Assembly (NCBI GenBank): GCA_003194525.1
Contig: NBIV01000047.1
Location: 248,001-312,000, forward strand
Length of the DNA stretch: 64,000 nucleotides
Direction: 5' to 3'
Origin: Gracilariopsis chorda
Taxonomy: Eukaryota; Rhodophyta; Florideophyceae; Gracilariales; Gracilariaceae
Shown: positions 1 to 64,000 of the stretch, one piece after another
How positions within the stretch are numbered: the stretch's first letter is position 1
Layout of the letters: every line of letters begins with the position of its first letter
The notes under the pieces: generated by a model
Database searches by the model: none
Seen by the model: only the letters and a program-made list of their open reading frames with translations
What the model was told of the DNA's origin: nothing
Program-made: the position numbers and the translations under genes

Positions 1-12
1 TACTTGGGAGAT

Positions 13-1041
13 ATGATGCCGGACACCCCAGTACAACATCATCACGACATGTCGTCTGCTCAAGTGCTACTAGTTGAACTAAAGGCTGGTGATCGGCTGA
101 TGGCAGGAATTTCAGGTTCCGAACACAAAGGTATAGAGGCTGCGGAGCAATCGCTTGACATAGGCTCATTGGATTCTGGTGCGGCTGCCACAGATATATC
201 AAGTGGATTGGACAGCTTTTGCGCATCTCATCAGTCTGATGCTGGTTCGGGTAACGGACATCATCAGAGTCAGCACCTGGTGGGTATTTTCGGAGCAAAG
301 AAGACGGAAAATACAGAAGATGACTATCATGTTAATCAGGAGGCAATTCGTCAGTTTCGAAATATGATTCCATTTCACGCTCCTCCTTTCTCTCGCACCT
401 TGTTCGAGGCCGGGAAACGTGAAGATGAAGAGTATTACACCAAATGTGAAGATGGAGATGAACAGGACTGTGATGAAGATGATGAGGGAGCGGATGCACA
501 TAGTATCAATACCAACAGTGAGATGAGGCTACCCTTCGACCGCAGTAACATGTCTATGAGCAGCCCGGGTATTGAAAGTCATCCAGACTTGTACGAAAAC
601 ATTGACCCTCTCCTTCGAGCAAAAGTCGATGCTCTGGCAAGAAAGATATCTGGAATGCCGAGACGAAAACTACGAGAATGTCTAGCACAGCGCGTGACAA
701 TTGAGGACGTCGAACCGCTGATGGTTTTGAACCGGGACGAACTGGCGGGCATGTTGGGACTGGGTGTAACTACATGGAAAATGTTTGTGCATAATTCGCT
801 AGGAGTGCCAAGATGGCCTGCGCGTGCTCTCAAATCGCAAGTGGTGAAGGAAAATAAACTGCTTCAGAGGCTGAAGGAGGCGGAGATGCGCGGAGATGCA
901 GATGCGATGCACCGACTGAGGACTGAACATTCTCGAGTTGTTCAGAGCCACATGAAGCGACGGAAGATGTTCCGATTAGAGGCGAAGCAAAGGTTGCAAA
1001 AGCCTGGTTTCAAGAAGAGACGGGGACTGTATCGTTGTTAG
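13..1041 (+). CDS. RWP-RK domain transcription factor (5' end possibly outside window)
   Basis: The frame is open from base 1, so the gene may begin upstream; the first ATG is at 13 and gives 342 aa. The N-terminal half is polar and probably disordered, with a strongly acidic stretch around residues 138-163. An RWP-RK-like DNA-binding module lies at about residues 205-275. It has the family pattern of a helix carrying LNRDELAGMLGLG, then TTWKMF, then RWPARAL at residues 267-273; the last part departs from the canonical RWPxRK by having Ala-Leu where Lys is usual. A basic, probably coiled-coil tail follows (residues 275-342). RWP-RK proteins of green and red algae are nuclear regulators of nitrogen response or gamete differentiation. 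Which role applies here cannot be told from sequence. The domain call is good; the true start is uncertain. Confidence 0.75.
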   Translation: MMPDTPVQHHHDMSSAQVLLVELKAGDRLMAGISGSEHKGIEAAEQSLDIGSLDSGAAATDISSGLDSFCASHQSDAGSGNGHHQSQHLVGIFGAKKTENTEDDYHVNQEAIRQFRNMIPFHAPPFSRTLFEAGKREDEEYYTKCEDGDEQDCDEDDEGADAHSINTNSEMRLPFDRSNMSMSSPGIESHPDLYENIDPLLRAKVDALARKISGMPRRKLRECLAQRVTIEDVEPLMVLNRDELAGMLGLGVTTWKMFVHNSLGVPRWPARALKSQVVKENKLLQRLKEAEMRGDADAMHRLRTEHSRVVQSHMKRRKMFRLEAKQRLQKPGFKKRRGLYRC

Positions 1042-2225
1042 AGGGGGGGCATACAATTCTGGAAATCAATTGGTAGAGTGCGGAGCAACGTAGTGATAAA
1101 GCTGGAGCGGTTGTTTTGTTTCCAACTGTAAAGAGGTTTCAAAGACAAAACTGATATGGAAGGGTTCACATTGTGGGGCCTTGTTAGAATAGACTCCAGA
1201 GTACAATGGATGACGACGCGTTGTGTATTCAGAAGCCGTCGATATCGCTGTAGTCACTAATAGATACGATATGAATACGGGTCCGGCATTCTGAGCTGTT
1301 CCTGAACTGTACGTTTCTGGGAGAATGTTAATTGCATAGAATTATATCGAAAGGCACGGATATGTTGTGCTGACGCTGTGGCTCAATGTCTAAAGAACGG
1401 ACCAGGGCGCGCGCGTGTTTTCGATTGAATTCGGTTAGGTCAAGTTTAGAATGTGCGTCATCAACACGAAAGAAACGCACGAGCTCCTTATGGCAAGTGC
1501 AAGGGTACAAACCGATCCGCATTCTCGAGGTGTACACGTCTTCCTTCCGCCAACGAGGGAAGCGAAATGGACAGGCGATTGGGTCTCTCACGGAAACCAA
1601 CAACCCTTCAACAAGTGCAAGCACCGTACTGCATTGGGGAAGTGGTAAGGTGGTGGGCGTATTTTCGGAATTAGCGTTTCTGGAATGCACTCAAGACAAC
1701 TAGCACTTGCAGAACCAGGATGGACGCTTTTTTCATTTTTGTACCTGTTGTAAATGCATTTGAAGGCACAACTGTGCCCAAGGTCAACTACTCACGCGAT
1801 TGCAAGTTGAGTCGTTCTTCAGTGATAACTTTGCGTCATTCTTCAAAGGTACAGGGCTTGAAGGCTATCTACGGGCTGCTGCGTTGCTCCGCGTGAGGCA
1901 GTTCGGTCAGTGCGCAAATGTGCGCCCTCTTTACTGTACCCTTGTACCGTTGGTACCTTTTGCCGTTGGTAAAACTACGACGTGTCACACGCTAGAGTTA
2001 CCAAGCTCATGATTACAGTAACGATCGTGTTGGAGTTGTAAGAGCTAAGGGTTACCGTAAAGGTTACCGCTACCGTCGTATCATATACTTTAGTTGGAAA
2101 TGAAAAATATATGACCTCTGTGGTAAACTACAGTAGGCTACAGACTTCGCAGAGGCTTGAGTTCTTCCCTCGCACGGATCATCTCCAGCAAGCGAGAACC
2201 CAAGGGCGCATCTCTGTCGACAAGA
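1042..2225. other. Intergenic region containing one short mobile element
   Basis: This 1.2-kb gap between the RWP-RK gene and EIF1AD has overlapping short ORFs on both strands (about 1328-1703), but none has recognisable domains. It holds copy 1 of a short dispersed repeat at 1504-1611. Shortly before the EIF1AD gene there are several close variants of GGTTACCG/CGTTGGTA (around 1947-1970 and 2050-2070), which could be regulatory; no function is shown. Confidence 0.5.
1504..1611. mobile_element. Short dispersed element, copy 1, with 10-bp target-site duplication
   Basis: About 105 bp here match 8269-8373 in the same orientation at roughly 92% identity (8 mismatches counted by eye). The match stops abruptly at both ends. 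At exactly those ends lies a direct repeat, CAAGTGCAAG, at 1494-1503 and 1612-1621, which is not shared with the other copy. That is the signature of a target-site duplication. The element has no ORF of note. It contains a small hairpin (CTTCC...GGAAG around 1539-1561). No polymerase III box or poly-A tail could be recognised, so the class is unknown. Confidence 0.7.
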
Positions 2226-2750
2226 ATGACAACGCCCGGAAACCGCCGCCGACGCACGCAGCTTCTGTCCGAGCTCCCCGCGCTCAAGCCCGGCCAACAG
2301 GTGGCGCAAATAACGCGCGCGCTCGGCGAAAACACGTACGAAGTGCGTCTGGAAGGCGGCCATCTGCAACTGGTCCGCCTGCCAAAGCGTCTGCGAGACG
2401 TGGCGTACATCCGTCGCGACTCCTTCGTCTTCGTCCGCGAGCACGCCGAAGCGCGCGGGCGCGTTGTGGGCGACATTGAGTTGGTCGTCCTGCCCGCCTT
2501 TCTGCCCGCGCTTCGCAAGGAGCACTTCTGGCCCGCCGCGTTCCACCCGCACCGTTTGAAGCGCGATGAGCACGACGTGCCCGTGCATGACTCGTCGGAT
2601 AGCGCGGAGGAGGATGACTGGCAACTGGGGCAAGGCAATCCGAATAGGCGCATGTTGAGTCACATGGCCTCCTCCGACGAAGAGCTTTCATCTGATGAGG
2701 AGCACAGTGAAGATGACGATGACCGACAGCCCACCGCACACTCGCATTAA
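2226..2750 (+). CDS. EIF1AD: EIF1AD-like protein (eIF1A domain, S1/OB fold)
   Basis: 174 aa from the ATG at 2226; the frame is open for 23 more codons upstream but without an ATG. The N-terminal basic segment (GNRRRR) leads into an OB-fold of the eIF1A type at about residues 15-95, with the pattern of binding a nucleic acid and returning a short basic strand (LVRLPKRLRD). The signature that points to EIF1AD rather than eIF1A itself is LRKEHFWPAAF near residue 100, matching LQKEGFWPEAF in the animal protein. An acidic Ser/Asp/Glu tail with NPNRR follows, also typical of EIF1AD. The animal protein is nuclear and its molecular role is poorly defined. The gene converges on Mfd with 109 bp between the stops. 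Confidence 0.85.
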   Translation: MTTPGNRRRRTQLLSELPALKPGQQVAQITRALGENTYEVRLEGGHLQLVRLPKRLRDVAYIRRDSFVFVREHAEARGRVVGDIELVVLPAFLPALRKEHFWPAAFHPHRLKRDEHDVPVHDSSDSAEEDDWQLGQGNPNRRMLSHMASSDEELSSDEEHSEDDDDRQPTAHSH

Positions 2751-2859
2751 TCTTGTGTGGCCCATCTCGTCCTCCACAACACAGAATCGAGTACAAGCAA
2801 CGCGCAGCATCGCACCGCGCCAGACCACTGCCGGTTTACGTATGTACAAACATAGTTCT

Positions 2860-5193
2860 TTACTCCAACACATCATACAAAGCGTCAATAAGCTTATGAC
2901 TCTGCGAGTCATTTTCGCCATCCCCCCCACGTCGCGGCCAACTCTTTGCCGCCTTGGTCAAACCCTTCAACAAGCTACGCAACTTGCCCAACTGCACATC
3001 GCCACTACAGATGCCAAGTCCCCTCACCACAACCCTTTCCTCCAGCACCAAGTGCTCCAGTCTGGACCGCGCCTGTTTATCTTCAATAAACGCCATCAGC
3101 GACTTGAACGCCTCCTCCTCCAACGCCCATTCCAGGATCACATGCTGTCTCTCCGACACGACGCGTCGAATGCCCAGTTCCTTTGCAAACATTTTCAGCT
3201 CCAGCACAGAGATGTGCCGGATGGTCGAGCCGGGTAACGTGCCGTAGCGCGCCCGCATCTTGTTGGCAACATACAGCAACTCCTTGCCGGTCTTCGCCGC
3301 AGACAAGGCAGTATACGCGGCCATTTTCTCGTCAACGTCCGGAACAAACTCTTCCGGAATCAACGACGACACCGGCAAGAACACTTCCACCGTATCAGTA
3401 ACAGGCAACGACAGCGGGATAGGCTGACCAGTGCGGATATGCTCCAATTCCTCGGCCAGCATTCTGGCGTACTCCGTAGCTTCCACGGAATGGTTTCCAT
3501 GTTGCTCCACGCCAAGTACGGTTCCAACCCCCCTCATCTCCATGTCCTTTTGGGCGATGCGAAAGCCGGAACCCAACTCATTAAACTGTTCCAAAGTCCT
3601 GAGTCGTTGCACAGCCTGCATACAGCGCCCTCCACTAGACTCGGAGTACAAAAACCACGCATACGCCTGACGATCACTTCGCCCCACTCTACCACGCAAC
3701 TGATGCAGTTGCGCCAGCCCAAAGCGCGTGGCATCATGAACAATGATAGTATTGACATGCGGCATGTTAATGCCGTTCTCTATAATAGTGGTACACACAA
3801 GCATGTCATACTTGCCCGTGACAAAATGCCAAATGCGCTGTTCAAGCCCCGACGTCTGACCGTGTGCCACAAGAATGCGCAAGTTGGGAAACATGTCACG
3901 CAGCCAGTCCGCAGTGGTGTCAATGCCATCGATGCGCGGGACGACGAAAAAAATCTGGCCGCCACGACTGATTTCGGCCGAAATGGCGCGACGAACCACG
4001 CCCGCTCCCTTGGGATAAACGTAAGTAGCAATCGGTTTTCTTCCCTCGGGCGCCTCTCTTAGTATGGACGCGTCCCTCAGGCCGTTGAGTGTAAGATGCA
4101 AAGTTCGCGGTATGGGAGTGGCGGACAAGAACAGAGTGTCAATGCCATGGTATCGAGATCGAATCTTCTCCTTTTGGTTGACGCCAAAGCGATGCTCCTC
4201 GTCGACAATGAGAAGGCCAATGTGCGCAAACGATATGGTATCACTCAGCAACATGTGGGTTCCAATTGCAATACGACACACCCCCTGCTCAACTGCAGCG
4301 CGAGCGTCAGTGATAGTACGCTTCGGCATAAAGCGGGTCATGCACGCAATGTGGTACTGCGGGTAATGGGGTAGGAAGCGCTGCTTGAAAGTTTCATAAT
4401 GCTGATGTGCCAAGATGGTAGTAGGAGCCAGAACGGCCACCTGTTTACCGGCGCTCAAGGCTCGAAACGCGGCGCGAATGGCCACCTCTGTCTTTCCGAA
4501 GCCAACATCGCCGCACAAGAGGCGGTCCATTGGGATGTGACGGTCACTGAGATCACTCAACACCTGCTGCACGGCGAGGTGTTGGTCGTTGGTGAGGGTG
4601 AATGGACAGGCGTCGAAAAAGAGTTGCTCGGCGTGTTGATCGACTGGAAACGGGTGTCGTGTGACGTGGTGACGAGAGGCGTACAAATGATGCAAGTTGA
4701 CGAGCTGACGACGAATGTGGTCGCGCGCTCGGCGACGCGCCAAGTAGCGCGCTTTACTGGACCTTGCTTTGCGGCGACGTTGCAATAAATCGGGCTGCAT
4801 GTTGTCTAAACGGCGAACTTGGGCGGCGTCGTCGGTGGAAAGGGTGCGGAGCATCTCGAGTTGACTGAGCGGTACGTACAACTCGCCGTCCCTGTAGGAA
4901 ACGACGGCATACTCTTGCGGGGCGCCGGCAGCGCTGTTGGCGCGTTCGAGGCCGATGAAGCGGCCGATGCCGTGGCGGGCGTGAAGCACGAGAGCGTCCT
5001 GACGCAAGGTGAGCATGGGGGAGGACGGGAAAGCGGGGGGGGAAGAGGGTGGTTTGGGGGGAGGCGATTGAGGGGCACAGGGACAGGCTGCGGCGGAGGG
5101 GGGGGGAGTTTGGGTTGGAGTTGAGAATACCGGCCAGATCGGCGGTGCTGAGGGACTCGGCGGCGAGCTGTCGGCGGCGCTGATCGTCGCCAT
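2860..5193 (-). CDS. mfd: Transcription-repair coupling factor, plant-type short Mfd (probably plastid)
   Basis: A superfamily 2 DNA translocase that in bacteria removes stalled RNA polymerase and recruits UvrA. From the ATG at 5193 it has 777 aa. Visible in order: a CarD-like RNA polymerase interaction domain (HARHGIGRFIGLE) near residue 65; Walker A GDVGFGKTE at about 228; DEEH box at 331-334; FLSATPIPRT; the motif VI region QLRGRVGRSDRQAYAWF; then a TRCF C-terminal domain. The UvrB-like N-terminal module of bacterial Mfd is absent, as in plants. The N-terminus is uncertain: in another frame an ATG at 5351 opens a Ser/Pro/Ala/Arg-rich stretch that looks like a plastid transit peptide. Joining it to this frame needs a one-base shift, and the intervening DNA is full of G homopolymers. 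An assembly indel or a missed exon is likely. Plastid location is inferred. Confidence 0.92.
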   Translation of the reverse strand: MATISAADSSPPSPSAPPIWPVFSTPTQTPPPSAAACPCAPQSPPPKPPSSPPAFPSSPMLTLRQDALVLHARHGIGRFIGLERANSAAGAPQEYAVVSYRDGELYVPLSQLEMLRTLSTDDAAQVRRLDNMQPDLLQRRRKARSSKARYLARRRARDHIRRQLVNLHHLYASRHHVTRHPFPVDQHAEQLFFDACPFTLTNDQHLAVQQVLSDLSDRHIPMDRLLCGDVGFGKTEVAIRAAFRALSAGKQVAVLAPTTILAHQHYETFKQRFLPHYPQYHIACMTRFMPKRTITDARAAVEQGVCRIAIGTHMLLSDTISFAHIGLLIVDEEHRFGVNQKEKIRSRYHGIDTLFLSATPIPRTLHLTLNGLRDASILREAPEGRKPIATYVYPKGAGVVRRAISAEISRGGQIFFVVPRIDGIDTTADWLRDMFPNLRILVAHGQTSGLEQRIWHFVTGKYDMLVCTTIIENGINMPHVNTIIVHDATRFGLAQLHQLRGRVGRSDRQAYAWFLYSESSGGRCMQAVQRLRTLEQFNELGSGFRIAQKDMEMRGVGTVLGVEQHGNHSVEATEYARMLAEELEHIRTGQPIPLSLPVTDTVEVFLPVSSLIPEEFVPDVDEKMAAYTALSAAKTGKELLYVANKMRARYGTLPGSTIRHISVLELKMFAKELGIRRVVSERQHVILEWALEEEAFKSLMAFIEDKQARSRLEHLVLEERVVVRGLGICSGDVQLGKLRSLLKGLTKAAKSWPRRGGDGENDSQSHKLIDALYDVLE

Positions 5194-5362
5194 CGTTGTG
5201 GGGGGGGGGTCGATGGTCGGCGCGCTTGGCGGCCAGACGGCGCTGGGCGACGGAGGGGGGGGTTGGCGGGGGGGGGCGGCATCGCTGGGCACGAAGAGGG
5301 GGTGAGCGCAGGCGCGGGGGGGAGAGGGGAGGGGGAGGGGACGAACGCCATGGGGGGTGTGT

Positions 5363-5387
5363 GGGGGCTGGGGGCTGGGGGCTGGGG
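5363..5387 (+). promoter_or_regulatory. G-quadruplex-prone G-run cluster upstream of Mfd
   Basis: Four consecutive runs of 4-5 G separated only by CT dinucleotides form a textbook intramolecular G-quadruplex pattern. A 14-G homopolymer follows at 5396-5409. The cluster lies upstream of the Mfd start, with the G-rich strand opposite to the Mfd coding strand. Whether it regulates anything is inference; it is also a plausible source of assembly error. Confidence 0.6.
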
Positions 5388-5436
5388 TTGGCGACGGGGG
5401 GGGGGGGGGCGAGGTGGCGCTATTTTAGCAAAAAGG

Positions 5437-6405
5437 TCACGCCCAGTCGCCCTGGATGGCGCGGTACTCGGAGTGCGCGCGCTTGAGCGCGGCGCTGTCG
5501 GCGAGGCGCTGCGCGCGCGCGTGCGCCAGACGGCGCTGCACGCGCGAGCGCGCCTCGCGGATGAGCAGCGCCTGCGCGGCCAGGTGGCGCTTGGTGCGCG
5601 TCTTGAGGCGCTGCGGCAGCGCCAGCTGCCGCTTGGCCACCACCAGCTGCAGCTTGAGGCGCTCCACGCTGTCCGACGCCTCCGCCGCTGACAGCTTGGC
5701 CTGCACCAGCAGCCGCTCCTTCTCGCCCACCTCGCCCGCCTTGGCGCGCCCCCCCGCCGCCGCGCGCGCCGCCAGCACCGCGCACCGCGCGCGCACCGCC
5801 TCGTGCGCGCGCAGCGACGCGCGCATCTCGCCCTCGATCGCCGACAGCGTCCGCCGCGTCAGCCCCTCCACCACGCCCAGCTCCACGAACCCGCCGTGCG
5901 CCGACTGCAGCGCCGACATCTGCGCGTCCAGCAGCTGCCACAGCGGCCGCCCAGCCGCCGCGCCCGCCGCCGCCGCCGCCGCCGGCGCCGCCGCCGCCGC
6001 GCTGTGCTTCATTACGGCGCGCGAGATCGGCTTGCGGATGGCGGCGTAGAACGTTTGCGACGCGCGCGAGAGAAACGACGCGCGCGGCGCCGGCGGCGGC
6101 GGCGCGGGCGCGGGCGCGCTTGCGCGCTGCGGCTGCGGGGGGGAGCACGCGGGCGACGGCTCAGTGCGCACCGACAGTTGCTCCGAGTCAAACAGCGACG
6201 AGTGCGAATGCGTGGCTGAGGACGGCGTGGGCGGCGCGGAGGAATCGTCGTCCAGCTCGTGGTCCAGCTGCTGCACGCGCGGCGAGGAGGCGTCCAGAAT
6301 GGTGTCGATTGGAATCGGGCGAAGCGGCGTGCGCGGCGGCGTTGTGTATAGCGAACTTGTGCTTGTGGACGAGGGCGACGGAGGCGCCGCGGACAAGTTT
6401 GTCAT
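5437..6405 (-). CDS. Coiled-coil protein of unknown function, very GC-rich
   Basis: 322 aa from an ATG at 6405. I do not recognise the family. The first 130 residues are Ser/Pro/Thr-rich and likely disordered; residues about 135-155 are an alanine run with AAAAAAGAAA-type repeats. From about 155 to the end the protein is predicted helical, with many Ala, Arg and Leu and a heptad-like spacing (LWQLLDAQMSALQSAHGG, then ERLKLQLVVAKRQLALPQRL), suggesting an elongated coiled coil, perhaps BAR-like. There is no signal peptide or membrane segment. The gene sits in the GC-richest part of the window, and several other frames are open simply because stop codons are scarce. This frame is preferred because it has an ATG, an ordinary domain layout and the most natural residue composition. 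It is divergent from the DUF2039 gene, sharing a 269-bp spacer. Confidence 0.65.
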   Translation of the reverse strand: MTNLSAAPPSPSSTSTSSLYTTPPRTPLRPIPIDTILDASSPRVQQLDHELDDDSSAPPTPSSATHSHSSLFDSEQLSVRTEPSPACSPPQPQRASAPAPAPPPPAPRASFLSRASQTFYAAIRKPISRAVMKHSAAAAAPAAAAAAGAAAGRPLWQLLDAQMSALQSAHGGFVELGVVEGLTRRTLSAIEGEMRASLRAHEAVRARCAVLAARAAAGGRAKAGEVGEKERLLVQAKLSAAEASDSVERLKLQLVVAKRQLALPQRLKTRTKRHLAAQALLIREARSRVQRRLAHARAQRLADSAALKRAHSEYRAIQGDWA

Positions 6406-6426
6406 TTTGGTCGCCGTCGGGAAGCG

Positions 6427-6456
6427 CTGATGCTGATGCTGATGCTGATGCTGATG
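6427..6456. repeat. (CTGATG)5 microsatellite
   Basis: Five exact hexamer copies followed by degenerate CTTGTG/CTGGTG units, lying 21 bp upstream of the start of the minus-strand coiled-coil gene, so probably in its 5' leader. Confidence 0.9.
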
Positions 6457-6674
6457 CTTGTGCTGGTGCTGACGGTGGTGGCGCTGCGCGCGCTGGTGGC
6501 GCTGGCACCTCTTCGGAGCACGGCGTTTGAAGTTTTAAGATACTGTAGTCTACATAACCCTTCAAGTTAAAAAGGCTTTAACCGTTACACGTATAGCCGT
6601 TCACCGTCGCCCATCTTGCCCGCGTCACCACGTCCGACGCGCCGCCCACCACGAAGAGAGCCCCCCCCCCCCCC

Positions 6675-7306
6675 ATGAGTACGTCAAGCGGCCCCAAACG
6701 CCGCGCCCAACGCCACCAGAACGCATTCGCCTTCCGCCACAACAACAACTCCAAGCTCTCCAACAAGATCCAACAAACAGTGTCAACGCACAACTTGTGC
6801 GCCTCGTGCGCCCGCAAGATCGAATGGCGCGTGCGCTTCCGCAAGTACAAGCCCTTGTCCGCCCGAAGAGCTGCAACAAGTGCCGCCTCAAGACTGTGCG
6901 CGCCGCGTACCGCACCGTGTGCACCGCGTGCGCCGCGCCGACGCGCCTGTGTGAAATGTGCGCCAACAACAACCCCGCGCCGCTCCGCGCGGAGCCGCAT
7001 CCCCGCTTCGACCACCCCGCGCATGTCATGCGCTTTGTTGACACGCTTTCGGAACGCCACAGACGCACCGTGCTTCGTTTGATCCATCGCGGCGTCCCGC
7101 TGACGCAGGCTATGAGTAACATTGGCGTCACCGTTGCACACAATTTACCACCACCGGCTGCACCACCGCCTTCACCACCGCCTTCACCACGTGCTTCGTC
7201 GCAACAGCAACCCGTGCAGCACCAATACGCCAATCACCACGGCCACACCCCACATGAAGCCGAACAACCATCGGCGTCTCATACACAAGCAACCGCTACA
7301 AGCTGA
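6675..7306 (+). CDS. C9orf85/DUF2039-family zinc protein with a one-base frame break
   Basis: The ATG at 6675 opens a frame reading QRHQNAFAF, then LCASCARKIEWRVRFRKYKPLS, matching the conserved start of the eukaryotic C9orf85/DUF2039 family (QKHQNTFSF, then C-x2-C, then EWRVKYSKYKPLS). At about 6857-6863 the match moves to the next frame: RPKSCNKCRLKTV, then VCTACA and LCEMC, which supply the remaining Cys pairs, and continues to a stop at 7304-7306. The two halves fit without gap apart from one missing base. Codon structure and all paired cysteines are kept on both sides, so an assembly or sequencing indel is more likely than a dead gene. The C-terminal 70 residues (Pro-rich, then His/Gln-rich) are an extension beyond the usual family length of about 110-180 aa. 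Family function is unknown. A run of 14 C directly precedes the ATG. Confidence 0.75.
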
Positions 7307-9077
7307 GTACTACCAACTAGTAAAATTACAACTGCTCATACAGTACCACAAAAGTGTCTATCCCACAAAACACCCGTACAAGCTTCATGCTATACTACCC
7401 CCCCGCGTTCAACTCACCTCATCTTTTTTGTTTCTCCGTCTCTATCATATCGTTGTCAACGCCCCTCTGTCTGCTTCAATCCGCCACTACTTTTGATCAG
7501 CCCCTGTACCACCGCACTGTACGTAATACGTACTACGTATCGGTGCATCACGTAGCAAACTGCCTACCCTTGCTATCTGTCGGCGAGTACAAGCGTTTCA
7601 TGTCCTTGTGGATACAGTGCTGCATCAAAATCGTCCTATCCACGCTGCACGTCCTGACTGCGTCCTGTCCGCCGCTTTGTTCAGTCTCTGCACGTGTGCC
7701 TGCCCGAAAAAGAGCATTGCATTCATTCACACCATCAATATCTTACCAGACACACCTTCGATACCTTCTGCTTCACATCATGCTCGCTCACTCACTCTCA
7801 TACCTGCGCCTCCTGCTCTTTCGATACAAGCGCAACGCTTTTACCCGCTGTACACCAACTTTATCGTCATCATCTTTCCTTCTTAAACTTGTACAAAAAC
7901 AACCCCCCATCTTATCACACATACAGTATCGTCAAAACATCATCGCGCGGGACACTTGTATCTATCCATTAACCAAAGCCTTGCGTCCCGTATCACTCAT
8001 GTTGCTGAACTACTTCACAACGTCACATGATGCTAATCGATACCGTCGATACCGCACCCAAGCTCCATTTTTCGGAAGCACCTCTCAACCACTTTTGGAT
8101 AAAGTGCAATGTACGAGAGGTACTGACCGCTTGTGTGCTCGTATCGAAGAACAACACAACATCAAACCAAGCGCCAACTTTACCCCGTCACCTCCGCACA
8201 TTCACGAGTACTTTGCCAAAAGTACCAATACATAGCTCTATCCTCATATCGGAATCAAACCCTTTTTTGGGTACAAGCCGATCCGCCTTCACGAGCTGTA
8301 CCCGTCTTCCTTCCGCCAACGAGGGAAGCGAACTGGACAGGCGATTGGGTCTCTCACGGACACCAACAACCTTGTTTTCAAACCCTTTTTGTGCTCGCGC
8401 CCCGCGCACACAAACAAACAAAACCTCATCTGTTTTCACTGCGCTCTGTTTCGTACACAGAATGCCGCCCTGCACTGAACCCATGCACCGCCACGCCTAT
8501 GTCTACCCACCAACTTTTGACTCCGTAGGGGCTAGAAACTTACTGTACTTGTTCACGTCTCAAGCATCTTGTCCGCAACATGTTGCAAAATTATCATGAC
8601 GATCATGTGATACACCCTGATACACCTGCGTTACGAAGGGTGCAGTCAGAACCAAACATTCGCAGCAGGGGGTTTGAACACGTACTCCTCCGGGAGTCGT
8701 TCCCCTGCTTCTAACGATAAAATAAGCGCTTTCCTTCATTCGTTCTTTCGCTTGCGCATCTTCCAGGCATCAACGGTTGTTGTTGTCATCAGCTCTTTCC
8801 CCACGCTCCAAAATAGGAGTGATGTGCATGTAATGTTCGGTTGCCCCCAGACCGTTCAGATTTGGTAGCCTTCTGGAGCAACGAAGCAAAGCAGACACAA
8901 GTTCTTTCTCTGCACCACACAGAACCCCTTGTTGAAGGCTAGCGCTAGCCTCGGGTAGTTAAAAAAAAAAGAAAAACGCGCCTCGCTTTCCTTTTTCGTA
9001 AGCTTTTTTGGCAAGAAGCTGCTACTAAAATCTAGCCGATGCCTCCCTCCTGACGATGGCATCCCCATCGCCCCATC
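7307..9077. other. Intergenic region, pyrimidine-rich, one short mobile element
   Basis: This 1.8-kb gap is C/T-rich and G-poor on the plus strand, so long ORFs arise in several overlapping frames (the longest 293 codons, 7354-8235) without recognisable domains; I do not call a gene. Copy 2 of the short dispersed element lies at 8268-8377. The last 400 bp before cycloartenol synthase contain an A-run (8961-8973) and no recognised element. Confidence 0.5.
8268..8377. mobile_element. Short dispersed element, copy 2, with 13-bp target-site duplication
   Basis: This is the second copy of the repeat at 1504-1611, in the same orientation. It is flanked exactly by TCAAACCCTTTTT at 8255-8267 and again at 8378-8390, a 13-bp perfect direct repeat absent from copy 1. 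The independent flanking duplications in both copies argue for two separate insertions rather than a segmental duplication. The lengths (10 and 13 bp) fit target-primed reverse transcription better than most cut-and-paste transposases. Confidence 0.72.
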
Positions 9078-11324
9078 ATGTCGGAATCCGCAGAGCCTCA
9101 AGAGCACTTGCCAACATGGCTACTTCGTTACCAGCGCGGCCGGCAATGGTGGGAGCCAACAACTCCCGCAAACAAGGATCTAGTCGACGCTATGGAAACA
9201 ACCCGTCGCAGCTACACTGCAAATCGCCACAAGACGGCGCATTCATCAGATCGCATACTTCGCTTAGTAGCAGAACATGGCCTGTTAGAAGGCAACCCGA
9301 AAAACAGCAAGATAGAACCCGTACCGGACCGAGTAGCCAATGATCCGCTTGCTGTCGCGATTCACAAGGGAATTTCATACTTCGCCACTCTTCAATGCGG
9401 AGATGGACATTGGGCAGGTGATTATGGCGGTCCTATGTTTCTAATGCCCGGTATGATCATTGCGTGTTACGTCACAAAGACCCCGTTCCATGCATCACAG
9501 AAGCAGGAAATGATCCGATACCTGCGCAATCATCAGAATCACGATGGTGGTTTCGGACTTCACATTGAACACAAATCTATCATGTTTGGAACCGCACTCA
9601 GCTACGTCTCTATGCGGTTGCTCGGAGTCGGTCCAGATCATCCAGATGCGATGCGCGCAAGACAGTGGGTTCTCGATCATGGCGGAGCAGGGGGCATACC
9701 CGGTTGGGGAAAGTTCTGGCTTTCGGTGTTGGGCGTTTACGAATGGAGTGGATTGGATCCTTTGACACCAGAGTTCTGGCTCCTACCATACGCACTTCCG
9801 GTTCATCCAGCCCGGTTCTGGTGCCACTGTCGCGTCGTATATTTACCGATGAGCCATCTATACGGTCGACGAGCAGTCGGAGAACTTACGGACCTCGTGA
9901 AGGATATTCGAGAAGAGCTGTACCTGGAATCATACGACCAAATACAGTGGTCTAGTTTCAGAGGAAAGTGCTGCGAGGAGGACGTGTACGTGCAGCGACC
10001 GTACTTGCAACGGCTGTTATGGGGCGCTCTTACCATTTTCGAAAACGTATGGTTTCCTTTCAAGAAGACCCTCAGACAGCTGGCGCTTGATGAGACGCTC
10101 GAACTCGTCAAAGGGGAAGATCGGTCCACCAACCACATTGATATAGGCCCGGTTAACAAGGTGATTAACTTTCTTTGCGTCTGGTTTGATAATCCAAACA
10201 GCCCTGATGTCACAAAGCATCGTGATAGATTGAAAGATTACCTTTGGCTCGCGGAAGATGGAATGAAAATGCAAGGGTACAATGGGTCGCAACTATGGGA
10301 TACGGCATTTGCAAGCCAAGCATTCATGACAGTTGGAAGGGACCTCTTGGAACCGTTCCGAGACACTCTATCCCGTGCTCATGACTACATCAGAATTACG
10401 CAAGTGAAGGAGGACGTTCCGAATCGCAAGAGATACTACCGACATGAAAGCAAGGGGGCTTGGCCTTTTAGCACAAGAGATCACGGCTGGCCCATTGCGG
10501 ACTGCACTGGGGAAGGTCTCGCGGCAGCGTTGCTGCTGCAAAGTGAGCATGGGACTTGGATTCCCAAAACTGAGCAGATATCATTAGATAGACTGGCAGA
10601 AGCGGCGGAAATGATCCTCAACTACCAGAACGACGACGGAGGTTGGGCAACGTATGAGCTTACCCGTGGTCCTGCGTGGCTTGAGTATCTCAATCCCTCC
10701 GAGGTCTTTGGAGATATCATGATCGATTACTCTTACGTTGAATGCTCTTCTTCGGCGATGAAGGGCTTGGGAGAGTTCCGCAAAGCATATCCAGATCATC
10801 CATTAAGGACGAGAATAGATAAGTCAATTGAGTCGGGGGTTAGATTTATCGAATCCTGTCAGAGAGAAGATGGTTCTTGGTACGGCAGTTGGGGCGTTTG
10901 TTTCCTCTATGCATTTTGGTTTGCAATAGATGCCTATTCGTCTGTCGGTCTTTCGCCTGCCACTAGCATATCAATGCGAAAGGCATGCGAATTCGTTCTA
11001 AGCAAACAGAAAGCCGATGGTAGCTGGGGGGAAAGTTATCTCAGCTCGGAGAAACAGGTGTATACACAATCTGACCACGGACTTGTCGTCAGCACAGGGT
11101 GGGCGTTGGTAGCTCTGTGTATGGCCACATGGCATGACAGACAACCCCTCGAAAAGGCAGCCCAGTTTCTCATTCAATCTCAGGAGCAGAACGGAGACTG
11201 GCCTCAACAAAACATTTGCGGAGTCTTCAACAAGAACTGTATGATCTCGTATTCCCAATATCGCAATATTTTCCCGATATGGGCATTATCAGAATACCGC
11301 AACTACTGTTCAGAATCCTCGTAA
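9078..11324 (+). CDS. CAS: Cycloartenol synthase (oxidosqualene cyclase)
   Basis: Cyclises 2,3-oxidosqualene, the committed step of sterol synthesis, normally on ER membranes. The 748-aa length is usual for the family. QW repeats recur throughout (DGHWAGDYGG, HDGGFG, DGGWATYE, DGSWYGSWG, NGDWPQQN). The catalytic acid motif is DCTGE with Asp at about residue 475 (DCTAE in plants). The three residues known to separate cycloartenol from lanosterol synthases are all of the cycloartenol type: Tyr in GYNGSQLWDTAF (about 401), His in DHGWP (about 469) and Ile two residues before the catalytic Asp (about 473). The FWCHCRVVYLPMSHLYG block is also conserved. The gene is a single exon and converges on the membrane-protein gene with 129 bp between stops. 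Product specificity is inferred from these residues and is strong. Confidence 0.96.
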   Translation: MSESAEPQEHLPTWLLRYQRGRQWWEPTTPANKDLVDAMETTRRSYTANRHKTAHSSDRILRLVAEHGLLEGNPKNSKIEPVPDRVANDPLAVAIHKGISYFATLQCGDGHWAGDYGGPMFLMPGMIIACYVTKTPFHASQKQEMIRYLRNHQNHDGGFGLHIEHKSIMFGTALSYVSMRLLGVGPDHPDAMRARQWVLDHGGAGGIPGWGKFWLSVLGVYEWSGLDPLTPEFWLLPYALPVHPARFWCHCRVVYLPMSHLYGRRAVGELTDLVKDIREELYLESYDQIQWSSFRGKCCEEDVYVQRPYLQRLLWGALTIFENVWFPFKKTLRQLALDETLELVKGEDRSTNHIDIGPVNKVINFLCVWFDNPNSPDVTKHRDRLKDYLWLAEDGMKMQGYNGSQLWDTAFASQAFMTVGRDLLEPFRDTLSRAHDYIRITQVKEDVPNRKRYYRHESKGAWPFSTRDHGWPIADCTGEGLAAALLLQSEHGTWIPKTEQISLDRLAEAAEMILNYQNDDGGWATYELTRGPAWLEYLNPSEVFGDIMIDYSYVECSSSAMKGLGEFRKAYPDHPLRTRIDKSIESGVRFIESCQREDGSWYGSWGVCFLYAFWFAIDAYSSVGLSPATSISMRKACEFVLSKQKADGSWGESYLSSEKQVYTQSDHGLVVSTGWALVALCMATWHDRQPLEKAAQFLIQSQEQNGDWPQQNICGVFNKNCMISYSQYRNIFPIWALSEYRNYCSESS

Positions 11325-11453
11325 AGGCTTGAAAGTGCAAGCTGGTACTCATCACGCGCGATCATGCCTTGAGTACCGAACTGAGACTATGCAATTAGTG
11401 TCAAGTTCCAGATACCCGTACGGCGCTTATGATTTCGTATTGGCACAGTTTGC

Positions 11454-12965
11454 TCATGCTTCCACATCTAATTCATCTGCATCGACAACATTTCTTTCTG
11501 CTTCTTTCAGATATGAAACTGACCTTCTCCACTTGATGACCCAAACAATTACCACCAAAGCAATCACCAAAAGGATGCCTAGCGCCATGGCCAAGGCAAC
11601 GCGTGAGATATTCTCAGTACCACCAGGCTCGATTGTTTCCTTCTTTGGAAGAGAAGGTTCCGGTGTTTCGGCGCTTTGTTCTTCTGGAACTACTGAGATC
11701 GGATAAATGTAAGTGCCAAGCGCTAATTCTGCACGTTCCGGACCCTCCGAGTTGAGGAGTCTGTAATAGCCACCGAGAACAACTTTGGGGCTGATTGCTT
11801 CATTGAACATGTGGAAGAGGTGGATGTGTCTTTCAACCCCAGGAATAGTGTCATCGTGCTTTTTCTTCATCAGAACGGATCCGGTCTCACTGTATACTGA
11901 AAACTCAGGAATAGAAGCGGGGACCAGCGTGCCATTGTCGTTTCGTACCCCTTCTGTTTTTGATAGGACATACAGCAAACTACCATTCCTCAGGACGTGC
12001 ACTGACAAAACATCTTTCGCAGGTTGTGACCAGACTTTCGATATTCTATGTGTTCCGTTCAGAGAAAGAATAGATAACTGATGAATGTGGGTAGGGGCTT
12101 CAGCAAAATACATTAAGCCTGACGCGTCGGTCGCAAGACTCGAAATCTTCGCATTTCCCGATGCTGTGGGCAAAAAGTATGTGTGAAAAAGAGTTCCATT
12201 AGTACTTATAGTCGTTATCGAATTCCAATCAGTACTATCTGACGAAGGGTGACGACTGATCTGAGCAACAAGTATTCTTCCTTCGGAAATATCTTCATCA
12301 ATTTCGTTGGATACCACGGATCTGGATGCATTGTACAAATCAACTCTCCATGCTTCAACAAGCACACCCAAGTCTAGCTTTTGCACCTTCACAACTGTGG
12401 TGATTGTTTCTTTTCGCTGTCCTCGTAGCTCAACGTACGATATGTATATCGAAGGCCATTCAGTCTCACCAGTAGCCACGAATGCCTTCATGCTTGATTC
12501 TTCGTACGACTCGACCTTGTCGACTAACATGGTTTGCAACGTGTTGCCGTCGATGGGATCAATTTCAAGAACCCAGATCTCCACGACATTCTCCTCTATG
12601 CTTTTTATAGGGAGAACTACATAAAGCCCCATCGTCTTCGAAAACGCAATTGTGAGACGACTGGCGGGAACAGCTTCGAACTTTTTTCTCCAAACAATAT
12701 GTAACAAATGATCCAGTTTCAGTAGAACGACTGAGCTTCTTTCAGCATCGTCCGGGTCAAAGCCCGCTACATACACTTGCTGATGATGGCCCGCTTGTAG
12801 ATCATTAATCGTTCCATACAACGGAGTTGAAAGAAAAGCATTGACAATAACATCTGGAATTTGAGCGGTCGCATGGGCGCTAGCGGAAGTGAAGCAAAGG
12901 ACGCACACAGCAAATAGAAAGCGCACCATTAGAAAGAGTCTCTGATTTCTTGAGTAGGGATTCAT
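11454..12965 (-). CDS. Type I membrane protein of unknown function
   Basis: 503 aa from an ATG at 12965. A clear signal peptide (about residues 1-32: hydrophobic LFLMVRFLFAVCVLCF, then ASAHA) precedes a long luminal or extracellular region with several N-glycosylation sequons (NGT, NAS, NGS) and repeated short strands such as QVYVAGFDP, GLYVVLPI and GLMYFAEAPTH, suggestive of a beta-propeller. One membrane helix lies at about residues 455-476 (ALGILLVIALVVIVWVI), followed by a short basic then acidic cytoplasmic tail of about 26 residues. The acidic, Pro/Glu-rich linker before the helix looks like a stalk. I do not recognise the family; the propeller idea rests on strand spacing only. Confidence 0.8.
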   Translation of the reverse strand: MNPYSRNQRLFLMVRFLFAVCVLCFTSASAHATAQIPDVIVNAFLSTPLYGTINDLQAGHHQQVYVAGFDPDDAERSSVVLLKLDHLLHIVWRKKFEAVPASRLTIAFSKTMGLYVVLPIKSIEENVVEIWVLEIDPIDGNTLQTMLVDKVESYEESSMKAFVATGETEWPSIYISYVELRGQRKETITTVVKVQKLDLGVLVEAWRVDLYNASRSVVSNEIDEDISEGRILVAQISRHPSSDSTDWNSITTISTNGTLFHTYFLPTASGNAKISSLATDASGLMYFAEAPTHIHQLSILSLNGTHRISKVWSQPAKDVLSVHVLRNGSLLYVLSKTEGVRNDNGTLVPASIPEFSVYSETGSVLMKKKHDDTIPGVERHIHLFHMFNEAISPKVVLGGYYRLLNSEGPERAELALGTYIYPISVVPEEQSAETPEPSLPKKETIEPGGTENISRVALAMALGILLVIALVVIVWVIKWRRSVSYLKEAERNVVDADELDVEA

Positions 12966-14123
12966 CAGTGACGGGATTTCGAAACAATTGGCTCTCTAGA
13001 CCCTTTCGCTGTATTGGTTGCTAACTGGTTTCAGCGTTAATCTAGGTAAGGATGAGGTAAGACGAGGAAAAAGAAATGGTCAAAGCAGCAAAACCATGCG
13101 TATCTTCGGACTCTGACCAGGTGCTAGGCTAGCGGATGAAAGGCTCGTCAAACTCAGCTGCGTGTTGCACTATGTACTTCGTATCAATTGGCTGATGATG
13201 TACATGAGGGATTCAATACACATGAGCCGACATGGATACGTAATGCTTCAAGTATAGATGATGAAAGTCGCTGACAAAAAGGTATGATAAAAAGAGCATA
13301 GCGCACCCATGCTCAGATCGAAGGAGAAGATACTGGGAATGCATATGCTCACACCGCACAAGAAAGCAAGCTTTGTTCCCCTTAGTCGGCTTGGCATATC
13401 AGTAGCATTCTTTCGGGCTTGTTCTCTACTCGAAGAATTCATGAGGCTGAGACGAAACGGCATTGACATTTGCATCGATGCGTATAAGTCGTTTTGAAGG
13501 CATGGCACGTATGATCTTCGCCGGTATCGAAGGTAGATCGACCACAGGTGTTTAACGTTGGCCTAACGTCTTCCACGAGTCCTTGACAAGAAGTTCTCGG
13601 ATTTGCAATCGGCGTCTATAAACCGCGTTCAATTTAAATGAACGAGGGTGAGGTCCACTTGTTGATATTTGATAAAGATTCCTTCACAAGCACCTTCAAG
13701 AACGTTGACGAGGTCTCATTGGCATGGACAACACGGCAGGGAAGGCAATCACCGGAGCGCCGAATCAAAGTGAAGATTGGGGGGGTTGCAGAAGCCATAT
13801 TGGCTCGAAGAAAAAGCCATCGAAGGTTTTTTGAGCTGAGCGTAGAAGCTTACAAACACAGCACAAACACAGCACGGAGTGGACAACGCAATCTGTAATG
13901 GCCATCGGCTGCAGTGGATGGGACACTCCCTACCGCTCAATCCCATATTCACCGCGCACTCCTGACATCACTATCACGCTATCCCGACCTCCGTAAACGT
14001 CTCTAAACCGTTCCGCCGCCCCCCCCCCTCCACCCCCCCCCCTTCCCCCCCGAGTCTTTTCTACCTTTCTCTGTCGGGGTATGATGCGTTGATATTGCGT
14101 ATACCTCGTCCACGGCTATTTCA
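12966..14123. other. Intergenic region with pyrimidine tract near the ABCD start
   Basis: Probably a two-way promoter region of 1.16 kb, since the flanking genes point outward. Short ORFs inside (for example 13638-13898) have no recognisable domain. A tract of C10, C10 and C7 runs at 14019-14051 lies 73 bp upstream of the ABCD start codon and could form a quadruplex on the minus strand. Confidence 0.5.
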
Positions 14124-16175
14124 ATGACTTTCCTGGGCACATCGCTCCCCCCGCGCTCTCGCATCGCCCTCGCGCTCCTATGTGCCGGCGGCGGCGGTGC
14201 GCTAGCTCTTGCTCGTCTGCGAGCCCTCAAGCGCGTGCTACGCGCAGAGCAGAAGGAGCTCGTCTCCCACACCGTTCGTCAGCTCAAGCAACCTTCGCAA
14301 CGTGGTCGCATAGCCGTCGATGCTCGTTTCGTTCGTCGATTACTCGCAATCCTCCGCGTATGTATCCCTGGGCCGTTTTCCCGACCAGCTGCTTTGATCG
14401 CCTTGCAGGGCGTCTTGCTCACCGCACGCACCTTGTTGAGCGACCGTATCACTGCTTTAGAAGGTGTATGCGCTGAGAATGTCACCGCCGCTAATTGGCC
14501 TGGCTTCCGTCGTGTGATGCTTGCCTTCGCTCTCAATTCCATCCCGGCCGCTATCGTTAACTCTGCTCTCAAGGCTGTTCAAGTCACAGTTTCTCTTACA
14601 CTACGCACAGTTTTGACTCGCCATCTGCATCGTCTCTACCTCGCAAATCGCGCTTACTACTCCGCTAGTGTGCTTTCTGGATTGTCACATCCCGATCAAC
14701 GTATCACTGAAGATGTAGAGAAATTTTCCGAGACGCTTGCCGAATTGTATTCCTATACGTTTAAGCCGTTGCTGGATGTAATAGTCTTTTCTCGCTCGCT
14801 TGCCGCCATCATAGGCTACAAAGGCCAGCTCGCTCTCTATGCATATTTCATTGTTATCGGCACCTTCCTGCGACGCATTTCACCTCCTCTTGGTCGTATG
14901 ACCGCTGAGTTTGCCTCTTTGAGTGCAGATCTCCGAACCGCACATGCTCGAATCGCTACAAGTGCCGAAGAGATCGCGTTCAATGACCCGCCAGCGGGCC
15001 GAGCTGAGATGCTCTCTCTGAATACTCGACTTGCGCGCATGATTCGTCACTCGAAACTATCGGTCGTGCAGCGCTTTGTGCAGCAGTGTTTCGACGGTTA
15101 CCTGGTCAAATATACTGCCAGCATCATAGGTCTCGTCATTTTTGCGTTGCCATTATACTACACTCCGGTTGAAAAGCGTGGTACTACCAACGTCATAGCG
15201 GGCAAGTACGTCAATTCTATGCGACTCATGATGCAAACTTCATCCGCCATGGGCGAGCTTGTTTTGGTGTACAAGAGGGTAAACACCCTTGCTGGCCACA
15301 CGGCCCGTGTTTCGGAGATGATGGAGAAAGTGAAGGAATTGGGCAAACCTCAAGGTCATCTCGAAGCTTTCCGATCTTTGCAAGATCGTATATCCGATTC
15401 GGATACTACCTCAGTTGGAAGTGCTCCTGACGTAGATAGAAAGTCTATTCCTCTAGCCGCCAAGAAGTACCCCCCGAAAAGACAGTACGGAAAGTGTATT
15501 AGCTTGGAGCATGTTTCCATGTGGTCTCCCGACGGAGCACCGCTCGTTCAAAATCTTAGTTTTGAAGTAATGGAAGGTTCGAGTGTCATTATTCTTGGGC
15601 CGAATGGTAGTGGCAAGAGCAGTGTTTTGCGCATGTTGGCTGGGTTGTGGCCACTTCAGGCCGGAACGGTTACGCTTCCCGCTAGAAGTGACATTTTTTA
15701 TTTGTCACAGCGCCCCTACATGTACTCTGGCAGTTTACGTGAGCAGCTTATGTATCCTCGGTTGCCAGGTGTTGTTATCGGTGAACAGGTAACGTTCGAG
15801 GAAAAAGCAGCCTTGGCGAGCCTAGTAAGTGTTGAACTTGGGCATCTTGTCGCGCGATGTGGAGGTTTTGACGGCGAGGTAGCATGGGACGACGTACTGA
15901 GCGGAGGAGAACGCAATCGACTAGCTGTAGCCAGGCTGCTCTACCACAAGCCCAAGTTTGCGGTTTTGGACGAATGCACTGCTGCGGTCTCTGCGGATGG
16001 AGAGGTGACCCTGTACCAGGCAATGGCTGATGCAGGCATAACTCTACTCTCCGTCGCGCATCGAAAAGCCGTTATGAGATTCCATGAGCACGCCGTGGTT
16101 CTGGATGGCGCTGGTAGATGGAAGGTTACAAGAGTACAAGATGCCGAGACAGATTCACTACCAAATGGCTCGTAG
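14124..16175 (+). CDS. Peroxisomal-type ABC half transporter, subfamily D
   Basis: ABCD proteins import fatty acyl-CoAs or related substrates into peroxisomes as dimers. The 683-aa length fits a half transporter: an N-terminal membrane domain (about residues 75-390) followed by one nucleotide-binding domain. The EAA-like loop SAEEIAF at about 280-290 resembles the ABCD hallmark NSEEIAFY. In the ATPase domain are Walker A GPNGSGKSS at about 492-500, a Q-loop YLSQRPYM, the signature LSGGERNRLAVARLL at about 592, Walker B FAVLDECTAAVS, and the H-loop SVAHR. The Arg/Leu-rich N-terminus is compatible with a peroxisomal membrane signal. There is no plastid-like leader. The gene converges on the VPS13-family gene with 79 bp between stops. 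The subfamily call is firm; the substrate is not known. Confidence 0.92.
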   Translation: MTFLGTSLPPRSRIALALLCAGGGGALALARLRALKRVLRAEQKELVSHTVRQLKQPSQRGRIAVDARFVRRLLAILRVCIPGPFSRPAALIALQGVLLTARTLLSDRITALEGVCAENVTAANWPGFRRVMLAFALNSIPAAIVNSALKAVQVTVSLTLRTVLTRHLHRLYLANRAYYSASVLSGLSHPDQRITEDVEKFSETLAELYSYTFKPLLDVIVFSRSLAAIIGYKGQLALYAYFIVIGTFLRRISPPLGRMTAEFASLSADLRTAHARIATSAEEIAFNDPPAGRAEMLSLNTRLARMIRHSKLSVVQRFVQQCFDGYLVKYTASIIGLVIFALPLYYTPVEKRGTTNVIAGKYVNSMRLMMQTSSAMGELVLVYKRVNTLAGHTARVSEMMEKVKELGKPQGHLEAFRSLQDRISDSDTTSVGSAPDVDRKSIPLAAKKYPPKRQYGKCISLEHVSMWSPDGAPLVQNLSFEVMEGSSVIILGPNGSGKSSVLRMLAGLWPLQAGTVTLPARSDIFYLSQRPYMYSGSLREQLMYPRLPGVVIGEQVTFEEKAALASLVSVELGHLVARCGGFDGEVAWDDVLSGGERNRLAVARLLYHKPKFAVLDECTAAVSADGEVTLYQAMADAGITLLSVAHRKAVMRFHEHAVVLDGAGRWKVTRVQDAETDSLPNGS

Positions 16176-16254
16176 ATAGTACTGAACAGTATCACGGTTA
16201 CATGGTGCGGGGGAGGATTGCTCCGTGAGTCATTGTAATTTATGTACAAGGTAC

Positions 16255-19200
16255 TCATCGTGAAGGGTAAAGAAGAGATCGAAGGTTCTCGTTTTGAGCA
16301 GGAAGTTGTTGCAAAAGCCACGACGCATATTCTTCAGATATACACTCTATCTCATGCATTTGAATCTGCGAAATCCTCGGTAGCGATCTGAGATGCCTCG
16401 CCAGCGATGGAGCGTCCCTCTCTCGCTGGAGGGCAGCAAAGCGTGCAGGTGAGATTCTATCTGAACGAACTGTCACTATAGTTATTCGCTTCCCACTGAT
16501 ATGATACTCAGCGATGCTCGCTCGTGTAATAATAGGTTCTTGAATCGTTCTTGTGCCTCTGTTGACAAATAGGAAGAATCGACTCGTAACCAGCATGGTC
16601 ACCGCCTGGCTGAAGGAGAAGCACTGTTCAAACCGCTCGTTTCTTGGGATGCGGTGATCGTGAGTTCGGAGCCACAGGAATAACCGTCTTCCGTCTAGCG
16701 AGTCACCTTCTGCGCGGGCGTTTCTGTCAGAAATATCAATAGTCTCAAGCACTTGACTGTCGTCATGTACCGGCGCTGTTGATGCCTGTGGCACATAGTC
16801 TTCGGAGGCAATCTCTATGTCATGAGCTGCTCGTATGTGAGTGCCAAGCCCGAATTGTGTTTCTAAGACAGCGCCAAGTAGACCAATTCCCGCTGTGGAA
16901 TTCTGGGCTGAACCCTGTCTTCCGACAGATCTCTCTTCCCATGTTATCAAAGCCACGCGTGAGCGTCGCCTAGCCCATGAAGTCAGAAGAACTCGTGCCA
17001 TGCGTGCAAGCTGGGGAGCCAGGAATAAGAACTGCTTCAGCATGTATCTCGACTGAAGAGCAGTAATATAGCTCGACGAAAAAGTGCGCGTAAACTGCTC
17101 CACACTACCGAAGTCACCTGTGAACACGACTCGGGGAAGATAGAAACCCACACCATCTGCAGTTTCAGCACCAAGGAACCAAGAGAATAGTTTTTGTGTT
17201 ACGGCCAACTGCAAATCCTTCGGTGGGGCACTCACGCACAACTGAACCCTTACTGGTTCAACAACAATATGATCGACACAAACCGGGAAGGACTTTGTAG
17301 AAGCAGACGAAGAAGAAGGTGAGTGCTTTTGGGCTCTTTGGACTGCATAGAACTCATGCGTTAGAGTACCGAACCACTCCACAAAAGTAGGAAAAATTCC
17401 CATGTTGATCTTGATGTCCAATCCCGCTCCTCCGAGTTGCGCCTTTACCCCTTCGAAAGGTAGGTACCAAGACATGTCACAGAAGAAAATTGGCTGCACA
17501 GGCACAGACGGTTGTTCTTCTCCGCGACTGCTCCCTCGCAACAATTGTGGGTATTGCGACGTAGTTCTTATTCGGGAAATGTAAGGCGAACGTGTGTGTG
17601 TCTCTTCACGATTATACTCACGAAGACAGGAAACTATAGTGGTCCAGAACTGAGAGCGGGACTCTCGTATACCACTCTGCTGGAGATGAGGGGATATCGT
17701 GTCTTCAAGTTGAATATCCCGTATCGAAACCTCTGCCTTTGCCTCATGCTCAATGGCTGCCGGATACATAACGAAACACTGAACATCCCGAAAAACCAAG
17801 CGCAACAGCTGCGCCCTCGGCTGTTCAGCAAAGCATCGAACTATAAAGCCTGGTACTGACAGATAGATCTCTGCTCTGCTGAGCAGCTCGTTAGAATCGT
17901 TGTGATTCGGGTTAGCCCCACTTGAGCTGCCATACTTTGCGATTGCTTCCGATGTGGCAAACGCGATACCCGTTGAAGCTCTTACGGTGAGCGGACTGAG
18001 CGCGATTCTTAGCAGACGATCGGCTCTTATCTTGAGGATTCTTGGCTGCGACGTACTTGCCTCCAAACAAACTGTACTTTGAGACAGAATTGGATCGCAA
18101 ATACCTCGTTCTTCATCGACAACATCGCCTGACGCACTAACCCTCGCTTCAATGGCTTGAAACTTCTCAGCCACAACTAAACACGCACTCCCTCGCAATC
18201 GAACAGTTGCATGGTTCCGAACTAATTCGTGTTCGGAAAGCAACGCAGCTGTTGTTTCTACTCTTGTCCGTATAGAAATGTTCCCGATTGTAGCCTGGAT
18301 CTCCGGCAGGTGAACAATGTCAGGTCCCTCAATGGAGTTTAGCTCAGGTATTAGCTCCAAATCTGATAACATCAGAATGAACTCCAGTAAAGACTCTAGC
18401 GGTGACTCTATAGTCACGTTTGGCACGTTCACAATTATACGATTATGTTCGATGACTGGCAGTTTCACATTTATGTTTGGAACTTGTATTAGAACCTCAG
18501 TGGTGCCAAATGATGCATTACGGGGCATACTTGACCGGTTGATAGGGTACGGCTGCTTCTGCTGAGGTGAACCAAACGTTGAAATGGCACTGTCATAGAG
18601 CAAATTCTGCTTCGCCACTAGTGTGCCATAACCATAACGTTCGATGCCACTCGGATGCGCCCAGAAGCTCTTCTGAAGAGCTCCACTTGTCCCTGATTCG
18701 TATGTTCTGTATACATCTGTGCCGTAACGAAAAAGTGATACAATTACACTCCTGAGGTTGATCTTGGAGCCATCTACCAGTTGTTCTTCATCATTCTTCA
18801 AAACGACTACCCTTCCAGATTCTAGGAAGATATCAACGGCAGGCCTGTCAGTCTCCGTGTGCCCGTTGAACAACAAAATGTTTGAAGAAATCAGAGATAT
18901 TGTTACTTTTGAACAGGGAGGGTGTCTGACGCGAGGTGATGTTCCACATGCACTGGTTGGCGCCTCTTTCGCAATGGCTTTAGTTGCAACTGCATTCTCA
19001 GTACCATCGTCATCATACTGTTGTGAAAAACAGCTGCCTACATCGGATTCATGAGAGCTCTGTCTATCCCCGTCGGCGCAAAGCGGAGGGCTGGCGAAAC
19101 ATTTCTCCCAGAACTCTATCAGTGCCAATCCAAGAGTTGGTCGAACCGCTATTTGTGCACGGTGAAGCGAAATCGCATAGGAACTGCTGGTTCCAGAGTT

Positions 19201-22200
19201 CATGTCGATCCTTTGAATAGCTTCGATCTTGAAAGCTATTTTGCGTCCTTCGCGGCCAGGTCGAACCTCGGGCAAGAAGCGGGAATCGACATCGTCCTTC
19301 ACGGTATGTAGAACTACTCTGCGTGTTCCCGGTGAGTCATGAGTTCTGTCTTCCAAGGTAATGGAAGGACAGTTTAACTGCCAGGACAGCACGCTCGTTT
19401 CACATGTACCATCCTGATACCTACTTGAATGCTTCCATGAAAGCCGGGTGGGATCCAATTCAATATTTGCGACTGAATCTGGAGTCGTGTCAGATCTCGA
19501 TGTCTCGTTCAAGATCTCTGCGGAGATGTAGTGCGTTTCGAGATTCAAGATAAATTCCTCCACATTGTGCCTCATTGGTTTTACTCGCTCGCCAGAAGCA
19601 TCGTGAATTATCTCTCGCTCCTCCAAAGCGTTGTCAGCTGCATCTGAACTTCTTTCCAAATCATCGGAGTCATCATCTGCTTCATTTACTGCAAACAAGA
19701 TGCCAATTACCATTTGAATGACCTGTATTTGGCTAGGGGCAACGAAGACGGAAGCTCTACGTAAGACTTCTATGGACCATTTCTCTCGCGTTCGTTGCTC
19801 TTGTCCAGATGATGAACTTGTAACATCTGTGTAGTGGCTCAAGTCCACATCAATTCCACGGATTAGTACAATCCACGGATTGACTCTGGTACTGTGAATT
19901 TCATCGGTTCTTGCACCGTCTCCTAGTGCATATGAACTTCTCGAAAGGACTTGCCCTTCCCTCATTGATATCACTTGACCTCTTGATGAAATCGTGGCAG
20001 TTATGTGAGATGAAGTTATGCATATAGCTTCAGCACTCGCAGGGCTACATGGAAAGATTAGCGTCAGATTCCACCCCTGCAGCGTGAGTGGTTTACTTTC
20101 TTGGACTTCTGGCGACCTATTTGGCGGACTCTTCTTCTCAAGCCTAGATGAACCTCCTGTGCATTGAACTGTTTCTTGCAGTTTGCTTTGAAAGGAATGT
20201 ACCAAGCTGGACACCCGTGTGAAAAATGAGCTCAGCCATACAAACTGCAATGACGACAAATGCAAGTTCGTTGAGCCATGCGAGGTTACATAGGTAACTG
20301 CCCTATGCTTCGATGAATGCTTGTTTGTGGTTGTTACGCATCGCAAAACGTTCTGGTACAGGGAAGAAGAATCACTGAAATCCCTTACCTCGAGAGCATC
20401 TATAAAAACGCTGCTCACATGCCCTTGGCGCATCCATTGCAGGTTTTCTCCAGTCATTAGAATGCGTGCATCATTCATTTTGCATCGTAATGCTGCTCGA
20501 TGGATTTGCACGCAAACGTCCACAGATCCATCCTCATCAATTTCAGTTGATTCTTGATTAAGCAATGGCCGGTGGGTGGTCTTATCCACACTTCCCGTAT
20601 ATTCCAGTGAGGTGTTGATGGTCTTGACAGCGGATAAAATCCTTGAAAGACCATCTAGGGATAAGGTTATGCTCAGTTTGTCTATATCGGAGTGTACTGT
20701 TTGCAAAAGAGGTCTTCTTCCTTCCTCTTCTTCTTCAGTGTCAATAAACATCGAGACAACCCCGAGAGTTATTGCACTACGATGCAGTGCCTCAAAGAAT
20801 TCTATACGCTGAGCTCGAACCACATGTCTCCGCCCACCACCCCATTCGTACACAGCATTCCGACTGTGCAACTTCAAAAGCTCAGAGGTGTTTCCTCTCT
20901 TGTCGGCATCTCGAATCTCGAAGTCCATTGAAGGCACATCCACTGTCCATGCAATAGTTTTCGCTATAGAACTGGAGGATGCGTCCTGTGCTGGATCTGA
21001 GAATGAACCTAACCTGTTCTGCTCTTTGGACCGGAATCTCCGCTGAACACCAAGTGCAGCGTTGATGAGTGATCCTGCTTGTGGTATCTCTAAGAATCCC
21101 GTGAAATCATCGAATCTCAATCTCATATGACCTCCATTTACCTCAACATTGATATCTACACCAATCTGAAAAATGTTTAACTCCATAGATTCCGATGTTA
21201 CAGGACTGGAGGCCAGCGTATGCTCAGATTGGAGAATCGAAAAAGGACGTTTGTATGCACTTAAATTCATCTTACAGTGACTTTGGGTTCGACGGTATGC
21301 GCCATTTGCTTGAATTTCGAAGTGAATATCAGCAAAACTGCACGTTGTCTCTATAGAAGATGTGCTCTCATTATCGGCAACCATCTTGACAACAACCACA
21401 AGCCCGCGTATATGGATAGATGACGTCAAATGAAACGCTGGACCTGAGATAGACGTGACGTTTTGCAATTTCATTCGCTCCGATTCCACGGTTCCCTTAT
21501 CAGCACCGCTTAACACGCATTGCAAATCTTGAATGAAAGCCACGCCATGTCTCAATCTTCGTAATCCATGATCGGTCATATCGTCGAATAAAGCCTTGGA
21601 CGATTCCATCGAAAACGCCATTGTTACCTGATTGTCGTAGGCGAGCTTATATATTTTTGCTTCCACAAACGGGTTCTTTTTCTTAGCACTAGAACTTGAG
21701 CCAGAACATAAGTCTTGTCTTCTTTGCCAGACACAACGTTCTCCATCCAGAAGGCGGATGTCATTGATGGCAAGTGACCCGGTATAAGCTTCCAAAGAAG
21801 AGTCCGCCTCGGCCTTTAGAGTAGGAGCGTGGACGTCCAAGATGAATATATCATTGTGGTCGGTCAGTATGATTGAAATCAACTCACTAGCAATTCCAAA
21901 CCTTATCTTCGACCACGTGGTTGCAAAGTCTGACAGTTCCGAAGCCGTGTCTGCGTTCCCATATTCAGCGACAGCGAGAGAATGTTTCAGTTCCTCAGCA
22001 AGCTCTTCCTGTTCATTTGACATATTACCACTGTGCAGTGCCCACCCAAGCCAATCTCGGGTTGCAAATGATGACACTTCATCAGCCATTGCATGTTTCC
22101 TTGCTTGATCGCGAAGATGAAGGATAGCTTCAGCATCGAGACAGTCCTCCAATCTAATGAGGCGTTCTGATTCAGTGGCAGTAGCGAGTGTCTTAAGGCG

Positions 22201-23130
22201 CTTAACATGCAGTTCTTTGTACTCAACGAAAATCCTCGCTTTTCGACGTGCTTCAGCTTCGGATATATGCGTTGAACGCTCGAAAAAGGCTGATGATGCA
22301 CAGCGGACCGCATACTTCAACCAGGAACGGGGGTCTTCAGCGATGGATGTGTTGGGACGTTGATGTAGGTAGGCGAAGCGCCATCGCGACGCTCGCATGG
22401 ACAATGTATGCAGAAAGTTCGGTAGCGAGGCATCTACGCTCAATTTGAAGTTTGGCATGTTTAGGTTCACATGCCACGCTCCGCCCACAAAAGCAGCGCC
22501 AAAGGTGACTGACAAGTCCGAGAATGAAAGCACGGGGTTAGACGAATGCGAAGAGACACAGAATGATATCCCGGAGGCAACAACGAGCTTGTCCAAATCA
22601 CCACGAGTTGTCGACCGAGGAGTTGGCGTTGTGGATAACTGTTTGAGACGAAAGACACCAACTTGACCGGATGCAAACTTGAGCTCAATGGTAACATTGG
22701 TTACATGCATTTCCAAGCGATCTAACAACATAGGCAAGAAACGAAAGAGCATGCGCGATATTGGACTTTTCCCTCTCTCTCCTTCTGCAAGATGTCGTTT
22801 CTTCTCCTGCTCGGATTCAGATCGAAAGGCTTCGAATACCGATTGCTGCGATGATGCAAAAGGCACCTCTTCCAGAGACAAATGGATATCATCTGCTTCT
22901 ATTCGAACTGGAGACGAATATATATTCGTCCACGGAACGTGCGCAGAAAGGCTCCCAACGTTACCTCCGGTAACCTGCAGTGGCAAGTCGTGCAGAATGA
23001 AAAAAGAGGGTGCAACATGCACATCTTCAAGATGTAACTTTCCTCGTAACAGGTTAAACCGCAGGGATTCTCGCAGGCGGGGGAAGTGACGAACCACAGC
23101 ATCGACGACTAGATTCTGAAAGATTCCCAT
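16255..23130 (-). CDS. Chorein/VPS13-family bridge-like lipid transfer protein
   Basis: 2,291 aa in one uninterrupted exon. The N-terminus is a chorein domain: VVRHFPRLRESLRFNLLRGKLHLEDVHV, with GNVGSLSAHVPWTNIYSSPVRIEADDIHL at about residues 54-83, matching the VPS13/ATG2 pattern (GxIGxLxLxIPWxxLxSxPV). Proteins of this class form long grooved rods that move phospholipids between membranes at contact sites. The rest is low in recognised domains but rich in alternating strands, as expected for repeating beta-groove segments. It is shorter than typical VPS13 (3,000 aa or more), and I could not identify a VAB/SHR-BD or PH-like C-terminal module, so it may be a reduced VPS13 or another bridge-like family member. 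It is divergent from the CENP-C-motif gene across a 687-bp shared spacer. Confidence 0.8.
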   Translation of the reverse strand: MGIFQNLVVDAVVRHFPRLRESLRFNLLRGKLHLEDVHVAPSFFILHDLPLQVTGGNVGSLSAHVPWTNIYSSPVRIEADDIHLSLEEVPFASSQQSVFEAFRSESEQEKKRHLAEGERGKSPISRMLFRFLPMLLDRLEMHVTNVTIELKFASGQVGVFRLKQLSTTPTPRSTTRGDLDKLVVASGISFCVSSHSSNPVLSFSDLSVTFGAAFVGGAWHVNLNMPNFKLSVDASLPNFLHTLSMRASRWRFAYLHQRPNTSIAEDPRSWLKYAVRCASSAFFERSTHISEAEARRKARIFVEYKELHVKRLKTLATATESERLIRLEDCLDAEAILHLRDQARKHAMADEVSSFATRDWLGWALHSGNMSNEQEELAEELKHSLAVAEYGNADTASELSDFATTWSKIRFGIASELISIILTDHNDIFILDVHAPTLKAEADSSLEAYTGSLAINDIRLLDGERCVWQRRQDLCSGSSSSAKKKNPFVEAKIYKLAYDNQVTMAFSMESSKALFDDMTDHGLRRLRHGVAFIQDLQCVLSGADKGTVESERMKLQNVTSISGPAFHLTSSIHIRGLVVVVKMVADNESTSSIETTCSFADIHFEIQANGAYRRTQSHCKMNLSAYKRPFSILQSEHTLASSPVTSESMELNIFQIGVDINVEVNGGHMRLRFDDFTGFLEIPQAGSLINAALGVQRRFRSKEQNRLGSFSDPAQDASSSSIAKTIAWTVDVPSMDFEIRDADKRGNTSELLKLHSRNAVYEWGGGRRHVVRAQRIEFFEALHRSAITLGVVSMFIDTEEEEEGRRPLLQTVHSDIDKLSITLSLDGLSRILSAVKTINTSLEYTGSVDKTTHRPLLNQESTEIDEDGSVDVCVQIHRAALRCKMNDARILMTGENLQWMRQGHVSSVFIDALEVRDFSDSSSLYQNVLRCVTTTNKHSSKHRAVTYVTSHGSTNLHLSSLQFVWLSSFFTRVSSLVHSFQSKLQETVQCTGGSSRLEKKSPPNRSPEVQESKPLTLQGWNLTLIFPCSPASAEAICITSSHITATISSRGQVISMREGQVLSRSSYALGDGARTDEIHSTRVNPWIVLIRGIDVDLSHYTDVTSSSSGQEQRTREKWSIEVLRRASVFVAPSQIQVIQMVIGILFAVNEADDDSDDLERSSDAADNALEEREIIHDASGERVKPMRHNVEEFILNLETHYISAEILNETSRSDTTPDSVANIELDPTRLSWKHSSRYQDGTCETSVLSWQLNCPSITLEDRTHDSPGTRRVVLHTVKDDVDSRFLPEVRPGREGRKIAFKIEAIQRIDMNSGTSSSYAISLHRAQIAVRPTLGLALIEFWEKCFASPPLCADGDRQSSHESDVGSCFSQQYDDDGTENAVATKAIAKEAPTSACGTSPRVRHPPCSKVTISLISSNILLFNGHTETDRPAVDIFLESGRVVVLKNDEEQLVDGSKINLRSVIVSLFRYGTDVYRTYESGTSGALQKSFWAHPSGIERYGYGTLVAKQNLLYDSAISTFGSPQQKQPYPINRSSMPRNASFGTTEVLIQVPNINVKLPVIEHNRIIVNVPNVTIESPLESLLEFILMLSDLELIPELNSIEGPDIVHLPEIQATIGNISIRTRVETTAALLSEHELVRNHATVRLRGSACLVVAEKFQAIEARVSASGDVVDEERGICDPILSQSTVCLEASTSQPRILKIRADRLLRIALSPLTVRASTGIAFATSEAIAKYGSSSGANPNHNDSNELLSRAEIYLSVPGFIVRCFAEQPRAQLLRLVFRDVQCFVMYPAAIEHEAKAEVSIRDIQLEDTISPHLQQSGIRESRSQFWTTIVSCLREYNREETHTRSPYISRIRTTSQYPQLLRGSSRGEEQPSVPVQPIFFCDMSWYLPFEGVKAQLGGAGLDIKINMGIFPTFVEWFGTLTHEFYAVQRAQKHSPSSSSASTKSFPVCVDHIVVEPVRVQLCVSAPPKDLQLAVTQKLFSWFLGAETADGVGFYLPRVVFTGDFGSVEQFTRTFSSSYITALQSRYMLKQFLFLAPQLARMARVLLTSWARRRSRVALITWEERSVGRQGSAQNSTAGIGLLGAVLETQFGLGTHIRAAHDIEIASEDYVPQASTAPVHDDSQVLETIDISDRNARAEGDSLDGRRLFLWLRTHDHRIPRNERFEQCFSFSQAVTMLVTSRFFLFVNRGTRTIQEPIITRASIAEYHISGKRITIVTVRSDRISPARFAALQRERDAPSLARHLRSLPRISQIQMHEIECISEEYASWLLQQLPAQNENLRSLLYPSR

Positions 23131-23817
23131 TTGTGTGTCTGTTTACGGGCTAAACGAGATTTGTTTGAAGAGTTGAACGGCAGCCGTTGCTCTCGCACAG
23201 CTGGTACAGACAAGACGGCGGCGAAGAGTCTGGAAAGCGTCACCAGTCATTGGGGCGGCAGTGCCTAATTGAAGCTTTTCACGCTATCGAAGGACGTAAA
23301 ACGCTTTATGAGCGCAGCTGCGCAGCTTCACATGATCGATATCTCATGTAGGGAAGTGCGTGAGGTCGCTCTGATTCCGGTAAAGGATGCAAGGGTGCAT
23401 TTCGAATAGCGAACCCGTGTAGGGGCTGTGTGCAAGTCGACCTCCGTCATGCGTAACAATCTGTTGAAATCCGCCGCTCACACCACTTCTCCATATCGCC
23501 AAGATTCCAGTCAACTACGTGTACACGGTGCTCACAACGTGTCTTTGCTGGCCAATTACAACGCTTCGCACGTGGCGTACACGGCTTACAGGTGTTTGTC
23601 CGGAGAGCGCCGCGTTCGGAGCATGGCACAGTACGGAACGGGCCGGGAATTTTGAAATTTGAAATGCTTCAAACTCGGCGCCGAAGCGAAAAGCAGAAGC
23701 TCATTATTCAAACCTTGAACCTCACCTTATGCCCCCTCCAATCGAAAGCAACACCTCACCCTCATATCAGACGCACCTGGCGCTTATTCTCTCCCCGTCC
23801 CCATCTTCCGCCGAACC
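23131..23817. promoter_or_regulatory. Shared divergent promoter region (VPS13-like / CENP-C-motif gene)
   Basis: This 687-bp spacer between two divergent starts must contain both promoters unless distant sites are used. No TATA box or repeat could be identified with confidence. Short ORFs inside are unsupported. Confidence 0.45.
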
Positions 23818-26800
23818 ATGGAGCCGAACAATACCCCCTTCCAGGTGCTCCCGGCCTCCCTTCCACAATCAACCATCGCCCCGAAACCCAAACAACTTCT
23901 TCGTCTCCCCGACTTAGACAAACTCCCACTATCTGAAGTGTCAGTACCGCCAAACAACGCCGCAGGAGTACAATGCTTTTCCGACTTTGTCAACGCCGTT
24001 CGAAAAGACAAGTCCAATGTTAATGACGTGCAACCTGCCGTAGTCGATCGCGACCAACCGTTCCTCGTTCGCGGTAAAGCGTTTCGTTTCGTCGGCGTGC
24101 CAATTGCCGAATCCGAATGTTCTTATCAGTCCGATTCGACCGAGTCATCCGCCTCGTTTTTTCAGGAAGCCGACAAATCGCTCACGTCAAACCCAGCAGA
24201 ACAAACAGAGAATAGAGACCGCGCGAACAACGTCCAGACCTCAGCGCAGGTCGAGGAATCTCAGCACATCGACGAAGCGGAACAACATGCCACCCCCGCC
24301 CAGTCATGGGCACCGGTCAGCCCTCAGAAAGGTATACTCCGCCAACCGTCCGAAGCACCGTCATCTTCCCCGAAACCTCTCGTATACGACTATGCATCCA
24401 CTGCTTCTCCCGCCTCCCGCAGAGTGTCTACGGTCTCGTTCCTTCCGTCACCGAGAAGGGTATCCATGCATCGCAGACTTTCTCATGATGCTAGTGTGCA
24501 GGTAGAACTGCCAGTTGACGACAATCAGCCAAGCGAAAGTCGGATAGCCGCATCTGCGAAGAAGATCAGGAGACGTCGTAGTAGTATGCAATCCAGGAGA
24601 ACAAGTCTCACTTCCATCAGAGGACCTACTACATACGCTGGATTTCAACCCGTGGGCTTCACTGACGCGGGTGCAATGCTGTGCGAATGGAATGGAACCC
24701 AGTTCGAACTTGTTGTGGATGACATCGAACCAGAAGAACAGGTTGGCACTCAATGCCAACCGCTAGATATCGAGGTTGAAATGGATCTTCTTTTCGAGAA
24801 TATGAATGAGTATGACGATGATGAATCGGAAAGTGTCTTGGAAGTAGAGCAATTGCGCTCTGAGGCAGTTCCGCCGCTGTCTCATATCGTTACGAAGCCC
24901 ACTCTAGGGAATCAGTGCAGTCATGGTACTGGTGTTGAATCCCTTCCCATTCCGGTGGCGTCGCTCCCAGACATACCCGCCACTCCAGGAGCATCAGCTA
25001 TTGCTAGTGTGCACACTATGCAAGGAAGCAAGACGGCTCCACGGCCAATCAACGCGGATTCGAACGCCGTTCACAATGCCGCGAGAAAGGGGGCCCAGTG
25101 CAGACGCTCTGAGGTTCGGGGTATCGGCGCTCCGTCTCCCGCTCCGTCTCCCGCTCCGTCTCCCGCTCCGAATTCTGTCTCTGCACCCGTCACCGGCAAT
25201 AAGAGTAGTACAGCTACCCGGGGCCCTCGATCTGGCATATCTGGCGCACACACCCCAAGCCGCAGGAATGACACAGCGTCTCCCGAGCATTTGGAAACGC
25301 CTTCCAGCCACAGTCACGCTCCGATAACCGGTGATGTTTCGCTGAATGCATCACCACAACATGATGTGTTTTGTACTGCTCAGGAAGAAGAACTTGTTGA
25401 AGCCGCTGTTGTTGCAGGTGTCGACCTTGACGATGATGAAGAAATCATTGCTAGCACGGCCCATGCAGCAATTGCTCGGTCTTCGTACCCTCCATTTGCG
25501 TTGGTCGAGCATGTCCTTGGATCCTTGTCCAAGGACTTTGATACCCCCGAGAACTCTGATAACCTCATGGATAAAACTCCAAAAAGCTGTACTGCTAGAC
25601 AAGGGGATTCTTCTTCTCAATTCATAGAGGAGACGGAACGTTCTGTTCCCGAAGGAAGGGTGCAAGAATCCTCAAATCTGAGTGTGGGTACGGGAGCACC
25701 TGGCACTGCAGAGCCCAGTGATCGAAGCGCCGCGCACGCAGCTCCACAAGAAGAGCCGCAACCAAGAACATCTGAAAGGCGAGATGCAGTTATCGATGTC
25801 GATGCTGTCCCAGATACTAATGGGGAAGGGGAGAAGCACGAATCCCATGCCGTAGAGGAGGCTACCGTACCAACTGGACCCGTAAACCGAACATCATCAC
25901 ATTCGACCCCCAGAAATGCCGTTCCTGGCCCGATGATGACTTCGGCTCCACCGTCGACAGCTGCTCCACCTAGCAGCAGGTCTAAAGAGCTAAGGATTGA
26001 ACATTTGGCGCCGATTTCAGCACCGGAATCAGTTCCAAAGGAGAACAAAGCAGTGGATGGCACTTCAAGGACGGAGAATGTGCCAGACCGCAAACCAAGA
26101 GGGCAGAAATTGCATTTGAATATGTTTCAGGTTGATATTAAGCCTAAAGTGACTGCCTACCAGTTGGCTATCCTTAAGACAATCACCCCGAACACCAAGG
26201 CTAAGCTCGACAGTTTAAGAGAATCGAATGTGGACATTCATCCCAGAACATTAGCTACGCCTATGAACGATGTTGTCAGGAACCTTGATGTCGGAAGAGC
26301 AAGTTCACGTTCTGGTCGATCGCATTCAAGGAACGAGCATGGGACTTCTCCTGACGATGCACCATGTGAAGAAAATTCTTCTAAATTGAATGCGCAGAGA
26401 CCTAGTGAATCGTATGCCGGAAGCTCCAAGAAACCGCGCAGCATGAAAGCAGACGTCCCTCGCTATGGAGACTTGCGACTCGCGAAAGTGGACACAAATC
26501 AGCCTTGTATTCAGGTGGATGGGAGCTTCAGATCGTCTGGATTGCAGCATCAGACAACTGACGTTGGAAGCGCTCGTGGTGAGGGCTCGGTGATGGCCAT
26601 TGAACCGAAGCAACCAGAAGTGCTTCGAAGAATGTCTGGTGCTGCTCCGACGCCATCATTTGCCAATGTTCAACCCGAAGTGGAAGTTATCGAATTGGAT
26701 TGTTCTGACAATGACAAAGCTGACGCGGAAGAGAATCCCCTTGCTGATACTGCTTTCAGTGGACTAGTATCTCCAGCACCTCTTGCGAGGCGGATTACGC

Positions 26801-27723
26801 CTAGACAGAGTACTGTGGGGGCAGTCGAGGTTCAGGACACAAATGAAGACCCCCCTACAGTTAAAGCCTCGAGGACGAGTTCGAAACAAGCAAGCACTAA
26901 GAGTAGGAGAACATCTTCTAGACTGAGGTCACGGAAGTCCAGGGCACACTCATCCAGTAGAATCAATGTTACCTTGAGCGAACGGATTGAGATGCAAACC
27001 CAGAAGAATTCGGCATCTGAACATCACTCATCCAAAGCGGCAAACGAGGATGATCAACAGCCTCAACAGGATGTAGTGTATGAGGCCCCTCTAGGGGACG
27101 ACGGATTCGCTGATGATGCTGATTTCGACGAAGCATGTGGAGCGGAGGATATGGTTCATGACGAACTAGATGGTGACTTTAATATCGAACCACCAGAAAC
27201 CCAGACTGCAGTCAAAGAGGAACAGAAACGCTCTAGGTCATTGTCTGTATCTACTACGAAGAAATCACGTGCTAACGACTCATGTAGTGCGGAAACCACG
27301 GACGCTCCTCTGCTGAACAGCGACAGCAAAGAGGACGAATCCCCTGTTCGGAAGGAATTTTTGTTAACACCAACTGTTTCTGAAGCTAACGTTGAAGACT
27401 CACCTTCTCCAGTGATCCGCAAGAAACTGCGGAAGCCATCGAAGAAGAAGGGAGTAAAGAAGACGAAGAAATCCGGAGCATCACGAAGGGGACAGAAGAG
27501 ACAATGGCGTGAACTTGCGCACTTGCCAACGCAAGAAGTGCGGAAAGATGATGGTCCAGGCCCAAGACGCAGCAAAAGACAACGGTTTCCGCGACTCAAG
27601 TACTGGAAGAACGAAGTGGTTGCATATGAACGTCGTGTTAGTCAGGTGATGCCCACAGTTTCGCAAGTATTAGTTGATGTTGGAGAAACAGATAGTGAAG
27701 AGTCGTGGATGCCAAGAGCGTGA
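23818..27723 (+). CDS. CENP-C-motif protein, candidate kinetochore CENP-C or KNL2
   Basis: 1,301 aa from an ATG in a good context (accATGg). Most of the protein is disordered, Ser/Pro/Glu-rich, with a PSPA repeat at about residues 440-450 and basic Arg/Ser patches. Near the C-terminus, residues about 1250-1274 read RRSKRQRFPRLKYWKNE followed by VVAYERR. This fits the CENP-C motif (RRSxRxRxxPLxYWxxERxxY), with the key Tyr-Trp at about 1262-1263, which in CENP-C binds the acidic patch and C-terminal tail of the CENP-A nucleosome. A Lys-rich stretch precedes it. Only about 28 residues follow, so the cupin dimerisation domain usual in CENP-C is missing. KNL2 proteins of plants also end in such a motif but carry a SANTA domain, which I could not find. 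Identity as a centromere protein is inferred from the motif alone. Confidence 0.7.
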   Translation: MEPNNTPFQVLPASLPQSTIAPKPKQLLRLPDLDKLPLSEVSVPPNNAAGVQCFSDFVNAVRKDKSNVNDVQPAVVDRDQPFLVRGKAFRFVGVPIAESECSYQSDSTESSASFFQEADKSLTSNPAEQTENRDRANNVQTSAQVEESQHIDEAEQHATPAQSWAPVSPQKGILRQPSEAPSSSPKPLVYDYASTASPASRRVSTVSFLPSPRRVSMHRRLSHDASVQVELPVDDNQPSESRIAASAKKIRRRRSSMQSRRTSLTSIRGPTTYAGFQPVGFTDAGAMLCEWNGTQFELVVDDIEPEEQVGTQCQPLDIEVEMDLLFENMNEYDDDESESVLEVEQLRSEAVPPLSHIVTKPTLGNQCSHGTGVESLPIPVASLPDIPATPGASAIASVHTMQGSKTAPRPINADSNAVHNAARKGAQCRRSEVRGIGAPSPAPSPAPSPAPNSVSAPVTGNKSSTATRGPRSGISGAHTPSRRNDTASPEHLETPSSHSHAPITGDVSLNASPQHDVFCTAQEEELVEAAVVAGVDLDDDEEIIASTAHAAIARSSYPPFALVEHVLGSLSKDFDTPENSDNLMDKTPKSCTARQGDSSSQFIEETERSVPEGRVQESSNLSVGTGAPGTAEPSDRSAAHAAPQEEPQPRTSERRDAVIDVDAVPDTNGEGEKHESHAVEEATVPTGPVNRTSSHSTPRNAVPGPMMTSAPPSTAAPPSSRSKELRIEHLAPISAPESVPKENKAVDGTSRTENVPDRKPRGQKLHLNMFQVDIKPKVTAYQLAILKTITPNTKAKLDSLRESNVDIHPRTLATPMNDVVRNLDVGRASSRSGRSHSRNEHGTSPDDAPCEENSSKLNAQRPSESYAGSSKKPRSMKADVPRYGDLRLAKVDTNQPCIQVDGSFRSSGLQHQTTDVGSARGEGSVMAIEPKQPEVLRRMSGAAPTPSFANVQPEVEVIELDCSDNDKADAEENPLADTAFSGLVSPAPLARRITPRQSTVGAVEVQDTNEDPPTVKASRTSSKQASTKSRRTSSRLRSRKSRAHSSSRINVTLSERIEMQTQKNSASEHHSSKAANEDDQQPQQDVVYEAPLGDDGFADDADFDEACGAEDMVHDELDGDFNIEPPETQTAVKEEQKRSRSLSVSTTKKSRANDSCSAETTDAPLLNSDSKEDESPVRKEFLLTPTVSEANVEDSPSPVIRKKLRKPSKKKGVKKTKKSGASRRGQKRQWRELAHLPTQEVRKDDGPGPRRSKRQRFPRLKYWKNEVVAYERRVSQVMPTVSQVLVDVGETDSEESWMPRA

Positions 27724-28756
27724 ATTGTATGGTACTTTTGCAATCTTTGCCCTCGAGACCATTTCGTGCTTAGAAAGGGTCGAGGTTCTTGCTGTGTTTA
27801 GTCGTTGCGTTGTTATAAAAGCTGTGCTCAACAGAGAGCTGAGGATATTATTGGATGCTGCGACTCGTCCTTGCGGTGGCGCCTTGACCGGTTTGCGCCA
27901 CATGGCGCCGAATGCATATGCTGCCAACGTCTGTTCTTCACAATCGCATCAAGGGAGTGGTCCTGGATGCATGTTGACGTTGCTGACACAACATGTGCTA
28001 GACAATGCTGGCCTGCCACAAGCCGACTTGCATGTCTGCGCGTTTTGTATCTGACAACCATCTGGTGCGAAGTTGAGTACTCCAGTCCCAGTCACAGCTA
28101 AGGTGAGAATGCAGCATTGCTTTGCTTTCGTAATGCTTCTTTCTACAACCGCGTTGATGTGGGCGGTTGAACCACCATGTTACTACCCTGCCACGATCAT
28201 ACCTTGGGTGTCTGATCAAGCTTGCCAGTAAATGATTGTTCTATACAGTTTTTGTGAACTCCTATAGCTTTCATCTACCCTTCGTAGAACCTTGGATACA
28301 CATATGAGAAACAAACCAGGGTGAGACGCGATTGATCGTTTCGTTTAAGGCTTTCCCCGCCTTGTATCTAGTTCTGCCACGTTTACAACACAGTCACACA
28401 TGTGTCACCTTCTTGAAGTTCACCCTTTGTAGAATGATAATGAAGGCTGAAACGATCGGTTCACACGTCTGACGATACCGGGCTGTTTGTCTTGGTTACA
28501 CTTGGCGTGAGCCGATTGCTTGGAAACAGAAATTGTCAATCATTTTATTACATTGTGCTTCTCTGATTGGTCACTATTGGTAAACAATGGAAATGGTGAA
28601 CCTACAGCAAACAGTGAATGACGGATGTAGAACAACGTTGCATGTCATCGATAGAGTCCGGAGTCTAGAAATTCGCTCCCCTCCTCCAACACGTCGGACG
28701 TTCTTTATAGAGGCAGAGGCAGTTATACCGTTGATAGCGTCAAAAGTACGCGGCTG
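27724..28756. other. Intergenic region, nothing recognised
   Basis: About 1 kb between the CENP-C-motif gene and the DnaJ gene. Short ORFs on both strands have no domain or family resemblance. I looked in particular for a downstream exon encoding a cupin fold that could extend the CENP-C-motif gene and saw none. Confidence 0.5.
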
Positions 28757-30066
28757 ATGCCCATTATCACAATGTGCCAGGACCACTCGGGAAGCCGATT
28801 TCGCAGAGGATCAAGATCGCGCTTTGCACGCCGTGAATCAACCCACCCATTTCTCTATTTCATTCTGTTCATAGTGCTGCTAAGTTTTGTGACGCGCGCG
28901 TATGCGGGAAGGGATTACTATGACATCCTGGGCGTTGCAAGAGATGCAGATTCCTCAACTATCAAACGCGCTTTCAGAAAGCTTGCTGTAAAATATCATC
29001 CAGGTACGTCTTCACAATGCTCCAAGCTCGCGTTTGCTTTCGCATGAGACGCTGACCGAACTGCGTTTTAGACAAAAACCCGGGCGATAAATCCGCCGAA
29101 CAGAAATATGTCGAAATCAATAACGCCTACGAAGTGCTTCGCAGTGATGCAAAGCGAGAAAAGTACGATAGGTTCGGGGAAGATGGCCTCAACGGCCAGA
29201 TGGAGGGCGATGACCATGATGACTTCGGTCCCTTTGACGACTTTTTCGGTGGTTTCGGAGGCCATCGCAGACGGCGAGAAGAACCACGCGTCCCGGACGT
29301 TGTCATTCCACTCAGTGTCAGCTTAGAAACTCTGTACAACGGCGGTGTTTTGGAAGTCTCACACAAAAAGCGTGTTATCTGTAGTTCGTGGTCAGATTGC
29401 GAGAAGCGTTGCTCCAAGTGCGGTGGAAGAGGTGTGGTCATACAGACCAGAAGAATTGGCCCCGGTTTCATCCAGCAGATTCAGACGACGTGCCCGGTTT
29501 GCGGCGGTGCCGGTAAGATAGGTACTCCAAACTGCAAGTCGTGCCCGAATGGTCAGTTTGAAGAGGTTGAGAAGATGCTCTTAGTTGACATTGAGAAAGG
29601 AATGAGGGACGGACAACACATCGTATTTGAACACGAAACAGACGAGATTCCAGAACACCAGACGGGAAGCGTGCGCTTTGAGGTTGACACCTTACGTCAT
29701 GACAGGTTTACCAGAATTGGGAATGATCTACACTACCGCCTACCCATAACGCTTTCGGAGGCATTGGTTTCTGTGAACAGACAGGTCAAACAACTTGATG
29801 GCCGTCTCGTCTCCATTAGTACAGACAAAGTCATCAAACCAGGGGAAAAGATTACAATCAAGGGGGAAGGTATGCCAGACTATCATGACGCTGAATCTGG
29901 TGATATGATCGTTGAGTTTTGGGTCCTCTTCCCGGAATCACTAACGGAAGAGCAGAAAAAGGCGGTTATTGATCTTCACGGAGAACTTCCTTCGCTTGAA
30001 GAAACTGGAGACGGTGCCCGCAGAAATGCAACAACAGCGACTGATGATGCTAAGGATGAACTGTAG
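28757..30066 (+). CDS. ER-lumenal DnaJ co-chaperone (ERdj3/SCJ1 type) with KDEL, two exons
   Basis: Joining 28757-29003 and 29072-30066 across a GT-AG intron gives 413 aa. The N-terminus has a hydrophobic signal sequence ([13 protein letters not shown], about residues 32-44). A J domain follows (DYYDILGV, then HPDKNPGD with HPD at residues 81-83, split by the intron), then a Gly/Phe-rich segment (DDFFGGFGG). A cysteine-rich region carries [16 protein letters not shown] and CKSCPNG, fewer repeats than in cytosolic type I DnaJ. A C-terminal substrate-binding domain comes next. The last four residues are KDEL, the ER retrieval signal, so it acts with lumenal Hsp70 (BiP) in folding and possibly degradation. 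It converges on the carbonic anhydrase gene with 239 bp between stops. Confidence 0.95.
29004..29071 (+). other. 68-bp spliceosomal intron in the DnaJ gene
   Basis: It starts GTACGT and ends TTTTAG. Removing it restores the invariant HPD motif and the reading frame (exon lengths sum to a multiple of three). It is the only convincing intron in the window and is very short, fitting compact red algal genes. Confidence 0.92.
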
Positions 30067-30305
30067 GCTGCACATAACTAACATACCTAATTCTGCGGAC
30101 GTGTTCTCCATGAAAACATTTCTGGTGCTAATTTTCCCGTTCTCTAGACTACGTCGTTAGAACTTTTGCTACGGGAGCGTTTTGATCTTCGTTGCGGTTC
30201 GTGGCTTTGCTTCACAACAGTTGGATTGGTTCGCAGTGGACTCAATAGACGATATGTTACAGACCCGCAACAAGGGCATGCTTTGGTTTACATTTGAGAT
30301 TCTCA

Positions 30306-31565
30306 TCATGGCTTGGCGCTCTTCTGCGTTCCATCCTTCGACATGCTTGTCTGTGCTATTTCTTGAGGTTCTCTCGCCAAAGCTGGGAATCGCACCACCC
30401 GTCTCCCATTCGACTCTTGCAGGGGTCTGATATTCTTACCCCCTTGCATTCGTATTATTTCATTCACGTCATCCTCCGCAACTGGCATTCTGCACGATAG
30501 AACTAGCCATTCCACTCCCTCTATGCATGGTGGTGTCGTAAATGACCCTTCGTATTGATACACATCATTTGTTTCAAAACTTGGTATCACCTTCGCCATA
30601 TCCGTCGAAAGCACAACTGAGCCGTCTTCCGAAGCAATCATGCCTACATTCTTCAACACTGAAGACAGCCATGGTTCGGATTGGTCCGCAATCTGTCCAA
30701 GAACAGCAACGTTTAAGTACTTTGGGGCCTTTCGCTCTCGCTCAACCTTCTTCGGTTCCTTTTGTATCTCTGTTGTGCTCTTTGTATCTTCCTTTGCTCC
30801 TTCGTCTTCACTAGCGGCTTTATCCTCCCCTTCTTCTTTAGACATGAACGCTGCTTCACTGCGTTCAAAGCAAAAATGTGTTTCCAGTGCCCCTGACCAT
30901 CCGCCAACCTCATGTTCCGTACTGCCAGCATGGAAGTGGATTTTTTTCAACGCGTAAGCTGTGTCCTCCATGTACACAACAGCGGGAGGTGGCGGAGGCT
31001 TGGAAACATCGAGAGGCGGGGCGTCACCAACAAATGGCGGTGGCGGTGGAATATACGGCTCGAGTTGCAGGGAGGGCTGAGCAGCGTTTGGCATTGGACG
31101 CAGCCGTAATGCTAGTTTTGTGGATGCAGTCTGCAGCTTTGGGCGATCTGGTGCGTCGCCGTCTTTCGAAAGTGCTGTCTTGTATGAAAGCGGAATCGGC
31201 GATTGTAATTCTCCTGTCTCAGATATTTCCCAATCTGGAGATAGTGTGTGCCACACTGATGGTCCATTCTCTGATGTATACCCCCATGTTGGGCGCTTTC
31301 CTCGTTTGGGAGGAGATGGGGGTGGTGCGCTGGGTGTTGCAGATGGATTATCTGATGAGATGACTTGCGCGGTCTCCTCACTTCGAGAGGTAGCTGCTCG
31401 GGCGAGAAAAATGCTTGCATTAACAAGTGATGCAAGAAACGCTCGGCGCGAGAGGGAATAGGATTCACGATTGTTGGCGCAGCACCGAGGGCATTGATTG
31501 ACTCTGTTCTTTAGAGATAGGGTTCGAAAGTTGGGAGCTATAAAGGAAGCTCCTTCATGGAGCAT
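30306..31565 (-). CDS. Alpha-carbonic anhydrase, probably thylakoid-lumen targeted
   Basis: Interconverts CO2 and bicarbonate using zinc. From the ATG at 31565 it has 419 aa; the frame is open upstream without a better start. A plastid-like first segment (about residues 1-38) is followed by a twin-arginine signal, SRRAFLASLVNASIFLARAATS, at about 40-62, a layout typical of Tat cargo of the thylakoid lumen. Alpha-class hallmarks are WGYTSENGP, the LQSPIPL substrate-site strand, IHFHAGSTEHEVGG with zinc ligands His210 and His212, ETHFCFE with the third ligand His230, and YEGSFTTPPC. An acidic Lys/Glu insertion of about 45 residues separates the zinc site from the last sheet, and a Pro-rich loop precedes it. 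Lumenal alpha-type enzymes in algae (CAH3 of Chlamydomonas) feed CO2 to Rubisco; the same role here is inference. Confidence 0.9.
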   Translation of the reverse strand: MLHEGASFIAPNFRTLSLKNRVNQCPRCCANNRESYSLSRRAFLASLVNASIFLARAATSRSEETAQVISSDNPSATPSAPPPSPPKRGKRPTWGYTSENGPSVWHTLSPDWEISETGELQSPIPLSYKTALSKDGDAPDRPKLQTASTKLALRLRPMPNAAQPSLQLEPYIPPPPPFVGDAPPLDVSKPPPPPAVVYMEDTAYALKKIHFHAGSTEHEVGGWSGALETHFCFERSEAAFMSKEEGEDKAASEDEGAKEDTKSTTEIQKEPKKVERERKAPKYLNVAVLGQIADQSEPWLSSVLKNVGMIASEDGSVVLSTDMAKVIPSFETNDVYQYEGSFTTPPCIEGVEWLVLSCRMPVAEDDVNEIIRMQGGKNIRPLQESNGRRVVRFPALAREPQEIAQTSMSKDGTQKSAKP

Positions 31566-32989
31566 ATTGAACGCGATAGAGTTGAAAGTTGTTAAAGGGG
31601 GCGATGGAAAGTTAACGAAGATCTCACTGGACAATCGGAATGGTTCATGTAGGGTTCTGCCGATTAGACACCAAGGCACCAATTTGATCTCGTTCTCCAC
31701 AAAAAACCCTGCAAGTTCAGCCCAAATTTTGTTTTTTCGTGGCGGACAGAAGTCTGCTGTGTATGATTCTGCACACGAACGGTTTGCCCAAATGGTTGCC
31801 TGGATGGCGTACCATAGAAACACCTTTCTCTCTTCTTCCCCTTGATAGCTCTTTACGTGTTGCTAGCGCACTCATCACCTTCGTCGGTGTCCCACAAGCA
31901 GCTTGCCGTAGTCGTTGAGCTCGCATTTCACCCAGACCTATGCCCCATCATCCATTTCTCTCCACATCTGCTTCTATAGCGTGGTGGGTCACTTTCTCGC
32001 TTCTTGTTCAGAAAGCAATGCCACTCCGTAGTCGCTGAACCACTGCGAAGAAGGTGAAGAAGCGCACTCGACTTGTCAAACGCAATATGCTTTGTATAGG
32101 CGCGGGGAAGGGCACTATCTGTTTACATGTATTATGCAGCTATTTTTAATAGCCCAGGAGCGTCCCATTATCAGGAGACTGCTCTTACAACGAACTTACT
32201 TAAACCAGTAGAATTAAGTTCAACAAACTACTCAAACGAACTCCATCTTCTCGAGAGCACCAGCACTTCTACGTGATCCAAAACGACAAGCGCATTCCAT
32301 GAAGGAAAGGAGCTAACCTGCTAACCTGATAACCTGAAAGAGATCTCTTCTGTGTTTGCGTTACCATCATGAGTCGACTTCTATGCTCTTAGGTTTTAGA
32401 CCACCGATGCACAATCATGAGAGGGGAAAACGCCCTACCAGTTATTCGACGGGCTTTGACTCATCATGGAGTTGTGTCAAGGGCTAGAACTAGGGCCACA
32501 TGATGTGTCAGAGTTTTGGTAGTATGTTTGCGGGAGACGGCAAGAGCAATTTGCGTTTGCGTAGGATTCAAAGCTCACCTATGACGCTTCGTCTCTATGC
32601 ACCCCAGACCTTCAATAATTTGGCTACGGAAGATAGCACGTTAGCTGCGTCGCATGAGTTCGCGATGTCATAGTAGGCGAAAGCCATCAACTGGACTAGA
32701 GAAAACTCATGTAACTTTGATTGTGGCTAGAAAAATGAGGGACCGCCCGGGAAGTCCCAGTAACCCATCTAAGTGTACAAAGCGCTACTCTGCAAGCCAG
32801 AGTGATGCTGGTCTTTGCTGAAGACCGTTCATGTGAATCGGAAGGAAGCCGCCTGGATCAGGGCTTGGGACCTCCATGGAAGTGGGCTGCATGAAGAGGG
32901 TAATCGCTTTTAAGACGTAAAGGGTTACCGTTGGTACACCACGCTCTCAGAACGGTGAGACAAGGCGTCATAAGCCAGTCATCGTGATT

Positions 32990-33180
32990 TGATGCGATCT
33001 CGGATGGCGACGGACAACTAAGCATTGTCAAGAATGCCGAAGACAAAAACCCGGAGAAGTTCATCGCGTTTCTAAAGGGAGTTGCAGCGCATTACCCATG
33101 GCGTCGGACGTAATTCTACCATATCGATGCAATGAGGGGCTTCGATGAGGTTAGTCGCCTACCAGAAACCACCAAACATA
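32990..33180 (+). pseudogene. Possible relic of a DDE transposase (IS630/Tc1 type)
   Basis: One plus-strand frame reads AISDGDGQLSIVKNAED followed by NPEKFIAFLKGVAAHYP, resembling the part of Tc1/IS630 transposases just before the second catalytic Asp (pattern: DG, then FIxFLxxLxxxYP, then lvlDN). A stop codon follows directly and the rest is not recoverable, so at best it is a dead fragment. The resemblance is short and could be chance. Confidence 0.25.
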
Positions 33181-35162
33181 TCTGCTATGCTTGTCTGTTT
33201 TGTCATCTGTGCACCACAAAATGGAAGCATACAGTACAGTACCAGTACTCTCCGAGGTTATCCTTGGATTAACTCAAGGATACTAATCGCACTGAGCACC
33301 AAACGATTAACGTCTATGATGATGCGTGGTTAGAAGGCTAGGACTTAACCTTCTACCCTACGCAGGATGAAAAGGGTATTCCTGACATAAAGGTTAATAC
33401 ATCTTTGGGTATTTCTTTGGTATTGCGTGACCGGGCGGTTCCAAACCCTGGGGGAAGAAACGATTTCTAGAATTCTGATAGGCTTCTAGGAGTTGTTGCA
33501 AGCACAGGGGTAGCATAAGCCTCCCTTCAAGACTTGAATTTGGAGAAGCAGTTGACTCCTGCTTCGGCGCACTATAGAACGTCGTGTGTACAAGGACTAT
33601 GGCACTCACAAAAAATATCTGCCTTCGCCGTCGTTTGGCAAGTTGAGGAAAGCGTTTTTGCCATGCAGGAAGTCGATACTTACGGGGATGTCCTCGTAAT
33701 CCTTCATTTCCAGCCCTTGTTCTAAGGAGATTCAGAATAGCCTTTCTATCGCAGGGTCTCATCTTCTTTAGGTTCAGCTGAGTTCAAAAAACATGTTATT
33801 TATTGTTGCTTGTTAACGAAAGAGAATCAACTATATCTCGGTTTCCCTCGTACTCATGTGCGCCAATATTCTAAAGAAGTAGAACAATGGGAGAACAGAT
33901 TTATGAATATCATCTTTGTTCAAAACATTTCATTTCTTTCTCCTGTTATTGGATGCATGACATCCATGCTTAATGCCAATGGGGACTACTCCGATTCATT
34001 CATAGGATGAGTGAGAGAAGCCGAAGGCTTAGAACAACGACCGCTGAATGTGCTACCCTTGGTTGAAGAAGGAAACAGGGTTTATTGCATTGCATGGGTG
34101 GGGTCCGCACCCATGTCAGGCCGTTCTGCGCTGCTATTTGGTCCCGATGGTTGACGGCAATGAAGAACTGAACAGGAAAATCCTCTAGGTCGCGGCTTCG
34201 GCGTGCAGTGCTTAACCCTTTACCACGGATCGGGATTCATGTCATAGAACTCTTAGAAGACGGAAAAGCAGAATCGGGGTGCGGCTTTCAGAAATGAAAT
34301 TGTAACTTAGTAGATGACCATATTCACCAATGCTCCGATCCGTGTGTAATTTCACATGATGTCTTGTATTGTACTCATACCCTTGTATGCGCATCAGGGG
34401 AGAAAAAGCCGCCGACAGCCACTTCACAACTCCCGTCGACAGCCATAAGCAAGTGACAGTTGAATTGCATGACTTTCCATACTACCCGCAAAGTGCAGCT
34501 CAACTAAACATAGCTTTAGGACTGTATCTGGCATAGGTCAGGCGTCGTTCGCAGTTGAAATAAGCACTAAACTGCCAAGAAGAAGAAAAAGAAGAGAGCA
34601 GATTGGTGAGCTCAGCATTCTCTTTAAAGAGAGGCAGCCGTCGAATCATGATGCTTATCTGAGGTCTTTGCCTGCCCAAAGGCGATTCTGTACAGGATTG
34701 TCTTACATAAGTTTTGCAGATGCTTGGAACTATCTCGAGGGCATGCATTATTGCACTGGTTCCCGGGACAGATGAAACCCTTTTCAAAGATTGCGGGCTA
34801 ATGACGAATCCTCATAAATCAGTCACAAGTCCTTTTCGTTCTGACAGCAATCTCCGACATGATACCCGTCAGGGGGAAGATGATCAGTCTTCACTCCTTT
34901 TCAGACGACTTGCAGGAGATATCTTCTTAAAGAGTATAGGGAGGAGTGATCTCGAACACCCACGAACTCATCATGAGGCAGAGATCTTGGGAGAAACGAA
35001 AACCAGCGAATCCCAGTACGTATGTCCCTCTCGAAAGTGTATCTTCAAGAGGATGTCTAGTAAGCGGATCGAAATGCGGCTGTTCAACTCTAGCCCGTTT
35101 GTATAAGGGATGGGCCTTCAAAGACTTGCACTTCACGATGACGGTCGTCTCCTGGTGAAGAG

Positions 35163-35169
35163 TATTTAA
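35163..35169 (+). promoter_or_regulatory. TATA-like element
   Basis: TATTTAA lies 78 bp upstream of the start codon at 35247, a reasonable distance for a core promoter with a short leader. Weak evidence. Confidence 0.3.
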
Positions 35170-35246
35170 GCCTGGTTTTAGTCGGACTCTGTCCAACTCG
35201 TCCTTCCCCTTGCTAGTCAAGTACTGATATCTCTCAGTAAGGCGAT

Positions 35247-36449
35247 ATGGCTTTCCATGGTAAAAGTTTTCTCTTTGTAGTCTTGATTCTCATTATTGAC
35301 GTGTGGGCTATCGATGATGAGCTCGTTCCAGCCCCCCCATCGATCGGAGCAGATGTGCCTCTCGCGCTGTTCGGACCAGCACCGTCGCAGGTCGACCCAA
35401 GACTATTAGGTCCCGTTCAACTCTTGAAGTCTGGTGACATTGACTTTGATGCGGGCACTATGACACTTCCACTCTATCGTGGGACTTATTCTGATGATAC
35501 AACGCATTGGTATGTACTGACGGATTCTACGGATGAATCGAATGCTAATGCGTTGGGTCTCAACTTCGCTTCTAAGCTGGAATTTGTCACCCCAGACTCT
35601 TCATCTCAGGCGATTCTGTCTGCAAACGGATTGATTACCAAGCGCAGTGGAAAGGTGGACTTTTCGCCAAGGGCAAAACTAGTCCCCGGCAGGTCCATAC
35701 CGTATCCTCCTTCGAGGGCCGCACCTCCTCAAGTGGGTGATGACCAATACTCTCCATATGTCCGTCTTTCAAACGCCGGTAACAGATTATACAACGCCCC
35801 TATCATCGCTGGTTCAGTCTCTGAATCGAGACTTGAGAGATATTGCGACGGTGTTCCGGGCGATGACAGGTCAGCAAAGAGAATACTGCACAGCAAAGTA
35901 AGAGCAATATGTCCGAGCAAGGGTACTGTTACTCTCACACTTGCATCCGGATTTAGTTTTGCGAAGCCAGTGTTTTACCTCACCTTAGATGCGTCCGCTG
36001 CAATTCCGGCAGCCTTGGAGGATGCTACTCTTGCTCCGCGAATATCTTCCCTTCGTCTCGGTGCAGATGACTCCGCTTTTTCTCCGGCTGAACGCTTGTA
36101 TGTTGTTATAAACGGGTATACAAATTCTGATCTACCGCCTGGCGCCCCAAGTGGCCAGAGAGTGCATCCAAGTCGTCAGGGGATCAACTCATTCTTGGCT
36201 GGAGAGGGGAGTCCCTTTCATGTGCTGAGCGGAATTCCAACTGTAGCGCTGGACTACTCCCCTGCATGGGATTGGGATGTCGGCGAATGGACGAGGTATT
36301 CTGTGAGGGCTGGCATAAGAGAACGCTTGTTGGACGAGTTTCAAACACTGGGATTTGTGCAGCGTGGATACTTTACGGGACCAAACGGAAAAGCTTTTGG
36401 GAGCAGCGGGTTCGTTGTCAATGGGCCTATCGTGTATCGCTTCTTATAA
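35247..36449 (+). CDS. Secreted protein of unknown function
   Basis: 400 aa with a clear signal peptide (about residues 1-22: KSFLFVVLILIIDVWA). There is no membrane helix after it, so the product is secreted or lumenal. The mature part has an N-terminal Pro-rich segment, then a block GTMTLPLYRGTYSDDTTHWYVLTDSTDESNANALGLNF (split here as TMTLPLYRGTY, then HWYVLTDSTDE, then NALGLNFASKL). This resembles a motif I recall in uncharacterised secreted proteins of bacteria and fungi (possibly the DUF7482 type), but I cannot verify that. Later parts contain VYFLTLDAS-like strands, two Cys about 25 residues apart (about residues 198 and 224), and a glycine-rich end. Enzymatic function is not suggested by any motif. 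A truncated LINE sits 266 bp beyond its stop. Confidence 0.8.
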   Translation: MAFHGKSFLFVVLILIIDVWAIDDELVPAPPSIGADVPLALFGPAPSQVDPRLLGPVQLLKSGDIDFDAGTMTLPLYRGTYSDDTTHWYVLTDSTDESNANALGLNFASKLEFVTPDSSSQAILSANGLITKRSGKVDFSPRAKLVPGRSIPYPPSRAAPPQVGDDQYSPYVRLSNAGNRLYNAPIIAGSVSESRLERYCDGVPGDDRSAKRILHSKVRAICPSKGTVTLTLASGFSFAKPVFYLTLDASAAIPAALEDATLAPRISSLRLGADDSAFSPAERLYVVINGYTNSDLPPGAPSGQRVHPSRQGINSFLAGEGSPFHVLSGIPTVALDYSPAWDWDVGEWTRYSVRAGIRERLLDEFQTLGFVQRGYFTGPNGKAFGSSGFVVNGPIVYRFL

Positions 36450-36715
36450 CTGGCTAGTGACCTCTAGGCATTGGCAAGTGCTAGTGCTTGTATTCGGGTT
36501 TGGTCGGAGTGGAATATTACCCAGATCGGCAAACATCAAGTCCAAAGTTCTTGTTCACATGTACTGAGAATGGTTGTCATTAAAGTTCGTGCAAATGCTT
36601 TTCTGAGGATTGGTACTCGCAGAGAATGCACGGTTAGTGTTTCCGTCGTACACATATTGAACTCCAACGAATGCATCGAAAGCCTTGTTACAAATGACCC
36701 TACTAACGTGAACTC

Positions 36716-37280
36716 GTGCCCAGTCCAGGTGGTCTGGGTCCCTGGACATTGCGGAATTGATCGAAACGAGACTGCAGACAAGCTGGCCAACAGTGGTTTA
36801 TCGATACCGCTGGCAGACCAAGAGAAGGTTCCGTTGGACTTCCTTGAAGTTCAGCAGAGGCTTAAGCTCCATCTTGTTACTCAACCGCCAGTTCAAAATA
36901 TCCCGGAATCGCTCGAAGAAGATGTCACTCTTAGGGCTGCGCAGACAGCTCTATCACAGGGTTTTGTGGGACACGCGACAGGGTTACACCCTGTTTCTAC
37001 CTACTTGCTTCGTAGAAAGAGCTACTGCCCCCTAGAGCTATGGCATAGAGTTGAAAATACTGTTGATCACTTTGTCATGAGGTGTAGAAAACGCTCCAAG
37101 TCCAGCCGAGACACGTTCCCGTCTGCACGAGAAAGACAAGGAGTTGGAGTATCGGAAATAGTTAAGAAATGGCCGGAAAGGTTGTTGGAATTCTTGTGGA
37201 GAGAGGGATTCATCAAAAAGAGTACCTACCACGCTGTCGGAATTAGTGGCGTGCGCCCGTAAAAATACATACATACATAC
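36716..37280 (+). mobile_element. 5'-truncated LINE with RNase H end and 11-bp target-site duplication
   Basis: The stretch begins inside a ribonuclease H domain of the LINE type: VQVVWVPGHCGIDRNETADK, where His and the final Asp of the active site are visible. A C-terminal knuckle typical of non-LTR elements follows (CPLELWHRVENTVDHFVMRC) up to a stop at 37260-37262, and then a short (TACA)n 3' tail. The direct repeat AACGTGAACTC at 36705-36715 and 37281-37291 flanks this interval exactly and defines the ends. Truncation at the 5' end, a microsatellite tail and a duplicated target are the classical products of target-primed reverse transcription. The perfect duplication and the unbroken remaining frame suggest a fairly young insertion. 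Confidence 0.88.
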
Positions 37281-37291
37281 AACGTGAACTC

Positions 37292-38193
37292 CCGAGAAAA
37301 AATATCCCAAGACGATATACAAAGGCACATTCATTCACATCGGTTCACACCACAAATGAATCTGGCAGGACGTACTCACAATAAGACCCATCGGAACCTG
37401 TCTTATCTTTTCCTGGTGAGGGAATCTGGCGATATGATCGTCGCTGCTAAGAAGGTATGAACCTGAAGGATTGCTACCTATGGCCGCTTCACGAGGTTAC
37501 TTGCGCTCGGGCTCAAAATGGCAAGCCATTTGCTCTTGTCGAAAACATCAGAATTGCTATGTGGAATTCGGACCACCCTTGTACTGTACCCTTGGTAGAC
37601 TGTGATACAATCCCAAAGCCCAAATTTCCCCAGTATTGTCGAGATGCATCCATCCTGCTTTCCCCACAGATTCGCCTCGCAGGCACTGGAGGCCTAAACT
37701 ATAGGGGTTATAGGGATAACCCTTACCACGGCCTACCACGGGCAGCGGATCATCCTTGGGATAAGCTTGAGCTGCTGCTTTGGCATAGGATGCAGGGTTT
37801 CTACGCTTCTCAAGAGCGAACAAAACCAAAACGTGACGGCAGCAAAGATGCCCACAGTTAGCTTTGCACCCGTCGAAAAGACGGCCTTGCAGTGTCATTG
37901 GTACTCTCAAGATTCATTGCAATTTTGCACTCAAAAAAGACTGCGATATTCCAGGCCTGCTCGTTGTTCTTGAAGGTACAAAAGGACTAGCGTATCTTCG
38001 CCATCGTCACTCGTCAAGAAATACGTTCAACCGGCTTCTGTACCAACATTCTTCGCAGCCTTAGTACAAAGAGTCTTCGATCCTAAAGTGGTGGTGTTGA
38101 CAGATTATCGGTTCGCGCGAGGATACAGTAGCGAATCCTTCCAAACGCCAAGAACGTTTCTCATTTGTCCATATCCGGTTCTTGGAAAGTGCC
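37292..38193. other. Intergenic region, nothing recognised
   Basis: About 0.9 kb between the LINE copy and the epimerase gene. ORFs on both strands (the longest 134 codons) overlap each other and show no domain. Confidence 0.5.
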
Positions 38194-39015
38194 ATGAAGA
38201 AAGATACTATCACGGCGTCGGGGCAATCATCCGTCACCGTGTATGATTTTGGTGCTCACGTCACAAGTTGGAAAAACGCATCGGGGAAGGAGATCTTGTA
38301 CACATCCCCATCGGCTAAACTAGACGGAAGCAAAGCAATTCGAGGAGGTATTCCGATCTGCTTTCCACAATTCGGCAAGAAGGGTCCACTTCGCCAACAC
38401 GGCTTTGCAAGGAACTCCTTTTGGACTCCAGACGAATCATTTGGTTCCACGGAGGACGGGCCAGCTTTGAAATACACACTCAGGGATACTGGAGAAACAC
38501 GCCAATCTGCATGGCCACATTCTTTTGAAGCGGCTTACTTTGTCACTCTGGCTCCAGATGGGAACTCGTTGACCGTGGAGTTACAAGTGAAGAACACAAA
38601 CAAAAACGGGGAGGAATTTTCATTCACGACGGCGCTCCATTCTTACTTTTGCTGCAATTCGCAGGAAACCACACTGAGCGAGTATTCCGGCCTAAAGTAC
38701 GAGGATAATATAGAATCAGGAGTGGAAAAGACACAACATGGGATCATTGAGTTCGGCAAAGAGGTTGATCGCGTGTACTTGGGCACGAAAAGCACGCTGT
38801 CCCTACCTTCAGCAAACCTGGTAATAGAGAAAGTCAACATGCCGGATGCCGTTGTGTGGAACCCGTATATCGAAAAGACCGCAGCTTTGTCGGATATGCC
38901 TGACGACGACTGGAAGAAATTCATCTGTATTGAACCAGGTCGCATTGGGGAGCCAGCATTTGTGAAACCAGGAGAAACATGGACATGCTCTCTGACACTA
39001 CTTTCTACCAGTTAG
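38194..39015 (+). CDS. Glucose-6-phosphate 1-epimerase (D-hexose-6-phosphate mutarotase)
   Basis: Interconverts the alpha and beta anomers of glucose 6-phosphate and similar sugar phosphates. 273 aa from the ATG at 38194 (codons upstream are open but lack an ATG). The fold is an aldose-1-epimerase-like beta-sandwich. Expected catalytic and binding residues are in place: His69 in RQHGFARNSFW, His149 in LHSYF, and Glu247 in CIEPGRIG, along with GGIPICFPQFG near the start and VVWNPYIEKTAALSDMPDDDW before the catalytic Glu. There is no clear targeting peptide, so probably cytosolic. The length is usual for the YeaD/YMR099C group. Confidence 0.95.
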   Translation: MKKDTITASGQSSVTVYDFGAHVTSWKNASGKEILYTSPSAKLDGSKAIRGGIPICFPQFGKKGPLRQHGFARNSFWTPDESFGSTEDGPALKYTLRDTGETRQSAWPHSFEAAYFVTLAPDGNSLTVELQVKNTNKNGEEFSFTTALHSYFCCNSQETTLSEYSGLKYEDNIESGVEKTQHGIIEFGKEVDRVYLGTKSTLSLPSANLVIEKVNMPDAVVWNPYIEKTAALSDMPDDDWKKFICIEPGRIGEPAFVKPGETWTCSLTLLSTS

Positions 39016-39368
39016 GTCCCGTAGGTTGTGAAGATACGTCAAAGGTACTTCCAATGGTGGAGTATAGGCGGGAATGAAAGTCAATAGACTATAACTAGAG
39101 GTCGTCAAAGATCTATGGCGCAGCGTGACAAGGTACGCTTCTTTCATTTGTGATAAGTGACCACCAGAGCGTCTGCTTGGCTCACTGTCGCATCTTCCGA
39201 AAAACTGCAACAGTAATAAAGGCTCCCGAACAACTTGAGGATGAAAAACAGAATGCTTTACAAACGCGGGTCGATAGCTGACGTGTTGACCTTAGGATGT
39301 TGCTGATGTTCATGTTTGCCGGCATGCCGATGATGTGATTGGTGCTCTACGATTGAGTACACCACAGA
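39016..39368. other. Short convergent intergenic region
   Basis: 353 bp between the convergent epimerase and AAA genes; no ORF, repeat or RNA gene recognised. Confidence 0.5.
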
Positions 39369-41069
39369 TCACATATACATGGCTGGCTTCTTCCTGTGAG
39401 CACCAGTGGGGAAGTGAGTTTCAAAGAAATCGTCGACGCCATCTATGCAAGTCTCCGCCGTTTCACCTCGGAAATGAATAAAGAGCTGTTGCAATGTGGC
39501 CATGCTTCTCGCCTCGTCACCTTCCTTCCTTGACAGAACGCTCTGACTAAACCGCTTTGTAATATCCTCCGAAGTATCCGGATAGAAGTTCTTGAAGATC
39601 TGTTCTATGTGTTCTGCATTTGGCTTCTCAAAATGGAACCTTTTGTCAACACGACCACCTCTTATCAACGCTGGGTCCAGCTTTTCGATATGATTTGAGG
39701 ATAGAATCGTGATGATTCCTTCGGCGGAAGTGATCCCATCAAGGGCGTTCAACAAACCAGAAAACGTTAGTGATGCCGGGGTTTCTGACTTTCGATCCTC
39801 ATTGAAGAGTGCGTCAACATCCTCCAGAACCAAAATGCCGTTTGATGGAATAGATTTCATGGCGTCTAGCATGGTCTGGTTACTGAAGTTATGGCTTGTC
39901 AGTGTGAGGAAACAGCAATCCAGACGAAACAATCCAGCCAGGACGCGAATAGTACTGGTCTTTCCAGTTCCAGGTGAGCCATAGAACAAATAGCTCCGTC
40001 GGTAAGGCAATCCATGCCTCACGTACCACTTCTTCGTCGTGGGCCTGAGAAATTTGTGCGTGTCTCGCACGATAGTTTCCATTTGATTATTTCCAAGAAT
40101 GACTGAATCTACCGGCCTTGATCTTTTCATTCCCTCATAGTCCCATGAGCAGTCCCCGCATGACTCAACCTTTAGACGGTAAACCGCAAACCGTTTGCCA
40201 TCACGGCGGTTATTCTTCTTATCTTCGTACCAGTGGATAATACCTGACATGAACCTTTTGATGGCATCTTCACCATGCGGAGTAGCTATGTGAACTTCAC
40301 GATTAGGACGACCTCTTCCAGAGAAGTCCAGGCCAATTTTAATCTCATAATGATATAGGTGCAGCGTTATTTGCTCCCCTTTGTATTCCTTACTGAGCTT
40401 TGTTTCCTGCTTTGAGGATTCAGACACGGTTTGGGAACTTTTTTGGGCAGCTTCTTCCGCAGCACGGGCAAGTTTTCCTTTCACTCGTTTCTCTCCTTTC
40501 TCCTTCTTGTGCAGAGCTTCTGGTAGTATGTGAGGAGGTGGCGGCCATACAACGAGAGAGCTACCCAAGTCCATGCGATACTTTGGCATGGATGGCCGCT
40601 TTTTTTTCGTTCGCTTCTGCAAGACACCATCGATATGCTCACTGAGGGCTTTCAAGCTCAAAGAGCTTATGTCCTCATCAGGTTCAGACTCAGCGTCAGC
40701 GGAAGTGTCTGTACTGCAACCGTCGGATTTCTTTCTGTCCTTTTCGCTGTCTTCTTCGTCACTGTCGTCGTCGTCATCATCATCATCTTCATCGCCTTCG
40801 TCGCGGTACTGGTACGGATCTGCATAAGAAATCCACAGACGGGATTTGTGCTTGAAGTTGGACGGTGTCGGGTGATATCCTGCGTACTCAGTGAGGGCTA
40901 GATAGAGGCGAGAAACTTCAGATGGCACGACAAGAGTTGCAAGCTTGTCCTCTGAGACGTCAAAGTGGTCGGCAATAATGCGCAGGTGCTCAGGGGAAAT
41001 ATGGCCATTCGAGGCAGCAAGCACAGGTTTTCTTGCCGGGTCTGGAAAGCTCAAGGTTTGATGCTTCAT
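39369..41069 (-). CDS. BCS1-type AAA ATPase
   Basis: 566 aa from the ATG at 41069; the frame is open for 34 more codons without an ATG. The AAA core has Walker A GSPGTGKTS at about residues 364-372, Walker B ILVLEDVDALF, the second region of homology DPALIRGGRVDKRFHFE, and SGLLNALDGITSAEGIITILSSNH, which is diagnostic of the BCS1/AATP1 clade (LSGLLNxxDGxxSxxGRIxxxTTNH). BCS1 itself inserts the Rieske protein into mitochondrial complex III; plant relatives (AATP1) have other locations. Here a long acidic Asp/Glu run (around residues 100-125) and a Lys-rich segment sit in the N-terminal half. I saw no clear transmembrane helix or mitochondrial presequence, so the canonical BCS1 role is not assured. 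Confidence 0.88.
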   Translation of the reverse strand: MKHQTLSFPDPARKPVLAASNGHISPEHLRIIADHFDVSEDKLATLVVPSEVSRLYLALTEYAGYHPTPSNFKHKSRLWISYADPYQYRDEGDEDDDDDDDDSDEEDSEKDRKKSDGCSTDTSADAESEPDEDISSLSLKALSEHIDGVLQKRTKKKRPSMPKYRMDLGSSLVVWPPPPHILPEALHKKEKGEKRVKGKLARAAEEAAQKSSQTVSESSKQETKLSKEYKGEQITLHLYHYEIKIGLDFSGRGRPNREVHIATPHGEDAIKRFMSGIIHWYEDKKNNRRDGKRFAVYRLKVESCGDCSWDYEGMKRSRPVDSVILGNNQMETIVRDTHKFLRPTTKKWYVRHGLPYRRSYLFYGSPGTGKTSTIRVLAGLFRLDCCFLTLTSHNFSNQTMLDAMKSIPSNGILVLEDVDALFNEDRKSETPASLTFSGLLNALDGITSAEGIITILSSNHIEKLDPALIRGGRVDKRFHFEKPNAEHIEQIFKNFYPDTSEDITKRFSQSVLSRKEGDEARSMATLQQLFIHFRGETAETCIDGVDDFFETHFPTGAHRKKPAMYM

Positions 41070-42859
41070 GTGGGAAAGAATACCGAAACACGCTCGGAAA
41101 AAGTCTCCGCGCGGCGTGGGTATTTGAACAAGGGTTGCTCGAGTGGATGGAGGGGGTGGATGTTGGGCCAAGATGTCAGTGGGCTTATATTAAGTGAAGC
41201 ATGCGTGGAGTCATGAACGAGTAATGACCCTAACCGTGGAATGCAATACAGGGGTGCACCGAAGGCCCTGAATGCAGTCTGCAAGACGTGTTCAAGAGTC
41301 TTGAATCAAGACCACAGAGAATGAGCATTTTTGAGACTGCCAGGAACAGATGCAATATGGAGTGCATGCAACCTGTCACAATTGGGTTGGATGGAGCGTA
41401 ATTGGAGTTCGTTTTGAGTGGGAAGGTTCAAAGACAATGGCGGCGGATTATTCCATGGGTGGACCACACCGAATCTTGATATGCTACTGTAACCGTTCTG
41501 CATATATCTTCGTAACTTGTCGGATGGCCTCCGTTCTGCTGCTCGTCAGGGTCTTCGGCGCCAAATCTTTCTTCATTTGAAAGTTGTGTATTAGCTCATT
41601 GAGCATACTACCTGTTATAGAAGTTTCACAAGAAAAGAAGAAGCAGTTTAAAAGCTACAAGACCAAGACGTGTGCAGGCGCTGGATAGCACCAACTCTAT
41701 GCTCTGTGTAGATGGAAGTTTGCTGGTTTGCAACTTCTAGCTACAGGCTGTCGTCTCTTGAACGCACATTGTTCTATTCGGGTTTCTAGCTGGTCCGAAA
41801 AGGTTGTTTTAATGTACCGTTGGTACCAAAAGGTAACGACTGGTGCCATAGCCCGTGTGCGGGAAAGTGTTCGCTGCTTCAGATCACCATGATAGACTGC
41901 GAGAGTGTAGACTACTAGAGGGGTCGCGAGGACAAAAGGAGGGCAGGGAGGCCCACTTGCTCATAGAGCTTGCGCGTCACTGGAAAACGACTGTCCAGTT
42001 GGCGTCGGAGCCGCCACGTAGATATTTGATACACTTGTATCCAATACAAACTGGATACACGTGTAATGCTCAACGGAGTACAGAACTCTCGTGATAGTGC
42101 GCTGTCCGAGCCCCATCCGTTAAACCTAGCACCTGCACGCGCCCACGTTCGTGCCGAGCAAGAAATGACTCGAGACGTTCTTCTTCTTCTTTCTTTACGA
42201 TACAACTAATGCTAGCACGTTCTTGTCAAATCAGCACGCTGATTCCTCGAGGAAATCAGAAAATGAGGCCAACAGCACCTGCATAAAACGTACCACAAAC
42301 GAAATAGAGGTCTCGTCGAGAATCCGAACTGGAGAGCATGCTTGTTTGCTCCTTCGCATGGAGTGTGGGCCTTGCAAACGCTTACCAGGGCTCACGTAAA
42401 CTTGAGACTTGAGCTCTACAGCATATAGTGGGCATCCTACCGCTGTAGATACTGAAGAGTTTTTTATAGAGCTAACAACAATGCAACAAGGACAGACAAA
42501 GGTTTTACAACGCACAGCACCCATCAGCAAGAACTTCCACTCTGCAGGAGGCAATCATCTTACCTTATCTTCTCACCAATTTTGACTTCGGTACAACAGA
42601 CACGAAGGATCAAGGGAAAGTTAGGTAAGGCTTTCTGCATCAAGGAATGGGCAGTATCAAATTTTTACCTTGTCCAAAATTTTGGGGTCGCGCAAGCGGC
42701 GACTCAAACGCAGAGACAGCTGCTGATTCAAACTGTCAGATTATTTCTTGAATGTTGTGCGTGCAAAGTATCCCACTCAAGCTGATTTGTCCATTTTGCA
42801 TTACCTGCCCAGTGAGCCATCGAAAACTGCAAACCACTGCTAGTGCCTATCTGACCAGC

Positions 42860-42875
42860 GACCTCATATGAGGTC
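42860..42875. repeat. 16-bp perfect palindrome
   Basis: GACCTCATATGAGGTC, identical to the core of the longer palindrome at 43168-43195. Confidence 0.85.
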
Positions 42876-43167
42876 AATTTTAATTACTCTAGAACTTTAT
42901 CAAAACCTTAAAACTTTTCCAAAAACTTTTTCGCTTTGATCTTCTCGTCATGTCTTTTACGCCGGCAGCGCCGAATCATGTCCACAACACATCACCAACA
43001 GTTGTAGCTGTCACATCAAGCACTATCGTCAACAACATTTGTACAAAATGGCCCCATCCACAGATCTTATAGTTCAAAGAACACCTGGTCAGCCATGTTT
43101 CATGTTCGAATTTTGAAATTTAGGGCCATGCGAATCAGATTTCATTTTTTTTAATTTTGCGTGCCGT

Positions 43168-43195
43168 TGCGCTGACCTCATATGAGGTCAGCGCA
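43168..43195. repeat. 28-bp perfect palindrome
   Basis: Two 14-base arms meeting at CAT|ATG without any spacer (arms read outward from 43181/43182). The core equals the palindrome 308 bp to the left. A related imperfect version, CCTCATCATGAGG, occurs at about 43626-43638. Confidence 0.9.
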
Positions 43196-43526
43196 CCGGT
43201 CCGATAGAAACTAGGTATTTCATAAGTTTAGACCGCAAATCCGTGCAGTGGTCATGTGATTTTTATTTTGAACCATGTCATGGTAAGTTTCACAAACCTA
43301 AAAGTCAAAAACATAAGACGTCATTCTCCTCATTGGCCCTAGAAACTAAAATCTAGTATTCTCTGCGGATTGACCAGTAGCCCGTGTTATAGTTTGCACT
43401 ACAAAATACTGTCAAGCGTATGACCACCTACACACTCCTCTACCATCTTTATTTGTACTACAACCTTTCTTAAATTCTGCAACGTTTTCTTCTTCTTTCT
43501 TGACGATTTTTCTACTGCACGTCATG

Positions 43527-43856
43527 GATTGCAGGTGAATTTGGCATAGTTAGCACTATACATGGCACCAATTGGGCATACCACACTCTGTCCTATAGCT
43601 AGCAGAATTCAGATGGTGCACCCGCCCTCATCATGAGGTCCAGCGAGCATAACATACTGGAAGCCATGTTTTGTAATTGAAGGTGGCATAACTGGCCCTC
43701 CTCGTGGCACCGAGTCCATAATGCCCACTTGGTGCCACAGCGAACACAGCAGAGGTGGTTTAAGGGCCTTTGCTATGAATTTTAGCGTGTATGACCCGCT
43801 GAAAGACATGGATTGGAGTTCAAAGTGGCATAAGAAGCCCTTCTTGTGGCACCGAG
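43527..43856. repeat. Decayed tandem repeat, 142-bp period
   Basis: The module GGCATA, about 15 bases, then TGGCACC recurs with starts at 43543, 43685 and 43827, that is, at 142-bp steps. The 15 or so bases before each start are also alike (an ATGG/ATGT-containing stretch). About 2.3 copies; the similarity is clear only around the module. Confidence 0.55.
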
Positions 43857-45028
43857 TGGATTAGGTTGTCTTGGTGATCTTTTTGTATTTTATTCTATCT
43901 ATTTATAATAGTAAAAGTATTAAATGTTTACCTAGTGGTAATGATATTGTCGTTTTTTGGGTAAACTATTGTACAATTTGCACAAGAAGTAAACGTTACC
44001 TATTTCTTAGTATAGCAGATATGGATTGAGGTCTTACTCGCTGGTTAAATTGCTGATGGAATCCGTCAATAGCTGCTTTCTATCTTTCATTAGTTTCGCC
44101 TTCGTTTATTCGTAAGGTAACTGGATCGAACTCTGATATTAGTCCCATAAGAACTACAATGCCATTTCCACCTCCTTGTATATTTTTAACGTACCAATGG
44201 AGTTCCATGTTTTAAGATAGTCGTAGTAGCTTTGAAAGATGTTGATGAAAAGTCTCTCTGTTGGCTATTTACATAATTAGAGAGACTCTACTTATACAAT
44301 GCATTTTACGGTTCAGACTGGCAAAGTAACGAGTGTGGGCGAATATTTTGACAGTTTGAACCTTTTTCGAACCCATGTGTGAACCCTCCAGTATTTTACA
44401 ACTAATTTATCTACATTTTTCTCAATCAACGGATAGATTGCTTACTGGGAGTAAATCACAGTCAAAGTAGTTCTTATTGAAAGTTTGCTACGCTTTTCTG
44501 GGAAATGTTGTCCCGGCTGGTTGGCAGATTATAATCTATTCTTACAACTTGCTTTTGACGGCAGTAATTATTTGTTAAGTCGCTTTTGGGCAGTTGTTGG
44601 CTTAGCCTAAAGAGACAGTGCTGTTTGCAATGTGTCACGGGGTTTTGCAGTCACCTAAAATGTGACATAAGGGTGACTTACACCTGCGAACCTAGGGAGG
44701 GGGTTCAATTCGGCTTGTAATCCACCATTATATGATTAAAAGCCCCGAAAGGCCCGTCAGTGGCTTTGCGCCACGTAGCACGAGAGGCAGTGCAACGGTG
44801 CGCTCACCGGGTGTGCACCGTTACACTGAAACTGGTAACCTTACACTAGAACCCTTGTAATCACAACCTTGTTTTGGCAAAAGATGTTCAATCTTTTTAG
44901 ATAGAGAACTATATGAAAGCAATTTTCGATTAAATAAGAATCTGTCTGATTCAGTCCAGAGCACGGTTATTAATAGTTTCAGAAATCTCAAGTCACCCGG
45001 TCAGAACTACATCTCTGGCTTTTCGTAA

Positions 45029-45109
45029 GTGTGGGAGCTCACTACAAGTATAGCCAGACAAGCTCACATCAGTGTGTGGCCAGACACTTTTGTAGCTCAG
45101 TCGTTTCAG
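45029..45109. repeat. LTR-derived block related to 53625-53760
   Basis: About 80 bp, from GTGTGGGAGCTCACTACAAG to AGTCGTTTCAG, match the outer half of the gypsy LTR at 53625-53760 in the same orientation. The LTR copy has an extra roughly 53-bp segment bounded by CACTACAAGT. It lies to the left of the 45678 block, the reverse of the order inside the LTR, so these are pieces of at least two old insertions. Confidence 0.65.
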
Positions 45110-45677
45110 AGGTTACGGTGTTGGTATGTTCTGTCTGCCGCCCAACTCATTAGTCAAAGCCAAGCGATGTTTCTGTCCCGAAAAGAGTATTTTTCTGTTC
45201 CGCCGACAACAATTGATAGCAGTGAGAACAAAAAGAAAAACTTTCTGTTCTCTTGACGCAGATCGAGAATTGGAGAATGAGGTTTCCGGAAAGGCACAGC
45301 GATGGGCACACCCCTAGTCGGTTGCCCCCTGCCGCCGAGCCAGTGGCTCCGAAGGCGAAAGGTATTTTATTTGAACATTCTCTTTTCTACTTTCACTCTG
45401 TGTGGTTCAGAGCAGAAAACCGTTCTGGTCTGCGGTATCAGAAACCCCCAACCAATTTATTCTTTGCATACATTTTTTGGGTAGCACCACGCATATGCGG
45501 CGGCAGAGACCCTGTGCAACATACCGCTTCAGGGAGGAGCTGCACCTCTGCCTCTGATGGATCTCCCCGGGGGAGGAACCGCTGACCGTGCGCTACGTAG
45601 CGGCTGTATACGTGAGCACTGTGTTGGTGGTTGGGGTTTTTCATCATATGAGCCCTCATTGTTGCCGCTGTAGTACA

Positions 45678-45852
45678 TGAAATCAACGTAAGTGGCTTGC
45701 CTCCTTCCCTTCGAGTGTAAGTGGGGAGGCCGGCCCTTTTATTGAGATCAGCCCCCCTCAGAGATTGCCGGGAGGCCAATCAAAATGGTTGATAAACACT
45801 GGCGTGCCATGCACGCCAGTAAAACTCCCACAGGTGAGAGCCGTGCAACAAC
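45678..45852. repeat. LTR-derived block related to 53246-53424 (gypsy LTR end)
   Basis: About 175 bp align with the inner end of the gypsy LTR at roughly 80% identity by eye, starting TGAAATCAACG here and TGAAAGCAACG there. The shared core includes GGCCAATCAAAATGGTTGAT. The 17 bases just outside also resemble the primer-binding region beside the other LTR. Similarity stops at about 45852, where the sequence runs toward a minisatellite. Probably the end of a diverged LTR of the same family. Confidence 0.65.
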
Positions 45853-46072
45853 CAGCCTCCGGAAAAGCCGCCACGGGCAGTTACAGTAGTGCAATCTCTT
45901 TCTCCTCACTATTCTCCCTCTCACAACTACTCTTTCACGTCAAAATACAACTTGCAGGATTTTTCTTTCTCCTAGCCTCGCCTTTGCCTCCATTCCCACG
46001 CTTGCCCACTTCGCCCCTTGCGCTACTACATCCTTGATACCCAGCACTGCTTCCGCTTCCGACCCGCGTCCT

Positions 46073-46336
46073 GCACTGCCACTTTCTCCACGGAAACACT
46101 CTGTTCAAGCGTCTGCTCCGCGCCTTGCGCCCCAGCACTGCCACTTCCTCCACGAAAACACACTGCTACGGCGTTTGTTTTGAACCTTGTGCCCTGGCAC
46201 TGCCACTTCCTCCACGAAAACACACTGCTACGACGTCTGTTTCGCACCTCACGCCCTGTCAATGCCACTTTCTCTACGGAAATACACTGTTACGGCGTCC
46301 GCTTCGCCCCTCGCGCCCAGGCACTGCTACTGTGCA
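46073..46336. repeat. 62-bp minisatellite, about 4.2 copies
   Basis: Units beginning GCACTGCCACTT (one begins TCAATGCCACTT) start at 46073, 46135, 46197, 46259 and 46321, an exact 62-bp step. A shortened, diverged piece lies just before (around 46041). Units 2 and 3 are nearly identical; the outer ones have diverged more. The period is not a multiple of three and no reading frame is kept, so it is not coding. It lies beside LTR-like DNA and may be derived from it. Confidence 0.9.
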
Positions 46337-46551
46337 CCCGCATCTTGGCGTCTCGTTCTTTAAGTTCTCTTCTTTCTTATTCCTCCGTGCTTGTCAACCG
46401 GAGTCAATTCCTTTGTTCGTGCAGCAACTTTGAACTCACTGTAAGCCAAATCCGTATTAATTGAGACGTACTAAGGTGGGGTTCTAGTTCTCTAGTATAC
46501 TATTAACGCAAATTGACTTACGGATTCATAGTGGCAAAACATAAACCAACG

Positions 46552-46836
46552 ATGGCACTGACCCATACTGCGACCGAGAGAACTCTTGGAGGCCAGGTTC
46601 CGGGAAAACGAATCACTACCAAAGCGGCAAAGAAAGGACCGTATAGTGTTCGCGAGATCATTCGGAAGTATTCTAGTCGATATGATGCGAACATAGTCTC
46701 CGTCCTGTTGGACAATGTAGGGCCGAGAACGTACGGTATCAGATGTTCTAACGGCGATGAGGATAGGTTCTCCAAGGACGAATTCTTTCGATTTCTCGGG
46801 TCCCATATCCTACTCTTTCTTGATGAAGGTCCATAG
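46552..46836 (+). other. Unassigned 94-aa ORF next to the gypsy fossil
   Basis: An ATG-started ORF on the strand opposite to the gypsy pol region. The product is basic, with KRITTKAAKKGPYSVREII and a stretch YGIRCSNGDEDRFSKDEF. I do not recognise it. It could be an antisense ORF of the element's 3' region (known in some plant Ty3/gypsy lineages), part of another element, or chance. Confidence 0.25.
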
Positions 46837-47615
46837 CGTGAGTATTCATTTGAAGATTTGTATCGTCTTGGGCTATTGTTATCTGTCCAAGACAATACAA
46901 ATTATTCAGCACTACCAGGATGCGACTGGATGATAGAAAAGATCGTATAAAAGGACCACTGGTAATTTGGTGTCGACGCAGTCACCAAACGGGAGCACGC
47001 ATGTTAGGAACAGAGGTGTAATGGTTAAGAATGGTTAGAAATCGATGGTGATGATCCGGGTTGAAGTTCGGAGCATCCATCGGGGTTTGTATAGAGGGTC
47101 TAGCCTAGTTCTATCAGTGACACTAGTCAATGAGAAATCGTCTATTTTTAACGGCATTATCCTTGATCTTCTCGTTGGCCTCCATATGTGGGTGGTTTAC
47201 CAGGTTTAATGCCAGATCTAGCCGTTTGATGACTCCACAAATTCTCCAGCTGATGACTTGTTGTAGGACTTGGCAAGGAACAGCAACGTACAGGGTCTTG
47301 ATCATCTGGCATAACCATGATGACATGGCACGGATTTCTCGGGGAACCTTCCAAGACCGTTTGATCATTGCTATGCCATGTGCAATGTTTGTCAACATTG
47401 TAAGTAGTAGGCAGTGTGTATTTCGGAGCCAACTTTGTCCACGTGGTCGGTCAGGGCTTTTTGAAATAAACATTTTGTCGTGTCATAATGACAGTATGTC
47501 ACAAAAGATGTCAACTCGGCTTCGAGGCCAGGTAGGTATGTCAAATATGTAACCAATCTCTTCAGAAGATCGAGTAGAATAAAAATAAGAAAAGTAGACA
47601 CGTTATAACTGATGC

Positions 47616-48083
47616 TTGAGCCAACTATACTCAAACAAAGGTAAAATAGTAACTATATCTAACACTGCGATAGATTTTTATACTCTTCGTATCTTCGGTA
47701 CTCACGGAAATCATACTCATAAGGTCTCCTCTTCTGATCGATTCAGGTTTAGAACTAACCGTCGAATCATAGCAATTTTTGCAACTGACGAGTGGTTCTC
47801 TCGCCACCCGTGGCGTTACTTAATAATGTCCACCGGATGGTCGCGTGAAGACGATCTTAATGTTCAGGGTTACGAACTACAGGATGAGCATTCTATTCGC
47901 TTCCGGGACGAGACGACCCTTTGTTTCCCCGCAACGCTTTGTAATGGATTTTTTGCACCCCAGTCGCCCTTCTTTCATGATTACTGGGGTAAGGTCCTTA
48001 AATACCTGGAAGCATTAGAGAAATATAGGATTCCTCCCGCACGTATTACGGTCCTTCGAAATCTTCAGCAACAGCTTTCGTAG
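47616..48083 (+). other. Unassigned 155-codon ORF next to the gypsy fossil
   Basis: An open frame on the strand opposite to gypsy pol; it lacks an ATG near its start. The predicted peptide has an ordinary globular composition (SRHPWRYLIMSTGW, then FFHDYWGKVLKYLEALEKY), which is unlike random translation, but I recognise no family. Same caveats as for the ORF at 46552. Confidence 0.25.
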
Positions 48084-48599
48084 AGAGATGCGATCATGGA
48101 AACAGTTCAGCTTGGTACTGCGCCTTCTCTTTGACAGATTACAAACCTTCCAGCGGGTTTCTATCTGCTAAAACTTCGTGGTTCCGGCGGAATTTATCAA
48201 ACCTTTGCGATTGATACCGATCGCAAACACATTCTGGACGGTGCTGAGGCTCACCGGCTTCAGTTATACGAGCAAGCTTTGGAAGGTTGCGTTGGTGGTG
48301 TCTCGACGTTCATGTATGTGTATTGAGATCCCGAAACTGGTTCTAACACCAAGAAGCAACTCGAAGCGCACCTGTCATCGTCACAACTATCACAGCAAGC
48401 GTCGCCGTAGGCATGCGTCACAACGTTAGGAGGAGGTTATAGTCCTCGATTAGGTTTCATCATCAAGTAATAGCTCTCCAAACCCATATGCACTGATTCA
48501 ATAAACTGCGCAAGAATGCATACATGCATCTGCTTTCCAAAAGTCATATATCAAAGTTTCAGACAATATTCTTCTAATCAATTATTCATCCTTGTTCAC

Positions 48600-51500
48600 T
48601 TTATCTTCAGTTCTTGAAATTTTTTGGTCTTCTCACATATGCGACAAGGCGTCGAGCGTGAGTAGAACTCCTGCTTATCTTTCCATGACTTGAAGTGAGA
48701 ACATATGACGGATGCTTAGCTCTAATGATCGTACGAGGACCATAGAACTTGGACATAAACGGGGGACATTTCTTGGATTTGTTCACACTTGCTCCTCGAG
48801 CTACTAGCACTTCATTTTCTACTTCGAATTACTTATCTTAAGTAATTCGTTGAGGTCTCAGGTGCATCATAGCTCGTCTGGCTCTTTGAAGCAAAGCAGA
48901 GTCTTGTTTCACCCCACAATGTAAGATATTAGTGTGTATAACAAGGGTGAACAGATCATCTTGAGACATACGTGGGGGAACACCATATAACAATTCAAAT
49001 GGAGAAGGTCCATCTCTCAGAGGACTGCGCTGGTATCCGTACAACACCTTCCACAAAACGTCGTCCTAAGGCTCGGGCCACTCTAAGATGCTCTTTGTCA
49101 TAGACTTCTTTAGAATGCATATCAGTCGTTTGGATCTGCCATTTGACATTGTTGCATATGTCATCACCGTCTTCTAAGTGATTCCATGAAGTTTGTTGAA
49201 TTCTGACAGAGCTTTTGCAGTAAAGCTGGTAGCATTATCTGAGATTGCGATACGAGGCTGGCCGAGTGGAGCCACCATCTCTTCTTCTAAACACGCGATC
49301 ACATCTGTGGCCGTAGATGTCGGCGTGGCATTCGCTATTTTTCAACCTGTTACATGCTCTACTCCCATGAACATAAAGTGATTCTCCCGAACTGTCGTGG
49401 GTAAAGGTCCCGCAAATTCGATAGAAAACGTATGAAATACGCCCTTCAAGGGGTATCGGGGCATAGTTCGATATGTTGGGATACTCTTTGCCGACTGGCA
49501 CCCATCACAGCATTTCACATGCTCTGCAACATGCCGGTATACTCCACGCCACAAATACCGTCCTTATACGAATTTCTTGGTAGTACCAATGTCCCAGTGT
49601 CCAATGTCGTCATGAAAACTCCTTAAGATCTGCAGTCGGTTTCTTACTCTTGGTATCACTACAAACCCTTTCTTCACCCTTCGAAAGAGCCTGCCATTCC
49701 ACACCATATAGATCCCTGCGTTTCTCTTACTCTTACAACGTTCGAGAGGGTCCTTATCCTTCAATGTCAATCCCAAGACGTAATTCGCTGTATCGACAAG
49801 ATACTGTTCTAAGTCTTCCCATGTTGATTCTTCTGATGAAATTGTCAGTACGAAATCAGCAATCTCTTGTTCTTCGGATACTTCTATACGTGAAAAGTAG
49901 TCTACAACACGGTTACTTGCCCCCGGTCTGTACTTTATCTCAAACTCATACTCTGACAAAAAATCCATCCATATTACAAGTCTCCCATGAATATCCCGGT
50001 TCCTACACGCATATTTCAAGGCCTGGTGATCATTAATGAGTGTGAATGGGAGAAAGGACAGCAAGTAAACACCAAACTTTTTCAATGCAAAGATTAGTGC
50101 TAATGCTTCGCGTCCGCAGGCTGAACAGCGTTTCTCAGCTGCTGTCATCGTACGGCTGGCAAACTGTACGGGATGTAGTTTGCCTTCTCTTTTCTGAGAA
50201 AGAACAGCTCCTAGCTACATAATGGATGCATCAGTTTCAACTACGAAGGGTTCATCACAGTTTGGAAATCCCAGAGCAGGGAGTTTCACCAACTTCGCCT
50301 TGATGCGCAGAAAAGTTCCTTCCATTTGTGGACCCAAAGCCATTTTTTCTTTGGTGACGTGGCGTCACGCAAGGCAGCGGATGCTTCATCAAACCTAGGT
50401 ATAAACCGTCGATAGTAACTGGCCAGTCCAAAGAAAGTTCTTAGTTCTGTTGAGGAGGCTGGACCTGGAGCTGGCTGTATAGCTTTGATTCTTTCTGGGT
50501 CCGTTGCGATTCCCATCTTATCGAGTATATGTACATGTTTCAAGAGCTTCAATTCATGCTTCGCAAAACTGCACTTAGCCAGTTTAGTCTTAAACGCATG
50601 CGAGGCAACTCTGCCGACTACTTTTTCGCAAAGCATCAGGTGATCCTCTATATTATAGGAGTAGATAACGACGCCATCCAGGTAGACACGAACGAAGAAT
50701 AAGTCTTTCTTCATGGCTTCCATCATTCTCTGAAAGCTAGCAGATGCATTCATCAAACCAAATGGCATAACTTCGAACTTGAATGTACCGAATCTGCAGA
50801 TGAAATTATTCATCTCTTTACAATCTTCGGCCATCTCCACTTGCCAATATCCTGAAATCAAATCTAGAGTTGTTAATAGCGAAGATTCACGAAGGTCATC
50901 AAACACGCCTTCTATGCGTGGTAATGGCCAACGATCGGACTTCATCTTGGCATTCAATGCACGGTAGTCTAAGCAAAATCTCCGGCTTCCATCTTTCTTT
51001 GTTACAACTACAAAATGAAAGGACCAGGCAGAGTTTGTCAGTGTGACGATTCCTGCACGAAGTATTTTATCACTCTCTTTTCTCACTACATCATTATGTC
51101 GCGGTGGGACAGATCTTGCCCGAGAAGTTAAAAGTTCCAGATCTTTCAGATCAAAAGAATGCCCTACTGGGACATCAGCAGGTCTAAGGTCTTCCAAGCA
51201 TCAAGCAACTACCTTTGAGTTTATTAGTGTTCTGGAGAGGTGCATTTGTGCGCTTTTCGAGACATTCTTGATCTTTGTCGCAAGTACTGCCGATGTTAGG
51301 TCGTTCTCTTCTTCGACCAGGTTCAGCACCTGTAACTCTTCTTCCCCAATATCACAATCTTCATCTTCTTCTAAGAACTGGGGGATGGTCTCTTCAACTT
51401 CACCCTCACCGTTCATCATCGGGTGGGATTCGATCTCTTTTGCAAGAGCAACAACCAGCTCCTTATCCTTGTAAATTTCCGAACTGGAAGAATCTGGGTA

Positions 51501-53904
51501 TACCTCTGAGGCTGAGGTGAAATCCTCACTGTCGGTCTCGGATCCTTCCATATCGAGGATACGTTCATTGTACTCTAGATCTGAAAATATTCTTTTTCAT
51601 CAATAATCACGATCACAGTATGATTTACCATGTCACTTCAAGCTTGAATGTTCTCAAAGGTTGGGGAACCAGTAATCACATGTACCGGTGGGTCATCCAT
51701 AAGTAGAAAGTTTAGTAGAGTCCTCGACTCACAGAACAGGACAGGAATGTCTTATATGACGCCTTGCACTGCAATAGGGCTTCCATCGGCGACTTTAAAC
51801 TTCCTCGTCGTTGCTTCTGGCGAGATTGTAAGTTATTCCATCACAAAAGTGAAGAGGAGATTTGCACGCCTCCTGAGCCTAGATGTGCGTTGAATGTGGT
51901 TCCGAACCGCTTCAGTCTCACAACTTTCATTCTTTGAATACTTCCGGGCCTATTGGCAATAGCAACCTTCTGACTTCTAGCATTCTTTACAGAGAGTTTC
52001 TGGATCTTTCCTTTTGTCTCCTCAGTGCATCCAAGAAGCAGTTGTCTAAATTTGAGTACATTTGGCAACTCGATGAGTACATTGTACCGTCTTACAAAGT
52101 CTGAAATTCCACCTTTCGTGCTTTCTAGGCCTTCTTCCGGGATTTTTTGTGGTATTTGGGCTTAATTCTCGTTCGAACTCGTAAAACCTTCCGTAAGGTC
52201 GATGATAGAACCTGGGTGAGGGTTCTGCAACTCGTTTACGGCCACTCTTCTGGTTTTTGGCTGCTTCCGCAGAACCCTGCCCTCAGAATCTCTCTTTGTA
52301 TAAGTAACAGCGTCTTCTTCTTTTCCAGGATATCTCAGTTTATCTCCTTCTGCTTTCAGGCAGTTCTCCTCAGCGGCGATGGCCAGCTTCGGTATCTGTG
52401 GCCCGGACCAACCCGTAGCTTCCGATTGTCCCATTTTACCGCATTAGGAGCATCTAGTGTTCCGGTGCGGATTCTTGTCACAGCGATTGCCCCATGTCCT
52501 GGCTTGTGGCAAAACAAACAGACACGAACGTTGTCCTCTTCGTTCGAAGTTTACATCTTCTTGACCAAGAGCGTGAGCTCCACTATCTGAAAAGCGAGGT
52601 ATATTACGTTATTTTCGAGTGACTCCACAGTTTGTTCGGGACGAGGAAGAATCCCTATAGCATGCCTTTGCTTACCTCCTTCTTTTCTCTTTCCAACATA
52701 CGCTTGGCCGACAGTTTCTCAGCAGCGAACGTAGTCTCGAATCGTACGCTTGAGAGACTCGTAGTTCTTTGCACCTGCTAGCAACACATACTGAGCCAGG
52801 TCTATATGCTCCATCACTGCATTCCTCAGCAGTCCGAACTTTACTTGATCCTTGAATTTGGCCTTCTGGAAGGAAATGTCCATGTTCGTTAGCGAAGCTG
52901 CCATATCTAAGGGTCAAAGCTTGCAATCCATGGCTCTACGGATACAACCCTCCTGACTGACCACTTCAGAGAACTCCTCAATCATTACTTGCTTGACCGC
53001 AGCGTAATCATATGCGTCTTCGATCAGCTGTCCTTCGTATGCGTAAGTCTCGTAATAGCAGTCATAGCGCTTTTCCTGTCAAACCCGGCAAGAGCAGTGT
53101 TGCTTTTTCTAAACAATTTGCATCTTTGGCTATAACATTTTTAAAGAAGAAGAAGAACTTGACTATATCTGAGTCCGGTTCAACACTGAACACAATTTTT
53201 GAAGACGACGACATCGTCCTGAAAAGGCACTCCACGGGAGTACCATGAAAGCAACGTCAATTGCTTGCCTCCCTCTCTTTGGGTGTGAAGTGGGAAGCCG
53301 ACCTGTTTATTGAGATCACTCCCCCGGACAGATTCCGGGGAGGCCAATCAAAATGGTTGATAAAAACTGGCGTGGCATGCACACCAGTAAAAATCCCACG
53401 CGTAGCAGCTGTGCCACAGTACACAGTTCGATTCTCACCAGTCGCCATTTCCTATGCTCCAAACGTTCCATTGCAAAAATTCATACCGATCACCGGGTTG
53501 TATTACACGTCTACACTACCAACACATCTACACATCTACACATCTAAATATCTACACATATACCAAATACGTCGTCAAAAAGTTACATACGCTTTGCTTC
53601 GGCTTCACCGAGTTTGACCGAGGAGTGTAGGAGCTCACTACAAGTTAATTTACTTATTCAAACTTGGTTCCGCCTACACTCGCGGTGGTGCACTACAAGT
53701 ATCACTGGACAAGCTCACATCAGTGTCTGGCCGGACAATTTGGTGGCCCAGTCGTTTCACAGTAAGCGATCATTCGTGGTTCTAAAACAAATTTGTAATT
53801 CGTCTTCTTTCATACTTTTGAAGAAAGACTCACAACATATGAGTTCAGTGCTAGGTCAGGTATTGAGTGCCGCAGCAGTTTAACCTACTTCAGGATTGCT
53901 TTCA
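48600..53904 (-). mobile_element. Ty3/gypsy LTR retrotransposon fossil (broken)
   Basis: Read on the minus strand from right to left: an LTR (53246-53904), a primer-binding region beginning TGG directly beside it, a gag region (about 52.2-53.0 kb, including a zinc-knuckle-like piece near 52.5 kb), a protease-like region (about 51.8-52.1), reverse transcriptase (about 50.3-51.2, with CLDYRALNAK and RWPLPRIEGVFDDL), RNase H (about 49.6-50.1, with YACRNRDIHGRLVIWMDF), integrase (zinc-binding end CDGCQSAK near 49.5, then PFELLYGVPPR near 48.9) and a C-terminal tail to about 48.6. The domain order RT-RNaseH-integrase places it in Ty3/gypsy. It is broken, with roughly five to ten breaks. The left LTR was not located with confidence. 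Moderately old by the state of its frames. Confidence 0.9.
53246..53904 (-). repeat. LTR of the gypsy fossil (5' LTR on the minus strand)
   Basis: 659 bp bounded by a perfect 9-bp inverted repeat, TGAAAGCAA at the left and TTGCTTTCA at the right, the TG...CA form of an LTR. On the minus strand the next bases inward read TGGTACTCCCG, as expected for a primer-binding site (TGG pairs with tRNA CCA). It contains a tract rich in CATCTACACA repeats around 53516-53565. Confidence 0.8.
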
Positions 53905-54564
53905 CAACGAGTGGCAACCCCTTTAAATTTTGTTAGAAAACGCCAGCAGAATCGTTTTAGCGCACCCATGTGGCAGGCCAGATTGCTCGCACAGCTAGTG
54001 CCAACGCAGTTTTGGGACCTCCACAGCGTTGGTCAAAGTAAGTCAATCGTCTTGGACGTCCCAAAACTGCGCTAACGGGCTTTGCACACCATCTTTTGGT
54101 GTGCTATTACGCTCCGCTCGTCGTTGAATGCTACGCTGCGAGTGGCAGAAAGCCTCCTTTCTTGTTTCATATACAAATTACTAACAAGTCGTCATATAAA
54201 TCTGTTCTGTTTCTCTTGAATGGGTTTCTCGTAAATGGATAAAAGGTTTTATAGAGGAAGAGAAGAAGGATATGATACTATCAAAAGCACACCTATTTAG
54301 ATTTTAAAATCTCGAATTATATCTCAGCCGTTTTGGAAAAGTGCTCTTGGTTTCCCACCAGAAAATGCGTACAAGTAAATGTTCCTGTTATCGTCTACTA
54401 TCGGTACCATTAAGAAACTAATGTATTCCAGGATTTATTTAAACTAAAAAACGATTAACGTAGGATTAAAGTGCAGTTATTATTACGAGCACTACTCAGG
54501 CACAGATGTGCATGTGTACGCGGAAGATCAGCCAAAATTTTCATCGCTTGCAGAGCTCAAGCAG
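53905..54564. other. Spacer between gypsy fossil and Helitron, with a hairpin
   Basis: 660 bp without coding potential. The only structure seen is a 14-bp perfect inverted repeat (54005-54018 and 54058-54071, arm CGCAGTTTTGGGAC), listed separately. Confidence 0.5.
54005..54071. repeat. Inverted repeat, 14-bp perfect arms, 39-bp loop
   Basis: Arms CGCAGTTTTGGGAC (54005-54018) and its exact reverse complement (54058-54071). Could be a MITE remnant or the foldback end of an element. Confidence 0.75.
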
Positions 54565-54663
54565 TCCCGTACATTATAGTAAATACAATGATTGTCTGTC
54601 TTTGTGTCTGTGTGAGAACAAACGGCCACTAATTAGCTGTAGAATGGACAAGGAGCCCGCCCA

Positions 54664-54729
54664 GTGGAAAATTGTAGCATAATGCGCTCCAACAGGCACT
54701 TTGCACCGCGTTATGCTACACTTTTCCAC
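54664..54729. repeat. Inverted repeat in the Helitron 5' region
   Basis: Two 23-base arms (54664-54686 and 54707-54729) complementary except at two positions, with a 20-base loop; weaker pairing continues outward for several bases. The equivalent place in the second 5' copy (about 60665-60727) keeps the outer part of the stem only. Confidence 0.8.
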
Positions 54730-55563
54730 CTGGCGCCATTTTCACGCCACAGTAGCCTAGCATTTTGACTAAAGTAGCCCACCCGTTACACAACAGTAAC
54801 TGACCTGTTGCAGTGTAGTGCACATGACCTTTTTAAGTAGTATTTTCAACGGTCTTCTGCACCAATGGCATTTCAAGTTATACAAAATCGTGCAATGCAT
54901 TCGCCCACTGAGCACTCGCGTGCTTCTTTGCTTAGATTAACCTACAGTTGTGAGTTCGAGCGCTCTGGGCGAGATAAAAAGTCTGAAAAATATATGGTCG
55001 TGGCACTGGTGGGATATGTTAAGTGTAACTTTCTCTCCGAATAACGCGCTCGCCATCCAGATTTAACTGTTTCGGAAACTATTTCTGGGTGGCGTTCACG
55101 TGAGGTACGATAGCTCCACACAAAACGTGCTTTGCAAGGAAGGGGTAGCCCTTGAAGAGTCTAGAAAGTCGAAAACAGAGTACGAGTAGAGCAATAGCTG
55201 CTCCGTCTGAATCTATGGAACTGTTAAAGGGAAACGGTCTTCAGAGTATAGTACGTCCAGCACAGAGTTTCCAAACGAATTGGAGATTTAAAATCTCGAA
55301 GTCCTGCAGACGTTCCAGGCACGGCCCCCTTTTTACTCTGTGCAGGTTAGTCCCCAATCTAGGCGGTTTCTCCGTGGTCAAGATATTTTATCTTCGTTGC
55401 AAAGACACAAAACGCCAGTAATAGGTATATATACGGGTTTTGCAGACCGCAGCACATTTTTTATCGACCATGTTTCTTCTCTTTTCCTTCTTCTTCTTCT
55501 CTTTCGTTTCGCTGATGTTGGGTTGTTTTAATTTCTTTCTTTTCGATTTACGTCTATCTCACA

Positions 55564-56073
55564 ATGCCTCCCACTCAGCCCAGTGCTTCAGGTAATACTA
55601 AACGTGAACAGAACTGTCAAAGGGCTGCTGCAAGGTGTCAAACGGAATCTACCGAGCAGCAGACAGAGAGGAGACGTCGTAATAGAGAGCGAGCGGCCGT
55701 ACGGAGAGCTTATAAAACTGAGGAGCAGCGTGAAGCACGGAGAGCGGCAGATAGTGAAGAAGCAAAAAGAAGAAGAGCTAGAGATTCTGCCGCGCAGACT
55801 GATGACCTTCGTGAGGCCGACCGTACGGCCACGGCTTCTGCCCGGGCTCCAGATACTACAGTTTATCGTGCAAATCTTCGGGAAGATGATCGTGAGGCTC
55901 GTCGTGCTGCAAGGCAACGAGAACCTCTGTTGACTCAACTCGATCGGCGTGACTCCAATCAAAAAGCTATGCAAGAGTCACGAGTCCTGGAAGAACCGAT
56001 AGAGAGCAGCGTCTTGAGGCTCCACGACGGAGCCAAAACGTCGCCCGCCGACTGCTTGAATCAGGTAATGTAG
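55564..56073 (+). CDS. Helitron N-terminal ORF, Arg/Glu/Ala-rich
   Basis: 169 aa from an ATG. Highly charged, with repeats of the type RRxREAxR (RRRRNRERAAVRRAYKTEEQ, then EARRAADSEEAKRRRA), predicted to be a single long helix. Such Arg/Ala-rich lead segments are common at the start of Helitron transposases. The frame ends at 56073 just after GGTAAT, so the original protein may have continued by splicing or the frame may simply be broken. Confidence 0.6.
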   Translation: MPPTQPSASGNTKREQNCQRAAARCQTESTEQQTERRRRNRERAAVRRAYKTEEQREARRAADSEEAKRRRARDSAAQTDDLREADRTATASARAPDTTVYRANLREDDREARRAARQREPLLTQLDRRDSNQKAMQESRVLEEPIESSVLRLHDGAKTSPADCLNQVM

Positions 56074-56138
56074 AAAAAGCAGGTTACGTGTAACTCAGTC
56101 TCATGAATGTTGATTGCCGTTTCTGAAAGGAAAGAGTT

Positions 56139-57595
56139 ATGAGCATCTCCCGCTCGCAACATATTTTTTCGCCGTGCTTATCGAAAGGGCATCTCAGCTT
56201 TCCCGCGCTTCTGGAGCCTTCACCTCTCCTTCGTGAACTGTTGACTGTGACTAGGCCCCGCGAGAACCAATTTTGTGCTGAGATCCGTGCCTACAACACA
56301 GTTCTGACTATGGCTTCCGCCAAGGCAAACTGGGTGAACCGTGGTTTAGGAGACTCTACATTCAATTCTATTGTCACCATACAGGGACAGATCTATCACT
56401 ACATGGGTCCGCTCATTCTTGCTCAGTGTGTCCAGCCCGCATTCCTGTCTGTGTAGATGCATGAAACCAACAAAGACGCGCAGTCTGCGCGGAGAGCGCG
56501 GATAATGCCCCGTATTCAACCGGAACTGCGGTATGAGTTGGCAGCAATGTTATAAACTTCGAACCCATACTTGCAAACAATTCGCAGGTTGCGTGAGCGG
56601 GCTATCACAGATACGCCAGCGATTTCGTATCAGATGGAGATTCATGCTGATAGGCGGTCGCGTGGCAAGCATGTTAGCCGCTCAAAGGGCCCGAGGCATT
56701 GCACGTTTCCGTTATCATTCCAGGGAATGAGGACGGCGAGATTGGGACGCGTGGTATTGTTGTACGTAGACGGGGAGAGCGAACTGTAAATGGTGATGAG
56801 TTTGTGGACACTATGCATGTCACTCACAGACCTTGGGCTATGCTCTTCTGTTCCCAGGTGGCGAGGACGGATGGCATCCAGAGATGAGTTATTGCCCGCC
56901 CAACGCCTCGCGAGAGAAAAACGTGACTCCGCTGATGTATTATTAGTGACAGCTTTTCGAGACCCGACCGAGGTCATTACGATTCTGCGCGGCAAACGGC
57001 TCTTCCAGCAGTACATGGCCGACCAGTTCTGAAAGGTTGAGTTGGAGCTTTTGTCTTACTTGCAAAACAACAAGGAGAGACTTCGAGCTGCGGACTATAC
57101 ATCGCTCTGGGAGAGCCTGGCGACTGGCTGCAGGGCGTGGAAGAGGCCATTGCCGCTGGCACTGGACGATTGTTCGTGTTGCCCTCGATATTTGTTGGAG
57201 GTGACCAATACATGGGACAGCAAATGCACGACATCATCACCATATCCAAAACGATTCGACACCCCGATATCTTTCTCACGATGAAATGCAATCCAAACTG
57301 GCTCGAAATTACCAGGGCGCTCTTTGATGTTCAGCGCGCTCCCGATCGACCCGATCTTTGTCTTCGAGTGTTTGTCTCAAGATGAAAGCCTTGATCTCGC
57401 TCGCCATTGATAAACAGCTTTTTGAAGCCGTTGTTGTTCAGTGGCGGGTGGTCGAGTTTCAAAAGTGAGGCCTACCGCACCCACACATCATGTTGTTCTT
57501 GGAAGAGGATGCAAAGCAGCAGCTATGAGACCCTGCACACATTGAAGAGCTCATCTCGGCTAGGAGTCCTCCTTCCTCTCACGCCACCTTAGAAG
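56139..57595 (+). pseudogene. Helitron transposase: Helitron-like N domain and HUH Rep nuclease
   Basis: The first block (to 56456) has CAEIRAYNTVLTMASAKANW and IVTIQGQIYHYMGPL, the standard Helitron N-like pattern (IRxYNxxxAFTS, then FRIxGxIYHxIGxL). A later frame (57137 onward) gives LPSIFVGGDQYMGQQMHDII and PDIFLTMKCNPNWLEI, the conserved Rep lead-in. The HUH motif is present as PHPH at 57475-57486 (two histidines flanking Pro), within EFQK-x-GLPHPHIMLFLEED. The x is a TGA stop (57466-57468) where Arg is usual (CGA to TGA, a single-base change). At least two further frame changes lie between 56456 and 57137. Confidence 0.85.
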
Positions 57596-58830
57596 AGTAG
57601 GTGCTGAGGCACATGACTCGCACTCCGTGCAGTGCAGGCAACTGGTCAGTGCTGTGCATACGCGAGCTGACTTGCTTGAAGCAATTTCCTAAGTGGTTTC
57701 GCTCCGAACCAGCACGGCTTGAGAATAAATAGTACATCAGCTAGCGACGACGCACTCCTTCCGAGGGTGGGGTGTCTGTAGAGCGAAGCTTTCGGGTCGG
57801 GAGTTGACAGCGCATAGTAACGTTGAACAATATTTAGTTGGTTCCACATTGTCTAGGGCGTCTCCGTCGGTTTGCTTGCCGAATCAACGTTGAGCTGTGC
57901 GTATCGCGAATTGGCCGTATGAAGTACCTCTTCAAGTATGTGTGCAAAGGTTCCGACAGAGTCATCATGGAAATTGTAGATGAGAATGGACGCCATGACA
58001 AGATCCAGAACTCCCAGGACGCACGGTATGTGTCAGCCTCCGAAGCAGTGTGGCGGATGCTTACATTTGACATTGTTGAGCGCTATCCACCCGTCGTGCG
58101 GCTCGAAATACACGTGGAAGATACCAATACGGTGTTCTTCGCGAACGGCGAAGAGCATTCTGCTGCTAACAGAGAGCGGGCAGGAACCGAGCTGACTGAA
58201 TGGTTTTTGGCCATCCAAAAGTATCCCGGAGCACAGCATATCCTTTATCCCCAGTTCCCAAGGTACGTTACTTAGAACAAATCAAATAAATGCTGGAGGC
58301 TGCGTGCGTGTCTTTGACGTCGTTCAGTATCTCAAAGCCAGCCCATCTCTTCCTCAGCTGCCACTGCCGCCGATTTATATGACTTCACTGGCAGCATGGT
58401 GGATGTAGTTGGGCGCATTTATACTGGCATTCCACGAAAGGATCTGCGGTACTACCTCCGCTTACTCCTGACCAAGGCAGTGGGTTCTATTTCCTTTCAG
58501 CATCTCCGCACCGTGGATGGTCAGCAGTGCAGTACCTTTTGGGATTTCTTGGTAAAAGCGGGCCATCTTGCAAACGACAACGCGTGGAAACAGGCTTTGC
58601 GGGAGTTGTGGATTTTCCCATTTTTTCCCCTCTCTTATTCCTTTGCCACCATCTCGCTGTACTGCAAGCCGCCAGAGCCACATACTCTGTGGGAGCAGCA
58701 TCTATCCATGTTTCCTCAGAATATACGAGCTCTAAATCGGGGCATGATGCAGGCACTGGCTGAAGACGAAAGAGCCAGCCAGCTCTTACGTTCTGTTAGA
58801 AATGCAAAAGGAAATGCAAGAAATGGGTGA
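57596..58830 (+). pseudogene. Helitron transposase: central region between Rep and helicase
   Basis: This frame resumes with HMTRTPCS and LKQFPKWF (Helitron pattern HMxHGPC, then CxKxFPKxF), then INVELCVSRIGRMKYLFKYV and CKGSDRV, then DARYVSASEAVWRMLTFDI, ending near 58275. After a gap, 58396-58830 continues with YLRLLLTKAVGSISFQHLRTV and an FWDFLVKAGHLANDNAW block. These are all recognised landmarks of Helitron proteins in the right order. A few stop codons interrupt 57720-57837, and a non-matching stretch of about 120 bp around 58276-58395 may be a former intron or a frame break. Confidence 0.8.
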
Positions 58831-60376
58831 CAGATTGGCTTCTCTGTCCACTTATGGTCTTCCGAAACCCCTGGAACACCTATCGGAAATGCGCACTCCA
58901 GCTCGGTCTCCACAGCAAATCCAGTCGAAGCTGCAAGAAAATGTGCAAGCTGCCCTCCCTCTCTTCAATTAGCTTCAACGTCTGGCATCCAAAGCCGTCG
59001 TCAGAGCCATGCTTCGTGGCGTGTCAGCAGAGAGTCTGCAGGGTCTTGGTGATCTTTCTACAGCAACGCAGCCCACCACTCGCGTTTTCTCCCTGGATGC
59101 CCCTGGTGGAACGGGCAAAACCTTCCTATCCTAGGCAAGTCAGGCCACGTTACGCCTTCGTGGCAAGTCCGTCCTTACAGTGGTCACGTTGTGTTCAGGA
59201 TTCACATCCTAGCGACCACTGAGAGCACGTGCAGCATCCTGGTCAACTCTCACCTGGCCAATCGGATAAAGAGCGTCAACCTCATTATCTGGGGGGAGAT
59301 CGTAATGTGTCATGGCTTCTGTGTTGAAGCCGTAGATCACACTCTCCGTGACATAACGCCCTCGCAGCTTCCGTTTAGAGGCAAAATTCTTATTGATCTC
59401 TAGCGACATTCGGCAGATCTTTCCTGTTGTTCGTGGTGGCTCTCGATCCGCGATTGTCAACGCATGCATCAAACGCTCAAGTCTCTTCTCCCACTATCGC
59501 ACCTGAACACTCACTGAGAACATGCGACTCTCTGCGCTCCGTCGAGACGCTACCGTGGCACAGGAGGTATTGCAATTCCCAGAAACTCTCTCGCAAATTG
59601 GAGAGGGACGCGTGCCAGGAATTCTCCCCCTAAAGCACGCTTTTACCCTGCCACAGTCCGTACAATGTGTCGCGTTGTTCCGCACCATGGTCCGCAAGAT
59701 CTTTGATGGTATAGCGCAAAGGTACGTAGACGCGGTTTGGCTTACTTCAACCATGATTATAACCGCACGAAACTATAGGCTACCAGAGCTCAACGATTAT
59801 GTAGGCCACATGATACCTGGAGCGTATCGCACGTATCTCAGTGTGGACAAGGTGAGTGACGAGGACGGCGTCGTGCTGCAGTACCCTGTCGATATGCTCA
59901 ACACTCTGACTGTCAGGTCAGCACTGCGGGACCACCGCCTCGAACTCAAAAAGGGCTTTGTGGTTATGGTTCTTCGCAACTTGGATCGCTTGAAAGGGCA
60001 CGTCAATTGTGCCATCTATACGTTCCAAGACATGCAAAGCAACGTTCTGTTCCTTCGGCACGCCTTTGGAGTAAATTGTGGCAACGCTCTGTGCCTGCCG
60101 CGCATGCCATGTGGACCTGGAGACGACACTTTTCCAGTTCCCAAGTTCACCCCCACCCAGTTCCCAGTACGATTCCGTTCTGCCATCACTACCAATAAGG
60201 CACATGGTCAGTCGTATAGTGGTCGCATGGGACTGGATTTGCGTGATGGCTGTTTCACGCATGGCCAGCTGTATGTCACGTTTTCTCGGATGGCCAACCC
60301 GTCCAACATCGCGGCGTGTCTCCCTGCCGGTCCCACGTCTACCAATAATGTAGTGTACCCCGCAGTTCTTTTGTGA
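58831..60376 (+). pseudogene. Helitron transposase: Pif1-type helicase domain
   Basis: Walker A LDAPGGTGKTF (about 59090-59130) is intact. Walker B appears as LIIWGEIVM near 59280, where WDEApM is usual, so the acidic residue is lost (Asp to Gly). The C-terminal part from 59522 is open for 284 codons and ends at a natural stop: LELKKGFVVMVLRNLDRLKG, PVRFRSAITTNKAHGQSY, HGQLYVTFSRM and NNVVYPAVLL, a classic Helitron helicase end. The long open C-terminal frame shows this part decayed less than the rest. No replication or repair role for the host is suggested. Confidence 0.85.
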
Positions 60377-60565
60377 AGGAACTTGATAGGTTCAAGTAAA
60401 CGTCTTCTTTTTTCTTTCATCTTTTCTTTATTTCTTCCTTCTTACTCCCCAAAAATACTTGCACTGTACAAACCCATTACCCAAAACACGCGAAATAAAT
60501 AATCCTTTCACCCAATAGTTTCTTTCACTCCTTAACTCGTGCGATGCACGCAATGGAGTGAGTTG

Positions 60566-60990
60566 TCCCGCGCACTATATTGAAGACAATGATTTTCTGT
60601 GTGTGTGTCTGTCTGTTCCTCTGCGACCCTCATTGACTGGCAAATTGGCACGGAGGCCGCCACATGGAAATGTGTAACTTTTTGCGCTGCAAGAGGCATC
60701 TTGCATCGCATCATGCTAACGTTTCCACCTTGCTCCCAGTGAACGCCACAGTAGCCTAGCCATTTACATACAGTAGCATCTCCATTACACTACAGTAACA
60801 GAGCCGTTGCAGTGCAGTGCACATGACCGCTTTAATTAGTATTTCTGAAGGGTCATGTGCCACGACGGCATTACACGCTATACTTAACCGGGGTCATGCA
60901 CACCAACAAAATTGCACGGGACACTAAAGCGTGCCATGCCATCGGCCCACTGAATGTTTCCCTTTTTCTTTGCAAAACTGCACGGTACAC
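60566..60990. mobile_element. Second Helitron 5' end, directly abutting the first copy
   Basis: From 60566 the sequence matches 54565 onward in the same orientation (shared landmarks ACAATGATT, TGTGTCTGT, CGCCACAGTAGCCTAG, CATGACC, TTAGTATTT). The match is clear for about 285 bp (60566-60848, roughly 65-70% by eye) and then fades. No coding region follows. It is best read as the 5' part of a second, truncated Helitron placed head-to-tail. Confidence 0.6.
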
Positions 60991-61051
60991 TTGTCGCATG
61001 GGCTTCGTTCAAGTGAGAGAAGTTCATAGTGGCGCAGTCTAGGGGGACCTC

Positions 61052-61245
61052 TGTCACAAGCAAATACAATCGGCACAGTAATCTGCCAGGAGTCCTTCTA
61101 GCTCTCCTGGGGGATAGGGATTTACTTATATAGGGATACTACTCGAGCTTTGGTATACCAAAGTCTGTCAGCGACGGATGTGGCGCTCAGATAATGTACG
61201 TTAGTTCTTCTCTGTCTGTGGCAGACTTGTATGTGCTTTCACACA
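61052..61245 (-). repeat. Probable LTR of the copia fossil (3' LTR on the minus strand)
   Basis: About 190 bp starting TGTCACAAGC and ending GCTTTCACA(CA); the polypyrimidine run CCCCCCC just to its right would be the polypurine tract on the minus strand. It contains a perfect 16-bp palindrome (61148-61163, CTTTGGTATACCAAAG). End positions are uncertain by a few bases. Confidence 0.5.
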
Positions 61246-62572
61246 CCCCCCCGTCGCGTTAGTTCGCTATATGTTTTCCTTCTAGTTCCAAGTTGCGGAA
61301 TGATGCGTCATGCCCTTCGAGAAATCAATGCTCCAATGACCATCTGCCAAAATTTCATTGGTTTTGCAGGAATGATTTAAAATTGGTTTGGTGAAGGCAT
61401 CGGCAATGTTCAATGATCCTGTTATCCGTGTCACCGTATCAAATTCTCCAGATTCGAAAGCGTCCCTTATCATAGTGACTGTCTTACGGAGGCGAAATTC
61501 TCTGTATTTATGAATCGTAGTAATAATGTCAAAGAGGGCTTGAGTGAACAAGGATGTGATGCGGGATGTAAACGTGCGGGAAAATATGGCATAACGTCGT
61601 TTTCATCTGTCTTCTCCTTCAGAACAGGCCAGTATCTCTGCGCTAAATGATGAGTATATAACACGTCGTTGTTTTGTACTCGTCCAGTAAAGAGGATGAA
61701 AAAGTGGTTCTTTGTCAAAATCTGTAATCATCCTAATCCCAGATATGACGGCGGTTTGGCCGTATACTTTCTGGTTGCGTCCATGATAAGCGTCCAAAAG
61801 ACTGATCAGTGCAGCAGCAGTTACTCTAAGAGTGTACCTGATCTTTTGTTGCAGGTTACATCTTTGAGAAAACATAGAGTTGGCATCCATTAGGTATTTG
61901 ACTCTAAGGCCTCCTAGTTCTTGCTGCCTTCGTGAAGTTATGTATGATGCTTTCCGTAATACTTCCGCGCCAAGATAAATGATTGCCTTAGCGAGAGAGC
62001 GGTATTGCTTCGTTACTTCTTCCGTCGCACGTTGTTCCCTTTCTCGACGTCTAGCTCTTGAAATCTCGATTCGATGTAGCCGAATCATGTATGAAGTCAT
62101 CTCAAGTGTGACGGATCCTTCTTCATCTTGATCTATATCGCATCCTGAAAAGGATAACTTACGCCCAATACGAATCTTGCCGATCTCAAATTCCCCCTGT
62201 ACTGATTGTATGAACCTGCTAATCTTATTCTCCGTCCCAGAGACTAAGGGTTCGTCCACTATCTTGGCCATTATTAGGCTAATGGTGCCATATTCGTGTT
62301 GTTCAACGAAAAGTTGATTAACCCTGAAACTGCGTATTAGCCCCGCGGGTCCGAGCATTCAAGCTTCTATACTTTTTGGCCATTGTCTTCCTGCTTCTAC
62401 TATTCCATATGGCACCTTTGTGAGTTTCCATAACACTCCTTTCTTCTTTCGAAATTCGGGGGCTGGTCTCACAGAACTTTCCCCTAGAATAGGACCATTT
62501 TGAAGGAACGCACCTTTGACATCCACTACTCCGAAGTTGAAGCCGAGGCAGAAGGCTATACTGATGAGGAGT

Positions 62573-63397
62573 TGTGGTGCAATGCCCCAAAGGGGAAAAA
62601 CACCGAAAGACGTTCGGGATCTTCCTCTCACGAGGTGAACCCAGTTGGGTAGAGCCCTCCCAGAGGTGTCACGGCGAAGCCGGTTTGTAAGACCAGGGAC
62701 ACCTGTCGCGACTCGCGCAGGGAGGTAAAGGCGAAGAATCGGTATCCGCGTGAGCGGGGTGTGATCCTCAGTAGAGGTATGTTTCCACGTAAGTGGGGAA
62801 GTGTGAGCGGATGCGCACACGAGGGCCGCGGATAGTGGGAGGTGCTACCCTAAAAAGGGGGAAAAGGAAGGGCGAAGAGGAGCAAAAGAGGACGAAGTGA
62901 GTCGCGAGAGCGACGGGGGCGAATGGCGATGCTGGTAAAAATATCCTATACAGGGCGAAACACCAACGCAATTGGAATAATATGACTCCCAGTGATGGGT
63001 CCCTTTAGATGTGCAAGGGGGGTTAGATGTCCCGTGGTTCACGGCGTTTCCCTCCAAGGAGGAGTAGAGCACGCGCGCAAGCGGTAACAACTAGAGCCAA
63101 TTCCCCAGGTTGTGGTCCCTTGTTGGGGAAGGTTTACTGGTGCGACGGCAGTGCGCCGTCGCAGTAAGTACTAGCTTCCCAGAAATGGGTGTGAAAATAA
63201 TAAATAATATTAACTAAAATACTCCACATTTCGTGGCAACATCCACTACTGTGGCCAACCGCCAATTGACCCAAAACCATTTCCTACGTGTCCATACCCA
63301 CCATTGTGGGGCGTAGTTCATATACACACTACACAACCGATAATATCGGGAAAGCGTTCAAGTACCAAGAATCCCTCCCTGAGGGCGTTGCACTTCA
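62573..63397. mobile_element. Solo LTR (825 bp) inserted in the copia fossil
   Basis: Begins TGTGGTGCAATG and ends TTGCACTTCA, that is TG...CA with an imperfect 10-bp terminal inverted repeat. It is flanked by an exact 5-bp duplication, GGAGT (62568-62572 and 63398-63402). It has no coding potential and contains a hairpin CGACGG...CCGTCG near 63151-63170. The size, ends and 5-bp duplication are those of a solo LTR left by recombination of a full element. It is not related by sequence to the LTR at 53246, so it comes from a different family. Confidence 0.8.
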
Positions 63398-64000
63398 GGA
63401 GTCGAATGATAATCTTATCTTCGTTGGAACATTCCTTTCGAATATCATCTTTCACCTCATCTCTGTTACCATGAGTAACTAGCCTAGCTTTCAGCTTCCG
63501 AATCCGTTCTTAATCCTCCTTTACTTTGTATACCGTATGCGAAGAGATGATATTGGCATCCAAAGGAACTGAGTCATGTAGTACTTCTTGATATGCATGG
63601 ATCCAGCTGTCGTCTTGTTCCATCTCTACAGATTTCCTAAGCACCCATGGAGCAGCACATGATAATACACCGTCACAAAAGTGTCGCGATCCAACTATTC
63701 CTTGGATCTCTTTCAATATTGCCTGTTCTTTAGACTTCAATTCTTCTGCATCGTCCAGTTCTCGACTCCTCATCAGTTCGGCCGTGTATTCGCCCATTTC
63801 ATTGTAGATGCTTTCTTAATGCTGCATATAGCTGGTCATTAGACAATCTGGGGCCTCCGTTTCCTTCTTAACGCCATCTCCGGTTTGAGGACTCAAGTTA
63901 AGGTCTATGCAGTCTTCCATTAGCCCGTCAATTAGTTTGCGAGCAAGATCGGAGTTCGATCTGCACTGTAAGTCGTCGTATGCTATCCTTGAGGTATTTC

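What the first reader, a model, noticed from the sequence alone, without database searches (positions are those of the whole stretch)
1494..8390. A roughly 108-bp mobile element with its own target-site duplications
Two copies (1504-1611 and 8268-8377), about 92% identical over 105 bp by hand count, each stop exactly at a copy-specific perfect direct repeat (10 bp CAAGTGCAAG; 13 bp TCAAACCCTTTTT). Two independent insertion signatures in one window suggest an abundant family. It is too short for a normal SINE, and no polymerase III boxes, poly-A tail, terminal inverted repeats or ORF are visible. It may be a new ultra-short retroposon, possibly derived from a small RNA.
Basis: partly seen in the sequence, partly recalled or inferred. 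Interest (0 to 1): 0.8.

Follow-up and report, generated by a model that had tools for sequence, protein, structure and literature searches.

The report
Tiny retroposon built around a ribozyme
Two copies of a DNA element about 105 letters long appear to have jumped into this genome through an RNA copy, and most of the element looks like a small self-cutting RNA that would trim its own front end, which would explain how so short an element could move without a promoter of its own.

Summary
Two copies (core 1503-1605 and 8269-8371, 96 of 103 bases identical, no gaps) sit in unrelated flanks, each bounded by its own perfect direct repeat of 10 or 13 bp. Repeats that long are rare in the same geometry elsewhere in the window. 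'Retroposon' is the best reading; 'derived from a small RNA' is replaced by something more specific. The first ~74 nt fit the nested double pseudoknot of hepatitis-delta-virus-like (HDV-like) self-cleaving ribozymes, with the predicted cut at the element's 5' end in both copies. A descriptor of that fold hits the window only at these two sites; random sequence expects 0.16. A short 3' hairpin and variable tail follow. The closest known kind is the SIDE (short internally deleted element): a 5' HDV-like ribozyme joined to a LINE 3' end. SIDE lengths in the passages I read are 271-529 bp; this is ~105 bp and not in rDNA. Weak points: two copies only, no whole genome held, no covariation, P3 imperfect in both copies, no Rfam match, a descriptor written after seeing the sequence, no partner LINE found, no activity data.

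The parts
1494..1503 (.). left target-site duplication of copy 1 (CAAGTGCAAG); its last G is shared with the element's first G
1503..1611 (+). copy 1 of the element (conserved core 1503-1605, copy-specific tail 1606-1611)
1503..1576 (+). copy 1 HDV-like ribozyme fold: P1 1503-1508/1532-1537 (5 of 6 pairs), P2 1511-1518/1569-1576 (5 of 8), P3 2 of 3, P4 1540-1547/1555-1562 (8 of 8), predicted catalytic C 1563
   Evidence: (only the looser P1 setting hits it)
1579..1600 (+). copy 1 3' hairpin (6 of 7 pairs, weakened by one change)
   Evidence: (z 0.48)
1612..1621 (.). right target-site duplication of copy 1
8255..8267 (.). left target-site duplication of copy 2 (TCAAACCCTTTTT)
8268..8268 (.). 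single T between duplication and element; possibly an untemplated base or part of the T run
   Evidence: inference
8269..8377 (+). copy 2 of the element (conserved core 8269-8371, copy-specific tail 8372-8377)
8269..8274 (+). P1 5' strand (6 of 6 pairs); G8269 is the predicted first base after self-cleavage
8277..8284 (+). P2 5' strand, pairs with 8335-8342 (6 of 8 pairs, two adjacent mispairs)
8285..8297 (+). P3 and L3: P3 8285-8287/8295-8297 (2 of 3 pairs, one of them G-U), L3 8288-8294 UUCACGA with a C and a G where HDV-like ribozymes conserve them
   Evidence: conserved L3 C and G from PMC3774820
8298..8303 (+). P1 3' strand
8306..8328 (+). P4 hairpin, 8 bp, 7-nt loop, identical in both copies
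8329..8334 (+). J4/2; C8329 is the predicted catalytic C
   Evidence: first J4/2 position from PMC10879173
8335..8342 (+). P2 3' strand
8345..8366 (+). 3' hairpin UUGG..CCAA (7 of 7 pairs with one bulge), proposed signal for the reverse transcriptase
   Evidence: (-7.0 kcal/mol, z -1.33); role inferred
8378..8390 (.). right target-site duplication of copy 2

Best explanation
It is a non-autonomous retroposon of about 105 nt made of a 5' HDV-like self-cleaving ribozyme (nt 1 to ~74) and a short 3' hairpin with a CAAC-type end. Proposed cycle: (1) a copy is transcribed as part of a host transcript started upstream [inferred]; (2) the ribozyme cuts before its first G, releasing an RNA whose 5' end is the element's exact 5' end [predicted from structure, not assayed]; (3) a reverse transcriptase supplied by a LINE recognises the 3' hairpin and tail [inferred; no partner found]; (4) target-primed reverse transcription at staggered nicks inserts the copy and makes 10-13 bp duplications [supported by the two flanking repeats]. 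Because the ribozyme sets the 5' end, the element would need no promoter and complete copies would start at the same base.
For: Two copies in unrelated flanks, each with its own perfect duplication of different length, as expected of target-primed retroposition and not of a transposase with a fixed staggered cut. An HDV-like descriptor (G1; P1 6 bp; P2 abutting P3, at least 5 pairs; P3 at least 2 of 3; 7-nt L3 with conserved C and G; J1/4 0-2 nt; P4 at least 5 bp; J4/2 starting C-N-R-A) hits both strands of the window only at 8269 (P1 6 of 6) and 1503 (P1 5 of 6), the first core base of both copies. Random order-2 Markov sequence gave 18 strict and 142 loose hits in 113,155,536 strand-bases, i.e. 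0.02 and 0.16 expected for the window's 128,000; descriptors with the catalytic C replaced by A, G or T gave 0 window hits. Dinucleotide shuffles: copy 2 passed the strict descriptor in 2 of 1,332,303 (1 starting in the first 3 nt); copy 1 passed the loose one in 27 of 1,089,050 (6 in the first 3 nt). A version without P4 (P3 3 of 3) recovered the published ribozyme drz-Mtgn-1 at its first base. The geometry agrees with published R2 ribozymes: P1 typically 6-7 bp, P2 at least 5 bp with mismatches in about a third, J1/4 0-2 nt, conserved catalytic C (PMC3774820, passages).
Against: Only two copies, 93% identical, so the fold is not tested by covariation: 5 of the 7 differences fall at proposed pairs (P1, P2, P3 twice, the 3' hairpin), and each breaks a pair in one of the copies; none is compensatory. 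P3 has 2 of 3 pairs in both copies, counting a G-U whose U is also wanted by a 7-bp P1; P1 has a mismatch at its second pair in copy 1; P2 has two adjacent mispairs, and a third in copy 1. The descriptor was tuned after seeing the sequence, and an earlier, looser one without P3/L3 gave 11 distinct window sites including copy 2 but not copy 1. The loosest later setting gave 12 window sites, including both copies. No HDV-type family among Rfam matches up to E 10. Nested folding energies are ordinary (z 0.75 and -1.44; -0.92 and 0.67 for the ribozyme part), though that tool does not score pseudoknots. No partner LINE was seen in the window.
Confidence: 0.72

Rival explanations
1. An ordinary retroposed copy of some host structured RNA (retropseudogene or small SINE of unknown parent), mobilised by a LINE; the ribozyme likeness is chance.
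For: Target-site duplications of different length; short length; no Rfam ribozyme match; nested fold not unusually stable.
Against: The ribozyme descriptor hits only these two sites in 128 kb of strand, at the copies' first core base, and 1 of 1,332,303 shuffles of copy 2 passes it within the first 3 nt. No tRNA or known RNA family match.
Confidence: 0.17
2. A pol III-transcribed SINE with internal promoter.
For: An A-box-like stretch with 1 (copy 1) or 2 (copy 2) mismatches at nt 57 and 59 of the + strand.
Against: The best B-box-like stretch on the + strand has 3 mismatches to the stricter consensus (2 to a looser one) and lies upstream of the A-like one, the wrong order; on the - strand too the best B-like stretches lie upstream of the A-like one in both copies. 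Only the best match per box was listed; the consensus boxes are recalled. ARAGORN finds no tRNA.
Confidence: 0.04
3. A miniature DNA transposon (MITE) or an introner.
For: Short, with flanking direct repeats; introners can be ~100 bp with duplications (recalled).
Against: Terminal inverted match is at best 4 of 12 and 6 of 12 bases; duplication lengths differ (10 and 13). No GT..AG pair shared by both copies on either strand in the 35 bases searched at each end: copy 2 has no AG near the 3' end on +, copy 1 none on -.
Confidence: 0.03
4. Two decayed or truncated pieces of one larger repeat rather than a complete element.
For: Only two copies available; no partner or longer copy could be sought in the genome.
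Against: Both copies start and stop at the same conserved core, and each is bounded by its duplication within a few bases, as expected of a complete unit.
Confidence: 0.04

Closest known systems
SIDEs of Drosophila (R2 SIDE, R2/R1 hybrid SIDEs), PMC3414825 (passages seen)
   Same: 5' HDV-like ribozyme joined to a 3' end recognised by a LINE's machinery; non-autonomous; not pol III transcribed; 14-bp duplications for the R1-site hybrids.
   Different: R2Dwi_SIDE is 529 bp and SIDEs live in 28S rDNA; here ~105 bp, two unrelated sites between protein genes, no LINE partner known, no poly-A tail.
NARTc, RIME and SIDER elements of trypanosomatids, PMC4035085 (passages seen)
   Same: Short non-autonomous elements with a conserved 77-nt 5' hallmark (Pr77) that has an HDV-like ribozyme fold, active in several tested cases, dispersed in the genome.
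   Different: They are truncated or degenerate versions of L1Tc/ingi LINEs; some tested SIDER ribozymes were inactive; no sequence relation was tested here.
Persaeus, a CR1-derived SIDE of Lepidoptera, PMC6740152 (passages seen)
   Same: Short internally deleted LINE derivative, non-autonomous, dispersed.
   Different: Lengths in the table rows shown are 271-317 bp, and the first insert was 352 bp; poly-A end; the word ribozyme does not occur in the main text.
Retrozymes (hammerhead ribozyme retroelements), PMC7229834 (passages seen)
   Same: Tiny non-coding retroelements defined by a self-cleaving ribozyme; animal forms give RNAs of ~170-400 nt.
   Different: Hammerhead class, short tandem repeats (150-450 bp) moving through circular RNA; here single copies with an HDV-like fold.

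Membership tests
HDV-like self-cleaving ribozyme | Nested double pseudoknot P1-P4 with catalytic C at the first position of J4/2 | tested here: met
   Both copies, copy 1 only with one P1 mismatch allowed; P3 only 2 of 3 pairs in each. Descriptor written after seeing the sequence.
HDV-like self-cleaving ribozyme | Conserved C and G in L3 | tested here: met
   UUCACGA and UUCUCGA in the two copies.
HDV-like self-cleaving ribozyme | Match to a curated covariance model | tested here: not met
   No HDV-type family among matches up to E 10. Not strictly defining: motif descriptors have been used to uncover such ribozymes (PMC4870747, passages).
HDV-like self-cleaving ribozyme | Magnesium-dependent self-cleavage 5' of G1 | not testable with these tools
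   Needs an RNA assay.
Non-LTR retroposon (target-primed reverse transcription) | Target-site duplications of variable length at the element's ends | tested here: met
   10 and 13 bp, perfect; two insertions only.
Non-LTR retroposon (target-primed reverse transcription) | Empty sites in a related strain | not testable with these tools
   No whole genome is held for the window.
SIDE | 5' and 3' ends shared with an autonomous LINE | not tested
   No whole genome held. In the window, Pfam scans of the ORFs of 200 aa or more showed one reverse transcriptase (50286-51197, -), which looks Ty3/Gypsy-like by eye.
SIDE | HDV-like ribozyme at the 5' end (R2 and trypanosomatid types) | tested here: met
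   structural prediction only.
SINE | Internal pol III promoter (A box then B box) | tested here: not met
   best match per box.
MITE | Terminal inverted repeats and fixed duplication length | tested here: not met
Introner | Splice sites at the element's ends in both copies | tested here: not met
   35 bases at each end.

The most novel reading that the evidence does not exclude
A family of retroposons in an alga whose body is little more than a self-cleaving HDV-like ribozyme (about 74 of ~105 nt) plus a reverse-transcriptase hook: a minimal self-excising retroposon, shorter than any ribozyme-bearing retroposon whose length I saw in the passages read, spreading outside rDNA with no promoter of its own.
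Probability: 0.5. Interest if true: 0.8.

Novelty: new variant of a known kind. Interest (0 to 1): 0.64.

Why it matters
If right, it shows how little a retroposon needs: a ribozyme to define its 5' end and a short 3' signal for a borrowed reverse transcriptase. It would extend HDV-like ribozyme retroelements to another host group (probably an alga, species untested), to a length of ~105 bp and to dispersed targets, and it gives a directly testable RNA: one short transcript either cuts itself at the predicted base or does not. Ribozymes scattered by such elements could also cut host transcripts that carry them.

Tried and rejected
Known RNA families: cmscan at gathering score over the window and at E up to 10 around copy 1 and copy 2 gave nothing convincing. 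tRNA: none. Relatives elsewhere: exact 20-33-base patterns in viral contigs and genome contigs, and distant blastn of copy 1 in phages and copy 2 in plasmids, gave no related element; the two phage rows were 24-base matches at E 4. More copies in the window: none by blastn with short words or covariance model (the third row, 54601-54627, E 2.4, is taken as chance). Pol III SINE, MITE, introner: rejected. Coding: all three + frames are open in both copies, but the seven differences fall on all three codon positions, so coding is not supported. An alternative P2 pairing (nt 10-15 with 75-80) was considered by eye and set aside because it needs a long J4/2. LINE partner: of the 22 listed ORFs of 200 aa or more, 21 were scanned against Pfam (9, 8, 4); the remaining one is nested in a scanned one with the same stop. 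Shorter frames were only read by eye, and only for 42-62.5 kb.

Literature: nine answered searches listed no paper on HDV-like ribozyme retroposons of red algae. Several listings were capped (20 of 23, 15 of 117, 15 of 511, 12 of 540); the most direct ones, held 1 and 2 papers, seen as listings. The library holds open-licence PubMed Central papers only. Seen as passages: PMC3414825, PMC4035085, PMC3774820, PMC4870747, PMC4908430, PMC10879173, PMC7229834, PMC6740152. No paper was read whole.

Full report
What is there. Their shared core is 1503-1605 and 8269-8371 on the + strand: 96 of 103 bases identical, no gaps. The core is followed by a copy-specific tail of 6 bases. Each copy lies between two perfect direct repeats of its own: CAAGTGCAAG (10 bp) and TCAAACCCTTTTT (13 bp). 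The same geometry slid across the window gave a repeat of at least 10 bp at 59 of 63,750 positions and 13 bp at 11 of 63,750, the elements' own positions included. Flanks outside the repeats share nothing on the same strand over 50 bases or 1 kb. No third copy was found in the window, and no whole genome is held, so abundance is unknown.

What it is not. No known RNA family and no tRNA. No clear terminal inverted repeats (best 4 and 6 of 12 bases), no splice-site pair shared by both copies on either strand, and no A box followed by a B box among the best matches. Five exact-pattern scans of viral and genome contigs and two distant searches of phages and plasmids found no relative, as expected if the host is a eukaryote. 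Pfam finds squalene-cyclase, TRCF, ABC-transporter, eIF1A, DnaJ and aldose-epimerase domains in long uninterrupted frames, and RWP-RK and VPS13 N-terminal matches below their curated cut-offs. That fits an intron-poor alga, but the red-algal assignment was not tested.

The structure. Numbering from the first G (8269 = 1), the sequence fits the HDV-like double pseudoknot (pairs counted): P1 1-6 with 30-35 (6 of 6 in copy 2, 5 of 6 in copy 1); P2 9-16 with 67-74 (6 of 8 and 5 of 8, two adjacent mispairs in both); P3 17-19 with 27-29 (2 of 3 in each, one of them G-U); L3 20-26 (UUCACGA / UUCUCGA); J1/4 of 2 nt; P4 38-45 with 53-60 (8 of 8, identical in both copies); then CGAA, whose C is where the catalytic C belongs. 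A seventh P1 pair (7-29) is possible but competes with P3 for base 29. Published R2 ribozymes have P1 typically of 6-7 bp, P2 of at least 5 bp with mismatches in about a third, J1/4 of 0-2 nt, a conserved catalytic C and conserved sites in L3 (PMC3774820, passages). These are met; the weak point is P3. The two copies differ at one base on each side of P3, so each lacks a pair that the other allows. A P3 mismatch is on record in the jewel-wasp R2 ribozyme. [quoted passage not shown] Copy 1's mismatch is next to the cut, so I expect copy 1 to be weak or dead and copy 2 to be the one to test.

How specific is it. The final descriptor hit the 64-kb window on both strands only at 8269 (strict) and 1503 (one P1 mismatch), the first core base of each copy. 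Random sequence of the same order-2 composition gave 18 strict and 142 loose hits in 113,155,536 strand-bases, i.e. 0.02 and 0.16 expected per window. Control descriptors with the catalytic C replaced gave 0 window hits. Among shuffles of copy 2, 2 of 1,332,303 passed the strict descriptor and 1 began in the first 3 nt; for copy 1 under the loose descriptor, 27 of 1,089,050 passed and 6 began there. Without P4, and with full P3 asked for, the descriptor found drz-Mtgn-1, printed in PMC10879173, at its first base. Looser settings add other window sites, up to 12 in all, and an earlier rough descriptor listed 11 sites including copy 2 but not copy 1. The descriptor was written after the likeness was noticed, so these figures overstate its strength by an unknown amount. 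The least tunable point is that the predicted cut falls on the 5' end that the duplications mark independently, within one base, in both copies.

How it probably works. R2 and L1Tc-type LINEs carry such ribozymes, which free the element's RNA from a host co-transcript (PMC3774820, PMC4035085, passages). SIDEs keep only that ribozyme and a 3' end that a LINE's protein recognises (PMC3414825, passages). The present element has the same two parts in ~105 nt: the ribozyme, then a hairpin UUGG..CCAA (z -1.33 in copy 2, 0.48 in copy 1) and CAAC. Both duplications begin with (T)CAA and the core ends in CAACAACC, which could help prime reverse transcription; that is a weak inference from two sites. 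The extra T at 8268 resembles the non-templated bases described at R2 5' junctions. Shown here: copies, duplications, fold match and its rarity. Inferred: co-transcription, cleavage, LINE help.

What speaks against it. Two copies 93% alike cannot show covariation; 5 of the 7 differences fall on proposed pairs, each breaks a pair in one copy, and none is compensated. That is expected for decaying insertions but gives the fold no support. Rfam is silent. Nested folding energies are ordinary. No LINE partner was found: 21 of the 22 listed ORFs of 200 aa or more were scanned, the last being nested in a scanned one, and the one reverse transcriptase (50286-51197, -) looks Ty3/Gypsy-like (clade by eye).

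Verdict. I put 0.72 on 'ribozyme-bearing minimal retroposon', a new variant of the SIDE kind. Membership in SIDEs proper waits on a partner LINE. The SIDEs whose lengths I saw are 271-529 bp and hammerhead retrozymes are 150-450 bp per repeat, so ~105 bp would be unusually small; I make no claim beyond those papers.

Noticed in passing
about 48600-52400, - strand: Degenerate LTR-retrotransposon-like pol: reverse transcriptase (RVT_1, E 4.6e-22) at 50286-51197, with RNase H- and integrase-like frames downstream read by eye.
   Followed up: partly
45040-45850 and 53239-53762: Two pairs of direct repeats (72 bp 85%, ~180 bp 82%) flank the Gypsy-like stretch, but in opposite order on the two sides, so they are not simple LTRs.
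   Followed up: no
57600-60376, + strand: Pif1 2B domain (E 8.3e-07, ORF 59522-60376) with broken upstream frames, possibly a Helitron-type remnant (guess by eye); a 321-bp repeat pair (54564-54883, 60565-60883, 73%) lies around it.
   Followed up: no
61282-62844, - strand: Frames that look like a Copia-type polyprotein remnant, by eye only; Pfam found no family for 61603-62358.
   Followed up: no
46070-46331: About four tandem copies of a ~62-bp unit, roughly 75-81% alike.
   Followed up: no
43164-43199: A 36-bp near-perfect palindrome centred on CATATG.
   Followed up: no
6675-7306, + strand: A gene-like stretch whose start and stop, read by eye, are out of frame with each other, suggesting a frameshift, short intron or sequencing error.
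   Followed up: no
7354-8235, + strand: A 293-aa open frame ending just before copy 2 with no Pfam family; not known to be a gene.
   Followed up: partly
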